Positions 1 to 64,000 of a DNA stretch of 64,000 nucleotides are shown here, one piece after another (positions within the stretch are counted from its first letter, which is position 1; the number at the start of each line of letters is the position of its first letter). The notes beneath the pieces were generated by a model, which saw only the letters and a list, made by a program, of their open reading frames with translations, was not told the origin of the DNA and did not search any database. A program made the position numbers and the translations under genes. Origin of the DNA: Streptosporangium album (GTDB lineage: Bacteria > Actinomycetota > Actinomycetes > Streptosporangiales > Streptosporangiaceae); assembly GCF_014203795.1 (NCBI RefSeq), contig NZ_JACHJU010000008.1, positions 62,001-126,000 on the forward strand. The letters are read 5' to 3'.

Positions 1-485
1 GCGACCCCTCGGTTGATCTGCACATGTTCGTGTTGCTCTTGCGAGGGCACCAGGGACAACAGCGCGACGTAGTGCTCTCCGGGTTCGGGCTGGGCAGGCA
101 TCGTGAGGCGGACCCTCACCTGCCGAACGGCGCCCGGATCGAGGCGGAAGTGGCGGGGAGTCATGCTCACCCAGTGCGCGGCGGAATACGGCGCGGTGGG
201 CGGGTAGGTCAGCGATCCGTCGGGATGCTGCTCCAACGACGTCGCGGTCACGTCGACATCTGCTGTGATCCGCCCGGTGTTGACGACCTGGAAATGCTGG
301 GTGCTGATGCTCTGGTGGGGGGACATGACCAGCCGTGTGGGGCTGACCTTGAGGGAGAACTCCGGGGCGGCCGGCGTGGGCGGCGGTGGGACCGTCAGTG
401 CCAGGGCGGCGGGATTGGAGGTGGTAAGCAGCCAGGCGGTGCTCACCACCAGGGCAGCGACACGGCAGCACCGAATAGTGACCAT
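1..485 (-). CDS. Secreted Ig-like (DUF916-type) surface protein, C-terminus beyond window
   Basis: Read leftwards from the ATG at 485, the frame stays open to the window edge (161 codons seen). The first ~30 residues form a signal peptide with a hydrophobic core (ALVVSTAWLL) ending near NPAALA. A Pro-rich linker (PPPPTPAAPE) follows, then a beta-rich stretch with FSLKVSPTRLVMSP and LDPGAVRQVRVRLTMP. That pattern resembles the immunoglobulin-like domain of DUF916/WxL-associated cell-surface proteins; the family call is from pattern only. The gene lies 27 nt downstream of the next secreted-protein gene on the same strand, so the two probably form an operon for envelope-associated proteins. A membrane anchor, if any, would lie in the unseen part. 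Confidence 0.6.
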   Translation of the reverse strand, partial: MVTIRCCRVAALVVSTAWLLTTSNPAALALTVPPPPTPAAPEFSLKVSPTRLVMSPHQSISTQHFQVVNTGRITADVDVTATSLEQHPDGSLTYPPTAPYSAAHWVSMTPRHFRLDPGAVRQVRVRLTMPAQPEPGEHYVALLSLVPSQEQHEHVQINRGV

Positions 486-512
486 TCCTTGTGCACGCAC
501 GGGTCAGGTGGC

Positions 513-1061
513 CTACAGCGTCGCGGCGATGTAGTCGAGGGTGGTGCGGTAGGTGTCTGGTTGTACGGCCGGGATGTTGACCATGTAGTCGTTGCTGAGG
601 TTGTCTCCGCCCGGCGCGGACGGCGTGTGCTGGGTGTGGACATTCACCGCGGTGGTGTCAGACATCTGGAAGAACAGTGGTCCGCTGCCGGTCTCCCGCA
701 CATAGAGGTTGCCGATGGGAATGGTGTCGGAGTTTCCGGCCGAGCCGGTCAGCGTCGGTGTGGTCGCTTGCACCGTGACCTGGTAGCCGGCGGGGTTGTT
801 CGTCGTCACAGTCATCGTGACCGCGCCGTTCAGGGTCGCAGTGGTGCCGGGGTCGCCTGTCAGGGTGAATGAGCCGGTCAGGTCGGACAGCGTGATAGAT
901 CCCGTTACCGAGACATTCGCGGTCGTACTGCCGGTGGAGGTATCAGCACGCGCGGGAACGGGGCCGACCGTGGCAAGCCCGAGGCCGACGACTGCCACGA
1001 GAACCCCGAGCAGCGGAGTCCGCCGCGATGACAAGGCCATACGGCCTGAACTGCTGTCCAC
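513..1061 (-). CDS. Small secreted beta-rich Thr/Ser protein
   Basis: The protein has 182 residues from GTG 1061; an internal ATG at 1040 (MALSSRRTPLLG) is an equally good start. The hydrophobic stretch LLGVLVAVVGLGLATVG followed by VPARA|DTS is a clear signal peptide with an AxA cleavage site. The mature part is rich in Thr, Ser, Val and Gly, with no cysteines and alternating polar/hydrophobic residues (TANVSVTGSITLSD), consistent with an extracellular beta-sandwich. It lies upstream of the Ig-like secreted protein on the same strand, so the pair may be exported and assembled together, like WxL/DUF916 partners. No enzyme motif is visible, and no WxL motif is present in this copy. Confidence 0.6.
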   Translation of the reverse strand: MDSSSGRMALSSRRTPLLGVLVAVVGLGLATVGPVPARADTSTGSTTANVSVTGSITLSDLTGSFTLTGDPGTTATLNGAVTMTVTTNNPAGYQVTVQATTPTLTGSAGNSDTIPIGNLYVRETGSGPLFFQMSDTTAVNVHTQHTPSAPGGDNLSNDYMVNIPAVQPDTYRTTLDYIAATL

Positions 1062-1386
1062 AGAGAGCCCCCGAAAACGATCTCAGTGTTTGGTGACGAT
1101 GCCCCGGATGGTTGCGGGGCCTTTGACTGGGGGGTTCCCGGTCGGCCGGGCGACGTTTCCGTTGTAGCAGGCTGGGGCGATCTTGTAACTGCGACATGCC
1201 GATCACCGTCACGGTCCTGCGATCGGGGTTTGTGAACCCGTGGCCACGAAGACTCGACAGGGGCACCTCCTTCTGGCGCTCATCGTCTGCGCGTGGTGAA
1301 ACCACTGCCGCCTGAGGCGCCCTTCAGATCACAGTTGCCATCCGGCCGCAGAGAGCCGGCGACCTGCCGATAGCACCCGGCCGGCA
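1062..1386. other. Gene-poor spacer between secreted-protein gene and Tn3 remnant
   Basis: No convincing gene was found. On the minus strand a strong Shine-Dalgarno-like AAGGAGGTG lies near 1264. A short open stretch ending at about 1080 (with SYKIAPACYNGNVARP) could be the tail of a lost secreted protein. I could not find a Tn3-type 38-bp terminal repeat downstream of the transposase remnant. Confidence 0.3.
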
Positions 1387-4085
1387 TCACGCGGCTTGCT
1401 CGGTGTCGGCTTCGTCGAGCTTGGTGAAGTCGACGTCCAGGTGGGGTTCATACGCCTCGGGCTCGGCATCGAGTTCGTGTGTGGCGTACTGGCCGAATCG
1501 GTTGATCGACTCCGTCAGGTACGGGGAGACCTGGGCCAGGTCCTCGGGCTCGATGATCCAGCCCTCCGCCTGCAGCTGGCGCACCACCTCGGCGATGTCC
1601 AGGGTGTTATGGAAGATCACCGCGTTGGTGAGCAGGGAGTTGAACTTCAGCGTCTTCTCCTGCTCGACGGGGTCGTTGTCGGCGATCACCCCGCGGTTGC
1701 CGAAGCGCAGCCATTCGGAAAAGCCGTTGTAGGCCTCGACCTTGTTGGTGGCCGCGGTGACCCGGCGGCGCATCGCCGGATCCGACAGGTAACGCAGTAG
1801 CTGCACCGTGCGGATCACCCGGCCCACCTCGCGGAAGGCGGTGTAGTGGGCGTTGCGCTTGGAGCCGGAGCGAAGCCGTCGCAGCAGCAGCGTGGAGGAG
1901 ATAGCGCCCTCGCGCACCGAGACCGCCACCCGCATCAGGTCCTCGAAGTGGTTTTCGATCAGGTCCCAGTCGATGACGTTGGCGCCCGGCTCGCCGAACA
2001 AAGCGTCGATGTGGACATAGCTGCTCTGCTTGCCGGGCCGGTAGAAGTTCAAGTCCTTCCAGTTGCGGATCCGGGGCATCAGCTCAAAGCCCAGCAGATG
2101 GGCCAAGCTGAAAACGGGCAGGCTCTGGCCTTGGGTGTCGGCGTGGATGGTGGTGGGCTGCACCTCGGAGGCGTTCTTCAACAACCCCTCGATGATGTAG
2201 ACCGCCTCCCACACCCCGCACGGGATGAAGTGCGTGAACAGCGCGATGTAGGTGTCGGCGATGTGGTGGTAGGCGATGCCACCGGGCTTGCCGTACCGCA
2301 CAGAGGTCTCAGCCAGCAGGTTGTTCAGATAGGTGTCCATGTGGGTGCCGTCGGCCGCCACGGTCGTCCCATCCCCCCACGCCCGCGACAGATCAAGTTT
2401 GGCGTGCGCGTTGACGATGTCGGTGATGGCCTCGTTCAGCTTGGCGAGGGAAAAGTGCCGGTTGGCCGTCATCGACAGCTCATGGCCACTCACCCCGGCG
2501 ATGTGACGGGCCGCCTCGTAGGAACCCATATTGGTGCCGTTGACGAAGGTAGTGATGACGTAGCGGCCGAAGGGATCCTTCAGCTTCGGATCGTTGCCGG
2601 ACGCCGGACCGAAGCGGCGCCACCACTCGATCCAGTACGCGGTCCGGGCCAAAATCCCCAGCAGGGACCGCTCCGGCATCCGGGACCTGATCTCTTGCTC
2701 CAGTCTCTTGGCTGAGGGCCGCTGGACATCGGCTTTGCGCCGATTCAAGGCCGGCACGCCCGTCTCGGGGTCGATCAACAGGTCCTCGTTATCGGGGTAG
2801 CCCGCGTCGGCCTCCGCGGTGGCGGCGGTGAGCTTGCCGTGCAGCTGCGCACGGAAGGCCGCCGCGTCGAACGGCCGCGCATCTCCTGCCTCGCGCAGGC
2901 CGACCTCCACCAAGTAGGCCGGCAGCTTGGCCTGCACCACCTCCCACGACAGCAGCTGGGCGCTCCAGTCGGCATATTCCTCCGAGCCGACCACCGCCAC
3001 ATCGCCCGTCCGCAGCTCATCGGCCAGGCCCGCGAACACCATCGCCTCGAAGTGGCGCCGCACGAACATCCCGGGCCGGGTGCGCTCCCGGATGACCTTC
3101 TGCCAGTTCTGGGTGGCGAAGGAGACATCCACCGGACGGCCGTCCTCATCGACGTCCGGGATGAAATCCCGGGCCGTCTTGTGCCGGCGGGCGTGCTCCA
3201 GGGCCTCCAGCACCCGGCGGTCGGTGCTGGTCGCGGTCAGCTCCAGCACCGAGGTGAGGTCGAACATCACCGCGCGGTCCTTGCGCAACTGCTCATACAA
3301 CAACACCTCCCAGTTGTCGCCGTGGTGCGCGGCAACCTTCTCGATCTGCTCGTACTGCTGGGTGAACCCGCCAAAGCCACCCACCGCGTCCTGCACCGCG
3401 CCCAAAGCACCCGCCTGCACCCGCAGGCCCCCGGCCAGCGCGAGGAACGCCGGCGACAGACGGCCATCGAAGCGCCGCAGCACCTCATCGGTACCCGCGT
3501 GCTCGTCCAGGCCCTCCAACGCCGTAAGCGCCGCCCGCGTCATCCGCGCCGCCCTGAGCTGGGCCGCATGGGCCGGCCCCTGCTCATCGACCTGCCGCAG
3601 CAGGGTGGCGTAGTTGCCGATCAACGCCTCCACCAGGCTCTGCTGATGCCTGCGGATCTCCTCCAGCTCATCCCTGGCCCGTTTGACCTTGATGGCGACG
3701 CGCTTGCAAAACATCGTGGCCAGCTCGTCTCGGGCCCGCATCCGCGCCTTGTGCGCCAGGCACGCCAGCACCGCCACGCACTTGGGCGGCGCGTAGTCCT
3801 TCAGCACCCCGGCATCGGCCGCGGCCGCCTCCCCAGCGAAGTCCGCGACCTTCCCCGTGGCCACCCCCTCCAGCCACACCCCGGTGTCGCCGAGGCTGTC
3901 CACCCACTCCAGATGGGCCGTCTGTTTACGGAAATGCGACCAGGTGGCGCGCTTGGCGGACTGCTTGAGCCGGTTGAACAACGTCTTATTGCCAGGCCCC
4001 ACATCCACCACCTCCAGCAGCCCCAGCAGGCCGGTCCGCTCCTCCTGACTCATCCGGGCGCCGATACCCGCGTAGATCGCATCAT
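1387..4085 (-). pseudogene. tnpA: Tn3-family transposase, 5' end removed by IS copy A
   Basis: This is the C-terminal ~900 residues of a DDE transposase of Tn3-family transposons. The catalytic regions are recognisable: WGDGTTVAADGTHMDTY (first Asp), TTIHADTQGQSLPVF (second Asp) and NKVEAYNGFSEWLRFGN (Glu). The first ATG is at 4053, but the frame stays open upstream as DAIYAGIGAR up to the IS border at 4085. The real N-terminal ~160 residues are therefore missing. The matching N-terminal type (62866-63278) lies at the other end of the window, also cut by a copy of the same IS. Without its N-terminal DNA-binding part the protein is presumably inactive. Confidence 0.9.
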
Positions 4086-4305
4086 TGAGCTAGTTCCATC
4101 CTGTCCTCGCAGGTCGGAGGGGGTGGCCTGGCGGTGTTGAGTGTGCTCTCTCCTGGTAGACGGCTGGGATCATGGGTCTCGATCGTCCGCCGGGGGCAAA
4201 TGTGGATCTTCCGGCTTTCGTCTGCGCTGCCCGGCCTGGGGTCGTTATCGTCCGTGTCCTGGTGATCTCGCCAGGTAATCGTTGTCTTGTCGGCCGGGGG
4301 AAGCC

Positions 4306-4854
4306 ATGTCGTCACCGCTGCTGGAGCGCATCACCATGCGCCTGGTCGCGCTGGGCACGCACGCCGATCGGTTGCGCGAGCAACTGGCCGAGACCGAAGA
4401 CGAGATGGACCGGCTGCGTGTGGCCGAGCAGGTGGTCAAGGAACTCCTCGCCGACGATCCCGCCGAGCAGCTCAACGCACCCGGCGAGCCCGGCGGTGAG
4501 CCGACGCCGTTCTACCAGGTGATGCTCACCCCAGCCCAGGCAGCAGAGCAGGCCTCCCAGGGGATAGAGCTGCGCCCCATACCCGTACCCGTACCCGCGT
4601 CCGTGCCCGTGCCCGGCGGTTTGCTGATCCCGCACCGTCACCACGCTGCCGGCACTGATGAGCTGCCCGCCGACTACCAGGCGCTACTGGCCGCGGTACG
4701 CGCCGCCGACGGCCCCCTCATCTGCAAGGCGATCTGCGCCCAGCTCAGCCTTTCCACCGAATCGGGGCAGGTCGAAGGCGTGCGGGCCAAGCTGAACCGG
4801 CTGGCCGAGCGGGGCTGGCTGCGCAAGACCCCCAGCGGCGCGTTCGCCCCCTGA
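4306..4854 (+). CDS. IS accessory protein: coiled coil plus C-terminal winged-helix-like domain
   Basis: The 182-residue protein starts at ATG 4306 (MSSPLLERITMRLV), chosen for the GGGGGAAG ribosome site just upstream rather than a TTG 24 nt earlier. Residues ~5-50 form an amphipathic coiled coil (LREQLAETEDEMDRLRVAEQ). The middle is a Pro/Val linker with a repeated PVPVPAS-type tract. Residues ~120-182 (LICKAICAQLSLSTES, VEGVRAKLNRLAERGWL) look like a winged helix. It lies 77 nt upstream of the transposase gene in all copies, so it probably helps the transposase bind ends or controls expression. I do not recognise it as a named family. Confidence 0.7.
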   Translation: MSSPLLERITMRLVALGTHADRLREQLAETEDEMDRLRVAEQVVKELLADDPAEQLNAPGEPGGEPTPFYQVMLTPAQAAEQASQGIELRPIPVPVPASVPVPGGLLIPHRHHAAGTDELPADYQALLAAVRAADGPLICKAICAQLSLSTESGQVEGVRAKLNRLAERGWLRKTPSGAFAP

Positions 4855-4931
4855 CCTCGGGCAGCCCACTGCGCCCACTGCCGCTTCCCGCAGCCCCTGG
4901 CCAGGCCCTGCCCGGGTGAAACATCCCGAGC

Positions 4932-5822
4932 GTGTCCCCGGCGGGGGCCTGGCGGCGTGTGACCACAACCAAAACCACGACATCGACAACGTCGAAGGCT
5001 TCGACGTCCGCCGAAGACACGCCCTCGCCTGTCTACTCCTGCATGCTGCCGCTGTCCACCCAAACCCTCACCTTCCTGGCCGACCTGCTGCGCGCTCATC
5101 TCAAGACCATCGGCTCGCGCTGGCGGAAACTGCCCGCCGGGAAGATCGCCACCATCGTGCTGGCCGTCTTACGCCATGACCAGCGCCTGGCCGACATGGC
5201 CGGCGCCAACAACGTCTCGGCCTCCACCGTGCGACGCTGGATGCTGGAGACCGTCGAACTGCTCGCCGCCCGCGCACCCCGCCTGGACCGCGCCCTGAAG
5301 AAGATCGCCAAAGCCGGTGGTGAGGTCGTCCTGCTGGATGGCACCCTGATCCGCACCCGCCGCCGCACCGGAGCCGACAACCGCAGGAACTACTCGGGCA
5401 AGCACAAGGCCCACGGGCTGCTCGTGGTGGCGCTCACCGACACCCGCGGCAACCTGCTGTGGGTCTCCGCCGTCCGGCCTGGTCGCGCATCGGAGATCAC
5501 CACCGCCCGGCACAACCGCCTCACCGCCCGCCTGCGCGAGGCCGGGCTGGGCGCTATCGCCGACCTCGGCTTCGTCGGCCTGGACGACGATGACGACAAT
5601 CCGGTCATCATCACCGGCCGCAAAGCCACCCGCGGCAGGCCCCTCACCCCCGCGCAAAAGCAGGTCAACCGGCTCATCAGCGCCGAACGCGCCCCCGTCG
5701 AGCACGGCTTCGCCACGTTGAAGGCCTGGCGCATCCTCACCAAGCTCCGCCTGGACGCCATCCACGTCACCAAGCTGCTCCGCGCGCTGATGGTCCTGGC
5801 CATCACCGAACACACCCGCTGA
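4932..5822 (+). CDS. IS5-family (DDE_Tnp_4-like) transposase
   Basis: The protein has 296 residues from GTG 4932; ATG 5043 (MLPLSTQTLTFL) is an alternative start that drops a Thr/Ser-rich leader. An N-terminal HTH (NNVSASTVRRWMLETVE) is followed by an RNase H-like core. The likely catalytic residues are Asp in VVLLDGTLIRTRR, Asp in AIADLGFVGLDDD and Glu in APVEHGFATLKAWRIL. The NYSGKHKAHGLLV motif is typical of IS5-type enzymes. The gene ends 103 nt inside the right end of the element. An identical protein is encoded by copy B (49404-50294), which argues that it is intact and active. Confidence 0.88.
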   Translation: MSPAGAWRRVTTTKTTTSTTSKASTSAEDTPSPVYSCMLPLSTQTLTFLADLLRAHLKTIGSRWRKLPAGKIATIVLAVLRHDQRLADMAGANNVSASTVRRWMLETVELLAARAPRLDRALKKIAKAGGEVVLLDGTLIRTRRRTGADNRRNYSGKHKAHGLLVVALTDTRGNLLWVSAVRPGRASEITTARHNRLTARLREAGLGAIADLGFVGLDDDDDNPVIITGRKATRGRPLTPAQKQVNRLISAERAPVEHGFATLKAWRILTKLRLDAIHVTKLLRALMVLAITEHTR

Positions 5823-5925
5823 CCGATGATCACCCACCATGATCAGTACCCACCACCAGCCAGAGCATGCCCTCAACGGATCACACCAGGCCCCTGACCA
5901 GCAACTTCAAGTTGGAACGATCTCA

Positions 5926-6329
5926 ATCCGGGCTGCCACTCCGACGCCGCCCAGCTTGCGCACCGCCTCGGTCGGCAGCGTCTCCACCTTGACCGTGCCG
6001 ACATCTGCGCCGGAGTCCACCGCGCCCACCCGGACCGGCAGCTCCCCGGCCTGCACCAGCGCGGATTTCACCTCGACCTCGGCACTGCCCGGCTTGGGCC
6101 ACACCGGATCCTTTCGTTTCACCACGGGCGCGCTTTCCTCCGCGCCCTTGCCGAGCTTGGGTTTCGGTACGGCACGCCCATCTACCGACGGCTCGGGATC
6201 CGATGTGGGAACGGCCGCGGCCGCTGGTTGAACCAGGCGTTCGGGAACCCCCATTCCGGAGATCAAAACCGCCATCACCACCCCGATCACCAGGGCAATT
6301 AATCGAAACCGCACGCGCCGAACCCGCAT
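5926..6329 (-). pseudogene. N-terminus of a large Rhs/polymorphic-toxin-type secreted protein, cut by IS copy A
   Basis: The start is ATG 6329, chosen because AGAAGG lies 7 nt upstream; a GTG at 6350 is less likely. A signal peptide (MRVRRVRFRLIALVIGVVMA...) is followed by an acidic/Pro linker. The segment VWPKPGSAEVEV...AGELPVRVGAVDSG is typical of the leader of giant actinobacterial RHS-repeat proteins (established pattern, recalled from memory). The frame runs straight into the IS border at 5925, and nothing downstream continues it. At least 1500 codons, including the RHS core and any C-terminal toxin, appear to be lost. Confidence 0.6.
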
Positions 6330-6730
6330 CCCGAACCCTTCTGTAGGCACGCTGACGCAGACCCCTGGCGAGGGGCCGCTTTACGTCAGAGAGCAGATAA
6401 AGAGCGAATAAAAGGGCAATCACCGTGGATGTTGATCGAGATGACAAGATCGGCCAACCCGCGGGAAAGTGTCTTACCGGTTACGCGGCGCAAGGATTTG
6501 CCGTGATGTCGCACCTTGCGGACCTTGTTAAGCCTGGTCAAGATCGAAGTCGTGAATGCGCGCTAACCGGACGAAATCCCGCAGATCCATGGATGTGACT
6601 TACCTCACATCGGAGGCGGAGGGCCTGTTTCACGAAGGCACTGACCAGAAGCGGCGGGCGCTTTCGGGTGAGTTCATCTTTGAACGAGCTGGCGAAAAGG
6701 TGGGGCGGGCTTTCGATCCCGGACGGACCT
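6330..6730. other. Non-coding upstream region of the Rhs fragment
   Basis: No gene is supported on either strand. The stretch is the upstream control region of the truncated Rhs gene and has lower GC than its neighbours. From 6731 a short sequence (GGAGCTGTTCGGAGTTCGG) matches the end of the IS5 remnant at 9475, so an older IS end lay here before IS1634 inserted. Confidence 0.35.
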
Positions 6731-6756
6731 AGGAGCTGTTCGGAGTTCGGATCTAG

Positions 6757-8782
6757 CCCGGGTTCGACAGATCATCGGGCTTTCGGGGACATTATGGATC
6801 TGTACGTGCAGGTCACAGGCCGCACGGCTAGCGGAAACAACGAAATCGCCTAGTGACACGCTTTCGCTCTAAGACGGCTATTTACGCGGGGATATAGCGG
6901 TATCGTCTAGTGGCATGTACGTGAAGACTGCGACCCGGCGGACCAAGGATGGCCAGGAGATCCGCTACCTCCAACTGGCCCACAACGAGTGGGACGCCGA
7001 CGCGCAGCGGTCCCGGACCAAGGTGCTGCACTCCTTCGGCCGCGCCGACCAGTTGGACCGGGCCGCGATCGAGCGGCTGGTCGTGTCGCTAGGCCGACTG
7101 CTCGATCCGGACCGTGCCGCAGTGTTGAGCGCCCCGGCGGGACTGGAATTCCTGGAGGCACGCCCGCTGGGCGGCACCCACATGCTCGACGGGCTGTGGC
7201 GACGGCTGGGCATCGACGCCACGATGAAGCGGCTGCTGGCCGGGCGGCGGATGGACGCCCGAGCCGAGCGGACGCTGTTCGCGCTGGTCGCCAACCGGGC
7301 GCTCGCGCCGTCGTCCAAGCCGGCCGCGACCGAGTGGATCAACTCCGACGTGCACATCGACGGCCTGACCGTCATCGACGAGCAGGCCTGCCACCGGGCA
7401 ATGGACTGGCTGGCCGAGATCGAACCCGTCCTGGCCAAGGACGTGTACTTCCAGGTCACCGACCTGCTGAACCTCGAAGTCGACTTGATCTTCTTCGATA
7501 CGACCAGCACGTATTTCGAGACCGATCAGGCCGATGAGCCCGTCGCTCGCGACGAGCGAGGCCGCCTCCTCGACCAGCCCGCCGGCCCGTCCGCCACCGG
7601 CGACGACAACCCAGACGGCGCCGGGGAGAAGGTGAAGCTGCGCGGGTTCCGCTCCTACGGCAAGAGCAAGGACTCACGGCCTGATCTCCCGCAGGTCGTG
7701 GTCGGCATGGCGGTGACCCGCGACGGCATTCCGGTGCGGGTCTGGTCCTGGCCGGGCGCTACCGGCGATTCGGCCCTCATCCGCCAGGTCCGCGACGACC
7801 TGCGCGAATGGACGCTGTCCAAGGTCATCTACGTGGCCGATCGAGGCTTCTCCTCCGCCACGAACCGCAAGGCTCTGATGCAAGGGGGCACCGGCTACAT
7901 CATCGGCGAGAAGCTCCGCTCGGGCACCGCCGAGGCCAAGACGGCCCTGTCCCGGCAGGGCCGCTATGCCACCGTCGCCGACAACCTGCAGGTCAAAGAG
8001 GTGAAGATCGGATCGGCTGACCGCTTCATCATCTGCTATAACCCCGATCAGGCCGTCCGCGATGCCGCCGTCCGTGAGCAACTCATCTCCCAGCTGACCG
8101 AGATGATCGACGGCACCGACACCCTTAGCCGCACCAAACGAGCCGAGCTCGCCGGAGTCATCTCCACCAAGCCAGGCCTGCACCGTTTCCTACGCCAGAC
8201 GCCCGGTGGACTACTCCGCGTCGACCGCGCGAAGATCGAACGCGAGACGAACCTGGACGGCAAGTACCTGCTGCGCTGCAGCGACCCCAGCCTGAGCCCC
8301 GAGGATGTCGCGCTTGGATACAAGCAACTCCTGCAGGTGGAACGAGGCTGGCGCGACATGAAATCGATCATCGACCTGCGGCCCGTCTACCACCGCCGCG
8401 AAGACCGCATCCGCGCCCATGTCCTGCTCTGCTGGCTCGCCCTGCTGCTGATCCGCGTCGCCGAGAACGCCACCGGCCAGACCTGGACCACGCTGCGCGC
8501 CGAACTGCAGCGCCTGCACGTCATCGCCTACACCGGCCCCTCGGGCACCTTCCGCCAGTCCACCGAGCTCACCAAGCCCCAGCGCGACCTGTTCATCGCC
8601 CTCGACGTCCCCGCGCCCAAGAAAATCCTCGATCTGGCCGTCGCCGACTGACCGCCGGCCCGAGTCCCGCCTCGCGACCACCTGCACGCCTAGTGACACG
8701 CCCTTCCGGCGCGTCCTAGGCGTTTCCGCTGTTCAGGCAGGCATTGATGCCCCTAGTAGAACAATCATCTGTCGAACCCGGG
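6757..8782 (+). mobile_element. IS1634-family insertion sequence with TCTAG target duplication
   Basis: The element is 2026 bp. Both ends begin CCCGGGTTCGACAGAT reading inwards (6757 and, on the other strand, 8782), with one mismatch in the next three bases. The flanks are TCTAG at 6752-6756 and TCTAG at 8783-8787, a perfect 5-bp target duplication, so this is a simple insertion. It landed 22 bp inside an older IS5-type end. It encodes one complete transposase. Confidence 0.88.
6915..8651 (+). CDS. IS1634-family transposase
   Basis: The 578-residue protein starts at ATG 6915 (MYVKTATRRTKDGQ). The length and the layout (N-terminal domain, split DDE core with a long insertion) fit IS1634 within the IS4 superfamily. 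The catalytic residues seen are Asp in LIFFDTTSTYFETD, Asp in KVIYVADRGFSS and Glu in LLQVERGWRDMKSI, the last being the YREK-like region. A charged insertion with DERGRLLDQPAG lies after the first Asp. The frame is intact and the element is bounded by a perfect target duplication, so it is probably functional. Confidence 0.92.
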   Translation: MYVKTATRRTKDGQEIRYLQLAHNEWDADAQRSRTKVLHSFGRADQLDRAAIERLVVSLGRLLDPDRAAVLSAPAGLEFLEARPLGGTHMLDGLWRRLGIDATMKRLLAGRRMDARAERTLFALVANRALAPSSKPAATEWINSDVHIDGLTVIDEQACHRAMDWLAEIEPVLAKDVYFQVTDLLNLEVDLIFFDTTSTYFETDQADEPVARDERGRLLDQPAGPSATGDDNPDGAGEKVKLRGFRSYGKSKDSRPDLPQVVVGMAVTRDGIPVRVWSWPGATGDSALIRQVRDDLREWTLSKVIYVADRGFSSATNRKALMQGGTGYIIGEKLRSGTAEAKTALSRQGRYATVADNLQVKEVKIGSADRFIICYNPDQAVRDAAVREQLISQLTEMIDGTDTLSRTKRAELAGVISTKPGLHRFLRQTPGGLLRVDRAKIERETNLDGKYLLRCSDPSLSPEDVALGYKQLLQVERGWRDMKSIIDLRPVYHRREDRIRAHVLLCWLALLLIRVAENATGQTWTTLRAELQRLHVIAYTGPSGTFRQSTELTKPQRDLFIALDVPAPKKILDLAVAD

Positions 8783-8932
8783 TCTAGGTGAGGCCCGGTG
8801 GCGGGCCCTGACGTGGGAAGTGCGAGAACGGTGGTCGACCGGGTGGGGTTCGGGCCGCTCCGATGATCCTTTTCGGGTGTTCACATAGGGCATTCCATAT
8901 GAATCACTAAATATGGGGCGTATGGTGCGCAA

Positions 8933-9475
8933 ATGCATCCTCCGCAACAGCCCCCGCAGCAGCCTCCCCCCATGGGTCCGCCACCCGGACGGCGGCCAGG
9001 CTCACCTCCGCCGCCCAGGAGGAGTGGCAAGGGCGTGGCGATCATCGCGGTCATCGCGGTGGTAGGCGTACTCGGCCTACTGGGCGGCCTGGCCGCCTTG
9101 CCAGGCGACGGTGCCGAGAGGCCCGTGGCGAAGCCAGCGGCTTCGGCTTCGACGCCGATGCCCGCGGAGGCGCTTCCCACGGTCGATGACGCCGAACCAA
9201 GCATGGAGCCGACGCCGACACCCGACCCGTCGGCGTCGGCACGCGAAGCCGTGTTCACGGCTTCGGTGAAGCAGCGGAAAGCGCTGAAGGACGCCGATTC
9301 CTACAAACTGGGGCGGCTCGGCTGGAACATATGCAAGGCGCTGGAGGAAGGAAAGGGCTTCGCCGAGGCTGCGGCCCTCGGTACCAGCGGGTTTGACCTG
9401 GATACGTCTGAGTACATAGCGAGGGTCGCCATCGTCAACCTTTGCCCACACCAGCGGGACAAAATTCCCGTCTAG
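8933..9475 (+). CDS. Membrane-anchored DUF732-domain protein
   Basis: The protein has 180 residues. A Pro/Gln-rich cytoplasmic head (HPPQQPPQQPPPMGPPPG) is followed by one membrane helix at ~35-55 (VAIIAVIAVVGVLGLLGGLA). Next comes an Ala/Pro/Ser/Thr linker, then at ~110-176 a small domain with the DUF732 pattern (YKLGRLGWNICKALEEGKGF... YIARVAIVNLCPHQ) and its pair of cysteines. DUF732 proteins are small actinobacterial exported or membrane proteins of unknown function. The gene stands alone between IS1634 and an IS5 remnant, and it appears to be an intact chromosomal gene. Confidence 0.75.
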   Translation: MHPPQQPPQQPPPMGPPPGRRPGSPPPPRRSGKGVAIIAVIAVVGVLGLLGGLAALPGDGAERPVAKPAASASTPMPAEALPTVDDAEPSMEPTPTPDPSASAREAVFTASVKQRKALKDADSYKLGRLGWNICKALEEGKGFAEAAALGTSGFDLDTSEYIARVAIVNLCPHQRDKIPV

Positions 9476-9645
9476 GAGCTGTTCAGAGTTCGGATCATGT
9501 GGTTGAGGTGAGGAGCTTCAGCCACATGATCGAGCCTCGGAGGCAGAGCCCGGCCTCGTAGCTTTCCGGGGTTTGTCGTAGCGGGTAGCCAGACCGCGCC
9601 AGGTCTTGATCTTCTGGAAACAGCGTTCAAGGAGCAAGCCGCAGT
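9476..9645 (-). pseudogene. C-terminal remnant of an IS5-family transposase
   Basis: On the minus strand this reads LLERCFQKIKTWRGLATRYDK and then, after a one-base deletion, ESYEAGLCLRGSIMWLKLL. That is the familiar C-terminus of IS5-type transposases. The end GGAGCTGTTCAGAGTTCGG at 9476 matches the fragment at 6732. The frameshift and the missing N-terminal part make it a dead remnant. Confidence 0.65.
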
Positions 9646-9809
9646 GCACACATAGCCGAGAAGAGGGCGGGGAATGTCCCTGTCATAGGGGTTGATGCCC
9701 TGTTGGCACTGGTCGGAGCGGTCCGCCGATTGCGGGACGGACAGGGCGGGACGGGCGAGGGAGGTGGGTCTCGGTGACCGGAGGAGACACGGCTGTGCCC
9801 CCCAGTCCG

Positions 9810-10005
9810 GGGTCCCGGTAGTAATCGCGGAAAATCCAACGAATATGCCCCTGACCTGCTCTGATGTGAGGGCACCGCAGGCTGGTGTGCCGGTTGGTGG
9901 GTGCGGTGGGCCGGGCCGAGGATGCCGCTGGCCTTGCCCGAGGGCTCCACGTCGACGCTGGTCAGCGATATCCGTTGGATTTTCCGCGATTACTACCGGG
10001 ACCCC
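9810..10005. repeat. 196-bp miniature element with 38-bp Tn3-type terminal repeats (TIME-like)
   Basis: The left repeat 9810-9847 starts GGGGTCCCGGTAGTAATCGC. The right repeat 9968-10005 is its inverted copy with 37/38 identity. The 38-bp length and GGGG outer ends are typical of Tn3-family transposons, and the ~120-bp interior has no gene. It therefore fits Tn3-derived inverted-repeat miniature elements, moved in trans by a Tn3 transposase. No 5-bp target duplication was found. Related ends occur at 14907 and 16388. Confidence 0.75.
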
Positions 10006-10102
10006 TGGTCGGCCTGAGCTCATCGTTCATGGACCAGCGCATAGTAGGGCTTGGTTACCTCGGGTAGGGGACGGTATGTCACCTGTTTGGGGGTGAGGGA
10101 AG

Positions 10103-11191
10103 ATGACCCCTCAAGAACTCGAGGCCGTGCGGGCGCGGCTGGAGACGTTTGCCGCTGAGATGTTCTCCGGTTTCGCCCGTGCTGATCAGCGGCGGTGGGG
10201 CGAGCGGTATGTGCGCGGCCTGCTGACCGATGGAGCGCGGAAATCGATGGAGCCGATGGCGGCCCGGCTGGGCGTGGATCGCCAAGGGCTGCAGCAGTTC
10301 TGCACCGATGCCCCCTGGGCGCATCAGCTGGTTTTGGCCGAGCTGGCCTGGCGGATGGATGCGGCGATCGGCCCGGTGGCATGGGTGGTCGATGATGTGT
10401 CCTTTGTCAAGGACGGCCAGGAGTCGCCGGGGGTGGCCGCGCAGTATTGCGGGGCGCTGGGCAAGACCGCGAACTGCCAGGTCGCGCCGAGCGTGCATCT
10501 GGTCACCGACGCCGCGTCGTGTCCGGTGAACTGGCGGTTGTTCGTGCCCGAGCAGTGGGATGCGGCCTCGCCGCGCACGGAGGATCCGGCCGCGGTGGCG
10601 GCACGCCGGCAGCGCTGCCGGATCCCCGCCGACGTCGGTCATGTGCCCAAGTGGCAGCTGGCGCTGGACATGATCGACGAGCTGGAGAGTTGGGGGCTGG
10701 ATCCGCCGTTGGTGGTCGCCGATGAGGGCTACGGTCAAGACGGGGCCTTTCGCCTGGGCCTGACCGAGCGCGATATTCCCTACGTGGTGGGGGTGCGTTC
10801 CGATACCGCGCTGCTGGAGGCCGAGGCCTGCCGCAGCGTCGCGCCGTATGCGGGGACCGGGCGGCGGCCGGTGCCCCGCTACCGGCAGCGGCGCATCAGC
10901 GCCCGGCAGTTGGTGCTGGAGGGCGGGCGGCGCGCGCTGCACACAGTGCGGTGGCGGATGGGGTCCAAGGGGCCGTTGCGCTCGCGCTTTGCCGCGCTGC
11001 GGGTACGGCCGGCGGGCGTGCGGATCCGCCGCGCTTACGCGGGCGGGGAGTTGCCGGTGTGCTGGCTGCTGGCCGAATGGCCGCCCGGTGAGCCGGAGCC
11101 GGTCAAGTACTGGTTGTCCACGCTGGAGGCCGATGTTCCATTGGCCGCGTCCAGGGAGGTGGTGTTTGAGAAGGCCACCCGTAATCGGTGA
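10103..11191 (+). pseudogene. IS701-family transposase, N-terminal part
   Basis: The 362 residues carry two of the three catalytic acids: Asp in VAWVVDDVSFVKDG and Asp in LVVADEGYGQDGAFR. Motifs such as NCQVAPSVHLVT and WRLFVPEQWD are typical of IS701. The sequence becomes atypical after YWLSTLEADVPL and stops within 20 codons, next to the IS256 end. The Glu-bearing C-terminus is absent, so the protein should be inactive. Confidence 0.8.
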
Positions 11192-11194
11192 CTA

Positions 11195-12451
11195 TTAGGA
11201 AGCAATCGCCTCAATAGTCACTTTAGCATCGTTTGTCTTATTTTTAGAATCGGGTGAATCGGTGTTCTTGCGACACTCGGCGAGGACCTCCAGCCCCATA
11301 TAGCGGCGCTGTTCGGTCCACTCGTCGTTCTGCTCGGCCAGTACCGCGCCGACGAGCCGGACGATCGAGTCGCGGTTGGGGAAGATACCGACGACGTCGG
11401 TCCGCCTCCTGATCTCCTTGTTCAGGCGCTCCTGAGGGTTGTTGCTCCACGTCTGACGCCAGACGGCTTTGGGGAAGGCGGCGAAGGCCAAGATGTCCTC
11501 GCGGGCCTCGTCCAGATGCTCGGCCGCCTTCGGGTACTTGGCCTCCAGTACCTGCACGACATGACGATGCTGGGCATAGACCGACTCGGCGTCAGGCTGC
11601 TCGAAGATGGTGCGCAGCATGGTGGCCACCCATGGCTGGGCCGACTTCGGAACGCGCGTGATCAAGTTTCGCGCGTAGTGGGTTCGACACCTCTGCCAGG
11701 ATGCGCCCGGCAAAGTGGAGGCGATCGCGTCGCGCAGCCCGGCGTGGCAGTCGGAGGTCACCATCAGCACGCCGGACAGGCCGCGGGCGACCAGGCCGCG
11801 CAGGAACGCCGGCCAACCCGCGCCGTCCTCGCTGGAGACGACGTCCAGGCCGAGGATCTCGCGCAGGCCGTCGGCGTTGACACCGGTGGCGACCAGGGCG
11901 TGCACGGTCACCGTCCGGCCGCCTTCGCGGACCTTCTGCGTGAGGGCATCGATCCAGACGAAGGTGTACGGGCCGGCGTCCAGCGGCCGGGACCGGAACT
12001 GCTCCACCATGCCGTCGAGTTCGGCGGCCATCGCCGAGACCTGCGACTTCGACAACGAGGTGATGCCCATCGCCTCGGCCAGCTTCTCCACCCGCCGCGT
12101 CGACACCCCGAGCAGGTAGGAAGTCGCCACCACCGAGGTGAGCGCCCGCTCGGCCCGGCGTCGCTTGTCCAGCAGGAAGTCCGGGAAGTAGGAGCCCTGT
12201 CGTAGCCGGGGCACGGCCAGTTCGATGCTCCCGGCCCGGGTGTCCCACGGCCGCGTACGGTAGCCGTTGCGGGTGTTGACCCGCTCGCTGCTGATCTCGC
12301 CGTAGCCGGCGCCGCACAGCTGCTCGACCTCGGCATCCATCATCCGCTGCGCGAACTCCCGGATCATCGTGCGCAGCAGGTCCGGACTCGCCGCGGCCAG
12401 GGTGTCTTCCAAGTACTCCCCGGCAGCGGGCACAATGTCATTGACGGCCAC
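11195..12451 (-). CDS. IS256-family (mutator-type) transposase
   Basis: The 418-residue protein starts at ATG 12451. The DDE residues are in FVWIDALTQKVREGG, VLMVTSDCHAGLRDAI and TWSNNPQERLNKEIRRRTD, the last being the strongly conserved mutator/IS256 box. The cysteine of the TSDCHAGL motif is present. Its stop codon lies in a hairpin formed by GTGACTATT and AATAGTCAC (11188-11221), which could terminate transcription from either side. The exact IS ends could not be fixed by eye. The frame is intact, in contrast to the IS701 gene around it. Confidence 0.93.
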   Translation of the reverse strand: MAVNDIVPAAGEYLEDTLAAASPDLLRTMIREFAQRMMDAEVEQLCGAGYGEISSERVNTRNGYRTRPWDTRAGSIELAVPRLRQGSYFPDFLLDKRRRAERALTSVVATSYLLGVSTRRVEKLAEAMGITSLSKSQVSAMAAELDGMVEQFRSRPLDAGPYTFVWIDALTQKVREGGRTVTVHALVATGVNADGLREILGLDVVSSEDGAGWPAFLRGLVARGLSGVLMVTSDCHAGLRDAIASTLPGASWQRCRTHYARNLITRVPKSAQPWVATMLRTIFEQPDAESVYAQHRHVVQVLEAKYPKAAEHLDEAREDILAFAAFPKAVWRQTWSNNPQERLNKEIRRRTDVVGIFPNRDSIVRLVGAVLAEQNDEWTEQRRYMGLEVLAECRKNTDSPDSKNKTNDAKVTIEAIAS

Positions 12452-12526
12452 TTCGTCCCCTTCGTGTTGATATGAGCGAATCGAAGGATTACGGAGTGGC
12501 CGTCTCTTGTCACATGGATCTCACCC

Positions 12527-12890
12527 GTGCCAACGCCAGGCCTAGATCACCCGCACACCATCTCCCTGGACGTGAACGTTCCATTGCGGCGTCTGGTGGG
12601 TCTGGCGAAGATCCGCTGGCGCATCGAGCACGACTACCGTGAGCTGAAGACCGGCCTGGGCCTGGACCACTTCGAGGGTCGCACGTGGAGCGGTTGGCAT
12701 CATCACGTCACCCTGGTCTCGGTCGCTCACGCGTTCTGCACCCTTGAAAGGCTCAACCCAAAAGCGCCGGCTGCGGCTTGAGCACCTACCGGGTCATCGC
12801 CGAGTTGCAGCTGCTTCTGGCCTGCTGGGCCGGTATCTGCCCCACCTGCCGCCGCGCGTTACCCAGACATGCCCAGCCCGTCCCCACCTA
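12527..12890 (+). pseudogene. IS701-family transposase, C-terminal part with frameshift
   Basis: The first frame reads VPLRRLVGLAKIRWRIEHDY and continues through RELKTGLGLDHFEGRTW, with the catalytic Glu, to a stop at 12781. The next frame continues LSTYRVIAELQLLLACWAG, the normal IS701 ending. One frameshift near 12775 therefore breaks the gene. It abuts the right IS701 end at 12905. Confidence 0.75.
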
Positions 12891-12907
12891 ACCAAGCCCT
12901 AATAGTG

Positions 12908-13429
12908 CTCGAGCGCATCGCCGAAGCCCTCGGCACGCTGCCGGTGCGCGGGCTGCTGACCACCGGCCCGGCCGTGGACCCGGCGACGGTCCGCGCGCCC
13001 GGCAACGTCCTGGTCACCGCGGCCGCTCCGCACAGCATCGCGCTGCTCCACGCCGCGGTGACGATCACGCACGCCGGCCACGGGACGGCCGTCAAGTCCC
13101 TGGCGGCCGGGGTCCCCCTGGTCTGCGTGCCGCTCGGGCGAGACCAGCGCGAGGTGGCACGGCATGTCGAAGTCGCCGGCGCCGGGATCACAGTGAGCAA
13201 GAGCAGCTCACCCCGCACAATCGCCCGCGCGGTCGACCGAGTCCTGAACGACCCGTCCTACCGCCGCAAAGCGCAGCGACTGGCGGCCGAGATCGCCGCC
13301 GAGACGGCCACCGACCGAGCAGTCACCGAACTCGAGGCCCTCGCCGAACGAGCGACCGACAGGGCCGAGGGCGCCCTCGGGTGCGATACGGCCAAACCGT
13401 CCGGGCCATCACGGACGTTGTCGAGCTGA
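12908..13429 (+). pseudogene. C-terminal half of a GT1/macrolide-type glycosyltransferase
   Basis: Just after the IS701 end the frame reads LERIAEALGTLPVRGLLTTG and continues with the nucleotide-sugar binding motif (THAGHGTAVKSLAAGVPLVCVP) and GRDQREVARHVE. These motifs define the C-terminal Rossmann lobe of UDP-dependent GT1 glycosyltransferases of the MGT/UGT type. The N-terminal acceptor domain (~200 residues) is missing, removed by the IS701 insertion or a later deletion. The last ~30 residues look like read-through into unrelated DNA. It may once have belonged to a natural-product or antibiotic-glycosylation locus. Confidence 0.75.
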
Positions 13430-13655
13430 CCCCGCACGCCAGCGGCCGCATCCCGCCAGGCCCATTCAATGTGGCTACGGATCCACGCCTCTACGCGGCG
13501 GTCCCGAGGTCGGCCGGTGGGGATGATCAGGCCCTTGCGGATCTCCTCGACGGATTCGCCGGACGCGCGGTGGGAGCATCTCCAGGTCGACCGGGGCGGG
13601 CGGCGGCGGCCTCGTGCAGCATGCCTGCCGTCGCGCTGCGGGACATCTTCACCCG

Positions 13656-14702
13656 CTACCTGCTGCCCGCCGCTAACGCGGCCGGCCGGGGGAAGCGTGC
13701 GACGAACCGTGCCCCGGATGGGCTGTCTTCGATGGTGAGGGTGCCACCATGGTCTTCGGCGATCTGCCGGGCGATCGGCAGGCCCAGGCCACTGCCGCCG
13801 GCGTCCTTGGCACGCGCGTCTTGCAGGCGGGCGAAGCGCTCGAAGATGACCTCCCGCTGCTCGCGCGGCACCCCGCTCCCGTCGTCGTAGACCTCCAGCA
13901 CCGGCGCGTCGCCCCGGTGCTCGACGGTGACCATGACCGTGGAGCGGGCGTGGCGTTCGGCATTGTCCATGAGGTTGTGCAGCAGCCGGGTGAGACCGAT
14001 CCGCTCTCCGTTGACCATCACGCCGCTACTGAACCTCCTGACCACCCTGACCTTGCTTTGCCGATGGTCGAGCTCGCCGTCCACCAGGACGGCGAGGTTG
14101 AGGAGGTCGTGTTGGCCGATGACGCCCGCGTCAAGTCGGGAGATCTCCAGCAGGTTGGTTACCAAGTCCTGCAGCCGCTCAACAGACTCCAGCAGCCTGT
14201 CGGCGGTGTCCACCCAGTCGATCTCCTCCCGCCGCATGAGCGCTTCCTCGATCTCGGTACGCATCGCCGCGAGCGGGTTGCGCAGGTCATGGGAGGTGTC
14301 CGAGGCGAACCTCAACTGCTCCTGGATCGCAGCCTGGGCCCGCTCCAACGTCTGGTTGGTGGTCTGCGCGAGCTCCTTGAACTCGTCATCATGGCTCGGC
14401 AGCGGAACCCGCTCGCTCAGATTGGAAGGCCGGATCGTGGCGAGTTTCCCACTGATGGCGCGAACCGGCTGCAGGGTCCTGCTCATCATCCAGTACGTCC
14501 CGAGCGCGGTGGCCGCGATCAGCAGGAGTGAACCACCGATGAGTCCAGCCAGTACGGCCGCGCTGCCGTAGAGCGGAGGCTGGGGAGCGGCCATCAACAG
14601 CAGCAGGGTGGCGGAGACGCAGACCAGCGCCATGACGGCGCTCGCCATGGTGGTCACACGGGTTTTGATGGAGCAGTGATGCCATGCTCTCAAGCTGATC
14701 AT
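13656..14702 (-). CDS. Two-component sensor histidine kinase
   Basis: The 348-residue protein starts at ATG 14702. Two membrane helices (~18-38 and ~47-68) enclose a very short external loop. A HAMP region follows (MMSRTLQPVRAISGKLATI), then the dimerisation/phosphoacceptor helix with His in FASDTSHDLRNPLAAM. The ATPase domain has an N box (LHNLMDNAERHA), G1 (YDDGSGVP), an F box (IFERFA) and G2 (GGSGLGLPIA). All boxes look intact. A response regulator should precede it, and the ~20 codons upstream (HSYIQGVSGM) resemble a degraded response-regulator tail. The partner was therefore probably destroyed by the Tn3 fragments at 14.8 kb, leaving an orphan kinase. Confidence 0.88.
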   Translation of the reverse strand: MISLRAWHHCSIKTRVTTMASAVMALVCVSATLLLLMAAPQPPLYGSAAVLAGLIGGSLLLIAATALGTYWMMSRTLQPVRAISGKLATIRPSNLSERVPLPSHDDEFKELAQTTNQTLERAQAAIQEQLRFASDTSHDLRNPLAAMRTEIEEALMRREEIDWVDTADRLLESVERLQDLVTNLLEISRLDAGVIGQHDLLNLAVLVDGELDHRQSKVRVVRRFSSGVMVNGERIGLTRLLHNLMDNAERHARSTVMVTVEHRGDAPVLEVYDDGSGVPREQREVIFERFARLQDARAKDAGGSGLGLPIARQIAEDHGGTLTIEDSPSGARFVARFPRPAALAAGSR

Positions 14703-14858
14703 CCCGGAAACGCCCTGGATGTAGCTGTGACAGGTCTAGCTATCCAAACAGTAGATGAAGTTCCCTCTATTCCCACATGCGACCACCTCGATGACTCACG
14801 ATGACGCGTCCGTCCTAAAGTCATCCAGCAGGTAATCGGCCCTTCATAGGGGGACCCC

Positions 14859-14896
14859 AACTGCTCCTCGGAGAACATCTTCTCTGACAACGCCAC
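14859..14896 (-). pseudogene. 38-bp stub of a Tn3 transposase start
   Basis: From GTG 14896 the minus strand reads ALSEKMFSEEQL, nearly identical to the start of the Tn3 transposase at 16526 (SEKMFSREQL). It is cut after 12 codons by GGGGTCCCCCTATGAAGG, which looks like another Tn3-type outer end facing left at 14858. Confidence 0.5.
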
Positions 14897-14906
14897 CGCC
14901 CCACGT

Positions 14907-14944
14907 GGGGTCCCCGTAGTACTCGCCGAAAATCGGGCGGATAT
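14907..14944 (+). repeat. Tn3-type 38-bp terminal repeat (left-end orientation)
   Basis: It starts GGGGTCCCCGTAGTACTCGC and ends ATAT at 14944. It aligns with the repeats at 9810 and 16388, including the inner extension GCGCTGACCAGCGATGAT. It marks the left end of the unit carrying the TnpI-type recombinase. No matching right end is present, so that unit is truncated on the right. Confidence 0.65.
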
Positions 14945-14984
14945 GGCGCTGACCAGCGATGATCCGACCGGGCAGGCGGCACGA

Positions 14985-16007
14985 TCACCGGGTGGTCATG
15001 CGGTCTGCGAGTTCGTCGGCGCTGGGTGTCCAGGTACCGCGCTGGGCCTCGATGCCGTCGAGTCGGCGCTGGGTGCCTTCTTTGCTGGGCTTGAGGTAGC
15101 GCTGGAGGGTGCGGCGGTCTTCGTGGCCGGAGAGGTTCATCAGGTCGGCTTCGGTGGCGCCGTCCTCGCCGGCGTGGGTGAGTCGGGAGTGGCGCAGGTC
15201 GTGCAGATTCCAGCCGTCGGTGGCGGCGCCGAGGTGGCGTTCGGCGGTGCGGTAGGTCATGCGTCGGCGGCGGCTGGCCGGGTCGACGTCACGTACGGGC
15301 GCGGTGCCGTCGTCAGGGGCGATGCGCGCGGACAGGAAGATCGGCCCGCGGGTGCGGCGGCCGAGGAGCTGGCCGAGCATCCGGGCGGTGCGGATGTCGT
15401 AGAGCAGCTCGTCGGCTTTGCCGCCTTTGCGGATGGTGCGTGCGCGGCGGTTGGCGCGGTCGAGGTCTTCGACGTTCAGGCGCAGGACTTCCTCGGCGCG
15501 GGCGGCGGTGGAGTAGAGCATCGCCCACAGCGTCCGGTCTTCCAGCGGGCGGCGTTTGTCGGCGATGAGCCGGTCGATCCGCTCGCGACTGCGGACGCGG
15601 GTGTCGTCCGGCCTGGGCTGGTGCTCTCGGTCCAGGCCGTGCAGTACCGCGGCCGGGTCGCCGATCCAGCCTTGGTCGTGGAAGTAGGCCAGGGCGGAGG
15701 CGACGGCAGCCCGCTTGGCGTTGAACGTCGACGGCGCCGCGCCGCCCCACGCGCCGCGGATGTTGGTGTGCAGCTGGTCTCGGCCGACGCGGGCGAGCTC
15801 GCCGAGGTGCACGATCCCGGTGAACGCGGTCGGCAGGGCCGAGGTGTAGGCGCGCACGGTCTCCGGCGAGGTGATTCGGCCGGACCGGCCGCGTCGGCCA
15901 GCGAGGTGGCGCAGGAACGAGGCGAGCGCCTCGGCGGTCGGCACCCCTCCCGGCGTCTCCGCGTTGTCACGGTCGGGCACGGCGGTGAGGTGCCGGTCTG
16001 TCGCCAT
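14985..16007 (-). CDS. TnpI-type tyrosine recombinase (cointegrate resolvase) of a Tn3-family element
   Basis: The 340-residue protein starts at ATG 16007. A SAM-like core-binding N-terminus (~25-120) precedes the catalytic domain. The catalytic residues are Arg in YSTAARAEEVLRLNVEDL, the HxxR box in LHDLRHSRLTH, His in LSGHEDRRT and the nucleophile Tyr in LQRYLKP. It starts 40 nt inside a Tn3-type terminal repeat and reads away from the palindromic site at 16026-16121. That arrangement matches Tn3 transposons that resolve cointegrates with TnpI instead of a serine resolvase (Tn4430 type). The transposase of this unit is missing. Confidence 0.75.
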   Translation of the reverse strand: MATDRHLTAVPDRDNAETPGGVPTAEALASFLRHLAGRRGRSGRITSPETVRAYTSALPTAFTGIVHLGELARVGRDQLHTNIRGAWGGAAPSTFNAKRAAVASALAYFHDQGWIGDPAAVLHGLDREHQPRPDDTRVRSRERIDRLIADKRRPLEDRTLWAMLYSTAARAEEVLRLNVEDLDRANRRARTIRKGGKADELLYDIRTARMLGQLLGRRTRGPIFLSARIAPDDGTAPVRDVDPASRRRRMTYRTAERHLGAATDGWNLHDLRHSRLTHAGEDGATEADLMNLSGHEDRRTLQRYLKPSKEGTQRRLDGIEAQRGTWTPSADELADRMTTR

Positions 16008-16025
16008 CTGACCCGCTTCCCTGGT

Positions 16026-16121
16026 TTGTCAGATAACACGCGGGAAAGGTGCACGGCCCGCACGGGTGTTCCCGCAGGAGCCGATCCTGCCGTTGTCAGA
16101 TAATACGGCATTATCTGACAA
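16026..16121. promoter_or_regulatory. Putative internal resolution site (IRS) for the TnpI-type recombinase
   Basis: A palindrome at 16093-16121 has 12-bp arms TTGTCAGATAAT / ATTATCTGACAA separated by ACGGC. A third copy of the arm (TTGTCAGATAAC) lies 67 bp away at 16026, next to the recombinase start codon. Core inverted repeats plus a nearby accessory copy are the layout of TnpI resolution sites. The motif would also place the recombinase gene under its own control. Confidence 0.65.
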
Positions 16122-16368
16122 GCTTGGCGGATCGGCGAAGACGAGGACGACCGGGGCACGGACCTGCGGCTCCGTCGCCATCGCGATCGGCATGCTCACC
16201 GGCGCAGTTGTCGTCGGCGTCAACGGACAGCTGTGGCTGGCAGCGCTCCTCACCGGCCCCAGCCTCATCGCGCTGGCGAAGATCTTTGTTCTCCGCCGGT
16301 CGGATGCCACCGACATGAAGCAACTCCAAGCTCAGCGCGACGCTGTGACCGCGCCACCGCTGGTCTGA
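16066..16368 (+). CDS. Possible small membrane protein
   Basis: The frame runs 100 codons from GTG 16066; TTG 16093 is an alternative. It contains two hydrophobic helices (SVAIAIGMLTGAVVVGVNG and LWLAALLTGPSLIALAKIFV) followed by a charged tail (RRSDATDMKQLQAQRD). The start overlaps the recombinase site, and no clear ribosome site is seen. It ends 20 nt before the next Tn3 end. It could be cargo of the TnpI unit or a fragment. I do not recognise the family. Confidence 0.35.
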   Translation: MFPQEPILPLSDNTALSDKLGGSAKTRTTGARTCGSVAIAIGMLTGAVVVGVNGQLWLAALLTGPSLIALAKIFVLRRSDATDMKQLQAQRDAVTAPPLV

Positions 16369-16387
16369 ACCGTCGGTTAGGCGTCCT

Positions 16388-16425
16388 GGGGTCCCGGTAG
16401 TCCTATCGAAGAATCCAACACATAT
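16388..16425 (+). repeat. Tn3-type 38-bp terminal repeat upstream of a tnpA start
   Basis: It starts GGGGTCCCGGTAGTCCTATC and ends ATAT. A conserved inner extension (AGCTCTGAGCTGCGGTGATG) follows, and a Tn3 transposase starts 100 bp inside it in the same direction. This is the usual Tn3 layout of end, promoter and tnpA. Confidence 0.7.
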
Positions 16426-16525
16426 AGCTCTGAGCTGCGGTGATGCAGGGGTCAGCGTAGGGGCCTGAGATCGTTTCCGCTACGTTCTGTTCCGGTTTGT
16501 CCGGTCTAGAGCGTGGGGTGGTTCG

Positions 16526-16745
16526 GTGTCGGAGAAGATGTTCTCCCGCGAGCAGTTGGAGCAGTTGCGGTCGTTCCCGGATATCGGCCGCGATGAGTTG
16601 ATCACGCACTTCACGTTGACGCCCGCAGATGTGGCGTTCGTGGATCCGGGACGGGGCCGAGGCCCGGCCGATCGGCTGGGGATGGCCGTGATGGTCGCGA
16701 CGCTGCCGTGGCTTGGGTTTGTGCCCGATGAGGTGGGGTCGGCTC
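16526..16745 (+). pseudogene. Tn3-family transposase N-terminus, cut by a second Tn3 transposon
   Basis: From GTG 16526 it reads SEKMFSREQLEQLRSFPDIG and then LTPADVAF...WLGFVPDEVG, a DUF4158-type Tn3 transposase N-terminus. The frame is broken after ~73 codons by the GGGG end of the 5.6-kb transposon at 16746. The rest of the gene is not found beyond that transposon at 22353, so a deletion or rearrangement followed. Confidence 0.7.
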
Positions 16746-16850
16746 GGGGCATGACGAGCATCCGAACGAAAAGTCCCGTTAGCAGAGCGGAGTTGAGCGG
16801 CTTGTCGTGACTTTCCGTTCGAATGTGTCTCGCCGAAGGGTTTTCACAGG

Positions 16851-17780
16851 TCACGGCCTATGCAGCCGGGTGGCCTCGACGGCTGCGACGCGGGCGGCGT
16901 ACACCCGGTGCGCCTTGCGCTCAGCCGGGCCGGCGCTGTCGGCGGCGGCAGCACTTTGCTCCAGCATGGCGCGGTGAAGTGCAAGCGGGGCCACCATGCG
17001 GACTGAATAGCCGGGGCCGCGGCGGATGTTCCGTCCTGAGACGAGGGCCAGGCAGACGACCTCGTCCCCAGTGATGCGCAGGAGATCGGCGAGTCGTCCG
17101 GGCACGTCGAGGACCACGTCCACTTGTGGGGCGAGCGCGTCGTCCAGCTCGCCGGGGCGGATTGGGGGCATGTCGAGCGGGCCGGACAGGTCGCGGGCGC
17201 CGGCGGCGTCGAGAACGCGGCGGATGGTCTTGGGGGCGACGCGGTGCTGCCGGGCCAGGGCCTTGACGGCGGCACCCTGGCGGTAGGCCGCCACGATGGC
17301 GGTCGCCGTGCTCGGGTCGAGGGCGGCGGGGCGGCCCAGGGTCTTGCCAGCCGCCTCGGCGGCAGCGACACCCTCGCGGGTGTTCTCGCTGATCATGTCG
17401 CGCTGGAACTCCAGCACGGCGGCGAGGACGGAGACCATCATCTTGGTTCCGGGGTCGTCGCTGGCCAGGTCGATACCGGACAGCAGGCCGGACTCGACGC
17501 GCAGGTGCAGGCCGCGGCGGATGAGCACCGGGCGCAGGGCGAGGATGTCGGCGACGGAGCGGAAGACGCGGGCGGCGTCGGCGATGCGGATGGTGTCGCC
17601 GACGGTGGCTTCGTGAAGCAGCTTGGTGAAGCCGGCGCGGTCCAGGGAGAGCTGGCGGCTGGAGGTGGCGGGGTCCTCGTAGGTGGGAGTGCCGGCGGCC
17701 AGCAGAGCGGCCAGGACGTGGCGCTGACGGGCGTCGGTCTGCTTGTCGGTGGAGTGGCGCAGGTAGATCCGGTCAACCAT
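16851..17780 (-). CDS. tnpR: Serine resolvase (TnpR-like) of the Tn3 transposon
   Basis: The 309-residue protein starts at ATG 17780 (MVDRIYLRHSTDKQTDARQ); upstream extensions lack homology. The nucleophile Ser lies in the RHSTDKQTDARQ motif. The catalytic core continues with RIADAARVFRS and the E-helix region DDPGTKMMVSVLAAVLEFQR, then an HTH (VKALARQHRVAPKTIRRVL). About 110 further residues with no clear motif make it longer than a classical ~185-residue resolvase. It lies 67 bp inside the left end and is oriented away from the putative res region at 17.8-18.0 kb. Its role is to resolve transposition cointegrates. Confidence 0.82.
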   Translation of the reverse strand: MVDRIYLRHSTDKQTDARQRHVLAALLAAGTPTYEDPATSSRQLSLDRAGFTKLLHEATVGDTIRIADAARVFRSVADILALRPVLIRRGLHLRVESGLLSGIDLASDDPGTKMMVSVLAAVLEFQRDMISENTREGVAAAEAAGKTLGRPAALDPSTATAIVAAYRQGAAVKALARQHRVAPKTIRRVLDAAGARDLSGPLDMPPIRPGELDDALAPQVDVVLDVPGRLADLLRITGDEVVCLALVSGRNIRRGPGYSVRMVAPLALHRAMLEQSAAAADSAGPAERKAHRVYAARVAAVEATRLHRP

Positions 17781-17859
17781 GTCGGCGTGGTGGCCTTCCC
17801 GGGGTGGCCGGGCGGTGCCCGGCAGGTGTCTACAGCCGATCCTAGGGGGGCGAAAAGGG

Positions 17860-17980
17860 GAGGCGTAACTTTCGACCGGATCCGATTGGATCGGCGCGCC
17901 GGTTCCGCTGGTGGACGGCGCGTTCCGATTGGATCCGCCCGTGGGGGCATAATCGACCGATTGCGCCCCCACGGGCGGAT
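17860..17980. promoter_or_regulatory. Putative res/promoter region with 16-bp perfect palindrome arms
   Basis: Between the resolvase and the divergent nitroreductase, CCGATTGGATC occurs twice (17882 and 17925). Arms ATCCGCCCGTGGGGGC (17933-17948) and its exact inverted copy (17965-17980) flank a 16-nt loop. Repeats in the resolvase upstream region are expected of a res site and would also autoregulate the resolvase. Confidence 0.5.
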
Positions 17981-18120
17981 TGGCTCATGCTGGGATCGCG
18001 CGATGGACACCAGCCGAGTCGGCGCGGGCCCTCCGCTCCTCAACTGATCGTCTAGACACTGTCCAACGCCCGCCGATGCTCGGAGCTGACCGCTGACTAC
18101 GGTGGAGGAGTTGATCGTCG

Positions 18121-18807
18121 TTGAGTGAAGGGCGCGAAGACGTGGATGTGTATGAGGCCGTGGACAGTCGCCGGGCTGTGCGGGCGTTCAGCGATGAGCC
18201 GGTGCCCAAGGAGATACTCGAACGAGTGCTGGCGACAGCGACGCGGGCTCCGTCGAGTGGGAATCTCCAGCCGTGGCATGTGTACGTCGTGACCGGCGAG
18301 CCCTTGGCCGAACTCAAAAGGCGCGCTACGGCCAGGGCTCGGGCGGGAGACCCGGGTGATGAGCGGGAGTATCCGATGTACCCGGCCGAACTGACCTCGC
18401 CGTATCTGGACCGCTTTTCCGCCGCAGCCGCCCAGCGGTACGAAGCCCTGGGAATCGAGCGTGACGACTCCGACAGGCCCAAGAAGATCGCCGCCTTGAA
18501 CTCGGAGGCGTTCGGGGCGCCAGTCGTACTGTTCTGCTACCTCGACCGGACGATGGGGCCCGGACAGTGGGGGGACGCAGGGATGTACTTGCAGACGGTC
18601 ATGCTGTTGCTGAGAGCGGAAGGGTTGCACAGTTGCCCCCAGGTGATGTGGACGATGTATCGCAAGACTGTCAGCCAGATGGTCGGCGCCGATGACGGGC
18701 TCGTACTGTTCTGCGGTGTCTCGGCGGGGTTCGAGAAGGAAGGCGTGCCACGGCTGCGTACGGGGCGGGCGGACATGATGGAGACAGTGAGCTTCATCGG
18801 GGTGTGA
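18121..18807 (+). CDS. Nitroreductase-family FMN oxidoreductase (transposon cargo)
   Basis: The 228-residue protein starts at TTG 18121, with GGAGGAG 10 nt upstream; GTG 18142 is an alternative. It begins with the family's FMN phosphate region (AVDSRRAVRAFSDEPVPKE), then ATRAPSSGNLQPWHVYVV. In the C-terminal half GAPVVLFCYLD...WGDAGMYLQTVMLLLRAEGL forms the dimer/FMN pocket. Members reduce nitroaromatics or quinones with NAD(P)H. In a Tn3 transposon next to the resolvase it is clearly cargo, possibly for detoxification of a nitro compound or quinone; the substrate cannot be told from sequence. Confidence 0.85.
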   Translation: MSEGREDVDVYEAVDSRRAVRAFSDEPVPKEILERVLATATRAPSSGNLQPWHVYVVTGEPLAELKRRATARARAGDPGDEREYPMYPAELTSPYLDRFSAAAAQRYEALGIERDDSDRPKKIAALNSEAFGAPVVLFCYLDRTMGPGQWGDAGMYLQTVMLLLRAEGLHSCPQVMWTMYRKTVSQMVGADDGLVLFCGVSAGFEKEGVPRLRTGRADMMETVSFIGV

Positions 18808-18874
18808 TCGCCAGGGGGTAAAGATCCACAGGACCGGACCCTTGTAACGCGGTGCGAGGGGCGGGATGGGCGGG

Positions 18875-19007
18875 TTAGTCCTCGGCGTCCTCTTCGCCAT
18901 CCGCCTCCGCCGGGTCGCGCAGGGGCCGAAGCACCCTGCCGGAGGCGCGGAAGCTGTAGCGGCCAAGCACGTTGAGGTTGACGTGCTTGAGCGGGGACAG
19001 CCGGCCG
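18875..19007 (-). pseudogene. C-terminal remnant of a second Tn3 transposase
   Basis: The minus strand reads RLSPLKHVNLNVLGRYSF followed by RASGRVLRPLRDPAEADGEE and a stop. This is the standard Tn3 transposase ending (compare RLSPFVRQHINVIGTYSF in the neighbouring intact gene). Upstream, to 19160, lies another unassigned tail (RMYATVANAARRADGVLPT). The remnant inside the transposon shows that it grew by recombination with another Tn3 element. Confidence 0.6.
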
Positions 19008-19193
19008 GTCGTCCTCGTAGGTGGTCGGCGCAGCCGCTCCAGCTCCGCATCCGCTAATCCTCCGGCACTGCGAGCAGCGCCACCAGGTCCGTCGGCAGCA
19101 CGCCGTCCGCTCGGCGGGCGGCGTTGGCCACCGTGGCGTACATCCGCTTCTCCGCGACCGCCCGCTCATTTACCCCGCACCCTGCCTCAAGGT

Positions 19194-22100
19194 CTAGAGA
19201 ATGTCGTCTTCCCAATCTGGCTCATCGGGGTTGCGGAGTTGCCGGACACCGGCGGGGCCGAGGTCGGGCTGGGCGAAGGAGTAGGTGCCGATCACGTTGA
19301 TGTGCTGGCGGACGAAGGGCGATAGCCGCGCGACGTCTTCCTCAGCCAGTGGATAGGCCTCAGCCTTGAGCTGATCGAGGGCCCGGTCCATGTAGAAGGT
19401 GTTCCACAGCGTGACGCAGTTGAGCACCAGGCCGAGCGCGCCGAGCTGGTCTTCCATGCCCTTGTAATAGCGCTGGTACATCTCGCCCTTCCTGCCGTGG
19501 AAGATCTTCCCCGCCAGCGCATGTCGGGATTCTTGCAGGTTGCGCACACCCTTGATGTCACGCCGATAGGGCTCCTCCACGGCGTAGGTGAGGATATGGA
19601 GGGTCTTGAAGATCCGCCCGTAGTGGGCGATCGCCTCCCCGAGCGGGGTCGGGTTGCCGTCCCGCTGGATCATGCGCATCACGTCGTAGGCGCGGATCTC
19701 ACCGGTGTAGATCGACACCACGACGCGCAGGATGTCGCTCCAATGCCGCTTGATCTTTTCCAGGTCGATCTTCCCGCGCGCGAACCGGGACAGGCTCCCG
19801 TAGTCGGCGTCCTGGATGCGCCAGCCTTTCTGATCGGGGATGTCGGCCAGCGCGGGCCGGTACTGCATGCCCAGCAGGTGGACCAGGCCGAACACGACGT
19901 CACTGTAAGATCCGGTGTCGGTCACCAGAACCTCAGGGCGCGGTCCGCCATCCCGCCGGAACGCCACATCGATCATGTGGAGCGAGTCACGCAGGGTCCC
20001 GGTGACGACCTTCGCGCCGAGCCCCACCCCACGGTCGTTGATCATGTTGAGCCACGTGACTCCGCGCGAGCGGCCGAAAAATTTCTTGTTCGGTCGAGTG
20101 TAGATCGAGGGCACTGGGACCACGAACCGCATCCCATCGATCGCCGCGACCAGCCCACCGCCGAGTGCCTGGGCGAAACCGATCTTGCCCTGCTCATCAA
20201 TGAGCGGACCGTTGGCCAGAGTGTAGGTCTCCGCCGACAGGTAGTTCTGCACCACGTGCGATAACCGGCCGCGCTCCAACGCCGGCGTGCCCGCCTTCAC
20301 CACCGGCGCGTACCCGATGTTCAGCGCTTGAGCCGTCAGGCAGGCCGCGACCGAGACGTGGAAGTCGGCCAGCTTACTCACCCCGCCGGCCACCGAGGTG
20401 AACGCGGCCTCGAACTCCGGAACCCGGCCCATCACCTCCAGCAGCAGCTCGGGCAGGTCCACCCGCGGCAACATCGCGAGGACTCGCTTGCGCAGGTCGA
20501 TCAGGGACGGTGGCTCCGGAAGGGCGGCCAGCTTGGCCACGTGCAGCCGTCCCTCCGCATCCACGCTCACATCCACGCCGTCCTGCCCGGCCCGGCCCGC
20601 GACATCGTTGAGCGCCAGATGCAGCACCAGCGCGTGCTCGGCGAGCAACCGTCCGGGATCCTCGGGAAGCTGGAGGTCGACCAGCGCAGGACCCTTGGCC
20701 GCCTCCCACTTCGCACCGTCCAGAAGTTGCCCGCGTGGATCCCGCCAGCGCGCCGAGGCCTCGGCGTAGACGTCGCGGCGCTTGAGGTGCCGGTGGAACT
20801 GGGTCAGCACGCACATGGTGTAGGCGTTCTTGTCCACGGTGCTGCCGTTCGGCAAGCTTTTGAACACCAGCCGCTTCCAGGACCCGGTCACCAGCTCAGG
20901 GTCGATGTCGGCCTCGGTGACCTTCTTCTTGCGTCCGTCCAGCAGTCGGGGCAACTGCTTCATCGCCGCGAGCGCCCGCGCGCCCTCGGCGTTGGCACCG
21001 AATTCGATCACTGTGGTCAGCGTCTTGAGGAACCCCGACACGGTGGCGATCCGCGTGGCCAGCAGCGCCCGCATCTCACCGTCGGCATCGGCGGCGGGCG
21101 GCGGCACCATCTCCGTCACCGCCGCGACCGCCTCCCGCAGCTCCCTCCGGGGCACGATCGCGTCGATCGCCTCCCACACCTGATCCAACCGGAGTTCCTC
21201 GCCGTACTCGGTGACCTCCAGCAGGGTGTCCACCGCCGCGGCGAGCGTGGCCGAGTGCTTGGCCAATTTCGGATGCTGGCGTGCCCGCTCCTTGTCGGTC
21301 GCGGTCTCGGCCTTGCCGACCAGCTCGGTGGTGACCAGCAGATCCAGCATCTCCAGACAGTCGTCGACCGCCTTGCCCTCCAGATAGATCACCGTGGCCA
21401 GCAGCGTGGCGAGCTGGCGGGAGGGGCCATGGCGGCGCGGAGTGGTCGCCGTGGCCTGCATGCCGTACCGCGCCAGGTCGACCATCCGCCGGTGCGGCAC
21501 CTCCGGCGGGAGCGGCATGGCCCCCAGCCTGACCCCGAGGATTTCCGAGGCGAGCTCCAGCGCCTTCTCCAGATTCCTGCCCGAGGGCGCCGCCGGGCCT
21601 TTGCGCCAGCGTTCCAGGTCCGAGGAGCGCCGGCCTTCGGGCACCTCCAACAGCATCTCCAGGATCATCCGCTGCCGCGGCGACAGCACCTCGCGCAGCG
21701 TGTCATAGAGCCGGTCGGTGGCCTCATCCCGCACCCGGGCGACCAGCCGGGCCAGCGTGGTCACGCCCGGGAGCAGCACCTTGTTGGTGCGCAGCCACGT
21801 CACGCCGTCATAGAAGATCGTCTTCTTTCCGTCGCCGGTATTCCACGCCCGCGCACTCGCCCACACGATGAAATCCGCCTCCGCCTGGGAGAACTCCTTC
21901 AACTCGTATGCCTTGCGGATCACTTCCTGGTGCTCGAACGGCGTGCTGCGCCGCTCGGTGTACTGGTTGATCTGCGAGACATCCTCGATCCCGAGTTGCT
22001 CGCCGAGGTACACCAGCACCTCGTCGGGCACGTCCAGCGGGTCGGTCAGAAAGCGCCCGAGGTAGCGGGCTGTCGTTAGCTGGAGGGCGAAGCCGAGGCG

Positions 22101-22244
22101 GGCGTGTGTCCCACGCCGTTCGGCGATCAGCGCCCGATCCGTGTCGTCCAGGTAGAAGAACCGCTCCAGCTCCGCCTGCGACGGAGCACCAGAGAAGTGG
22201 CCGTACGCGGCCGCCTCACCATCACTCAAGAACTCAACCGGCAT
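19194..22244 (-). CDS. tnpA: Tn3-family transposase, full length
   Basis: The 1016-residue protein starts at ATG 22244, only 70 bp inside the right 38-bp end, as expected for Tn3. The N-terminal DUF4158 region (FLSDGEAAAYGHFSGAPSQ) is followed by a long central region and the DDE domain. Catalytic regions: Asp in LNMINDRGVGLGAK or nearby, Asp in VLVTDTGSYSDVVFG and Glu in LQESRHALAGKIFHGRKGE. Length (~1000 residues) and ending (LSPFVRQHINVIGTYSFAQP) match the family, and no frame break is seen. It is the probable mover of the nitroreductase transposon. Confidence 0.95.
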   Translation of the reverse strand: MPVEFLSDGEAAAYGHFSGAPSQAELERFFYLDDTDRALIAERRGTHARLGFALQLTTARYLGRFLTDPLDVPDEVLVYLGEQLGIEDVSQINQYTERRSTPFEHQEVIRKAYELKEFSQAEADFIVWASARAWNTGDGKKTIFYDGVTWLRTNKVLLPGVTTLARLVARVRDEATDRLYDTLREVLSPRQRMILEMLLEVPEGRRSSDLERWRKGPAAPSGRNLEKALELASEILGVRLGAMPLPPEVPHRRMVDLARYGMQATATTPRRHGPSRQLATLLATVIYLEGKAVDDCLEMLDLLVTTELVGKAETATDKERARQHPKLAKHSATLAAAVDTLLEVTEYGEELRLDQVWEAIDAIVPRRELREAVAAVTEMVPPPAADADGEMRALLATRIATVSGFLKTLTTVIEFGANAEGARALAAMKQLPRLLDGRKKKVTEADIDPELVTGSWKRLVFKSLPNGSTVDKNAYTMCVLTQFHRHLKRRDVYAEASARWRDPRGQLLDGAKWEAAKGPALVDLQLPEDPGRLLAEHALVLHLALNDVAGRAGQDGVDVSVDAEGRLHVAKLAALPEPPSLIDLRKRVLAMLPRVDLPELLLEVMGRVPEFEAAFTSVAGGVSKLADFHVSVAACLTAQALNIGYAPVVKAGTPALERGRLSHVVQNYLSAETYTLANGPLIDEQGKIGFAQALGGGLVAAIDGMRFVVPVPSIYTRPNKKFFGRSRGVTWLNMINDRGVGLGAKVVTGTLRDSLHMIDVAFRRDGGPRPEVLVTDTGSYSDVVFGLVHLLGMQYRPALADIPDQKGWRIQDADYGSLSRFARGKIDLEKIKRHWSDILRVVVSIYTGEIRAYDVMRMIQRDGNPTPLGEAIAHYGRIFKTLHILTYAVEEPYRRDIKGVRNLQESRHALAGKIFHGRKGEMYQRYYKGMEDQLGALGLVLNCVTLWNTFYMDRALDQLKAEAYPLAEEDVARLSPFVRQHINVIGTYSFAQPDLGPAGVRQLRNPDEPDWEDDIL

Positions 22245-22352
22245 AGACGCCGAAGGTAGGGCAGGCCCGGCAAGCAGGACGAGCGGAAGATCAAATAGTT
22301 AGCTGGGGCCACCCGCTAACGGGACTTTTCGTTCGGATGCTCGTCACGCCCC

Positions 22353-22858
22353 GGAGCCGACAGGCCGACGTCGCCGGCCCCAAGGAAACGCCCGAGCGGG
22401 CCGTCTACGACAGCGCGGTGTGGCGCCAGGCCGTCGCCCGGGTTGAGGCCGTCACCGCCCAGCTCGGCCAGAGCGCGCCCCAGGACGCGGCACTGTGGTC
22501 GAGCGCCGCCCGCCACACCGCCGGACTGATGGCCGGGCTGTCGGCCCGCCTGGAGAGCCAGAGCCCCGGCCCGATCACCGCGACGGCCGACCTGCTGGCG
22601 CGGGCCGCGCAAGCTCCGGCCCACCCCGATCGTCGCTTGGTGCGGCGCGGCGGCCTGGCCGATCTGCGCGGGGTGGCGATAGTGATCCGGCACGCCCCCG
22701 CTTCCCCGGAGGTGAAGCTGCTGCTGCTCGCCGTCGTGGCGCTGGCGCACGCGATCCGCCTGTGGCAACAGGCTGAGCGGCCGCGTCTGGCCGCCCAACT
22801 GGACACGGGCCTGGCTCGGGTGCGCACCGGCCGGCTCGGCCGCTTATCGGTCACGTGA
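22353..22858 (+). pseudogene. C-terminal fragment, possibly of a mobilization relaxase
   Basis: Immediately outside the Tn3 end an open frame runs to 22858: VYDSAVWRQAVARVEAVTAQ, SSAARHTAGLMAGLSARLES, PGPITATADLLARAAQ, then VKLLLLAVVALAHAIRLWQQ. This helical Ala/Leu-rich pattern resembles the C-terminal region of actinobacterial mobilization relaxases, recalled from memory only. The start is lost at the transposon border. The alternative is an unrelated helical protein. Confidence 0.35.
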
Positions 22859-23188
22859 CCATTTTGCCCCGTCATGGCGGTCTGATCAGCGAAGGTCATT
22901 GTCACTGTCTTGGTGGTCCCGTCTCGCCCTGCTTCACATCAAAAGGACTCATACGTCTATGTCTCACAGCAGTCTGACAGAGAGGGGGGTGGACCGTCAC
23001 GGGGCCGGGGCCGATAGCCACCAGCGCAACCAGCAGAACACGAAGGAACGAAAACCCAGAGCCACCCAGCGGAGATCGAACAATCACAGCAGAACAGGCA
23101 ACCAGAGCAAAGAGCACAGAACGCAACTGAGACCACGGGACACGACAGAGAGAGAAAGCAAGACACAAGATCATGAATCAGTGCTAAG
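22859..23188. other. Gene-poor spacer with a T-poor, A/C/G tract
   Basis: No supported gene. From about 23016 to 23170 the plus strand has only about four T in ~155 bases, while A is abundant. The minus strand is correspondingly pyrimidine-rich and contains a short open frame (ATG 23174) with hydrophobic runs such as VLFALVACSAVIV, too weak to call. The tract ends at the IS1380 border. Confidence 0.35.
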
Positions 23189-24938
23189 CCTGAATCCACC
23201 GAGCGTTATCAGGTGAGGGCTGGACCGTAGACATGACGATGCCCTCTGACCTGGCAGGATGGGAGTTCTCTACGCTTCCAGCCGCCGAATCAAGAGGGCA
23301 CGTCGTAAGTGCGATTGTCTCACGCTCCCGCCCACACCCATGCGATCTTCGATGACCAGCACACGGTCGCCTACGCAGGCCTGCTGCCGGTGATGCGCCT
23401 GGCCGAGCGCTGTGACCTGGCCGGTCTGGCTCAGGAGCACGTGACCATCGCCGACCGACTCGGGGTGAATGCCCCGCTGAAAATCGGCTCGATCGTGGCC
23501 GGGATGATCGCCGGGGCCGACAGCATCGATGATCTGGACGTGCTGCGCCACGGCGGGATGGATAAGTTGTTTGCCGGGATCCGCGCCCCCTCCACGCTCG
23601 GGTCGTTTCTGCGCTGTCTGACGTGGGGCAACGTGCGGCAGATCGGGAAGGTCGGCCGCCGCCTGCTGGCCCGTCTGGCCGCGCACACACCGCTGCTGCC
23701 CGGCGTGGACGTGCTGGCGTTCCTCGATCTGGACTCGATGCAAAAACGGATTTACGGGCCGACCAAACAGGGCGCCGGGTTCGGGCACACCAAGATTCAA
23801 GGCAAGAGCCTGCGGGTCCGCGGTCTCAACGTGCTCGCCTCGGCCCTGTCCACCCCACTGGCCGCCCCGGTCATCACCGCCAGTCGGTTGCGCGGCGGCA
23901 CCGCCAACTCCGCCCGCGGCGCAGACACCTTCGTGACCGAGTCGATCAATACGGCCCGGGAGGCCGGAGCCACCGGCATCCTGCTCTGCCGAGGCGATGC
24001 GGCCTACTACAGCGCCAAGGTCATCGGCGCCTGCCGGCGAGCCGATGTCCGGTTCTCCTTCACCGCGAAGATGGACCCCAAAATCAAGGCGGCGATCGCC
24101 GCGATCCCCCAGGGCGCCTGGACCCCGATCAGCTACCCCAACGCCATCTTGGACGAGGAATCCGGGCAGTGGATCTCCGATGCCGAGGTCGCCGAGACCC
24201 GCTACACCGCGTTCACCTCCAAGAAGGGGCAGGCCGTAACCGCCCGCCTGATCGTGCGCCGGGTCAAACGACTGGGTGAGCAGACCGACCCCGGCCACCA
24301 CCCGTGCTATCGCTACCACGCCGTGTTCACCGACACTCCGTATGAGCTGATCCAGGCCGAAGGACAGCATCGTGATCACGCGATCATCGAGCAGATCTTC
24401 GCCGATCTGATCTCCGGGCCGCTGGCTCACCTGCCCTCCGGTAATTTCGCGGCCAACGCCGCCTGGCTGGCACTGGCCACGATCAGCCACAACCTGCTCC
24501 GCGCCGCCGGTTGCCTGTCCGGAGCCCGCTGCGCACGAGCACGTGGAGCCACTCTGCGCCGCCACCTCATCGCCGTACCCGCCCGCCTCGCCCGGCACGG
24601 GCGCGGCCATATCACCCTCCACCTGCCCGGCCACTGGCCCTGGCAGCCCGCCTGGATGAACCTCTTCGACGCGCTTCGCTCGCCACCGCTCGCCCGAGCC
24701 GCTTGATATCCCATCTCACAGGCACCACCCCGCCAGCACCTTGACGGCCTACCCAGCCACCGGCGACACCGCCACCGACCGCCCCGAACCGCATGACCCG
24801 GACAAGCCGCAGAACCCGCCAGCGGCGGCCCCATCACGCCCGAAAACAGGACTCCACCTGCCGAACACCGAGAGAAACGGCCCTCATGGAGGAATCGAAC
24901 TTAGAAACGATCATTCAAAGACGCTCGGTGGATTCAGG
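23189..24938 (+). mobile_element. IS1380-family insertion sequence (1750 bp)
   Basis: The inverted ends CCTGAATCCACCGAGCGT lie at 23189 and, on the other strand, at 24938. Flanking CTAAG (left) and CTCAG (right) may be a decayed target duplication. One intact transposase gene fills the element. Confidence 0.85.
23309..24706 (+). CDS. IS1380-family transposase
   Basis: The 465-residue protein starts at GTG 23309. The DDE residues are Asp in LAFLDLDSMQKRIYG, Asp in LLCRGDAAYYSAKVIGAC and Glu in QHRDHAIIEQIFADLISG. GAGFGHTKIQGKSLR and FTAKMDPKI are typical family motifs. The C-terminal LPSGNFAANAAWLALATISHNL followed by a basic region and LPGHWPWQPAW is the usual ending. The gene is intact and lies well inside both ends. 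Confidence 0.93.
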   Translation: MRLSHAPAHTHAIFDDQHTVAYAGLLPVMRLAERCDLAGLAQEHVTIADRLGVNAPLKIGSIVAGMIAGADSIDDLDVLRHGGMDKLFAGIRAPSTLGSFLRCLTWGNVRQIGKVGRRLLARLAAHTPLLPGVDVLAFLDLDSMQKRIYGPTKQGAGFGHTKIQGKSLRVRGLNVLASALSTPLAAPVITASRLRGGTANSARGADTFVTESINTAREAGATGILLCRGDAAYYSAKVIGACRRADVRFSFTAKMDPKIKAAIAAIPQGAWTPISYPNAILDEESGQWISDAEVAETRYTAFTSKKGQAVTARLIVRRVKRLGEQTDPGHHPCYRYHAVFTDTPYELIQAEGQHRDHAIIEQIFADLISGPLAHLPSGNFAANAAWLALATISHNLLRAAGCLSGARCARARGATLRRHLIAVPARLARHGRGHITLHLPGHWPWQPAWMNLFDALRSPPLARAA

Positions 24939-25169
24939 CTCAGTCACCCTCCGCCACTTACATCAGACGAAGAGATCTTTCATTAGATGTAATCGCTTGC
25001 GCAAGTCCCCAGGTAGGAAGGGGTAGAGACCGGCCATGCTGGCGCCTCGATAGAGTGCAGTCTTCTCGTACTGGCCGGCCCACGTCTCACGTCAACCAGC
25101 AGGGACCGGACCATCACCCCTCGTAATGCACACTGATCTGTATTTCATTTGTTGAAATAGCGGTCGCTC

Positions 25170-25216
25170 GTAGGACAGGAACGGCGAGCCCGGGTTACTG
25201 TCACATCCGTTGACAC
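25170..25216 (+). repeat. Left 47-bp inverted terminal repeat
   Basis: It starts GTAGGACAGGAACGGCGAGC and ends GTTGACAC. It differs from the right copy at two positions. It lies 30 bp before the small HTH gene. Confidence 0.85.
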
Positions 25217-25245
25217 CATGGGTTTGACCAGGCCATTCTTGCCCG

Positions 25246-25518
25246 GTGGCTGATTCCGATGGTGTGGCGTTCCTGCGGTCTGATGTTGAGCGGTTCTGCG
25301 GTGAGATCGCTGATCTGGCTCCGGCGATACGGCTGCGCCAGCTCGGTGAGCTGCGTGTGATGTTGGAGGCGGTGACCGCGGTAGCGACGACCGCGGCGAT
25401 GGCGGACGCGCGGGCCGAGGGGTGGGGGCTGCGCCGGATCGGTCAGTATGCCGGGGTGTCGCACGAGCAGGTCCGCCGGATGCTCCTGGAGTCCCCAGAA
25501 GCTCCGGCGGAGGGGTAG
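25246..25518 (+). CDS. Small HTH protein of the 10.46-kb unit
   Basis: The 90-residue protein starts at GTG 25246; the ribosome site is weak, so a later start is possible. The first half is a helical LRQLGELRVMLEAVTAVATT stretch. The second half holds a helix-turn-helix (GWGLRRIGQYAGVSHEQVRR). The gene sits 30 bp inside the left terminal repeat and converges on the transposase gene, ending 11 nt from its stop. It could regulate or assist transposition by binding the nearby end. No family name is recognised. Confidence 0.55.
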   Translation: MADSDGVAFLRSDVERFCGEIADLAPAIRLRQLGELRVMLEAVTAVATTAAMADARAEGWGLRRIGQYAGVSHEQVRRMLLESPEAPAEG

Positions 25519-25529
25519 CCGGTGGGCTC

Positions 25530-28500
25530 CTACTCGGTGGGTGGGGGCGTGCGCAGCGGCCGGAAGCCACCGCTCCGGAGGATCTCAGGCAATGAGAAAT
25601 TGTAACGCCCGAGCATATTGAAATGCTCGGAGCCCAGAGGTGAGAGACGGGCGATGTCGGCTGTCGCGACTTGCTTCTTTCCCTCGGCCCGAATTTCTTC
25701 CAGGGCGCGGGCCGTGTAGATGGTGTTCCAGAGAATGCAGACGTTGGTCATGAAGCCGAGTGCGCCGAGCTGGTCTTCTTGGCCTTCTTTGTATTTCTGC
25801 CGGAGTTCGCCTTTTTGGCCGTGGAAGATTTTGCGGGCGAGGGTGTGGCGGGCTTCTTGCCGGTTGAGTTGTGTGTTGACACGGCGGCGTAGGAGTTCGT
25901 CGTCGAAGTAGGACGCGAGGTAGGTGGACCGGTCGAGTTTGCCGAGTTCCATCAGGGCCCTGCCGATGGGGGTGGGGGTGCCGCCGCCGGACAGGTAGCG
26001 GAACAGCTCGCTGGCCTTGACGGCCTCGGTACGCAGGGATCCAGCGACCCGCAGCAGCTCGTCCCACTGGTCGGCGATCAGGCCGGTGTTGACGCGGGCG
26101 CGGATCAGGTTGTCGAAGGCGCCGTAGAACGCGGTGGGGTCGGCGCGGTAGAGGGTGGCGCTGCCGACGTCGGCCAGGCGCGGGGAGAACTGCCATCCCA
26201 GGAGCCGGAAGATACCGAATGCTATTTCGGAGGCGCCGGAGGTGTCGGAGGCGATTTCGGTGGGCCGCAGCGACGTCTCCTGTTCCAGAAGGCCCTCTAG
26301 GATGTAGTACCAGTCCTTGGGCGTTCCGGGGATCACGATGCCGTGGAAGCCGGTGAATTGGTCGGAGGTGAAATTGTAGTAGGTGACACCCTTGGCGCGC
26401 TTTCCCTTACCAAAATATTTGGTGTTGGGTCCGGCGTTGATGGTTTTCACCGGGACGACGAAACGCAGCCCGTCGGCGGAGGCGAGTTCACCACCGCCCC
26501 ACGCCTTGGCCAGTTCCTGCTGGGAGTGGTAGTCGACCAGGGCGGCGTTGGCGGCGGTGAGGGTCGCGGCGCGGATGTAGTTCTGCTCGACCCAGAACAG
26601 TCGGTCCAGGGCGAGCGCGGCGGTGCCCTCGGAGACCATGGGGCGCATGCCGACGTTCATGGACTGGGCGACCAGCACCGCGGCGATCGAGGTGATCATG
26701 TCTTCCTTGCGGGAGGGCACGTCACCGGACACGTGGGTGAACTGGTCCAGGCACCCGGTCCAGGAGTGCACCTCAAGGACCGCCTCGGACAGGTCCACGA
26801 CCGGGATGCGGGCGTCGACGTCGGCGCGCAGCGCGGTGAGGGAGGCGGGCTCATCGAGTTTCTCCAGGCCGGTGAGCACCAGGCGGTCCTTGCCGGTGGA
26901 GTCGGTCTCGATGCGTACCCAGTCGTTGCGTACGTCGTCGTCGCCGGACAGGCCGGCGGCGAGTTGCTTGTAGGCGAAGTCCAGGGTGCTCGCCCACCGT
27001 TTCACATCGACGCCTGGCTGGGGTGACAGGCTCAGGTCACGGCAGATGTTCGGGCGTGCCTTCTCCCAGGCTTCCCCGGCCAGCAGGCCGGCGGTCGGGT
27101 CGCCCCACTTGCGCAGACCGGGCACGAACACCTCGTGGCGGCGCAACGACTCGCGGAGCCGTTCGACGGCGGCGAGGGTGTAGGCCTGCTTGTTGAACGT
27201 GCCGGCGTTCTCGCCGCGTTTGGGGAACACCCGCCGGTGCCAGGCCGAGGTGAGGAAACCGGCCGGAACCTCGTCGGGGGCGATGTCGCTGCGGCGCCGT
27301 TCGATGGCCTTGAGGAAGTCGATGGCCTCCAGCACCTCGTGGCCGGGCCGCACACCCTGGCCCTTGCCGTCCCCAGTGAGGTCAGCGGCGGCCCCGGCGT
27401 CGAAGTCGATGAGCTTGAGGAGTTTGGGCAGGAACCGGCGGACGGTGGCGTAGCGGTCCAGCAGTTCGGCGTGGAAGTCCTCGTCGGGTTCGCGGGCGAT
27501 CTCGCCGATGGTGTCGGCGGCGGCGCCGATCGCGACCACGTCCATGACGTCCAGGGCCGCGCGGATGTCGCCGTCAGGGTCTTGGGCGACGGAGCGGATC
27601 TTCAACCAGACCTCGCGCAGTACGATCGCCGCGGTGTCCAGGTCCTTGATGGTCCGCAACCGCTGCTTGTTGGCCTTGAACGCCGAGGTGCGCAGCAGGT
27701 CACCGGTGACCAGGTCGAACACCTCGATGGCCTCGTCAGCCGAGACGGGTTCCATGGTCGCGGCGAACGCCACCAGCGTGGCCAGCTTGCGGTCCCCGAC
27801 CAGGTCGGCGACGGCCTGGGCGCGGGCGGCCTTGGCGAAGCGGGCGATCGCGGCGATCCGACCCTGCGGCACCGCGGACAAATCCCAGGTGGAGGCGCCC
27901 AGCGCCCGCAGTTCGGTGTGGCGTTCCAGCGCCTTGACCACCCCACCGCCCGACACGTCGGTAGGGCTTTTGCGGAGCCGGTCCAGCTTGGACACCCGCC
28001 GGCCGTCCTCGACGACCACCAGGTCCTCCAGCCCGGCCTGCTGGTGGGGGCTGGGCGCGGCGGCCAGGATCTTGTACTGGCGCAGCGCGGCGCGTTCGCG
28101 CAGCGAGGCGATCATCCGTTCCAGAGTGGTGACCCCGGGCAGCAGAATCTTGGCCTGGTCCAGGCGGTGGGTGGCCAGGTCGAACAGCACGATCGGGCGT
28201 TCGTTGGTCGTCCACGCCCGCCGGTACACCCAGCACGCCAGGGAGAACCACTGCTCGGCCTCGAACGCGGTGTACCCGTAGTCCTCGCGGATCTGCTTCT
28301 GGTGATCCCACCGCGCCTTCTTCTCGCCGTACCCCTTCAGATCGCCGGCGGCCAAGCCGAGCTGCTCGGCGACGTAGTCCACGACTGCGGCCGGCACCAT
28401 CTCGGGGTCGTCGAGGAAGGTGCCCAGGAACCGTGCGGTTCCGAGTTGGACCGCCCAGCCGAGCTGGTTGCGGGCACCGTTGGCGGCCATCGCCCGCCGC

Positions 28501-28610
28501 CGGGCAGCGGCGTCCAGGTGGAAGAACGCACCCAGCTGCGTGATATCGGGAACGGCGTTGAACTTGCCGTACCTGCTCCGCTGCTCCTCGGTGAGGAAGT
28601 TGGTCGGCAC
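25530..28610 (-). CDS. tnpA: Tn3-family transposase of the 10.46-kb unit
   Basis: The 1026-residue protein starts at GTG 28610 with GGAGGGG just upstream; the frame extends 40 codons further but without homology. The N-terminus (PTNFLTEEQRSRYGKFNAVP) is DUF4158-like. Catalytic regions: Asp in NFTSDQFTGFHGIVIPG, Asp in EIASDTSGASEIAFGIF and Glu in LNRQEARHTLARKIFHGQKG. The ending RLSPLGSEHFNMLGRYNF is normal. There is no frame break. It reads outwards to the left end, and its stop is 314 bp from the left repeat. It belongs to a different subgroup from the 19194-22244 enzyme. Confidence 0.93.
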   Translation of the reverse strand: MPTNFLTEEQRSRYGKFNAVPDITQLGAFFHLDAAARRRAMAANGARNQLGWAVQLGTARFLGTFLDDPEMVPAAVVDYVAEQLGLAAGDLKGYGEKKARWDHQKQIREDYGYTAFEAEQWFSLACWVYRRAWTTNERPIVLFDLATHRLDQAKILLPGVTTLERMIASLRERAALRQYKILAAAPSPHQQAGLEDLVVVEDGRRVSKLDRLRKSPTDVSGGGVVKALERHTELRALGASTWDLSAVPQGRIAAIARFAKAARAQAVADLVGDRKLATLVAFAATMEPVSADEAIEVFDLVTGDLLRTSAFKANKQRLRTIKDLDTAAIVLREVWLKIRSVAQDPDGDIRAALDVMDVVAIGAAADTIGEIAREPDEDFHAELLDRYATVRRFLPKLLKLIDFDAGAAADLTGDGKGQGVRPGHEVLEAIDFLKAIERRRSDIAPDEVPAGFLTSAWHRRVFPKRGENAGTFNKQAYTLAAVERLRESLRRHEVFVPGLRKWGDPTAGLLAGEAWEKARPNICRDLSLSPQPGVDVKRWASTLDFAYKQLAAGLSGDDDVRNDWVRIETDSTGKDRLVLTGLEKLDEPASLTALRADVDARIPVVDLSEAVLEVHSWTGCLDQFTHVSGDVPSRKEDMITSIAAVLVAQSMNVGMRPMVSEGTAALALDRLFWVEQNYIRAATLTAANAALVDYHSQQELAKAWGGGELASADGLRFVVPVKTINAGPNTKYFGKGKRAKGVTYYNFTSDQFTGFHGIVIPGTPKDWYYILEGLLEQETSLRPTEIASDTSGASEIAFGIFRLLGWQFSPRLADVGSATLYRADPTAFYGAFDNLIRARVNTGLIADQWDELLRVAGSLRTEAVKASELFRYLSGGGTPTPIGRALMELGKLDRSTYLASYFDDELLRRRVNTQLNRQEARHTLARKIFHGQKGELRQKYKEGQEDQLGALGFMTNVCILWNTIYTARALEEIRAEGKKQVATADIARLSPLGSEHFNMLGRYNFSLPEILRSGGFRPLRTPPPTE

Positions 28611-29001
28611 TGCGCCCCTCCGGGTCCCACCGCGCACCGGACCACGGCCGCGGCAACAGTCGGCGCCCCCACCCCGGGAAGGGATGAAGGCGCCTCGGAT
28701 GTACCAGCGGGCACGCCGAACACCCAACATGACCGCTATCGGAGGAAGTGTGACAGTTGTGTGCGGTGCCCGTGTTAGTGACCCTCGCCGGCAGCGGAAC
28801 GCCCGTTCTCAGCGGCGTAGCCGGGCGGGTCGTCGATCTCTTCATCGAGCGCGGTCAGGTCGTCCTTTGACAGGGCGGGCAGGTCCGGCTCGGGCCCGGT
28901 GGAGTCCCACACCTGTTTCGTAGAGTGTCGGGGCTGGACCTGCAACGGAACCAGAACGCACGATTAGCTCTGTTCATGCAGACATCCCATATCGTTCGTT
29001 G
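28611..29001. other. Spacer upstream of the transposase gene
   Basis: No reliable gene. The stretch holds the transposase promoter region. It includes a 43-codon minus-strand tail ending near 28778 (DLPALSKDDLTALDEEIDDP), probably a fragment of an unknown acidic protein. The motif AAGTGTGACAGTTGTG near 28747 resembles the inner part of the 47-bp repeats (GATGTGACAGTAACCC) and could be an extra protein-binding site. Confidence 0.3.
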
Positions 29002-29200
29002 TCAAGCGGCGACGGATGATCCGCTTTGGTGTTCGACAACGGGCGTGTCTGCACCCTGATGCGACCAAGCGATTGCTTCGTCGTAGGGTGTGTCGGTCTT
29101 CAGGCAGCTGTGCAAGACCCCGACGAGCCGGTTGGAGACCTGGCGCAAGGCCGCGTAGTGGCCCAGTCCGCGGGCGCGCTGCTTGTCGTAGTAGGCCCCC
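29002..29200 (-). pseudogene. C-terminal remnant of an IS110-family transposase
   Basis: The minus strand reads AYYDKQRARGLGHYAALRQV then SNRLVGVLHSCLKTDTPYDE and a stop after SSVAA. This is the C-terminus of IS110/IS1111 transposases. At its upstream edge (~29196) the plus strand switches to an XRE regulator start (VGPRLRVMRRERGTTLAQLS), itself cut within ~25 codons. Three unrelated gene pieces therefore meet within 300 bp. Confidence 0.55.
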
Positions 29201-29375
29201 GCCTGCGAGTCATGCGCCGTGAACGCGGCACCACCCTGGCTCAGCTGAGCGAGGCGACCGGGATCTCCGACACCCAGCTGTGGTGGATCGACACCGCGAT
29301 GCTGGACGGCGGGCTGACGACCGGCAGTAGGGCCACGAACGGGTGGGGCCCGTTCAACACCCTGGGCCTGCGCCG

Positions 29376-29938
29376 AGTCTCTGCCCACCATCGTCCAGCA
29401 TTGGGACGACATGGTGCGGGTGGCCGGCTCACTGTCCACCAACCAGGTCCGCGCCTACGACCTGATCAAGATGATGACCGCCGACGGCCGCCTGACCGGC
29501 CTGGGCAACGCCTTCGCCCACTACGGCCGCATCTTCAAGACGCTCCACCTGCTGCAGGTCGTCCACGTGGAGGACTACCGCAGGATGATCGGGGCGCAGC
29601 TGAACGTCGGCGAGTCCCGCCACACCCTGGCGCGCCGGGTGTTCTTCGGCAACCTCGGCCGGCTGACGCGCGGTTATGAACGCGGCATGGAGGACCAGGT
29701 GGGCGCGCTGGGCCTCGGGATCAACGCCATCACCTGGTGGAACAGTCTCTATATTGACGCGGCGGTCAAAAGGCTGGAGGCCGGCGGGCTGGGCATCGGC
29801 CCCGAGATCCGCTCCCGTCTTTCGCCGTTGCTGTTCGAGCACATCAATTTCCACGGTTTCTACCCGTTCAACCGTCCTGACCTGGATGGAGGGCTCCGCG
29901 AGCTGCGCGACCCCAACGCCGCCGACGAACAGGAGTAG
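29376..29938 (+). pseudogene. C-terminal part of a Tn3-family transposase
   Basis: It reads from about SLPTIVQHWDDMVRVAGSL through AHYGRIFKTLHLLQVV, then ESRHTLARRVFFGNLGRLTR with the catalytic Glu, and ends RLSPLLFEHINFHGFYPF...LRDPNAADEQE. Only the last ~187 residues remain. It runs opposite to the intact transposase of the unit and belongs to a third Tn3 lineage in this window. Confidence 0.8.
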
Positions 29939-30091
29939 CCCACCTGGGTGAGATATGCCAGGGCCTGGGCGAGATGGCCTCCCCTGCCGGGGCCTGGAAC
30001 GCCGGTAAAGGAGAACTCTGAGGATCACAGGCTTCGACCCGGCGGCACAGCGTCTTGTTTGAGGATCTGGATGCTTGCGATCACTCGCGTT

Positions 30092-30138
30092 AAGCAACTC
30101 ATGTTGACCAATCCCGAATTAGTCAACTAGAGTTGCTT
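30092..30138 (+). promoter_or_regulatory. Nested double-palindrome operator over a leaderless promoter
   Basis: The outer arms AAGCAACTC (30092-30100) and GAGTTGCTT (30130-30138) enclose inner arms GTTGACCAAT (30103-30112) and ATTAGTCAAC (30118-30127). A -35 TTGACC (30104-30109) and a -10 TAGAGT (30128-30133) are 18 bp apart and lie within the arms. The ATG of the HTH gene is 8 nt past the -10, so the transcript would be leaderless. The overlap implies repression, probably by the HTH gene product. Confidence 0.65.
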
Positions 30139-30140
30139 GC

Positions 30141-30371
30141 ATGTCCGGTGCTGAGACTCCCGTTCCTCAAGAGCCCGCTGATGCGCTGGCGGCTGTGGCG
30201 GCGTTGAGACGCCTGGCCGACCAGATAGAGGACGCCGCCGTCGAGCAGGCCATGCGAGGGGGCTGGAGCTGGCCGCAGGTCGCCGAGGCGCTCGGCGTGA
30301 CGCGCCAAGCGGTCCACAAGAAGCACGCCAAGCGGCTCATCGCCGCCGGCGTCACGCTGAGGAGGCGCTGA
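30141..30371 (+). CDS. Small HTH regulator, probably autoregulated
   Basis: The 76-residue protein starts at ATG 30141 (leaderless). The helical N-terminus (ADALAAVAALRRLADQIEDA) is followed by an HTH (WSWPQVAEALGVTRQAVHKK) and a basic tail (HAKRLIAAGVTLRRR). Pairs of such an HTH protein and a Clp N-terminal-domain protein are common in actinobacteria. Two nt separate it from the Clp-N gene, so the two are co-transcribed. It probably binds the nested palindrome directly upstream and may control the ABC exporter 700 bp downstream. Confidence 0.75.
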   Translation: MSGAETPVPQEPADALAAVAALRRLADQIEDAAVEQAMRGGWSWPQVAEALGVTRQAVHKKHAKRLIAAGVTLRRR

Positions 30372-30373
30372 CG

Positions 30374-30856
30374 ATGGCCGCCATCGACCACTACATCAAC
30401 ACGATCATCGACCAGGGAGCACACGAAGCCCACACCAACGGATCGGCGACGATCGAGGCACACCATCTCCTGCTGGCGATCGCCGCCGAGCGAGGAACCA
30501 CCACCCATCAGGCCCTTACTTCGGCCGGGCTCGATCATCGAGCGATCCGCGACGCGCTGGACCGGGAGTTCGAGCACAGCCTGAGCGCGGCCGGAGTCTC
30601 TCGTGCCGCCTTCGACCTCCCGCAGCCGAGCAGCGCCCCCCAGCGTCCGTCGCAACTGGGGGCATCGGCCAAACTCGCGCTCGAACGAGGCTTCGCGTCC
30701 GTTGCCCGTAAGAAGGATCTGCGGCCGGCGCATCTGCTGCTCGGGATCTTGCAAGCCGAGGTCGGCACCGTGCCGCGCGCGCTCGCCCTGGCAGGTATCG
30801 ACCAAGCCGATCTGAAGGCGCGCGTACAGCGGACGCTCACCAACGCGGGCGAGTAA
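30374..30856 (+). CDS. Clp N-terminal (double Clp-N) domain protein
   Basis: The 160-residue protein starts at ATG 30374 after GAGGCG. It has two Clp-N repeats: residues ~1-65 (YINTIIDQGAHEAHTNGSA, IEAHHLLLAIAAERG) and ~90-155 (LGASAKLALERGFASVARKK, LRPAHLLLGILQAEVGTV). There are no AAA+ modules. Stand-alone Clp-N proteins bind peptides or partner proteins and are not ATPases. Being in an operon with an HTH repressor and upstream of an exporter, it may sense a ligand or modulate the regulator; that role is an inference. Confidence 0.8.
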   Translation: MAAIDHYINTIIDQGAHEAHTNGSATIEAHHLLLAIAAERGTTTHQALTSAGLDHRAIRDALDREFEHSLSAAGVSRAAFDLPQPSSAPQRPSQLGASAKLALERGFASVARKKDLRPAHLLLGILQAEVGTVPRALALAGIDQADLKARVQRTLTNAGE

Positions 30857-31103
30857 CCAACAGACGCGGCTGAGGCCGTTCCATTCCCCGAGGCCAGGCC
30901 CGCAATGGCCGCCCGCACAGCGATGCGCGGCGAGTCCCTCGAACGCGGGCCGCGATGCGTCGCGCGCTCGGCCAGCTCCAGCCGCGCCGAGCCTGACGGC
31001 GAAAACGCACCCCGGCAAGGTCCCGCGAGAACCCTCCCGGGCCCTTCACCACCACTCTCAGGCGCCCGCAACGCGAGGCGTGAACCACATGAAAGGCGAG
31101 ACG

Positions 31104-32029
<926 letters not shown>

Positions 32030-32033
<4 letters not shown>

Positions 32034-32878
32034 ATCCGACCGCGATGGCATGGCGTGCGGGCTGGTCCCGCGGTCTGATCGAGCTGCGGCAGTCGCTCAC
32101 CAACGGCGGGGATCTGTTCAACCACTTCTTCTGGCCCGTGTTGATGTTGATCGCCGTGTTCTTCCTGCGAGAGGTGTCCTTCGGGCAGAGCGGATTCTCC
32201 CTCGGTACCCTGGTCTTGCCGAGCATCCTCGGGATGAACGCCGCGATGTCCATGGTCAGCATGAGCCAGCAGCTCACCGCCGACCGGGAGGACGGGACCC
32301 TGCTGCGTGCCAAGGCGACACCGAACGGAATGGTGGGCTACCTGCTCGGCAAGATCATCTCGGTGTCCGGCAGCCTGGTCGTCGACCTTGCGATCTTTCT
32401 GATTCCCGGCATGTTCATCATTTCCGGCCTTGCGATCGGCGACCCGGGCTCCTGGCTGACCCTGAGCTGGGTGCTGGCGCTGGGACTGGTGGCGACCCTG
32501 CCGATCGGCGCGGTGCTGGGATCGGTGTTCGTCAGCGTACGCAGCCAGGGACTGCTCACGCTGCCGATCCTCGGCATGATCGCGATCTCCGGAATCTTCT
32601 ACCCGCTCACAGTGCTGCCGGAGTGGGTGCAATGGATCGCCCAGGCCTTCCCGATCTACTGGCTCGGCCTCGGCATGCGCTCGGCCCTGCTGCCCGATGG
32701 CGCGGTCGCCGTCGAGATCGGCGAATCCTGGCGGCACCTGGAAACCATCGGGGTGCTCGGGGCCTGGGCGGTGCTCGGCCTGCTCCTCGCGCCGATCGTA
32801 CTGCGCCGGATGGCGCGCCGGGAGTCCGGTTCCAGCGTGGCCGAGCGCCGTGAGAAGGCCCTGCAGCGCATCGGGTAA
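32030..32878 (+). CDS. ABC-2 exporter, membrane subunit
   Basis: The 282-residue protein starts at ATG 32030 within the ATPase stop codon. About six membrane helices are visible, for example at ~35-55 ([17 protein letters not shown]), [76 protein letters not shown] and [37 protein letters not shown] is the ABC-2 permease signature region. With the ATPase it forms a DrrAB-like exporter. It is probably the functional cargo of the 10.46-kb unit; the substrate is unknown. Confidence 0.9.
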
Positions 32879-32972
32879 GGCGAACCGACCCCCGTCCCGC
32901 GAAACACCCTCAATTCGAAATGAGTGGGACAGCAGTGCTGACGCTGCCCTCCCACGCCTGGAAGGAATCCCT

Positions 32973-33397
32973 ATGTTCAACCCCCCTCCCACCGTGACAG
33001 GGCTGCCCATGACGCGCCCTGCCGGCTGTCCCTTCGATCCCCCCGAAGAGCTGACAGCGCTGCGCGAGCGGCAGCCGATCAGCCGGATGGCCTACCCCGA
33101 CGGGCACACGGGCTGGCTGGCAACCAGCCACGCGCTGGTCCGCGCGATACTGGCCGACCCCCGTTTCAGCTCACGGCATGAGCTCATGCACAACCCGTTT
33201 CCCGGACCGGTCATCCCCGAGATACCTCCGGCGCCACCCGGTATGTTCATCGGGGTCGACCCGCCCGAGCACACCCGCTACCGGAAGCTGCTCACGGGCA
33301 CGTTCACCGTTCGCCGGATGCGCCTGCTCACCGAGCGCGTCGAGCAGATCACCGCCGAGCATCTGGACGCCATGGAACGGCACGGGCCGCCGGCCGG
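32973..33397 (+). pseudogene. Cytochrome P450 N-terminus
   Basis: It starts at ATG 32973 with GGAAGGA upstream. It reads like a bacterial CYP105/107-type P450: [38 protein letters not shown], then the C-helix [20 protein letters not shown] and [15 protein letters not shown]. After ~140 residues it joins unrelated sequence (at ~33397) and stops at 33548. The I-helix, ExxR and heme-Cys regions are absent, so it is inactive. The join carries a short foreign piece ([20 protein letters not shown]), the end of some small membrane protein. Confidence 0.85.
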
Positions 33398-33564
33398 TTC
33401 GCCCTGGACGAATGGGGCGCCTGGCTGCCGGAGTGCTTCTGGCCGATCTGGGGAGCCGCGCTGGCCACCGCCACCACCTCCTACCATCTGCACCGCAAGC
33501 ATGATGCGCGCCGGGCACCTGTCGGCCACGCCCCTCCCACCCCCGTGACATCATCAGGACAATG

Positions 33565-33854
33565 AGCTGAGACGCGGCTGCGGCGTTCGGGTACTCCCGG
33601 CCTACTACGCCGCGGCCCAGGCCCTGGCCGACGGCGGGCTGGCCGCCCTGGTGGCGGCCAAGCCCGGCCCGAAGGGCGGCCACAAGCTCACCGAGGAGGT
33701 CTGCGCGTTCGCCGAGGCCCGGCTGGCGGCCGACCCGGCGCTGCGGGCCAAGGATCTGGTCGGCCCGATCGAGGAGAACTTCGGCGTGCGCGTGCACCCC
33801 CGCTCGATCGAGCGAGCGCTGGCCCGCTACCGGGAGCACTCCAAAAGCCGCTGA
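33565..33854 (+). pseudogene. HTH protein remnant (recombinase-associated type)
   Basis: Across one frame break it reads FGYSRPT / YYAAAQALADGGLAALVAAK, then PGPKGGHKLTEEVCAFAEAR and [20 protein letters not shown]. Such HTH proteins occur beside integrases in actinobacterial mobile elements (recalled pattern). The N-terminus is missing and the reading frame shifts near 33590. Confidence 0.5.
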
Positions 33855-34089
33855 TGACCTGCCCGCCCGCGAGGACCATCCCCGTCACCCGAAACCGACA
33901 CTCCCCGGGCGAACAACTCAGCCGCCTCAAACCGCAACCGCTCGCGTTTGATGCGTTCCTCGGCGGTCAGACCGCCACCTTCCGGATACCTCATACCTCC
34001 GGCATAGCAAACACGCCGTCAGCCATCAGCACCCGCACCTCACCGTAACTTCCGCCCTTCAACCTCAGCAGCGCGGACCCCTGAGCAGC

Positions 34090-34222
34090 GCCGAAGGCTC
34101 TCACAAACGGTCGTTCACGAGAACCATCCACACCCGAGACGCATCGCGGCCATAATGCGTCTCGAAAGGCTGTCTCGAAAAGAAGCTCTCACAAACCGTT
34201 GTCGCACGAAAAGAGACTCATC
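34090..34222. promoter_or_regulatory. Candidate res site upstream of the serine recombinase
   Basis: Two near copies, CTCTCACAAACGGTCGTTCACG (about 34096) and CTCTCACAAACCGTTGTCGCACG (about 34185), share order and direction. Between them lies a doubled TCTCGAAA motif (34161, 34172). Repeated subsites right before a serine recombinase gene are the hallmark of res. The 33855-34225 interval has no gene. Confidence 0.45.
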
Positions 34223-34225
34223 GCC

Positions 34226-35167
34226 ATGGCGCTCTACGGATACTGCCGCGTCTCGACCGCCGACCAGAACCCCGATCACCAGATCGACGCGCTCCTGCGC
34301 GCCGGGGTGGTACAGGAGAACATCTTCCTCGACCGGGCCAGCGGCGCCCGGGCCTCCCGGCCCGAGCTCGACCGCCTCATGGCAGCGCTGGGCGACGGCG
34401 ACATGCTCAAGATCACCCGGCTGGACCGGCTGTCACGCTCGGTCCAGCACCTCATCAACCTCGGCGCCGACCTACGGACCCGCGGAGTCGGCCTGCACGT
34501 CATCGAGCAGGGCATCGACACCGAGACGATGGAGGGCCGCGCGATGTTCGGCATGCTGGCGGTCCTGGCCGAGCTGCAGCGCGAACTCATCGTCTCCAAC
34601 ACCAACGACGGCCTGGCCGCCGCCCGCGCCCGCGGCCGCGTCGGCGGCCGCCGCCCCAAACTCACCCAGCGCCAGCTCGACCAGGCCCAAAGCATGTACG
34701 ACAGCGGCGACCACACCGTGGAGGAGATCGCCGCGACCTTCCACGTGTCCCGCCCCACCATGTACCGGCAGCTCACCTCCTTCCAGGAGGGCCGCGACTG
34801 CGTCCTGGTCGTCTACCGCAGCAGCCGCCGGCCCAAGACCGACGCCAGCAACCGCCGCCTGGGCGAGACCGGCCAGTCCGAGAAGATCCAGAAGGACACC
34901 GACCGCAAATGGTGGCCCATCGCCCCCGCCCGCCGGTCCAAGGTCAAAGCGATCGTCTACGTCGCCGACGGCACCGTGGCGCGGGTCCGCGCCGTCGACG
35001 GCAACCTCACCCGATGGCAGCACGACGACCGCGGCTACGCCGACGTCCCCGTCAGCCCACCCCTGACCGACCTGCAGATCGCCGAGCAACTCCCCACCTT
35101 GAGCATCCGGATCGGCGACCCGCGACCGCACGTGCGCGGCAAGCTCCGCGAGTACCTCATCCTGTGA
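34226..35167 (+). CDS. Serine recombinase with a C-terminal extension
   Basis: The 313-residue protein starts at ATG 34226 (MALYGYCRVSTADQNPDHQ). The nucleophile is Ser10 in YCRVSTADQ; catalytic Arg lies in KITRLDRLSRSV, then GRAMFGMLAVLAELQRELIV and an HTH (TVEEIAATFHVSRPTMYRQL). That is a full resolvase/invertase of ~185 residues. The remaining ~125 residues (WPIAPARRSKVKAIVYVADG...LSIRIGDPRPHVRGKLREYL) are a separate domain not found in classical resolvases. With the candidate res site it probably resolves the 10.46-kb unit. It converges with the IHF-like gene. Confidence 0.88.
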   Translation: MALYGYCRVSTADQNPDHQIDALLRAGVVQENIFLDRASGARASRPELDRLMAALGDGDMLKITRLDRLSRSVQHLINLGADLRTRGVGLHVIEQGIDTETMEGRAMFGMLAVLAELQRELIVSNTNDGLAAARARGRVGGRRPKLTQRQLDQAQSMYDSGDHTVEEIAATFHVSRPTMYRQLTSFQEGRDCVLVVYRSSRRPKTDASNRRLGETGQSEKIQKDTDRKWWPIAPARRSKVKAIVYVADGTVARVRAVDGNLTRWQHDDRGYADVPVSPPLTDLQIAEQLPTLSIRIGDPRPHVRGKLREYLIL

Positions 35168-35185
35168 ACCCCGCGGCCCGGCAGA

Positions 35186-35497
35186 TCAGTCAGCCAACGC
35201 CGTCAGAAGCCGGTCCCGCTGCTGCTCGGTCAGCCCGCCGACCCTGCGCCTCTCATCCACCCCGGACGTGGCCATCAACGCCGCGACCTTCGCCGGCCCG
35301 TACCCAGGGACCGCGCGAAGGACCTGAACCACGCGCGTCCTCTTCACGATGTCCTCGCCGCTACGACCAAACACCTCGGCCACGCTCGTCTTACCGGACT
35401 TCACCTCGGCGAGAAGCTCGATCCGGAACCTCCTCGCCTCGGCCGACCTCACCAAAGCGTTCGCCCGCTGCTCTGGAGTCATCGTCGGCAATGCCAT
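35186..35497 (-). CDS. Actinobacterial integration host factor (mIHF/sIHF-like) paralog
   Basis: The 103-residue protein starts at ATG 35497 (GGGAGAG 8 nt upstream). It begins MALPTMTPEQRANALVRSAE, has a helical linker (ARRFRIELLAEVKSGKTSVA), then the H2TH-like DNA-binding core VLRAVPGYGPAKVAALMATS and ends DERRRVGGLTEQQRDRLLTA. This is the layout of mIHF/sIHF, a nucleoid protein that bends DNA and assists site-specific recombination. The gene lies between the recombinase and the right terminal repeat. A mobile paralog is unusual, because the housekeeping gene normally sits near gmk. It may act as an element-borne recombination cofactor. Confidence 0.8.
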   Translation of the reverse strand: MALPTMTPEQRANALVRSAEARRFRIELLAEVKSGKTSVAEVFGRSGEDIVKRTRVVQVLRAVPGYGPAKVAALMATSGVDERRRVGGLTEQQRDRLLTALAD

Positions 35498-35585
35498 CGA
35501 ACTGCTCTCCCGTAGATAGATCGGCTGGTCACACGCCCTCCCGCCGTACACGCCGGCGGAGGCCACCGCACCATCATCGCGCACA

Positions 35586-35632
35586 GTGTCAACGGATGTG
35601 ACAGTAACCCGGGCCCACCGTTCCTGTCCTAC
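35586..35632 (-). repeat. Right 47-bp inverted terminal repeat
   Basis: Inverted copy of 25170-25216 (two mismatches). Its outer end GTAGGACAGG abuts truncated IS21 istA sequence. Confidence 0.85.
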
Positions 35633-36605
35633 TCGGAGGCCAGAAATGATCGTCAGGCAGCGCGCGTAGCAGCGGCGCTTCGATCGCGAAGTCCTGGGCG
35701 ATGGTGCGCAGCCGTGCTCCGATCCGGCGGCCGTCTTCGAGCTGCTCGAAGTGCTCGATGCGGGCGTTGAGCTCGGCCAGGCTGTCCACTTGCGGCACCG
35801 GCGACAGGTAGTTGCGACGAAAGTAGCCGATCTGGCCTTCCACCCCGCCCTTCTCATGAGCGCCCTCGATGCCGCGCTCGCAGTAGAAGGCCTCGCAGCG
35901 GTAGTGCGAGCGAAACAGCCGCCAGCGGGGGTTTTCCACCCGGAGCCGGCCGCGGAAGAGAACCTTCGTCACTGCCGCGGTCAGGTTGTCGTAGCGGATG
36001 TGCCGGGTCGGGGTGCCGCCCAGCCGGGTGAATGCCTCCACGTGCCCTTCCAGGAACGCCTCCTGGCCGCTGGTGGCGTAGATCTTGTGGATGGCCTTGC
36101 CGGAATACGACATGCGGTAGACGAACAGGTAGCACTTGGTCAGCACCCCGGCCAGGTTCACCCACAACTCGCCGAAGTCGACCTCGGCCTCCTCGCCGGG
36201 CGGATGGTTCTGGCGGATGAACACCTTGGCCGGTGCCCGGCCCTCCTCGATGCGGATCTCGGGTTTGCGCTTGGCGAGGTAGTCACGCACCGTGGAGTAC
36301 GACAGCCCGGCCGCATCCTGCTCATCGAGCAGTCGGCGGTGGATCCGCTTGACGGTGTGACGCTGTTTGCGGGGCGCGTCCAGGTCGGCGCGCAACCACT
36401 CGTCGATTACCTTCTTGAACGGCTCCAACTGCGGAGATCGCCGTTTCGGTGTCTTACGCGGTGTTGGTTCGGGCTGCGTCAGTGCTTCGCGGACCAGTCG
36501 CCTGTGCACGCCGTACTTGCGGGCCAGTGCCCGAACGCCTAGGCCTTCACGCCACGAATCCCGGCGGATCTGGTCGAACAGCTCGACTTTGGTGAGCGCC
36601 ACCAA
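35633..36605 (-). pseudogene. istA: IS21 transposase IstA, C-terminus removed
   Basis: It starts at ATG 36605. An HTH (GVRALARKYGVHRRLVREAL) precedes the rve/DDE core with Asp in EEAEVDFGELWVNL, Asp in HIRYDNLTAAVTKVL and Glu in ERGIEGAHEKGGVEGQIGYF. The protein is IS21-like to about LLRALPDDHFWPPS and is then cut by the right end of the 10.46-kb unit at 35632. The C-terminal region (~70 or more residues) and the helper ATPase IstB are missing, so the IS21 is dead. Confidence 0.88.
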
Positions 36606-36659
36606 GCCCCCTTGCCGCGGCGCGCGTGATCTAGCAGGTCGAGCCTGTCACCGCAACCC

Positions 36660-36756
36660 TAAAGGTGGGGCCATTTCAAGCCGACATGTCGGTCTGGGAT
36701 CACACCACCGGCCCGAGGTGGGTCCAGCTCAAGCCGCCCAGGTGGGGCCGTTTCAA
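36660..36756. repeat. IS21 terminal multiple repeats
   Basis: Three related repeats, GGTGGGGCCATTTCAAGC (about 36664), GGTGGGTCCAGCTCAAGC (about 36717) and GGTGGGGCCGTTTCAA (36741-36756), lie upstream of istA, as in IS21 ends. The end continues on the far side of the ISL3 insertion and finishes with GACTTGAAACGG's inverted copy and TTATGACCA-type terminus at 39165. Confidence 0.65.
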
Positions 36757-36814
36757 GGATCTGGCCCACATTTCGTGACGGGCACGGCTGCTAGCGGGCA
36801 TACGCGTCGTGTTC

Positions 36815-37477
36815 TCAGCCGAGTGCGAGAGGGCCGTTGATTTCGAAGTTCTCGTCCAGAACGGTGACGAGGCGGTCGGCGGCCCGCGGGGTGGCCTCAC
36901 TGGCCCATTTGTGGACGAGGCTCAGGAAGCCCTGCAGTCGCAGGTGCGCCGTGGCTAGGAGGGCGGGCAAGTCGTCGAGCTGGATCTCCACCTGCGTGGG
37001 AGAGGTCAGCGAGTGGGCATACGACTCCTGTCGGAGCCGAACGGCTCCGACAATGTATTCGAGATCAGTGCCGGGATCGTGCCCGAGCCAGATGTCCTTC
37101 TTGTAAAGGACATTGCGCCACTCCCGCCAGTTTTCCAGGCCGCAACAGCAGCCTGGCAAGATCTCGGCATTGGTGGTCGTGTCCCTGACACGCAACCCGC
37201 CCGGGGCAACTAGCGCTTCGGCTTCGACCAAGTGTCGGTCCAGCAGATGGTGGAGATCGCTGATCGGTTCCGTCGGGATGTCGCCGTAGCGGAAGATGAC
37301 CGCCATCGCGGCGCCGACCTCGGCCGGGGTCATCTGGCCAGAAAGGGCAAGGATTCGGTCACTGGCCGGTTCGGCGACAGGCCAGCCGGTGAAGTCCGCC
37401 GTTCCGGAGGCCTCCAGGACGGCATCGATGAGGATCACGTCCACAATCATCCCGCCGCGGATCGGTCCGCTGCTCAC
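36815..37477 (-). CDS. Passenger protein of the ISL3 element, unknown function
   Basis: The 220-residue protein starts at GTG 37477, sharing one base with the transposase stop codon (TAGTG), so translation is coupled; ATG 37450 is an alternative. It is acidic and soluble, with a Cys cluster (LPGCCCGLENWREWRNVLYK) near residue 108, DIWLGHDPGTDLEYIVGAVR, then a helical part. The Cys-rich segment and the GHDP...Y stretch suggest a folded domain but match no family I know. Possible roles are element immunity, host benefit, or accessory function in transposition. Confidence 0.65.
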   Translation of the reverse strand: MSSGPIRGGMIVDVILIDAVLEASGTADFTGWPVAEPASDRILALSGQMTPAEVGAAMAVIFRYGDIPTEPISDLHHLLDRHLVEAEALVAPGGLRVRDTTTNAEILPGCCCGLENWREWRNVLYKKDIWLGHDPGTDLEYIVGAVRLRQESYAHSLTSPTQVEIQLDDLPALLATAHLRLQGFLSLVHKWASEATPRAADRLVTVLDENFEINGPLALG

Positions 37478-39060
37478 TACCTGGCGGCGGTAAGCAAGAC
37501 CCGCTTACGGAGGAGCGGTAGACCGGCACGGCCGAACATCTGCCGTTTGATCATTTTGATGTGGTTGACGCGGCCCTCGACGGGCCCGGAGTTCCAGCGC
37601 GTGGTCAGGCCGTTGGTGACGGCGTCCAGGTCGGCCTCGAGGCCGCCTGCGAAGGACGTGAGACCGGGCAGGTCATCGGCGCGGACGGCGGCGATCCAGG
37701 TCTGGAGATTGTGGCCGCGCAGTTCGGTGAGCATCTCGCCGAAGAGCCGGATGTGGCCGGCGGCGGCCCGCAGTTCGGGACAGTGTTCCAGGATCGGCTT
37801 GAGCCCTGTTTTGTCGTCCTCGGTCAGGCTCTCGGGGTGTCGGGTCAGCCAGCCGGTGACCTGCCGGACGGTGGGTGAAGGCGCGGCGATCAGGGCAGAT
37901 TCGACACGGGCATGATGCTCGTCGAGGTAGTCACGCACGGTGGAGTAGCTGCCGTGGAAGCCGAGCGCGGTGATCTCGCGGTGGAGCTGTTTGGCGTTGG
38001 TGCAGCCGGCGTCCCAGCGCTGGTGGAGGTGGGGTTTGAACGGGTCGAGCTTGCTGGGACGAACGCCCTTCCATTTTCCGTCGACCAACTCCTGCCAGGT
38101 CACGGCGCGGGCATATCGCTGGACAGTGTGACGGCTCCACCCGAGCCGGCGAGCGATGCCACGCATGCCGTGGCCTTGTTCGATCAGGTCGTGGACCAGG
38201 GCGTGATGGCGGCGGGCCCGTTCGGCGAACCTCCCGGTGAGCTCCGCCTCCGGCGGATCCGAAGGAGGGGAGATCGGGATCTGCTCTGGGGGCTCGGGTT
38301 CGGGGGTGCGCAGGCAGTCTCGGTGCCGGGCCACGCAACGTTCGACGGCTTTGCCGAGGTTCTGCCAAAGGTGGAACCTGTCCGCGACCTGCGCCGCGTC
38401 CGGCGCCCCGGTGCGGGCGCCGTCGGCATAGGAGCCGGATCGGTCCCGGCAGATGATCTCGACACCGGGATGTTCGGCCAGCCAGTCCGCGAGAGGCTGG
38501 GCGTCCCTGCCCGGCAGCAGGTCCAGCGGTGCCCCGGTCTCGCAGTCGATCAACACGGTTCCGTAGATGTGGCCGCGCCGCAACGCGAAGTCGTCGACCC
38601 CGAGCACCCGTGGCGTCGTCACGACCGGGTCGGGCAATGCCATGACCAGCCGCAACATCGTCGACCGGCTCACGATCGCCCGCAGCCCGCATGCGAGGCG
38701 GGCACCAGCCCGTCCGGCCAGCGCGACCGCGATCTTCTCCAGCATCGACCTCAGCAGCGGCGTCCGCCGCCCGTATCGGATGGTGAGGCCCGCGACCTGC
38801 TCGGCGAATGTCCGCCGTTGGCAGGCCGTGTTGCCGCAGATCAGACGCCGCACCGACAGCACGATCTCCATCCGGCGATCGCCCATGGCCATGTCAGCCA
38901 GATGACGCTGGTATCGGCTGTGCACCTTCTCTGACAGGAACCCGCAGTCCGGGCACGGCATCGCCCCGGCCCTGGTCCGAGCCAGGATCTGTACGAGGGC
39001 GGTGGACTCAACGAGGCGTTCGAGCTCCACTCCGGCGAGGTGAGGGAGGAGGACGCCCAA
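37477..39060 (-). CDS. ISL3-family transposase
   Basis: The 527-residue protein starts at ATG 39060. The N-terminal zinc-ribbon has CPDCGFLSEKVHSRY then CGNTACQRRTF. The DDE core has Asp in RVLGVDDFALRRGHIYG, Asp in VEIICRDRSGSYADGAR and Glu in WNSGPVEGRVNHIKMIKRQ. A middle HTH insertion (GHGMRGIARRLGWSRHTVQR) and the TTRWNSGPVEG ending are typical of ISL3. The gene is intact and bounded by a perfect target duplication. Confidence 0.95.
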   Translation of the reverse strand: MGVLLPHLAGVELERLVESTALVQILARTRAGAMPCPDCGFLSEKVHSRYQRHLADMAMGDRRMEIVLSVRRLICGNTACQRRTFAEQVAGLTIRYGRRTPLLRSMLEKIAVALAGRAGARLACGLRAIVSRSTMLRLVMALPDPVVTTPRVLGVDDFALRRGHIYGTVLIDCETGAPLDLLPGRDAQPLADWLAEHPGVEIICRDRSGSYADGARTGAPDAAQVADRFHLWQNLGKAVERCVARHRDCLRTPEPEPPEQIPISPPSDPPEAELTGRFAERARRHHALVHDLIEQGHGMRGIARRLGWSRHTVQRYARAVTWQELVDGKWKGVRPSKLDPFKPHLHQRWDAGCTNAKQLHREITALGFHGSYSTVRDYLDEHHARVESALIAAPSPTVRQVTGWLTRHPESLTEDDKTGLKPILEHCPELRAAAGHIRLFGEMLTELRGHNLQTWIAAVRADDLPGLTSFAGGLEADLDAVTNGLTTRWNSGPVEGRVNHIKMIKRQMFGRAGLPLLRKRVLLTAAR

Positions 39061-39165
39061 ATAATGATCTTCGCACCCGGAGCATCCTCGTCCATCGGGG
39101 CCAGGCTACGGATCAGTATCCATCACGAAATGTGGGCCAGATCCCGTTTCAAGTCGTCATAACCA

Positions 39166-40782
39166 GGGGAGCAATCGCGGGACGCGCACCACGTTCGTGG
39201 TGTGCGCGCGGCGAGGTGGAAAGGACAGTTGCACCGCTACCGCGTCCTGGTCGCCGGCCGCGTATGAGGCGGCCAGGAGCGCCTGGTCGACCTCGCCGAG
39301 CAGAGGGGCGAATCGTCCGGCCATGCTCGTGTAGAAGCGGGGTGCGGCGGTGACCTGCAGCTCGAACGCGCCGGCGTCGATCGCCACGGTGGAGGTGGCG
39401 TGCACCGCGATGCCGAGCTCGATGCGCTGCGGCGGCACGATGTCGGCGTGCTCGCCCACGGTCAACGCCTCGATGTCGGCCCCGGTCAGGTTGATGTCGG
39501 TGCCGTCGCGGGTGGCTTGCTGGATCAGCGCGAGGAGGATGGCGTCGCGTTCGGTCAGCATCCGCCATGCGGTCCGGGCGCGTGGCGCGCCGAGGTAGCC
39601 GCCGGGGTAGCCGAGCCCGGAGTCAGCGACCAACTCCCGCACCGGCACCAGGGCGCCGGGCCCGTAGCGGGTACGGAAACGGGCGTGGTAGTCGAGCCAG
39701 GCCGCCGTACCGAAGGGCTGGGTACTCAGGCGCAGCAGGACGCTCGCGGCGCGCGTAGCTTCCTCCAGCACCCGCTCGGGTACGGTGATTCGCCCGTTCA
39801 GCCGTACGTCAACGGCCAGCACGTGCCCGATACCGGGGGCAAGCCCGGTCATCTGCGTGGCGGCCGATGCCCGGATCTCCGCGGTCTGCGGGCCGCTGGT
39901 GTTGTGGCGGGCCAGTTGTTCGCTGATTGCATCCAATTGCTCCAGTACCGTCGCGGTGTCGGGCAGGTCCTTGGCCCCAGCGGCGCGCAGCGCACCGATC
40001 AGGTAGGTCAGAGGGTCAGCGGCCGTCGCCGGCGGGCACAGGCTCGTGATCAGGATGTGCTGGTCGACCAGATCGTGCAGCAGGTCACGGATCTTGTCCG
40101 GTGAGGCGGCCGGGAAAGAGCCGGCCAGTTGGTCGGCCAGCGCGTCGAACCGTATCGGCGAGGCGGCTGCGGCCAGCGCGGCCTGCACGGGCCGGGTGTG
40201 GCGTACGGAGATCTCTCGCAGCGGCCCGGGGGTTCGGGCGCCGACCTGTGCCCGCTCGGCCACGATGAAGCGTCCGTCGCGCACGATCCCGGCGCTGTCG
40301 GCCACCACCATCAGGTGCGGGCGTAGCCCTGGGTGTGATTCGAGTTGGTCGACCAGCATCAGCAGCCATTCGGCGTCCGCGCGCAACAGCGCGCGGTGCC
40401 CGGTGCCGATCTTCGCCGCTGCCGGTCCGATGGCGGCGGCGGTGACCCCGGCGAACATCCCGAAGGGTGTGGGCCGTCGCTGCCAGCGCATCAGGTAGGA
40501 GGCCGCGGACAAGATGGCGCGGCGCACATCCTTGGCGGGGGCCGGTTCGGTGCCGGGAGTGAGGAGCTGGTCGATGCGTGTGGCCAGGGCTGGGCTGGCC
40601 ATCTGCAGCGCCTCGCGTACGTCACCGCGAGACCAGATTGTCGCCAGCCATGTGCGGCCTTCGGCCTGGATCGCGGCCGGGTCGGATATGTCCAGGTGTG
40701 TCGGCAACTCCAGGTCGCCGGGGTCTGTCGTGGCGCGCACCAGGACCAGGCCGGTGTGCTGGTAGCGCGGGGGTACGGTCAT
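39166..40782 (-). pseudogene. lanB: Lantibiotic dehydratase (LanB), C-terminal half lost to IS21
   Basis: It starts at ATG 40782. The 539 codons match the N-terminal (glutamylation) part of class I LanB enzymes, which use Glu-tRNA to dehydrate Ser/Thr of a precursor peptide. Motifs include SAASYLMRWQRRPTPFGMFA, SVRHTRPVQAALAAAASPIR and the region near RRAHTTNVVRVPRLLP, where LanB normally continues. The frame runs into the IS21 end at 39165 after PRLLP. Full LanBs are ~1000 residues with a C-terminal elimination domain, so this copy cannot complete dehydration. It lies 75 nt downstream of the precursor gene in the same operon. Confidence 0.88.
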
Positions 40783-40857
40783 GCGATCCGCCTCCAATGG
40801 CAGGTCATGAACCGCGCCGCCAGCGCCCAAGGGTTTGGGCGCCGGCGGCAGGAGGGG

Positions 40858-41049
40858 TTAGGACGGGTCGTTGGTGCTGGTGCTGCACGCGGATCCGCTG
40901 CAGGTGCTGCCGCACCCGTCGCCGGTGCTACACATCATGGTCGCGAGCGGCGTGGTGGTCTCCACCACGCGCATGTCCAGCGCGAACTCGTCATCGGGCA
41001 GGGACAGGGTCTTGTCGAGGTCCAGGGCCCCGGGGGTCAGCAGGGACAT
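40858..41049 (-). CDS. lanA: FxLD-family lanthipeptide precursor
   Basis: The 63-residue protein starts at ATG 41049 with AAGGAG 8 nt upstream. The leader holds the family motif FALD in SLPDDEFALDMRVVE. The C-terminal core (about TTTPLATMMCSTGDGCGSTC onwards) has four Cys and many Ser/Thr for lanthionine rings, ending STSTNDPS. The TGDGC segment places an Asp-Gly inside a likely ring, the kind of site modified by the PIMT-type methyltransferase of such clusters to an ester or aspartimide. The gene is intact, but both its modification genes in this window are broken. Confidence 0.88.
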   Translation of the reverse strand: MSLLTPGALDLDKTLSLPDDEFALDMRVVETTTPLATMMCSTGDGCGSTCSGSACSTSTNDPS

Positions 41050-41107
41050 CGGGTCACACTCCTTAATTGGGGGGGGTGGGTGTGGTGCGTCCTGATCTGC
41101 GAGTCGT

Positions 41108-41965
41108 TCAGCTCGTCGCAGGCCAGGAGATCGTGACCAGACCGTGGGTCTTGGCGAGGACCGCCGCACGGTCGGGTATCTGCGGGGTGGTGCCGGTCGG
41201 CCAGAAGGCGATCGTGGGGGCCGGGCCGCTCCGTGCGCGGCGGTCCCACGCCTGGATCTGTTCGACCATCGCGGTCGCGGCGTCCTCTCCGTGCGCTCCG
41301 TAGGCGCGCGCCCCGAATTCGACTCCGGCGCCTATCCGGCGCACCGCCAAATAGGCGAAGGAGTCGCCGCGCACGGCCGCGTAGGGGAACCACGTGCCCC
41401 GCTCGCGGGCCAGTTCGGTTCCCTCCTCGGCGGCGACCCTGCAGAATCCGGGCAGGAAACCGGCGAACCACAGGTGCAGGTCGGCGAACGAGACCCCGTT
41501 CTGGATCGTGATGCCGGACCACACCTCGGTGCGGCCGGTCGCCAGCGCAGCGTCGAGCAGGCTCGGGTTGTCTGGTGCCCCGTCGTCGAACTGCAGCTCG
41601 ATGTGGTGGCCATCGGCGTCGGGGAGCCGGAAGATCCGGTCGGTGTGCTGCCCGTCGCCCTGCATCGCGACGAACCCGCATACCTCGGCGGAGGTGCTCA
41701 CCAGGTGGTCCGCCTCGACCTGGAACGCGATCGAGCGGGTGACGCCGTTCATGCGCAGTGGCACGACGATCACGCCGTTCTTGGCCAGCTGGTTCAGCCA
41801 GGTCGGCGGGATGTCCCACGCGCCGACCGTCACGATGATCGCATCGAACAGTCCGAGGTTAGGCACACCGTGCTCGGCGTCGGCCAGGATGACCCTGACC
41901 CGGTTGCCGTACCCGGTGGCCTCCAGTGCGGCGCTGGCCCGGTCGGTCACGTCTTGGTCGATATC
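41108..41965 (-). pseudogene. FxLD-system PIMT-type methyltransferase, C-terminal part (split by E1)
   Basis: The frame (DIDQDVTDRASAALEATGYG, AEHGVPNLGLFDAIIVTVGA, IPPTWLNQLAKNGVIVVPLR) is the SAM-binding second half of a protein-L-isoaspartate methyltransferase-like enzyme, followed by the C-terminal domain typical of the FxLD-system methyltransferase (LHLWFAGFLPGFCRV...). The N-terminal part is 15.6 kb away at 57589-57957. The two parts join in frame (121 + 2 + 283 codons = ~406 residues) once E1 is removed. It ends 58 nt before the precursor gene. Confidence 0.88.
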
Positions 41966-42015
41966 TTCTCTGTTAGATGTACGTGTCTTGGTGTATCTGA
42001 GAGGTATGTGACTGC

Positions 42016-43551
42016 GTGGGCTGGAAGGTTTATTGGGTGCCGGTTCGGCGCCTGGTAGTGCCGGAGCGTGTGCCGGTGCTGGCGGGCTGGGAGGACCTGG
42101 CGGAGCGGGAGGAGCGCACGGGGATCCACCCCGGAGATCCGATCATGCTGTCGCCGGATTGCCGGATCGATGAGCTGCTGAGCTTGTTTTTCTGCCGTTC
42201 CGCTTTCGCGCGGCTGGCGATGGGGACGAAGCGGAGTTACACCGATGATTACCGCCTGTTCTTCGACTTCCTGTGGGGCCGCGGAAAAGCATGGTCGGAG
42301 GCGACCGCGGATGACCTGTGGGACTTCGAGGACTGGAGGACCCGGTCTCCCCGCAACCCGGGCAGGGTCGGCGGGGCCCGCTGGAACCGGGGCCTGGCGG
42401 CGCTCACGCACCTGTACCGGTGGGCGGTCCGGCACGGCTATGTCGCGACGAACCCGATCGAGATGCGCGAACGGCTGGGCCAGTACGGGGAGGTGACCGA
42501 GACGCCGGCAGCGCAGGCGAAGAACGCCAGGGCGAGCAACGTGCACTGGATGACGCCGCGGATGTTCCGGCTCTGGGCAAATGTCGGCCTGCGCGGGCAC
42601 ACTGCGGAGGGCCTGGTCGCCGAGGGATGGACCGGGCGGCTGGAGGACCGCAACACGGCCTTCGCCGACCTGCTTTTCTGCTCCGGGCTGCGACTGGGCG
42701 AAGGGGCTTCGCTCCTCACGGTCGAGCTGCCGGCCACCGCGCTGGACGGCGGGAAGTTCTATCCGGCCCGGCTGGGGCGGGCGGTCACCAAGTCCAAGAA
42801 GGCCCGGACGTTCTACGTCTCGGCCCGGGTACTGGTCCAGATCGAAAGCTACCTGCAGGCGGGGCGGGCTGCCGCTATCCGGCGTGCGCAGGCCCGTGAC
42901 CTTTACGGCACCCTGCCCGGCCTGAAGATCGTCACCAAGGTGACCGGCCACAGCAGGAAGGTGCTGCACTGGCACGACCAGCACGGGGCAGAAGGCCGTA
43001 CCCCGCTGACCGACGCGGCCGCCGAGGAGCGGATGACCTTGTTCGCCCCGGGGCCGGCGGGACCAGAGCCGATGTGGGTCTGGCTGACCGAGGCCGGCCT
43101 GCCCTTCAGGCCCGCATCCTGGGAGAACGTCTTCCGGGGTGCGAGCCGCCGCTGCCGGGACGTCCTGGGCGGGGTGATGAGCGAGCCGCCGTTCGCGACC
43201 CCGCACTCGGCCCGGCACTCTTTCGCCCTCTACATGCTCGTGGTCCTGCACCATGTCATGGACCAGCGGCTGGGCCTGACCCCGGAGGAACGACGTGACT
43301 ACCGACTGCTCTACGGCGATCCCTGGCGTATGGTCCAGGACCTTCTGGGCCACTCGGAGATCACCACGACGCGCGACCGCTACCTCGCTCCCGTCGCTGA
43401 CCTGCAGCTGCGCTCGCTGCTGTCCGATCCTGATCCTGACCAGCCGGATGCCGCGGAGCGTTCCGATGACCGGGTGACATCGCTGCTGGCCCGGCTGGCC
43501 CGGGAGAGCGAGGGAATCCAGGACTTCCATGACGCGGTGATCTCGTCGTGA
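42016..43551 (+). CDS. E1 recombinase A (tyrosine recombinase)
   Basis: The 511-residue protein starts at GTG 42016, 50 bp inside the left end. The core-binding domain (~50-160, FARLAMGTKRSYTDDYRLFF) is followed by the catalytic domain. The residues are Arg in LLFCSGLRLGEGASLLTVEL, the HxxR box in TPHSARHSFALYML, His in LLGHSEITTTRDRYL and nucleophile Tyr in the same segment (DRYL). All are present, so it should cut and join DNA. Its last 4 nt overlap the next gene (GTGA), which indicates coupled translation. It is homologous in layout to 46843-48312 of E2. Confidence 0.9.
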   Translation: MGWKVYWVPVRRLVVPERVPVLAGWEDLAEREERTGIHPGDPIMLSPDCRIDELLSLFFCRSAFARLAMGTKRSYTDDYRLFFDFLWGRGKAWSEATADDLWDFEDWRTRSPRNPGRVGGARWNRGLAALTHLYRWAVRHGYVATNPIEMRERLGQYGEVTETPAAQAKNARASNVHWMTPRMFRLWANVGLRGHTAEGLVAEGWTGRLEDRNTAFADLLFCSGLRLGEGASLLTVELPATALDGGKFYPARLGRAVTKSKKARTFYVSARVLVQIESYLQAGRAAAIRRAQARDLYGTLPGLKIVTKVTGHSRKVLHWHDQHGAEGRTPLTDAAAEERMTLFAPGPAGPEPMWVWLTEAGLPFRPASWENVFRGASRRCRDVLGGVMSEPPFATPHSARHSFALYMLVVLHHVMDQRLGLTPEERRDYRLLYGDPWRMVQDLLGHSEITTTRDRYLAPVADLQLRSLLSDPDPDQPDAAERSDDRVTSLLARLARESEGIQDFHDAVISS

Positions 43552-45275
43552 GCACCCGGGGGCGCCGGGCCGCCCAGCCGGCGGGGACGCATCGCCGGCC
43601 GGTCCCTCTTTCTCCTGGCGAGCTGGTGGTCGAGCACCGTGACCGGCAGGGCCTGGCCCGCAGCTACGACTTCGCGACGCTGCAGGCGGCTCCGGCGATG
43701 CAGCGGTCATGGGCGGTGCTGTTCGCGGATGCCTGCGCTTCGGGAGGGGGCTGGGATTCCCGGTCGACAAGCTCGGACAATTTCAAGAGGCTCGCCCGGT
43801 TCGCGTCGTTCTTGGCCGGGCAGGAAGAGCCGCCCGGGGATGTCGGCGAGCTGGCGCCTTCGCACTGGACAGCCTGGAAGGTCAGCCGCCCGGCGACGAC
43901 CTACGGGTATGCCGACGTCACCAAGGTCGCCGCGTTCCTGCGCAAGGACCCCCGGCTGCGGCCAGACACCCGCGCCGCGATGGCCAAGCGCATCGCGGTG
44001 GCCAAGCCCCGGGAAGCCGCCTTCACCGAGGCTGAGTTCCTGGAGGCCAGGACGGCGGCCAGGAGGATGTTCCGCTCCGCGCACCGGCGGATCGCGGAGA
44101 ACTCACAGGTGCTGGCAGCCTGGCGGGCCGGCACCCTGGAGCCGGGGTCCGGCCAGTGGCTGCTCGGAGAGGCCCTCGACGTACTCGCCCGGACGGGCGA
44201 GGTTCCCCTGGCCGCCGCCGGCAAGATGGTCTACCGCTACCGACGGCCGCTGGGCGGTGGGAGCATCCGGGCGGCCCGGGAGCGGCTGTTCCTGAACAAG
44301 ACGGAGGTAGCGTCGCTCGCGGTGCTGCTGACAGCGGAGTTCGGGCTGAACGCGACCACCGTCAGCGAGATGCCCGCCCCGCGGGCGACTCCCGACTCCG
44401 GTGAGGGAGGCGCCCCTACATACCGGCTTGAGCTGGAAAAACGCCGTCGCGGCAGCGGCCGCCATTTCGAGACGCGCAACATCACCGACCTCGGTCCCGG
44501 CACTCCCGGGCGGCTCATCACGCAGGCTCTTGAGGCGACCGCCCTGGCGCGGTCCTTCGTCAGCGCCGCGGGCGGCCCGGACCGGCTGCTTACCTGGCGG
44601 CGGGGGCGGCTCCCGCATGCCGGGATCGAGACCATGGAACCCCTGGCCGGGCCGTTCGGGCTCGGGCTGGCCTCCCACTCCTATAAGGAATGGGCCGGCA
44701 AGGCACAGTTCGCCGGGGCCCCGATGCGGCGGATGCGCAAAACCGTCAACGTCCTGCACCGCCGCGAAGCCGGCCAGAACTCCCAGGACACGCACGACCG
44801 CGCCTACGTGGTGAACGAACCCCGGGCGCAGCAGGCCGCGGTCGCGGTGATCGCCCAGGGGGCGGCGGACGCGGCTGACGCAGCCCGCCGCACCGTCGTC
44901 GCGAAGCTCGCCGAGACCCGGCGCGCGGACGACCAGGAGACGGCCACAGCCGACTGCGGCGGCTTTCACAGCAGCCCGTTCAGTCCCGGCGGCATGGCCT
45001 GCGGCGCTTCGTTCCTGCTCTGCCTCGCCTGCCCCAACGCCCGGGTCACCCCGGCGCACCATCCCCGGCTGGCCGTCCTGCACCAGGCGCTGGACTCCCT
45101 CAATGGCATCCTCGACCCCGGCACCTGGGAGGAGGACTGGGGCGATTCCCACGCCCGGCTCGCCGACCTCCGCCAGCGGCTGGGCGAGCCGGCCTGGCAG
45201 GCCGCCGCCGGCAAGGCCACCGCGAGCGACCGCGACATCATCAACGACCTGCTGAACGGAAACTACGACCTATGA
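43548..45275 (+). CDS. E1 recombinase-like protein B (degenerate active site)
   Basis: The 575-residue protein starts at GTG 43548. Fold and length suit a tyrosine recombinase, with an N-terminal SAM-like part (SSDNFKRLARFASFLAGQEE). The Arg-I position reads LLTAEFGLNATTVSEM (Asn instead of Arg) and no normal HxxR box is seen. A Tyr-bearing stretch (QNSQDTHDRAYVV) remains. Near residue 490-505 CGASFLLCLACPN...HH forms a zinc-binding-like Cys/His group shared with the B protein of E2. It is probably a structural or target-choice partner of A and C rather than a catalyst. Confidence 0.75.
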   Translation: MSTRGRRAAQPAGTHRRPVPLSPGELVVEHRDRQGLARSYDFATLQAAPAMQRSWAVLFADACASGGGWDSRSTSSDNFKRLARFASFLAGQEEPPGDVGELAPSHWTAWKVSRPATTYGYADVTKVAAFLRKDPRLRPDTRAAMAKRIAVAKPREAAFTEAEFLEARTAARRMFRSAHRRIAENSQVLAAWRAGTLEPGSGQWLLGEALDVLARTGEVPLAAAGKMVYRYRRPLGGGSIRAARERLFLNKTEVASLAVLLTAEFGLNATTVSEMPAPRATPDSGEGGAPTYRLELEKRRRGSGRHFETRNITDLGPGTPGRLITQALEATALARSFVSAAGGPDRLLTWRRGRLPHAGIETMEPLAGPFGLGLASHSYKEWAGKAQFAGAPMRRMRKTVNVLHRREAGQNSQDTHDRAYVVNEPRAQQAAVAVIAQGAADAADAARRTVVAKLAETRRADDQETATADCGGFHSSPFSPGGMACGASFLLCLACPNARVTPAHHPRLAVLHQALDSLNGILDPGTWEEDWGDSHARLADLRQRLGEPAWQAAAGKATASDRDIINDLLNGNYDL

Positions 45276-46739
45276 CCACCCTGGCCGACACCCGGCCGTC
45301 CTGGCCCGGCCCCGACACCCCGGTGATCAGCCCCGGCCGAGTCCAGGACCATACCCGGTGCAACGCCCGCTACAGCGACCCGGCCTGGCCCCTGGGCCCG
45401 CTCTCAGGCAACCCGAGTGCCGCCAAGAACACCATTCACTGGATGGGGTTCCCGGCCGCCTTCCGCGACGAGCTGCGGTATCTCACCTGGCTGCTGATCA
45501 ACGAGTCCGTCCCCGACACGTTCCTGCTCCGCCAGGCCGGGTCCTTCCGGGCCAGGCTCGGTGCCGCGGCCATCTACGGCACCGCCCTGGTCTGGAAGGA
45601 CTTCGCCCGCTGGCTGGGCGAACGCGGCCGCACCTCGTTGGGCGCCTGCACGGAGCGGGACTACCGCGACTACACGGCCCGGATGAGCCGGCAGGGAGAC
45701 AGCCGCGACAAGGCCGTGCTGAGGCTCAACGCCCTGAGCCGGCTCTGGGTGTTCGACTTCGCCGCCGAGTACACGCTTGGCATCGCCGAACCGCCCTGGC
45801 ACCAGGAGGGCGCCGACGATTTCCTGCCTGCCGCGACTCCCCGGGGAGAGAACGCCACCGACCCGATCACCCCGGCCACAATGGGGCCGCTGCTCACCTG
45901 GGCCCTGCGGATGACCGAAGAGCATGCGCAGGACATCCTCACGGCCTGGGAACTCAAGCGCAGCATGGCCGCACGGGCCGCTTCCGCCGTCGCGACGCCA
46001 GCCACGAGGGTCTCTCTTCTCGCCTACCTGGCCGATATCGCCGAGCACGGCCGCCCGCTGCCGTCCGTGTCAAGGAAAGGCGGCACGGAAGTCGCCGTCA
46101 CCTACGTCAGCGCCCTCACCGGCGCTTCGCCGGGCCAGGTCTACGCCGTGACGAAGGAACCCCGCTGGCGTGACTACCTGCTTCGCCACCCCGGCTCCTG
46201 CCCGCTGCCGATGACGATCACCGCGACGATCGACGGCAGCCCCTGGACGAGCGCCATCGACTTCGCCGACACCGCCACCTTGATGAAGCACCTGGTCGCC
46301 GCCCTGTTCATCGTGCTGAGCTACCTCACGGGAATGCGTCCGGGAGAGGTTCTCGGGCTGCGCGTCGGCTGCTGCCCCGATCCGGAATCCGGCCGTCACC
46401 TGATCCACGGGCACGTTTTCAAGACCGCCCGCGACGAGGACGGCAACCACCTGTCCCAGGGGCAGCTCCGGGAAGTCCCGTGGGTCGCGATCCCGCCAGT
46501 CGTGAACGCCATCCGGGTCCTGGAGCAGATTACGCCCGACGGCCTGCTCTTCGCCTCGGCAGCCCACGACTTCAACGCCCGCCGCAACCACGTGGGGACG
46601 CCGTCGGCACCGGTCATGGGCCGCAGGATCGAGCACTTCGTCACCTGGGCCAACGCCCTGGCGGCTGACCATGACCGCCTCCACGAGATCATCCCCGACG
46701 ATCCGCACGGGGCCCTGGGAACCGCGCGCTTCAGGCGGA
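45272..46739 (+). pseudogene. E1 recombinase C, 5' part (split by E2)
   Basis: It starts at ATG 45272, overlapping the B stop (ATGA). It carries Arg-I in IVLSYLTGMRPGEVLGLRVG and runs to GALGTARFRR, where E2 begins at the shared AGGCGGA. The rest is at 55469-56088. Joined, the gene is 2088 nt (695 residues). The E2 insertion sits between Arg-I and the RxxR/GH/Tyr boxes, so E1 cannot currently make an active C protein. Confidence 0.88.
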
Positions 46740-46842
46740 TTCTCTCCGCTTAGTTGTGGTGTTGCGATTCGGGTTGCATGGGCTGGTGGGGGCGGGTTTC
46801 TGGCTTGCCGAGGACTGTGTTGTGTTTCTATGGTCAGCCTCC

Positions 46843-48312
46843 ATGATCTTGAATTTCTTCTCGTCTCGGGGCTGGGAGTCCTGGGACATCGAGCGTCGGC
46901 CGTTGATCCCCGAGCGGATGCCGGTGTTGATCGATGACGACCTTGCCTTCGAGGCCGGGCCCGGGGCACCTCGGCCTGCGACGGTGGTGAACGGGTGGCT
47001 TCGGGAGTTGCCCGCCAGCGGGTGTCCGGCATCGAGCTCGTGGGAGAGCTACGCGCGGGCGGTCAAGGCGTGGATGGAGTTCCTGGCCGAGCACGGCGTC
47101 GCCTTGTTCGACTCTCGGGTCCAGTTGAAGTACGCGCTCGGCAAGTACGCGGAGTACCGGGCGGCAGGGCCGGTAAAGGAACGGTTCGCGGCGACCACGT
47201 GGGGTCAGCACATGAGTGTGCTGTCGCTGTTCTACCGGTGGGCGATCGCGGAGGGCTATGCGGAGGCCGAACCGTTCACCTACCGGACGGCGCGGGCGCT
47301 GTTCGCGGGGACGGGCCGGGAGGTGCGGGTGAACCTGGCGGTGCGCCGGACACCCAAGCCCCACGTGACGATCAAGTATCTGGAGCCAGACTTCACGCAG
47401 CTGTTTCTCAACGGTCTGCGCGGGCTGGCACCTGACGGGACCGAAGACCGCTACCGGGGCCGTGAGCTGGCCCGCAACGCAGCGGTCGGCGAGCTCGCTC
47501 TGGCCACCGGGCTGCGCCTGCAGGAATTCTCCTACCTGCTGGCCTATGAGATCCCGGCGCTGCCAGCCAAGCCGACCGAGGTGCCGATCCCGTTCCCGGT
47601 GCCGTCCGGGGCGACCAAGGGCCGAAAGTTCCGCACCACCTGGATCTCTTATGCGGCTCTGGCCGCAGTGCATCAGTACCTGGAGCTGGACAGGCCGGCG
47701 ACCACGGACGGGACGGCCTGGCTGCCGCCACCGCGGTGGGGTGAGCCGCTGCTGGTGACCGAACCCGATGAGAGAGGCGGGCGGATCAGCTGCCGGTGGG
47801 AGACGCTCACTCCCTCTGAACGGCGTCGGCTGGTCGGCCCAGACGGCGGGTCGTGTGTGCTGGCGGTGAAGAACGGGGGCGGTCCGTTCACCGCCTGGGC
47901 GTCGGTGTTCGAGCGGACCTCGGATCGGATCCGGACGCGTTTCGAGCCACGGTTCCCCCACGTCCATCCGCACCGGCTGCGCCATTCCTTTTCGATGCGA
48001 ACCCTGGAATACCTGGTCAACGGGCATTACCGTCAGGCGGCCCGGCTGGTGAGAGCAACCAACTTCGGCACTGGCCCAGACGCTGCGTTGGCGTTCTACC
48101 TGTCCAAAGCCGACCCGCTGCTGGTGTTGCGGGACCTCCTCGGCCACGCATCCGTGTTGACCACGGAAAAGTACCTGCGGCGCCTCGACACCACGAGGAT
48201 CTTCCGTGAGGCCTATGAACAGGCCGGGATCGCCGACGGGCTGCTCGCTGACGCGGACGCTGAGCGCGAGGCGGACACGGAGTTCGCTGGCGATGCGGCT
48301 GGGGTGAGCTGA
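46843..48312 (+). CDS. E2 recombinase A (tyrosine recombinase)
   Basis: The 489-residue protein starts at ATG 46843 (MILNFFSSRGWESWD). This start is preferred over 46756 because RRPLIPERMPVL then aligns with the N-terminus of E1 recombinase A (RRLVVPERVPVL). Active-site residues are Arg in LALATGLRLQEFSYLLAYE, HxxR in HPHRLRHSFSMRTLEY, His in LLGHASVLTTEKYLRRL and Tyr in the same stretch. All are complete. Its stop overlaps the B start by one base (TGATG). With C it should catalyse excision and insertion of E2. Confidence 0.88.
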   Translation: MILNFFSSRGWESWDIERRPLIPERMPVLIDDDLAFEAGPGAPRPATVVNGWLRELPASGCPASSSWESYARAVKAWMEFLAEHGVALFDSRVQLKYALGKYAEYRAAGPVKERFAATTWGQHMSVLSLFYRWAIAEGYAEAEPFTYRTARALFAGTGREVRVNLAVRRTPKPHVTIKYLEPDFTQLFLNGLRGLAPDGTEDRYRGRELARNAAVGELALATGLRLQEFSYLLAYEIPALPAKPTEVPIPFPVPSGATKGRKFRTTWISYAALAAVHQYLELDRPATTDGTAWLPPPRWGEPLLVTEPDERGGRISCRWETLTPSERRRLVGPDGGSCVLAVKNGGGPFTAWASVFERTSDRIRTRFEPRFPHVHPHRLRHSFSMRTLEYLVNGHYRQAARLVRATNFGTGPDAALAFYLSKADPLLVLRDLLGHASVLTTEKYLRRLDTTRIFREAYEQAGIADGLLADADAEREADTEFAGDAAGVS

Positions 48313-49300
48313 TGCCCGCCACGGTCCTGCAGGACCCGTTGGGAATCTGGTGCGTGTTCAGCGACGGCAGCACCGCACGGTTCGACCTGGCGGGGCTGCC
48401 CTGCCCCGAGCTGGTCGGTGATCTTCTGGCGGGGCTGGCCGAGCTGGTCCATCCCCATGGCAGCATCGACGCTGCTGGCTCGGTCGACCTGTGTCTTCCG
48501 CCGATCCGCAACCTTGTGAAAGGGCTTGCGTCGTCGGGGTTCACCGGCGGCGCCGCGCAGCTACGGCGCGGGATGCTGACCGAGTACTGGATGGCCACCC
48601 GGGTGTTCCGCTGGGAGGGGTTCCTCCGACGGATGCTGAAGGGGTTCGACTCGGTGACCGGCCGACTTGATCCCGGAGTCCGGGAGTTGCTGGCCGGCCG
48701 TGCCTACAGCCCAGCCCCGCACCGGCAGCCCCTGCCGCCGTATTCAGAGACCGAATGGGAGCTGCTCACCAGGACCTGCACGGAGATCGTCGATGAGTCC
48801 TACGCCGAGCATCGGCAGGCGCTAACCGCCTCCGACCACGGGAAGGCCCCGACGGTCGAGGACTGGAGCAGCGACAACCTGGCGTGGTTGCTGGCCAGGC
48901 TCGGACCCGTCGGAACGCCCGGGGTCGCTGAGCACCTGGGCTGCTCACTCAACGCGGTGCAAAAACGCGGCGGTGTTCCCGCGGCGAGTGCCCGGTTGTT
49001 CCCGCACTTGAGTGAGGTCATCGCCTATCGGCTGTTGTTCGGCATCTACTCCGGGATCGTGCCCGATGGCATCGATGACCTGGTGGTCGATGACATCGAC
49101 TGGGCCGGGGACACCACCATCTTGTTGTCCTACGTCAAGGGCCGGACCGCTGCCGAGAGCCTCAACCTGCCGAAAAGAGCGGTACGGCTGCTGGAGCAGT
49201 GGTTGGCCCACTCCTCGTTGCTGCGCAGCCACGCCGATCCGCAAGTCGCAGGTCAGCTGTGGTTGTGGCTCACCCGGCCGGGCACGTCGGCGGTGCTGAG
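48312..49300 (+). pseudogene. E2 recombinase-like protein B, 5' part (split by IS copy B)
   Basis: It starts at ATG 48312. N-terminal part (VLQDPLGIWCVFSDGSTARF), core-binding-like region and YRLLFGIYSGIVPDGIDDLV, where the Arg-I residue is absent as in E1 B. It is cut at LTRPGTSAVL by IS copy B. The remainder is at 51141-51874. Together they give ~573 codons, matching the 575-residue E1 B protein. Confidence 0.8.
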
Positions 49301-49403
49301 TGAGATCGTTCCAACTTGAAGTTGCTGGTCAGGGGCCTGGTGTGATCCGTTGAGGGCATGCTCTGGCTGGTGGTGGGTACTGATCATGGTGGGTGATCAT
49401 CGG

Positions 49404-50294
49404 TCAGCGGGTGTGTTCGGTGATGGCCAGGACCATCAGCGCGCGGAGCAGCTTGGTGACGTGGATGGCGTCCAGGCGGAGCTTGGTGAGGATGCGCCAG
49501 GCCTTCAACGTGGCGAAGCCGTGCTCGACGGGGGCGCGTTCGGCGCTGATGAGCCGGTTGACCTGCTTTTGCGCGGGGGTGAGGGGCCTGCCGCGGGTGG
49601 CTTTGCGGCCGGTGATGATGACCGGATTGTCGTCATCGTCGTCCAGGCCGACGAAGCCGAGGTCGGCGATAGCGCCCAGCCCGGCCTCGCGCAGGCGGGC
49701 GGTGAGGCGGTTGTGCCGGGCGGTGGTGATCTCCGATGCGCGACCAGGCCGGACGGCGGAGACCCACAGCAGGTTGCCGCGGGTGTCGGTGAGCGCCACC
49801 ACGAGCAGCCCGTGGGCCTTGTGCTTGCCCGAGTAGTTCCTGCGGTTGTCGGCTCCGGTGCGGCGGCGGGTGCGGATCAGGGTGCCATCCAGCAGGACGA
49901 CCTCACCACCGGCTTTGGCGATCTTCTTCAGGGCGCGGTCCAGGCGGGGTGCGCGGGCGGCGAGCAGTTCGACGGTCTCCAGCATCCAGCGTCGCACGGT
50001 GGAGGCCGAGACGTTGTTGGCGCCGGCCATGTCGGCCAGGCGCTGGTCATGGCGTAAGACGGCCAGCACGATGGTGGCGATCTTCCCGGCGGGCAGTTTC
50101 CGCCAGCGCGAGCCGATGGTCTTGAGATGAGCGCGCAGCAGGTCGGCCAGGAAGGTGAGGGTTTGGGTGGACAGCGGCAGCATGCAGGAGTAGACAGGCG
50201 AGGGCGTGTCTTCGGCGGACGTCGAAGCCTTCGACGTTGTCGATGTCGTGGTTTTGGTTGTGGTCACACGCCGCCAGGCCCCCGCCGGGGACAC
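49404..50294 (-). CDS. IS5-family transposase (copy B)
   Basis: The 296-residue protein is identical to the copy A transposase: GTG start at 50294, HTH NNVSASTVRRWMLETVE, catalytic Asp in VVLLDGTLIRTRR and Asp in AIADLGFVGLDDD, Glu in APVEHGFATLKAWRIL. It reads against the recombinase genes around it. Its promoter region lies on the 51-kb side, so it does not drive the E2 operon. Confidence 0.88.
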   Translation of the reverse strand: MSPAGAWRRVTTTKTTTSTTSKASTSAEDTPSPVYSCMLPLSTQTLTFLADLLRAHLKTIGSRWRKLPAGKIATIVLAVLRHDQRLADMAGANNVSASTVRRWMLETVELLAARAPRLDRALKKIAKAGGEVVLLDGTLIRTRRRTGADNRRNYSGKHKAHGLLVVALTDTRGNLLWVSAVRPGRASEITTARHNRLTARLREAGLGAIADLGFVGLDDDDDNPVIITGRKATRGRPLTPAQKQVNRLISAERAPVEHGFATLKAWRILTKLRLDAIHVTKLLRALMVLAITEHTR

Positions 50295-50371
50295 GCTCGG
50301 GATGTTTCACCCGGGCAGGGCCTGGCCAGGGGCTGCGGGAAGCGGCAGTGGGCGCAGTGGGCCGCCCGAGG

Positions 50372-50920
50372 TCAGGGGGCGAACGCGCCGCTGGGGGTCT
50401 TGCGCAGCCAGCCCCGCTCGGCCAGCCGGTTCAGCTTGGCCCGCACGCCTTCGACCTGCCCCGATTCGGTGGAAAGGCTGAGCTGGGCGCAGATCGCCTT
50501 GCAGATGAGGGGGCCGTCGGCGGCGCGTACCGCGGCCAGTAGCGCCTGGTAGTCGGCGGGCAGCTCATCAGTGCCGGCAGCGTGGTGACGGTGCGGGATC
50601 AGCAAACCGCCGGGCACGGGCACGGACGCGGGTACGGGTACGGGTATGGGGCGCAGCTCTATCCCCTGGGAGGCCTGCTCTGCTGCCTGGGCTGGGGTGA
50701 GCATCACCTGGTAGAACGGCGTCGGCTCACCGCCGGGCTCGCCGGGTGCGTTGAGCTGCTCGGCGGGATCGTCGGCGAGGAGTTCCTTGACCACCTGCTC
50801 GGCCACACGCAGCCGGTCCATCTCGTCTTCGGTCTCGGCCAGTTGCTCGCGCAACCGATCGGCGTGCGTGCCCAGCGCGACCAGGCGCATGGTGATGCGC
50901 TCCAGCAGCGGTGACGACAT
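50372..50920 (-). CDS. IS accessory coiled-coil/winged-helix protein (copy B)
   Basis: 182 residues from ATG 50920, identical to the copy A protein. The coiled coil (LREQLAETEDEMDRL), Pro/Val linker and C-terminal VEGVRAKLNRLAERGWL are unchanged. It is placed 77 nt upstream of the transposase. Perfect conservation of this second gene in all copies suggests it is needed for movement. Confidence 0.7.
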   Translation of the reverse strand: MSSPLLERITMRLVALGTHADRLREQLAETEDEMDRLRVAEQVVKELLADDPAEQLNAPGEPGGEPTPFYQVMLTPAQAAEQASQGIELRPIPVPVPASVPVPGGLLIPHRHHAAGTDELPADYQALLAAVRAADGPLICKAICAQLSLSTESGQVEGVRAKLNRLAERGWLRKTPSGAFAP

Positions 50921-51140
50921 GGCTTCCCCCGGCCGACAAGACAACGATTACCTGGCGAGATCACCAGGACACGGACGATAACGACCCCAGGCCGGGCAGC
51001 GCAGACGAAAGCCGGAAGATCCACATTTGCCCCCGGCGGACGATCGAGACCCATGATCCCAGCCGTCTACCAGGAGAGAGCACACTCAACACCGCCAGGC
51101 CACCCCCTCCGACCTGCGAGGACAGGATGGAACTAGCTCA

Positions 51141-51874
51141 GTGGGCCGATCAGCCGCAATTCCGTCAAAGCCTGGGCGGTTCAGCGTTCTTTGACCGGTG
51201 ACGACGGGACACCGTTGAAGATCCACCGAGCACGGATCCGCACCACTCACGTGGCGACGCGCGACCGCAGGGCCTGGACCGGTCAGGGCCGGGCGACCAT
51301 CGACCCGAACCACAGCCCGCAGGTCGAAAGCGATCACTATCTGACCGCGACGACCCCGTCCCAGCAACGGGCGGTGGAGGCCACCATCGAGGACGCCCAG
51401 CATGACCTGCTGCGCCGGGCTCACCCGCCGACCGTCATCACCGACGAGGACGCCGCGGCCTTGGCCCGGGACTACCCGCAGCTGATCGCCGATCTCGAGC
51501 TGGACGACACCGTGATCGCCGAACTGGTCGGCGGGGAACGTGATGTGTTCACCGCCGCCTGCGCCGACCAACTGTCCGGGCTGCACGGGCCGAAGGGCAA
51601 ACCGTGTCCAGCCCGGCCCTGGGTGTGTCTGCTCTGCCCGCTCGCGGTGTTTGCGCCCCGGCACGCCTCCAACCTGCTGCGGCTCAGGGTTTTCTTCTCC
51701 CGGCAGTGGCAGCAGATGCCCGCCGCCCACTTCATGGCCGTGTTCGGGCCGTACTCCCAGCGGATCGGTGAGGTCCTGGACCGATTCGACCCGGTGCTCC
51801 TGGCGGCCGCGGCCGCGAGCGTCGGCGGCTGTGACGAGGAGCTGCCGCTGCGGCCCGAGGAGGCCACGCGATGA
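51141..51874 (+). pseudogene. E2 recombinase-like protein B, 3' part
   Basis: The frame starting at 51143 reads ISRNSVKAWAVQRSLTGDDG, KIHRARIRTTHVATRDRRAW, then NHSPQVESDHYLTATTPSQQ and ends EEATR, overlapping the C gene by 4 nt (ATGA). CPARPWVCLLCPLAVFAPRH is the Cys/His group also found in E1 B. The IRTTH and NHSP...DHYL stretches resemble worn HxxR and His/Tyr boxes. As a stand-alone piece (a TTG at 51191) it could be translated from within the operon. Confidence 0.75.
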
Positions 51875-54069
51875 CCGCGATTAGTGTGTTCGCCGCCCCG
51901 TCGGGAGCTGCCGGTTCGGTATTCGCCAGCGCCGATGTCTGCCGGGAGGCCGGTCTCAACCTGCCCGAGGGAGTACGACGTCCGCTCTTTGAGGACGACC
52001 TGTGGGACCTCGCCGAGGTTGTCGGCCTCCCGATCTCCCTCGCGCTTCAGCACCGGCGGTTCAACTTCGCGCTCATCCACGACCGGCGATGGCGGCTGGT
52101 CGCCAAAGAGCTGATTATGGCGTTGCTCGCCCCGGGGCACGAGGCGGTGGCGTCACTACCGCGGGCCTACCGGGCGACACACCACGTCAGCACCTGCCAC
52201 GGCCGGCTCGCTGAACTGATCCGGTTCGCCAAATGGCTCACCGGCCACGGCGTGACCAGCCTGCAGGACCTGAGCAGCGACGACTGCGACGCCTACCTCG
52301 CTCATCGCCGCTACCAGCGCGATCAGGACGACGTCATGGTCGGTGAACGAGGGTCGGGAACCCGGCGGCTGGCCGCTCTGATCGTGACCGACCTGCTGAA
52401 CTACCGAGAACTGTTCACCGCTGATCGCGTCCCGGCAGATCTACGTCCGTGGGGCGGCGCGACACCGTCGGCGATCGCCGAGGACACCTCCGGGAACGGG
52501 CAGAACAAGACCCCGCCCGCCAACAACGAGGTGCTCCAGCCGATGCTGGCCGCAGCCTTGCACCTGGTGAACATCATCGGCCCGCAGGTCGTGGTCCTGG
52601 CCGGGCAAGTGCGCGCCGCCGACCAGGAATGGTCGGCCAGGAGCGAGGGCCTCAAGTCCCCGTCCCGGGTTCCTCTCGCTGAGATCACAGAAGTGCTGGC
52701 CGGCTACGAACGCGCGGGGCGGCCGCTCCCGGAGATGCAGGACCGCCACGTCCAGGACCGGATCAAGGCCGGTTGGTCGGCGAACGACCCGCTGGCCCCG
52801 ATCGCGTTGAGCGTCCTGATCCGCCAAGCCGGGTTCCGCCAGTTCCACACCGCTTGGCTGCCGCACCTGCGCGCCCCCGTCGAAGCAACACTCAAAGTGG
52901 TCGGGTCCGCGAGGCCCTTCGGTTGGGATACGGCGGTCGTCGACCGCGCCGATGACCAGGGGGCGGTGCCCTGGACGCTGCCGCTGCACAAGGAACAGGC
53001 AAGCGCCCTCGCCTACATCGTCCGGACCGCCTGCATCCTCGTGCTGGCGGCGACCACCGGGATGCGCGCGAGCGAGCTCATGGAACTGAAAGTCGGTTGC
53101 CGCCGCCCGCCCGAGCAGTACGCCCCCGGCCTGGTTCGCTACCGGCTGGCCAGCAAACTCATCAAGGGCCAGCCGCTCGGCGGCACCCACGATGAATGGG
53201 TCGTGATCGATGCCGCCTACCAGGCCGTCGCGCTCGCCGAGCAACTCCACAACGACCCAAGCGAAGGAGCACACCTGTTCGGCCGGTTCCACTTCGGCTC
53301 CCGCTACCAGGGATTCCGTCAGTGGGTGAACAACCCGGCAGGGCAGCGCCTGGGACTCAGCCCGATTCCCGAAGACCGACTGAACATGAGGATGCTCCGG
53401 CGGCGACTGGCCATAGAACTCGCCTACCGACCGGGAGGTCTGCTTGCAGCGAAGATCCACCTACGCCACGTCAGCACCGCGACTACTGAGGGTTACGCAT
53501 CGCGTCCGGGTGGAGCCCAAGCCGAGCTACTCGCCGAGGTCAGCGACCACGAACAAGAACGCAACCTGGCGCTGGTGCTGGAGGAGTTCCGAAACTACCA
53601 AGCCGGGATCCTGCCCGCAGGGCCAGGCGCACGAGACCTCACCGAGTTCTTCGCCCACGTCGATGCCGAACTCGCCCCCGATGCGGCCCAGGCCGTCGGG
53701 GCGCCACGGGTCCAGGCCAGCGACCGAGACGTCCTGAACCTGCTGACCAAGCGGGCCAGGACCCTCCACCTGGGCGCAGCCAACTACTGCTGGTTCGTCG
53801 ACCCCGCCCGGGCTCTATGCCTGAAGCTCGCTGGCACCCCGCACGCCGACAAACCGCTCGCAGGAATGTGCGACTCAGCCCGCTGCCCGCAAGCCACCCA
53901 CCACCCCTGCCACCGGCCCGTCTGGGCCGACCACACCGACCGGACCAAGACCTTCCTCGGCGGCCTCGGCGCGACCCGCAAGACCGAGAGAACCCGTCTC
54001 CAAATCGAATACGACCGGTCCGCGCGCGTGCTGGCCGAGATCGACGCAGCCACCACCACCAGAAAGTAG
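51871..54069 (+). CDS. E2 recombinase C (large tyrosine recombinase)
   Basis: The 732-residue protein starts at ATG 51871. Catalytic residues: Arg in LVLAATTGMRASELMELKVG, RxxR in MRMLRRRLAIELAYRPGGL and His/Tyr in IHLRHVSTATTEGYASRPGG. A C-terminal Cys/His segment (CLKLAGTPHADKPLAGMCDS, RCPQATHHPCHRPVWADHTD) looks like a zinc-binding module for DNA or partner contact; E1 C has an equivalent (LDRCVATCANISRTDRHADL). It is intact, unlike E1 C. It ends 2 nt before the coiled-coil gene. Confidence 0.88.
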   Translation: MTAISVFAAPSGAAGSVFASADVCREAGLNLPEGVRRPLFEDDLWDLAEVVGLPISLALQHRRFNFALIHDRRWRLVAKELIMALLAPGHEAVASLPRAYRATHHVSTCHGRLAELIRFAKWLTGHGVTSLQDLSSDDCDAYLAHRRYQRDQDDVMVGERGSGTRRLAALIVTDLLNYRELFTADRVPADLRPWGGATPSAIAEDTSGNGQNKTPPANNEVLQPMLAAALHLVNIIGPQVVVLAGQVRAADQEWSARSEGLKSPSRVPLAEITEVLAGYERAGRPLPEMQDRHVQDRIKAGWSANDPLAPIALSVLIRQAGFRQFHTAWLPHLRAPVEATLKVVGSARPFGWDTAVVDRADDQGAVPWTLPLHKEQASALAYIVRTACILVLAATTGMRASELMELKVGCRRPPEQYAPGLVRYRLASKLIKGQPLGGTHDEWVVIDAAYQAVALAEQLHNDPSEGAHLFGRFHFGSRYQGFRQWVNNPAGQRLGLSPIPEDRLNMRMLRRRLAIELAYRPGGLLAAKIHLRHVSTATTEGYASRPGGAQAELLAEVSDHEQERNLALVLEEFRNYQAGILPAGPGARDLTEFFAHVDAELAPDAAQAVGAPRVQASDRDVLNLLTKRARTLHLGAANYCWFVDPARALCLKLAGTPHADKPLAGMCDSARCPQATHHPCHRPVWADHTDRTKTFLGGLGATRKTERTRLQIEYDRSARVLAEIDAATTTRK

Positions 54070-54071
54070 AC

Positions 54072-54530
54072 ATGCGACTCACCGCTGAACAACGTCAACA
54101 GAACGAAACCAAGATCCGAGCCGCCATGGACAAGATCCTGCGCGGTGACATCCCACCCGGCGGAAAATCCGACATCAAGACCCTCGCCCGCGAAGCGGGC
54201 GTCGATCGCACCGCCTTCTACGGCACCCGCCCCTACGTTCACCTCCGCACCGAGTTCGAGCGGCGCCTCCAGGCACTGCAAGACGCCGGCGAAATCCCCG
54301 ACCCCCGCGAGGCCCAGATCGCCCGGCTCAAGGCAGAGAACACCAAGCTCAAGGAACGGCTGACCCAGGCCGCGCAAGAGGTCGATCAGCTCACGGACTT
54401 CCGCACCCAGGCCCTGGCCCGGCTCGCCGCACAGCACGAGGAGATCATCCGGCTCCGCGAAGCCGCCGCAACAACTCGGGTCAGCCGCCTGCCGCCGCCC
54501 CGAACCACCGCCATCGGGACATGCAGTTGA
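54072..54530 (+). CDS. E2 small coiled-coil protein (TnpC/DUF6262-like)
   Basis: The 152-residue protein starts at ATG 54072. The N-terminal ~50 residues look like a small HTH (IKTLAREAGVDRTAFYGTRP). A coiled coil follows (AQIARLKAENTKLKERLTQA). This is the arrangement of TnpC of Tn554-type elements, which affects frequency and orientation of insertion (established for Tn554). It lies directly after recombinase C in the operon. The same position in E1 is filled by a homologous-layout protein (56085-56495). Confidence 0.75.
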   Translation: MRLTAEQRQQNETKIRAAMDKILRGDIPPGGKSDIKTLAREAGVDRTAFYGTRPYVHLRTEFERRLQALQDAGEIPDPREAQIARLKAENTKLKERLTQAAQEVDQLTDFRTQALARLAAQHEEIIRLREAAATTRVSRLPPPRTTAIGTCS

Positions 54531-54588
54531 TACCGCATACCCGACAGGGTGCTCGCTCTCGCATGCTGAACGTAGACCTCACCAGCGA

Positions 54589-55299
54589 TCAGACCGGGTC
54601 CTCGTCAGTCAGCGAAGGCATCGCGCGTGGACGCAGGACCATGAGCGAGCCTTCCAAGGTCGCCACCATGGCAAAGGGAAACCGGTCGACCTCAAGACAG
54701 AGCGCAACGTCATCAGGATGGACCCCTTGACGCACCCCCTCCGCCAGTTCGGCGGCGGCGCGCGACTCCGCAGCGCGGCGGAGGAACTCAGCAGCATCCG
54801 TCCCAGCCTCGGTGGCCCTCCGAGCGATGTATTGAGCGCACGCCAGATCTTCATCGGCCTGCCCATCGTCGCCAGTGACCACGAACGTGACACTGTCACT
54901 CTTGCGCGTCCGCAAGAGCCGAGCTGTTGCCTCCGCCACCACGAAGCTGGCGCACAGCACCAGCGGCGCCTCCTTGACCGCAAGGGCGCCGACCGTCCCT
55001 GCCGTGGTTTTCTGCACAACGGTCCGTCCGCCAAGGTCGATAGACCGCAGCAGGCCCGGCGAGTTGACGGCGTCGAACCCGGGCGCGGGCGGACCGTCTT
55101 TGAGCGCCACCCAATCCGGGTGGCGAGCCTTGAGCGCCAGGGCTTCGTCCAGCGACTCAGCAAGAACGATCTTTTCCGCCCCCTGGGCAAAGGCCCAGGC
55201 AGCCACGGTGAAAGCACGCATGACGTCGACGACGACCGCCACGGACGGGGCTTCGACCAGATCAGCGATACCAAGGAAACGAGTGTCCATTCCGGTCAT
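54589..55299 (-). CDS. ComB-like 2-phosphosulfolactate phosphatase (E2 cargo)
   Basis: The 236-residue protein starts at ATG 55299; ATG 55290 is an alternative, and neither has a clear ribosome site. It matches the ComB fold pattern: [71 protein letters not shown] and [20 protein letters not shown]. In archaea ComB makes sulfolactate for coenzyme M; the substrate in actinobacteria is unknown. It converges on the recombinase operon and lies between the coiled-coil gene and the right end, so it is cargo. Confidence 0.8.
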
Positions 55300-55468
55300 G
55301 ATCGCGCATGCCCGACCCGAGGCACCCAGAGAGTGATACGCGTCACATCGACGGCCTCGGAACGCAACACCTCCGGCTGCCTGCGTCGCGAAAGCAGTCC
55401 GCAACGACACACCTGCTCAATCGCCACACGGGGTCACCCGCACACGGCCTCTGCGGACACAAGGCGGA

Positions 55469-56088
55469 CCCTGGCCTGGCACATCGCCCGCCGTCCCGGC
55501 GGGCTGGTCGCCCTGGCCATCCAGTACGGGCACCTGCGTACCGCGATGAGCGGCCACTACGCTTCCCGCGGCCGTGACGGGATCCATGAGCTGCTCGACA
55601 TCGAGACCGCCCGCGCAACCGCCGACACCCTCACCGCCCTCAACGAGGATCTCGCCGCCGGCGGCGCCGTCTCCGGCCCCGCCGCCCGCCGGGTGATCAA
55701 CGCCGCGGCGCAGGCCCCTGATTTCACGGGAGCGATCATCACGGCCAGGGACGCACGCAACCTGCTCGGCAACCCCGCCCTTGCCGTCCACGACAACCCC
55801 GGCGGCCTTCTGCTCTGCGTCTATGACCCGCACAAGGCACTATGCCGACGCGAAGGACAGCAGGACACACCGAGCCTGGACCGCTGTGTTGCCACCTGCG
55901 CCAACATCTCGCGCACGGACCGGCATGCCGACCTGCTGATCCGCAAGGCCGAGCTCCTGGAAAAGCAGGCCGGCGGCCTGGCACCCGAACCGCTGGCCGA
56001 ACGGCTCCGGGCACGGGCCGGCATCCTCCGCGCGCACGCCGAGCAGCACCACCAGACCCGCATGACTACACAGGAGAACTCCCGATGA
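55469..56088 (+). pseudogene. E1 recombinase C, 3' part
   Basis: It continues the E1 C protein after E2: TLAWHIARRPGGLVALAIQY, then GHLRTAMSGHYASRGRDGIH with the His and nucleophile Tyr, and a Cys-containing tail (LCRREGQQDTPSLDRCVATC). It ends overlapping the coiled-coil gene (ATGA). Without the 5' part there is no start codon context, so it is silent unless E2 excises. Confidence 0.87.
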
Positions 56089-56495
56089 CCGCGCTGGACG
56101 AACGTGACCGCATCCGCGCCGCCATGGACCGCATCCTGGCGGGAACGCCTCAGCACTCCAGCGGCGCGCTGACGGTCGTCGCGCTCGCCCAGGAGGCCCA
56201 GGTCCCGCGCAACGCGCTCACCCAGCGGCACGTTGACCTCAAGAACGCCTTCTACGACGAAATCAGGAGCCGGAAGGCCGTCCCCGAAAGCGAGCTGAGG
56301 CTCGGGCGGCGGCTCGCCAGGCTCAGCAAACTGCGGGACGCGGAGGCCGAAGAACTCAGGCAACTCAAGATCGACAACGAAGCGCTCGTCGGGGCCCTCC
56401 ACCAAGCCCAGATGGAGAACCGGAAACTCCGGGAGGAACTGGCGGCTCCAGGCCCGCGGCTCCGGGCGATCCCAGGCCACCCGCGCCCGGAATAG
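56085..56495 (+). CDS. E1 small coiled-coil protein (TnpC/DUF6262-like)
   Basis: The 136-residue protein starts at ATG 56085. The N-terminal HTH-like part (VVALAQEAQVPRNALTQRHV) is followed by coiled coil (EELRQLKIDNEALVGALHQA) and a basic Pro-rich tail. Same order and overlap as in E2, with only modest sequence similarity, so E1 and E2 are relatives and not recent duplicates. A hairpin follows 11 nt after the stop. Confidence 0.72.
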   Translation: MTALDERDRIRAAMDRILAGTPQHSSGALTVVALAQEAQVPRNALTQRHVDLKNAFYDEIRSRKAVPESELRLGRRLARLSKLRDAEAEELRQLKIDNEALVGALHQAQMENRKLREELAAPGPRLRAIPGHPRPE

Positions 56496-56506
56496 ACGGC
56501 GAACCG

Positions 56507-56538
56507 GCATGCAGCCGCCACCGTGAGCGGCTGCATGC
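56507..56538 (+). terminator. Hairpin after the E1 recombinase operon
   Basis: Perfect 12-bp stem GCATGCAGCCGC / GCGGCTGCATGC with an 8-nt loop, placed 11 nt past the coiled-coil gene. There is no T-run, as is common in high-GC actinobacteria. It lies between convergent genes. Confidence 0.6.
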
Positions 56539-56664
56539 ACCTGACGCGATCGTCGGCGGCAGGTCAAGAGGCCTCCGACTGCACCACGCGGACTGCCCGG
56601 TAGGCGCGGTCCTGTCATCATGGTTCGAGCACGACGAGTGGCTCTTGTGTCTCAGGTGCACTGT

Positions 56665-57465
56665 CTATGCCCAGCCGAAATGCTTCATGACGGCTTCAAT
56701 GCCGCTCTGCAGTTGGTTCTGTTCGGCGTTAGTCAGCGGAGCCTGGTCGCAGTATGCTCCGACGAACGCTTCCCGGACGGGCTGGCTTGTCGGTCCCCAG
56801 TCGTGGAAGCGGGTTCCGAGCAGGGCTGTCGCCTTGGCGAGGTCCGACACCCTTGAGCGGTAGGTCACCTCCTCGAAGTCGAGGACGGCCGTGATGCTCG
56901 TGCCGTCATGAAGGACGTTGGCGGACCGGAAGTCATTGTGAACGAGCCGCTCATGCCGGGCCGACGGGCCGCTGCCGATGCGGTGGGGGTAGGCGGCCAT
57001 CGCGTCGTGGAGCGTCGCCAGCATGCGGCCAGCCTCGGTGACTTGCGCTGGATCTTCTACATCGAGGAGATCGCCGTCGATGACGGGAATGACGCCGAGC
57101 GAAACGTTGTCCAGCTCTACTCGAAGGCGACCATCTCGTGCCGGAATCGGAGCAGCAACAGGAATGCCGCGGTGGTGAAGCCACATGGTGAGGGTCGTCG
57201 TATCGGCCAGGCGCTGGAATAGCTTCGAGGCGACGGACCATTTCGCGATGAGGCGCCTGTCATCGGCCGTGATCCACGCCAGCAGGTTTCCGCCGCTGAT
57301 GACCAGGCGATCGCAGTCATCAACCGTGATGGTCCAGGTGTCCCAGAGGGTGTCACCCATCCAGTCGGCCGCGGAAACAGCATCGGCGAAGCCGAAGCGC
57401 TGGCTTAGAGCTTCTTCGGGGTCAGCTGACTCCCACAGCATGCTGAGCTGAGGCGTGATCTTCAT
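56665..57465 (-). CDS. APH/choline-kinase-family phosphotransferase (E1 cargo)
   Basis: The 266-residue protein starts at ATG 57465. Kinase-like motifs: LLAWITADDRRLIAKWSVAS (ATP-lysine region), the catalytic loop RLVHNDFRSANVLHD (HxD...N) and VLDFEEVTYRSRVSDL (DFE metal site). This is the APH fold that includes aminoglycoside, macrolide and other antibiotic kinases. The substrate cannot be inferred. It occupies the same convergent position at the right end of E1 as the ComB-like gene in E2. By analogy with Tn554, which carries spectinomycin and erythromycin resistance, a resistance role is plausible but unproven. Confidence 0.82.
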   Translation of the reverse strand: MKITPQLSMLWESADPEEALSQRFGFADAVSAADWMGDTLWDTWTITVDDCDRLVISGGNLLAWITADDRRLIAKWSVASKLFQRLADTTTLTMWLHHRGIPVAAPIPARDGRLRVELDNVSLGVIPVIDGDLLDVEDPAQVTEAGRMLATLHDAMAAYPHRIGSGPSARHERLVHNDFRSANVLHDGTSITAVLDFEEVTYRSRVSDLAKATALLGTRFHDWGPTSQPVREAFVGAYCDQAPLTNAEQNQLQSGIEAVMKHFGWA

Positions 57466-57588
57466 GGTCTAGTAGACCACCACATTGGGTCGCGCCGTCT
57501 GGTTCTGTTCGGGAGAACCGGTCCGCACACGGCACTAGGCCGCGAGGACTGATAGTCAGAAGTTCAACACGCTGGACTTGACAGAGAA

Positions 57589-57957
57589 GATGTCCACGCT
57601 GACCACGCGCCCACCTGAGCCGACGATCTCGGCCAGGAGCGCGGCATTTTAGCCGCCTGAACCGTACTCGAGCACATTCATGCCTGGCCTGATCTTGGCC
57701 TGTTCGATCATCCGGGCTTGGAGGAACGGTGCGCTGGTCGAGGAGATCAGCACCCCATGCTCGTCCGTCTTGATCGCCACCGACTCGTCGGCGTTGTAGG
57801 CAACCTCCATCGGGGTGCCGGCCGGGACGAACTCGTGCCGTGGCACCGCGCGGAACGCAGCCTCAACCTGGGCTGATGTGATGTGCCCGGCGGAGACGAG
57901 CTCGTCCGCGAGCTGGTCGCGCAGCTCGGCGGTGTGGTCAGCAGTCGCTCTTGTCAC
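57589..57957 (-). pseudogene. FxLD-system PIMT-type methyltransferase, N-terminal part
   Basis: It starts at GTG 57957 with AGAGGG 7 nt upstream. It reads ELRDQLADELVSAGHITSAQ, AAFRAVPRHEFVPAG, then the SAM motif I region NVLEYGSGG. The next codon is TAA where family members have Tyr (GSGGYNAAL), after which the normal frame goes on (NAALLAEIVGSGGRVVSVDI) to the E1 junction. The gene therefore carries both an insertion and a nonsense change. It is the first gene of the lanthipeptide operon side. Confidence 0.87.
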
Positions 57958-58110
57958 AGGTAATCCCTCTCTGGGTGTACGGAGTCGATCACTGGGGGAA
58001 GCTCAGTGAGGCGCTCAGCCTGGCACTTTCTCCGGGGATCTCTCCCCGTTGGCGCGCAGGGGGTGAGACGTGGCGGCACGCTGAGGCGCGCTCCACGTGC
58101 CGCCGCGGGT

Positions 58111-58452
58111 TCATGAGGTCGCCGTGACCGGCTTGGGCCCGGCGTAGAGCTGCTGGGCGAGCTGAAGGGCGACGCGCTGGAGCTCCTCGACGGCGGCGTG
58201 CTCGGCGGGCTCTTCCTGGAACTGCTTCCCCCAGCAGTAGGTTGTGCCGGCCGGGTCGGTCCAGACGGTCAGCCCTGTGGGGATCACCAGGCGGGGCACG
58301 CCCTCGTCGTAGGACATCGCCGGATAGATCCGGTGGACGTGCAGTTCCAACCGCAGAGCCTGGAGCGCCTCGACGGCGGCCGACCGGGTGATCTTCGCCT
58401 GCAAGTGGTCCCCACCGGGTGTGCCGTAAAACGGGATCACGGCTGCCTCCAT
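58111..58452 (-). CDS. Small hypothetical protein X of the lanthipeptide locus
   Basis: The 113-residue protein starts at ATG 58452, overlapping the previous gene by 16 nt. Sequence: AAVEALQALRLELHVHRIYP, VPRLVIPTGLTVWTDPAGTT, then a helical end (AAVEELQRVALQLAQQLYAG). It is small, soluble and mixed alpha/beta. No family is recognised. It is 153 nt upstream of the methyltransferase in the same direction, so it may be part of the same transcript. Confidence 0.7.
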   Translation of the reverse strand: MEAAVIPFYGTPGGDHLQAKITRSAAVEALQALRLELHVHRIYPAMSYDEGVPRLVIPTGLTVWTDPAGTTYCWGKQFQEEPAEHAAVEELQRVALQLAQQLYAGPKPVTATS

Positions 58453-58802
58453 TGTGGTCGACGCGTCCTCGCGGGCCGGGCGCCGGCGCCCGGCCGGTAA
58501 GGCGAATGGAACCGCGGGGCGCGTGCCAGGGCCATCTGAGGCGGACGGTGGTCGGCCGGTGTCGGGGCGGGCGGGCTGGTCGCGGCCAGGGGCGGCAGGG
58601 TCTCGGGCCGGGCGAGCACCATGTGCTGCCACAGCTCGGCGGCGCTGCGGCCCTGCACCACGACGCATCGGTTGGGGTCGCTGCACTCCCACGCCTCCAG
58701 GCGTTGCCAGTAGGAGCTCCAGCGCACCAGCCAGGTCGGGGCCAGGGCCTGCACCTGCGCCGCGGCTTCTACAGCAGCGGCGTCCGGGCCGTGGTAGCTC
58801 AT
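58437..58802 (-). CDS. Small hypothetical protein Y of the lanthipeptide locus
   Basis: The 121-residue protein starts at ATG 58802 with AAGGAG 7 nt upstream. A helical Ala-rich N-terminus (AAAVEAAAQVQALAPTWLVR) leads to a compact core (WECSDPNRCVVVQGRSAAEL, LWQHMVLA) and a Pro/Arg-rich tail. It is translationally coupled to protein X. No known family. Confidence 0.7.
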   Translation of the reverse strand: MSYHGPDAAAVEAAAQVQALAPTWLVRWSSYWQRLEAWECSDPNRCVVVQGRSAAELWQHMVLARPETLPPLAATSPPAPTPADHRPPQMALARAPRFHSPYRPGAGARPARTRRPQWRQP

Positions 58803-58831
58803 GGTTGACTCCTTCGTGCGTGAGGGTGTGG

Positions 58832-58880
58832 TCTCGGGATGTCCCACCCGCGGCGGCGCGGGGCCAGGGACATCCCGAGA
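58832..58880. terminator. Perfect 14-bp inverted repeat between two minus-strand genes
   Basis: TCTCGGGATGTCCC at 58832-58845 and its exact inverted copy at 58867-58880, loop of 21 nt. It lies between the stop of the gene at 59004 and the start of protein Y, so it is a terminator of the former or an operator of the latter. Confidence 0.45.
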
Positions 58881-59003
58881 TCACATGGGAGGGCAGACCC
58901 TTCGGTGACTCCGCGAACATCTGGTGTGTGGGGCGGAGCCACGGCGGGGGCGCAGGTCTGCCGAAGGCTTGGGGTGGGGGGGCTCGCCATGAGCGCCAGG
59001 AGG

Positions 59004-59537
59004 TCACTGGGGGTCCACATGATGCCCCCGAGTGGCCGAAGCGAGTAGATCATCGGCCAGTAGCGGACCCCTGAGGATCGTGCTCACCACGGGTTGGGTG
59101 CGGAGTTGCTCGTACTGGTCGGCCAGTCGTGCGGCGGCGCGCGCCGGCCGTCTGGCGCATGTCCACAACGGTCTGCCGCGCGGCGTCTCTGAGCCGGGGA
59201 CGACCCACCGGTATCGGTGGCCGTCCGCACGGACGACCAGGCCGACCCAGACGGAGATCAGCGCCTCCCCCTTCAGAAGGAAGGGCTGCACATCAACGAT
59301 GATGCCGTGGCCACGGCCCAGCGCCGCGGCGAGGCTCAAAGCCATCTGGACAGCGGGAGGCAGATCGATGGTGTCAGGCTGGAACTCCCCCGAGAATGCG
59401 GAGTCAAGAGATGGCGCCGCAGCTTGCGCCTTCGGCCTGTACGCTGCAGCCGACCGTGGAACAGCTGTGCGCAGCACCTCGACGGCCAGCATCCCTGCGG
59501 GGATCACTTCCAGGTCGAACGTCTCATCGAGAGCCAC
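59004..59537 (-). CDS. Hypothetical protein, 177 residues
   Basis: The start is GTG 59537, chosen because GGAGG lies 9 nt upstream; the longer frame to 59669 looks non-coding. It begins ALDETFDLEVIPAGMLAVEV and has a hydrophobic helix (AVQMALSLAAALGRGHGIIV), then VDVQPFLLKGEALISVWVGL and a YRWVVPG...RARP-like basic end. A mixed alpha/beta soluble protein of unknown family. It is divergent from the regulator gene at 59744, sharing a ~200-bp control region. Confidence 0.65.
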   Translation of the reverse strand: MALDETFDLEVIPAGMLAVEVLRTAVPRSAAAYRPKAQAAAPSLDSAFSGEFQPDTIDLPPAVQMALSLAAALGRGHGIIVDVQPFLLKGEALISVWVGLVVRADGHRYRWVVPGSETPRGRPLWTCARRPARAAARLADQYEQLRTQPVVSTILRGPLLADDLLASATRGHHVDPQ

Positions 59538-59743
59538 GGTTGCGCCTCCGTATGTGATCGGCCCTGCCTTGCGCTGACCACCTACACCGTGACCGTGCAG
59601 AGGGTGACAGCACGACGACATACGGGTGTCATCTTCCGACGCTTGCGCGACATACTGTGCTGATGTCATGGCGCTCCAGCCGAATCTCGGCGTTACTGGA
59701 GAAGTGCGCGGCCGGTGGTGCCGCTCCTCCGAGGAGAAACGAA

Positions 59744-61078
59744 ATGGGCCATCCCACGCTGCTCGCGTTGCTGGCGGCGCAACGCCACTGGACCTCGGCT
59801 GACGCCGTTGCCGCCTTCGGCGAGGTGGCTCAGAGCATGGGAAGCACGTACATAGTCAGCGAACGGCAGTGGGAACGCTGGTGCGCCGCCAAAGTCAAGG
59901 GCCTTCCTCGGCCATTGTGCTGCCGCATCTTGGAGAACCTGTTCGAGCGTCCCGTCCGTGATCTGTTCGCACCTCCGCCGCTCATGACTCCCCTGCCACC
60001 CCGGGGAGCTCCCACTGAAGGTGATCGCGCATACTGGAGAGAACCGTACGAATCCGGACCCCACGCGGGTTCCGCAGTCATCGACGAGGAGATAGTTACG
60101 GTCGCTGACGACTCGGCCCAGTTCACCCGCCGTATTCGCCGGGTGGACGAGCGCGCCCTTGACCAGTTCGACGCCGACGTGAGCCAGCTCGCGGTGGACT
60201 ATCTGCGCCGCCCGCCGTACTTCGCGTTCCGCCGCGTCGCCGAGCTGCGCAACGAGGTATTCGCTGTGCTGGACAGCCGTCACCCACTTGACCAGGAACG
60301 GCGCCTCTACCTTGTGGCGGGCAAGCTGTGCGCGCTGCTTGCTCACATCAGCGCCGACCTCGACCACCCGCACGAGGCAGAAACACACGTCCGTACTGCC
60401 CTTGTGTGCGCCGAACTGGTCGAAGACGACAGCCTGCGCAGCTATGCCCGGTGGGTGCAGTCCAACGTCGCCTACTGGAGAGGCGACTACCGCCGCGCCG
60501 CCGACATCGCCCGCACAGCGCGTGAGGCCGCCACAACTGGATCAGACCTGCTGCGGTTGGTAAGCCAGGAAACCCGTGCCATAGCGGCGATGCGGGATCG
60601 TTCCGCGTTCGCTCAGGTCGTCGCAACCGCCATTGACGTCCGGGAAAACGCGGAGCCCACCGACGAGCCGGGCGTATTCCGCTTCAGCCCCGGGAAGGCC
60701 GCGTACTACGTGAGCGAGGCGTATCACGCGATGGGCAGTCCCGCGGACCTGCAGCTCGCCCAGCAGCAGGCACGGGAGTCGGTTCATCTGCTGTCCGCCG
60801 ATCCCGACGACCAGGGGCCAAGCCTGCTTGCCGCCGCGACCCTCGACTTGGTGGCAGCACAGTTGACCGCCGGTGAATTGGACGGCGCCGCCGAGTCGCT
60901 TCGCGGTGTGCTCGACACCCGGCCGGAGTTGCGGACAGTCCCGGTCGTGCAGCGGGTCCGACGTATCGACCAGCAGTTGGCCCTTACCAAGGGCACGTCG
61001 CTCATCCTCGACCTGCGCGAGCAGACCGCGTTGTTCATCGCCCATCCTGCGGCCACCCCAGAGATCCCTGGCCGGTAG
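59744..61078 (+). CDS. HTH/TPR-type transcriptional regulator
   Basis: The 444-residue protein starts at ATG 59744 (GAGGAG 11 nt before the ATG). The N-terminal ~75 residues hold an HTH-like region (SERQWERWCAAKVKGLPRPL, CRILENLFERPVRDLFAPPP), typical of a family of actinobacterial regulators. The C-terminal ~280 residues are helical repeats (HEAETHVRTALVCAELVEDD, YRRAADIARTAREAATTGSD, ASPEA-type), consistent with TPR units that bind a peptide or partner. It lies next to the lanthipeptide locus and may respond to a peptide signal; this is an inference. Confidence 0.72.
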   Translation: MGHPTLLALLAAQRHWTSADAVAAFGEVAQSMGSTYIVSERQWERWCAAKVKGLPRPLCCRILENLFERPVRDLFAPPPLMTPLPPRGAPTEGDRAYWREPYESGPHAGSAVIDEEIVTVADDSAQFTRRIRRVDERALDQFDADVSQLAVDYLRRPPYFAFRRVAELRNEVFAVLDSRHPLDQERRLYLVAGKLCALLAHISADLDHPHEAETHVRTALVCAELVEDDSLRSYARWVQSNVAYWRGDYRRAADIARTAREAATTGSDLLRLVSQETRAIAAMRDRSAFAQVVATAIDVRENAEPTDEPGVFRFSPGKAAYYVSEAYHAMGSPADLQLAQQQARESVHLLSADPDDQGPSLLAAATLDLVAAQLTAGELDGAAESLRGVLDTRPELRTVPVVQRVRRIDQQLALTKGTSLILDLREQTALFIAHPAATPEIPGR

Positions 61079-61104
61079 TTACTGCCTGCTGGCAGGATCT
61101 CCCC

Positions 61105-61584
61105 GTGACGATTCAGGTATCAGTATGCGGTCCGCGTGACTGCACAAGCGAAGACGAGTCCAACGCCCGCGAGGTCGGCCGACTGCTGGCGGAGCGCGGC
61201 GCGGTGGTGATCTGCGGTGGTTACACAGGGGTCATGGCCGCGGTGTCGGCCGGCGCCCGGGCGGCGGGTGGGACGGTGGTGGGCATTCTGTCCCGAGCGG
61301 ACAGGGAGTACGCCAACCCAGACCTCTCCATCGTGATCCCGACTGGCGCTGGGGAGGCGCGAAACAACATCATCGTCAACTCGGGCGACGCCGTGATCGT
61401 CATCGGCGGATCGTGGGGCACGTTGTCCGAGCTGGCGCTCGCGATGCGCCGTGGGCGTGCTCCCGTGGTCCAGCTCGGTGGCTGGCAGCTCCTCGACCGT
61501 GAGGGGCGCCCCCTTGCCGGTGTCAGGCACGCTTCGTCTGCGGAGGAGGCTCTGGCGGTTACCGGGCTCTGGCCTGACCACTGA
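61105..61584 (+). CDS. LOG/TIGR00725-like (SLOG superfamily) protein
   Basis: The 159-residue protein starts at GTG 61105. Rossmann-type: IQVSVCGPRDCTSEDESNAR, the glycine motif VVICGGYTGVMAAVSAGARA, and the phosphate-site GGSWGTLSELALAMRRG, which resembles the PGGxGTxxE motif of LOG/lysine-decarboxylase-like proteins. Such proteins bind nucleotides or act as nucleotide hydrolases. It begins 26 nt after the regulator gene and is probably in its operon. Confidence 0.82.
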   Translation: MTIQVSVCGPRDCTSEDESNAREVGRLLAERGAVVICGGYTGVMAAVSAGARAAGGTVVGILSRADREYANPDLSIVIPTGAGEARNNIIVNSGDAVIVIGGSWGTLSELALAMRRGRAPVVQLGGWQLLDREGRPLAGVRHASSAEEALAVTGLWPDH

Positions 61585-61652
61585 CCTCTCCGGATCCCAC
61601 TCGCCGGCCCTAACCTCCGGCAAGATTTTTTGCGCCGCGCTGCCACAAGAGC

Positions 61653-61681
61653 GGATCTATGATTCATAGATCCGGTATAAC
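61653..61681 (+). promoter_or_regulatory. Palindromic operator and promoter of the RHH gene
   Basis: Arms GGATCTATGA and TCATAGATCC around one T (61653-61673) form a perfect palindrome. A -10 box TATAAC (61676-61681) follows at once, and the gene's ATG is 8 nt downstream, so the mRNA is probably leaderless and repressed at this site. Confidence 0.65.
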
Positions 61682-61689
61682 TTGCTGCC

Positions 61690-61938
61690 ATGAGTGGGAA
61701 CAGACGCGGACCAGACCCGAAGTGGGGGCCGATGGCGCCACCGCACCCCGTGCGCTTCCCGGAGGAACTTGCAGCCATGGTGAAAGCGGCTGCAAGGGCC
61801 CGGCACTGCTCGGTGAACGAGCTCGTCGTCACAGCCCTTGCCCGTGAGCTCGGCTACGACCTCAACGCGAAACCACCGCGGGTGTCCGAGCAAAAGCCCA
61901 TCCCGCTCATCGACGAGCAGAGTCACGCCGCCGCATAG
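61690..61938 (+). CDS. Ribbon-helix-helix (Arc/CopG-like) DNA-binding protein
   Basis: The 82-residue protein starts at ATG 61690. The beta strand HPVRFPEELAAMVKAAARAR is followed by a helix-turn-helix-like RHH core (HCSVNELVVTALARELGYDL) and a flexible tail. It lies directly behind a perfect palindromic operator, so it is most likely autorepressing. It resembles an antitoxin or a plasmid copy/partition regulator; no toxin gene follows, and a terminator lies 75 nt on. Confidence 0.75.
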   Translation: MSGNRRGPDPKWGPMAPPHPVRFPEELAAMVKAAARARHCSVNELVVTALARELGYDLNAKPPRVSEQKPIPLIDEQSHAAA

Positions 61939-62012
61939 GCCACCAGGCCGACGCGGGGCGAAAGGAGACAGTCAGCCCCAGTAAGAACGGGCGACACCCG
62001 TAAAAACAAGCA

Positions 62013-62056
62013 GGGCCCTCGCGCAACTTCTTGGCGGTTGCGGCGCGAGGACCCTT
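62013..62056 (+). terminator. Hairpin terminator after the RHH gene
   Basis: GGGCCCTCGCGC and GCGCGAGGACCC form a 12-bp stem (one mismatch) around a 19-nt loop, ~75 nt after the RHH stop. Confidence 0.65.
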
Positions 62057-62125
62057 CCAAACCCCGGCCCGGCGCGTGTCGGCTGGCGCTTCTGCGTGCC
62101 TGGCCGGTCCTAAAGGTCTGAGGCC

Positions 62126-62719
62126 ATGTTAGACGATGGATCCTCGGGTCGGCCACCCACGCCCGAAAACAGCTTGTTCGGCGTGTCCCGACCCGTCTTC
62201 GCCGTTACCGCTACGACATACAGCGTTACGGTCGTTACCCGCCTCGACCCGGACGCGGTGATCCCTGATCACCTCGTCCGGGCGCCGTCGCGGCCGTTTT
62301 GGATGCGCGTCGTGCAGGAGCACCCTGACGCGGGTGGCCGGCGTGCGGACTGGTGGCAGCGCACGATGGCCGTGGTGTGGCAACTCGCCACGCGCACCGG
62401 CCCCGACCGGGTCACCTCCCCCAAGCTGGGCGCGACCTGGGCCGTGCTCGCCGAGGCGGCCGGGGTGTCACGGTCCACGCTCGCCGACCGGCTGCGCTGG
62501 CTACGGGAGTGTGGGCTCCTGGTCGTGCTCACCACCGGCTCCACGGCCCGCTACCGGCGCGGCACCATGTGCGGGCTCGCGGACGACGGGCTCGGCAACC
62601 TGGCCGCGGAGTACATCCTCACCCTGCCCGCCGAGGTGCTCGCCGCCCTGGACGACGCCGAGCTGCAGCAGGTGTTCCCCCTCGATGGGGGGCAGACCAA
62701 GTACGCCGGAAAGGGCTAA
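62126..62719 (+). CDS. Winged-helix protein, possible plasmid-type replication/regulatory protein
   Basis: The 197-residue protein starts at ATG 62126; GTG starts within the next 40 codons are possible. A helix-turn-helix is visible at ~115-140 (TWAVLAEAAGVSRSTLADRL then RWLRECGLLVVLTTGSTARY), the winged helix of actinobacterial rep-like or GntR-like proteins. The C-terminus (AAEYILTLPAEVLAALDDAE) appears normal. The N-terminal part has no recognisable motif. Its place next to a RHH regulator suggests a mobile plasmid or ICE module. Confidence 0.5.
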   Translation: MLDDGSSGRPPTPENSLFGVSRPVFAVTATTYSVTVVTRLDPDAVIPDHLVRAPSRPFWMRVVQEHPDAGGRRADWWQRTMAVVWQLATRTGPDRVTSPKLGATWAVLAEAAGVSRSTLADRLRWLRECGLLVVLTTGSTARYRRGTMCGLADDGLGNLAAEYILTLPAEVLAALDDAELQQVFPLDGGQTKYAGKG

Positions 62720-62865
62720 TAGGGCTGGTCAGAGGTCACGACAGCAGCTGAGGTGTCACCATTTGCGTTGATTTGGTTGCAGTCCGATGAACTGTGCGGT
62801 GCGTTGTGATCATCTGTCGCTATGGTGTGCGGGTTCTGGAAGTGATCAGCAGGAAGGGCTCGCCG

Positions 62866-63278
62866 GTGACGTCGATCGAGCGGACCGCCTACCCGCAGTT
62901 CAAGCGCCTGACCTCGGCGCGGGTGCTGCACGTGTTCTTCACCCCGACGGCCGAGGAGACCGACTGGGCTCAGGAACTGGCCAGGAGTCCGCAGGCGCTG
63001 TTCGCGCTGGTGCTGGCGCTGAAGTGCTTTCAGAAGATGGCGCGGTTTCCCTCCCCGGAGGAGATCCCGCAGGTCGTCGTCGACCACGTGCGGCGCTGCC
63101 TGGGCCTGGCCGACGATGTCGAGCCCGACCACGGGGCCGCCAGCACAGCCAAATGGCACCGTAAGAAGATCCGGGCCCGTCAGGGCGTGGTCTACGACCA
63201 GCCCCGGGCCCGGGTGATCGCCGCCGAGGCCATGAGCAAGGCGGCGCTGGCCAAGAACAACCCGCCGGATCTGATCAA
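62866..63278 (+). pseudogene. Tn3-family transposase N-terminus, cut by IS copy C
   Basis: From GTG 62866 it reads TSIERTAYPQFKRLTSARVL, VLALKCFQKMARFPSPEEIP, then KWHRKKIRARQGVVYDQPRA and stops being transposase-like after AKNNPPDLIN at the IS border. This is the N-terminal domain of the same Tn3 subgroup as the remnant at 1387-4085. About 20-25 residues are missing between the two parts, and they lie on opposite strands. They may come from one gene or two copies. Confidence 0.78.
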
Positions 63279-64000
63279 TGAGCTAGTTCCATCCTGTCCT
63301 CGCAGGTCGGAGGGGGTGGCCTGGCGGTGTTGAGTGTGCTCTCTCCTGGTAGACGGCTGGGATCATGGGTCTCGATCGTCCGCCGGGGGCAAATGTGGAT
63401 CTTCCGGCTTTCGTCTGCGCTGCCCGGCCTGGGGTCGTTATCGTCCGTGTCCTGGTGATCTCGCCAGGTAATCGTTGTCTTGTCGGCCGGGGGAAGCCAT
63501 GTCGTCACCGCTGCTGGAGCGCATCACCATGCGCCTGGTCGCGCTGGGCACGCACGCCGATCGGTTGCGCGAGCAACTGGCCGAGACCGAAGACGAGATG
63601 GACCGGCTGCGTGTGGCCGAGCAGGTGGTCAAGGAACTCCTCGCCGACGATCCCGCCGAGCAGCTCAACGCACCCGGCGAGCCCGGCGGTGAGCCGACGC
63701 CGTTCTACCAGGTGATGCTCACCCCAGCCCAGGCAGCAGAGCAGGCCTCCCAGGGGATAGAGCTGCGCCCCATACCCGTACCCGTACCCGCGTCCGTGCC
63801 CGTGCCCGGCGGTTTGCTGATCCCGCACCGTCACCACGCTGCCGGCACTGATGAGCTGCCCGCCGACTACCAGGCGCTACTGGCCGCGGTACGCGCCGCC
63901 GACGGCCCCCTCATCTGCAAGGCGATCTGCGCCCAGCTCAGCCTTTCCACCGAATCGGGGCAGGTCGAAGGCGTGCGGGCCAAGCTGAACCGGCTGGCCG
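63279..64000 (+). mobile_element. IS5-like insertion sequence, copy C (left 722 bp; runs off window)
   Basis: It starts TGAGCTAGTTCC at 63279 and is identical to copy A over the part seen, including the accessory gene. Same direction as copy A. The transposase gene and right end lie beyond the window. Confidence 0.9.
63499..64000 (+). CDS. IS accessory coiled-coil/winged-helix protein (copy C, partial)
   Basis: From ATG 63499 the frame is identical to copy A (MSSPLLERITMRLV...) for 167 codons, then reaches the window edge inside the winged-helix part (VRAKLNRLA). The last ~15 residues are outside the window. Confidence 0.7.
   Translation, partial: MSSPLLERITMRLVALGTHADRLREQLAETEDEMDRLRVAEQVVKELLADDPAEQLNAPGEPGGEPTPFYQVMLTPAQAAEQASQGIELRPIPVPVPASVPVPGGLLIPHRHHAAGTDELPADYQALLAAVRAADGPLICKAICAQLSLSTESGQVEGVRAKLNRLA

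Follow-up and report, generated by a model that had tools for sequence, protein, structure and literature searches.

The window, a 64,000-nucleotide stretch of Streptosporangium album DNA, contains two mobile elements, one inserted into the other. The outer element, E1, extends from core to core over positions 41960..57594 on the forward strand, with E2 inside it, and was delimited by its arms and cores. The 6-bp cores of E1, identified by sequence, are GATATC at attL (41960..41965) and GATGTC at attR (57589..57594). The arms are TTCTCTGTTAG on the left and TTCTCTGTCAAG on the right, the latter written as its reverse complement. E1 has broken a host gene for a PCMT-type methyltransferase, of which the N-terminal fragment (57649..57957, reverse strand) and the C-terminal fragment (41108..41950, reverse strand) remain at the two sides. 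On the forward strand E1 encodes a tyrosine recombinase with all catalytic boxes (A, 42016..43551), a recombinase-type protein that lacks the box I arginine (B, 43548..45275), a third protein, C, in two parts (45272..46738, HMM positions 15–509, and 55468..56088, from HMM position 502), and a small HTH/coiled-coil TnpC-like protein (D, 56085..56495). The convergent cargo gene ahead of the right end encodes an APH-family phosphotransferase (PF01636; 56665..57465, reverse strand).

The inner element, E2, was likewise delimited by arms and cores, and occupies positions 46740..55462 of the forward strand between two GGCGGA cores, attL at 46734..46739 and attR at 55463..55468. Its arms are TTCTCTCCGCTTAG and TTGTGTCCGCAGAGG. 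The forward-strand genes of E2 encode a tyrosine recombinase (A, 46756..48312, with homology from position 46843), a B protein in two parts (48312..49298, HMM positions 1–349, and 51149..51874, from HMM position 353), a large tyrosine recombinase-type protein (C, 51871..54069), and a coiled-coil protein with a weak DUF6262 match (D, 54063..54530). An IS that an earlier note on this DNA had overlooked interrupts the B gene; the transposase gene of the IS (DDE_Tnp_4) lies at 49404..50294 on the reverse strand. The convergent cargo gene ahead of the right end belongs to the 2-phosphosulfolactate phosphatase family (PF04029; 54589..55410, reverse strand).

The third gene of E1 is split by E2 at HMM positions 509/502, and the insertion point lies in the box II codons for R-F-R-R-T. 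Both elements of the window are broken, E1 in its C gene by E2, and E2 in its B gene by the IS. The borders proposed by the earlier note agree with the cores and arms located at both ends of each element, and the order of arrival that it proposed, E1 before E2, is confirmed. It was also right about the shared layout. The A, B, C, and D genes have gene-by-gene relatives, in unchanged order, in other elements. The two elements are only distantly related: their A proteins are about 27% identical and their C proteins 27–34%. A search of the same genome with E2 C found E1 and E2 and no further copy.

All catalytic boxes are present in the A proteins, and the box II histidine is mostly absent from C. 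The box I arginine of B is present in none of 14 aligned rows; many rows retain the tyrosine and the arginine of box II. Profile comparison relates B strongly to C (94.8%, E 5.5e-8, 375 columns) and weakly to A (probability 7%, 48 columns). The best PDB matches of an AlphaFold model of an E2-type B protein are XerH, Cre, and XerD. Because the model is of moderate quality (pLDDT 75, pTM 0.48) and the TM-scores of its match to XerH are low (0.24 and 0.37, at E 7.7e-4), it supports the fold of B only.

The architecture of E1 and E2 is already described as that of the GInt (ginABCD) and SE (intA-tfp-intB-srap) types, which are related to Tn554. The earlier note held that no standard description covered it, which is contradicted by the same four-gene layout in the available parts of the GInt and SE reports (PMC5385486, PMC10214605); the resemblance to Tn554 and its TnpC that it pointed out is genuine. 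As far as the GInt paper is available (Bardaji et al. 2017, PMC5385486), GInts share with E1 and E2 a left end with three recombinase-type genes and one small TnpC-like gene, in equal order and strand, cargo straight after the fourth gene, a short right end, imperfect repeats, a 6-nt staggered core, and site-specific insertion. One of the three GInt recombinases lacks the first arginine, which however is GinC in that paper, and the second protein, B, here. All four GInt genes are described as essential, and a circular form is reported. GInts carry 2.5–70 kb of cargo, whereas the E2 group, with 0.16–1.63 kb, falls below this size range, and the GInt targets given include ssb gene ends and an ABC transporter gene rather than recombinase box II (PMC5385486). 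The main text of that paper, in the form available, does not contain the word Actinobacteria. A block on a Klebsiella plasmid (L043) is similar and is a putative GInt.

The available part of the SE report (strand-biased circularizing integrative element; Idola et al. 2023, PMC10214605) describes the order intA, non-catalytic tfp, large intB, and srap, which is also the gene order here. B, in the second position, lacks the box I arginine, but many of its rows retain the arginine of box II as well as the tyrosine. Like E1 and E2, SEs have imperfect inverted termini and a 6-bp spacer in the joint, and SE-6945 carries one named cargo gene, like the single slot here; they are reported from Gammaproteobacteria only, and the three named insertions (bcp, insJ, and a yjjN locus) are not in recombinase box II (PMC10214605). 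Tn554 and its actinobacterial relatives combine two tyrosine recombinases, an ordinary and a long one, with TnpC and are site-specific (Van Houdt et al. 2012, PMC3414803, as available). Tn554 lacks a B gene according to the available SE text (PMC10214605), whereas E1 and E2 carry B between A and C, which sets them apart from the Tn554 family. The three adjacent, overlapping recombinase genes of RIT (recombinase in trio) elements are arranged as they are here, but a D gene and a cargo slot are not described for RIT in the available part of that report (PMC3414803).

The single small cargo slot proposed by the earlier note holds for the E2 group, in which the distance from D to the right end is 159–1,633 bp, so that about one gene at most would fit in each of the 23 mapped members. 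The corresponding distance in E1 is 1,093 bp. The proposal is not supported for the wider family: six E1-like elements (L037, L038, L040, L092, L093, and L094) have no convincing right end within about 6–8 kb of D. No target common to these six was seen, and we therefore claim neither a single cargo nor a target choice for the relatives of E1. An alphaproteobacterial block (L036; right end unmapped) is followed by mer genes.

What looks new is the target choice of the E2 group, which we read as a recombinase-hunting variant of a known element type. The earlier note had missed that E2 targets box II in the gene of a different recombinase, as most members of its group do. Membership of the group was set at roughly 68% A identity and above, with L153 added. 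The left junction is readable in 35 distinct insertions of the group, and 32 of these fall within the codons of box II (H-x-L-R-H/R) in genes for tyrosine recombinases; L117 deviates by a single base. The target of Tn554, att554, lies in radC, which is not a recombinase gene. A strict in-frame motif test was positive at 27 of 33 testable group loci, not counting an out-of-frame match in L153, and at none of 33 loci outside the group, against a background of 70 in 4,624 intervals. Of the host fragments scanned, 18 of the 29 on the left and 8 of the 18 on the right contain the PF00589 domain; the lack of a match in the other 11 and 10, respectively, is partly due to short fragments or out-of-frame upstream runs. 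In L116, L138, L141, and L152, PF00589 position 134 is the last one in the left part, and the right part begins again at positions 135–139.

Near-random insertion, with copies kept where they are harmless, would also enrich for recombinase genes, since genes of mobile elements are dispensable, and the three group members outside box II (L124, L145, and L153) lie outside recombinase genes. Such survivorship should, however, spread insertions along whole genes and into other dispensable genes, whereas the insertions sit at identical codons of the gene (PF00589 134/135 in the fragment pairs) and none of the 33 related loci outside the group has the motif. We consider it very unlikely. The placement of E2 in E1 could alternatively be a chance nesting of two GInt-type elements, without any special tie between E2 and recombinase genes, as strains with two or more GInts are frequent according to the available GInt text (PMC5385486). 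Yet this breakpoint is found again within further A-B-C-D elements (L115, L180, and L181) and in many different integrase genes, which makes a coincidence highly improbable. In total, six of the 35 insertions lie in a gene of some other A-B-C-D element: in C for the window E2, L115, and L180, and in A for L181 (both halves), L125, and L103 (left half for each of the last two).

The right-hand fragments of L103 and L125 look unlike the gene of the left-hand fragment, and L125 contains several nested pieces, so these copies may be rearranged. Together with the relatedness of the A, B, and C families, these loci would fit an origin of the nests by homologous recombination between recombinase genes, without site-specific insertion. 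We regard this origin as most improbable, because the elements are bounded on both sides by conserved arms and a 6-bp core, because the host reading frame continues with the very next codon in several different recombinases, and because both flanks of L138 match a natural empty site. This uninterrupted target, with the core ggcata, is in plasmid pDK3 of Rhodococcus sp. DK17, and its flanks are identical to those of L138 at 599 of 600 and 450 of 450 positions. One genome carries L138 and L141 in separate integrase genes, and these two copies, which are intact, free of cargo, and of the R. koreensis type, do not differ over 6,085 bp. L139 and L165 retain ggcata at attL and have ggcaca at attR, the core present at attL of L141 in the same genome. 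At this one target gene, the exchange fits the SE rule, by which the host 6 bp lie beside C in attL and the donor 6 bp in attR (PMC10214605, as available). The two E2 cores in the window are identical, and E2 itself is therefore no test of the rule. Chance nesting, survivorship, and homologous recombination were thus each rejected as a main explanation.

The E2 group is not one clean clade: the box II label needs 12 changes on the tree, the bootstrap is not settled, and the window E2 is on an open fork. Rows of five members (L174, L177, L181, L183, and L186) were too short for placement. Adding L151 and L182 (A identity 67%) changes the count to 32 of 37; L151 sits with an outside clade. A scan of IMG/VR with six aligned E2-like A proteins gave 44 pattern-matching stretches, none of which was a relative by tblastn. 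We found no element group aimed at recombinase box II in the published, largely open-access literature searched. An AICE integrase gene interrupted by one transposon is described in the available part of one report (PMC9513070), and a RIT type inside the transposase gene of a Tn6049-like transposon, as a single shared insertion, in that of another (PMC3414803).

We conclude, with a probability of roughly 0.86, that E1 and E2 are compact elements of the GInt/SE/Tn554 kind and that the attB of the E2 group is box II of tyrosine recombinase genes. The direct basis consists of the landing site, core, arms, in-frame host fragments, natural empty site, identical copies in different targets, and one case of core exchange. 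A, B, and C, with the TnpC-like D, would mobilize a single small segment in a site-specific manner, over a 6-bp core that lies between imperfect inverted arms, probably through a circular copy-out intermediate; one of these proteins presumably reads the target. The attB approximates CAY-nnn-CTn-CGn-CAY-A, coding for H-x-L-R-H/R, and the target gene is split directly after the box II arginine codons. With such an attB, the E2 group passes from recombinase gene to recombinase gene, and sometimes into other A-B-C-D elements. The benefit may be an abundant, conserved, and non-essential target, the loss of which also immobilises rivals.

For the E2 group, the codons most strongly conserved across the recombinase superfamily serve as the landing site. 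Genomes rich in integrases therefore offer many targets, and each landing in these active-site codons breaks the mobility machinery of a neighboring element, which makes predation among mobile elements accessible to testing. The natural series of attB variants may indicate how such recombinases read DNA, and the right-hand 6 bp are a footprint that may record the previous host gene. Reports on site-specific elements of this kind usually describe one or a few target genes. We speculate, at about even odds, that groups of four-gene elements evolve by homing, in the manner of inteins or homing introns but with a tyrosine recombinase system, that the sites they home to are conserved catalytic codons in large superfamilies of enzymes, and that the E2 group hunts tyrosine recombinases, immobilising competitors and at times its own kin. 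In a sister clade (L166, L168, L171, and L187), all four elements are inserted in methyltransferase genes directly after SAM motif I. E1 likewise resides in a methyltransferase gene.

The outer element E1 occupies positions 41960-57594 of the window (C8:62001-126000 of the 9.02-Mb assembly). The left boundary sequence is ..GGTC-GATATC-TTCTCTGTTAG.., and the right one is ..CTTGACAGAGAA-GATGTC-CACG..; each inverted arm is thus flanked on its outer side by a 6-bp core. The flanks on both sides belong to one PCMT-type methyltransferase gene (57589-57957 and 41108-41965), with positions 4-83 of PF01135 in the right-hand fragment and 112-205 in the left-hand fragment. The N-terminal fragment carries a second lesion, an in-frame stop directly after the G-S-G-G motif. 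Near the split gene lie an ISL3-type transposase gene (37477-39060) and a gene resembling those for lantibiotic dehydratases (39157-40830). E1 is composed of three tyrosine-recombinase-type genes, A (42016-43551), B (43548-45275) and C (from 45272, cut by E2), a small coiled-coil gene D (56085-56495), and a convergent APH-family cargo gene (56665-57465).

The inner element E2 (46740-55462) has the core GGCGGA at both ends and contains genes A, B, C and D and a convergent gene of the 2-phosphosulfolactate phosphatase family. It cuts the E1 C gene at HMM positions 509/502, within the codons for R-F-R-R-T-L-A-W-H; this stretch shows conservation among L037, L038, L040 and L041, which are intact relatives. 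E1 was therefore present before E2, as the earlier note had claimed. The E2 B gene is in turn interrupted by an insertion sequence (about 49300-51150), which must have arrived once E2 B existed. It carries a DDE_Tnp_4 transposase (49404-50294, minus strand) and a small companion open reading frame without a Pfam hit (50372-50944, minus strand).

E1 and E2 belong to an already known kind of element. Their four-gene layout equals those published for GInt (ginABCD; PMC5385486) and SE (intA-tfp-intB-srap; PMC10214605), a likeness at the level of gene arrangement. As in SE, the protein without the box I arginine (B) is encoded by the second gene. Genes A to D correspond one by one among E1, E2 and blocks on plasmids of Streptomyces, Nocardia, Mycobacterium, Microbacterium and Bradyrhizobium; a Klebsiella plasmid block matches more weakly. 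Protein A has the complete set of catalytic boxes. Protein C retains the box I and box II arginines, H and Y, and mostly lacks the box II histidine. In 14/14 aligned rows, protein B has no arginine at the box I position, and it resembles C in profile comparison; XerH, Cre and XerD are among the best PDB matches to a model of E2-type B. In L093 (1832-13857; L084 is from the same stretch of that genome), two distantly related blocks stand back to back, with about 370 bp between their divergent A genes. In L042, a 13,738-bp circular Streptomyces plasmid record, the A gene spans the record ends, the B gene lies at 11-500, and a two-recombinase set annotated as integrases adjoins them.

A C relative at E <= 1e-10 was found in 21 of 345 genomes of the order, including the genome studied here. 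Six E2-like A proteins were aligned and used for a pattern scan across the GTDB collection, which marked 101 candidate stretches and yielded 78 loci. We defined E2's group as loci whose A is about 68% or more identical to that of E2, together with L153 (67%), the window, L032 and L103. Two loci with 67% identical A were excluded: L151, placed by the tree with the outside clade, and L182, which shares arm and type with L156. Loci pooled as one were L127-L132, L138/L139/L140/L165, L075/L136, L090/L144 and L089/L153; L137/L159 and L125/L181, with host fragments 74% and 68% identical, were counted separately. L119, L121, L122, L123, L126, L133, L146 and L150 were removed for want of a readable left junction, and L031, for which the right side alone is available, was left out of the count.

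After merging, 32 of 35 group loci are inserted in box II, the conserved active-site codons of tyrosine recombinases (32/37 if L151 and L182 are included); the exceptions are L124, L145 and L153. In close relatives of E2, the arm upstream of A reads TTGTCTCyGCTTAG, and the host sequence there, in frame, encodes box II, with readings including L-H-D-L-R-H, P-H-D-F-R-R, P-H-M-L-R-H, P-Y-A-Y-R-H and W-H-D-L-R-H. A strict motif test over a fixed interval before A, set for this group's junction, was feasible for 33 of the 35 loci (L143 and L147, with few visible host codons, have insufficient flank) and positive in 27. A 28th match, L153, is an artefact in another frame. The test missed E2 itself (A-R-F-R-R), L117, L124, L145 and L149; inspection shows box II in the window, L117 and L149. 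The frame of L117 differs by one base, yet its right fragment is recombinase-like. Outside the group, the motif was absent from all 33 loci (L105 and L155 being one locus under two identifiers) and occurred in 70 of 4,624 background upstream intervals (1.5%). PF00589 was detected in 18/29 left and 8/18 right fragments scanned. In L116, L138, L141 and L152 the last profile position of the left part is 134, and the right part starts at 135-139; in L032 the left part also stops at 134, and the right part has no hit. The target choice of this actinobacterial variant is surprising, and comparison among loci supports it well.

The box II label is clustered in the A-protein tree, with 12 changes versus a shuffled mean of 21.1 (0/500 shuffles as low). 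It does not form one clean clade in that tree, in which the bootstrap had not settled, several rows including the window's E2 sit on open forks, and five group rows were too short for placement.

In a sister clade (L166, L168, L171 and L187), class I methyltransferase genes are interrupted just past SAM motif I in 4/4 loci, the fragments beginning at profile positions 7-9 of Methyltransf_11/12/25. Three of six loci viewed in another group (L163, L164 and L169) have I-L-D-L-F-A-G ahead of the junction, just upstream of A; L163 and L169 were scanned, and Pfam did not confirm a methyltransferase in either. From these junctions, landing on conserved catalytic codons may be a habit extending beyond E2's group.

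Six of the 35 group insertions lie in genes of other A-B-C-D elements. Both host halves were seen for C genes in the window, L115 and L180, and for an A gene in L181. For L125 and L103, the assignment to type A applies to the left half alone; the right-hand fragments resemble other recombinase genes, so these may be rearranged copies. In L031 a C gene was seen as a right half only. Judging by the fragments, the remaining insertions interrupt other genes for tyrosine recombinases. L125 (8798-21125) contains several nested A-B-C-D pieces, and one right-hand fragment there corresponds to the C-terminal region of an E2-type A gene; the group may thus also strike its own kin. L127-L132 represent one insertion in six mycobacterial records, all with an identical left junction located in a recombinase gene that reads P-Y-A-Y-R-H. 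This suggests that the host element spread following a single insertion.

Most mapped group elements end on the right with CTGCGGA[C/G]ACAA and then the 6-bp core, according to a pattern search; L124, L152 and L153 deviate by a few bases. The host frame picks up again past the right core (e.g. T-W-A-T, L-F-I-T and S-Y-A-Q). The uninterrupted target of L138 is present on plasmid pDK3 of Rhodococcus sp. DK17, with core ggcata and 599/600 and 450/450 bases identical to the L138 flanks. In L139 and L165 (R. koreensis), the core is ggcata at the left junction (attL) and ggcaca at the right (attR); ggcaca also forms the core at attL of L141, a copy that occupies a different integrase gene in that R. 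koreensis genome. The direction of 6-bp transfer reported for SE is the same (PMC10214605). No difference separates L138 from L141 over 6,085 bp, a sign of recent movement. Transposition would involve a circular intermediate and copy-out.

The single cargo slot proposed in the earlier note was borne out within E2's group: D is 159-1,633 bp from the right end in 23/23 mapped elements, of which six, at 189 bp or less, are too short to hold a gene, and 17 have space for about one. The cargoes of L125, L173 and L181 had no Pfam hit. The others include methyltransferases (L032, L115 and L148), HAD (L075), NUDIX (L117, L118 and L135), AadA_C-like (L137), metallophosphatase (L180), YunG (L118 and L152) and alpha/beta hydrolase (L103) proteins. 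The PF04029 phosphatase is carried by the window's E2 and L116, and the two proteins are 93% identical.
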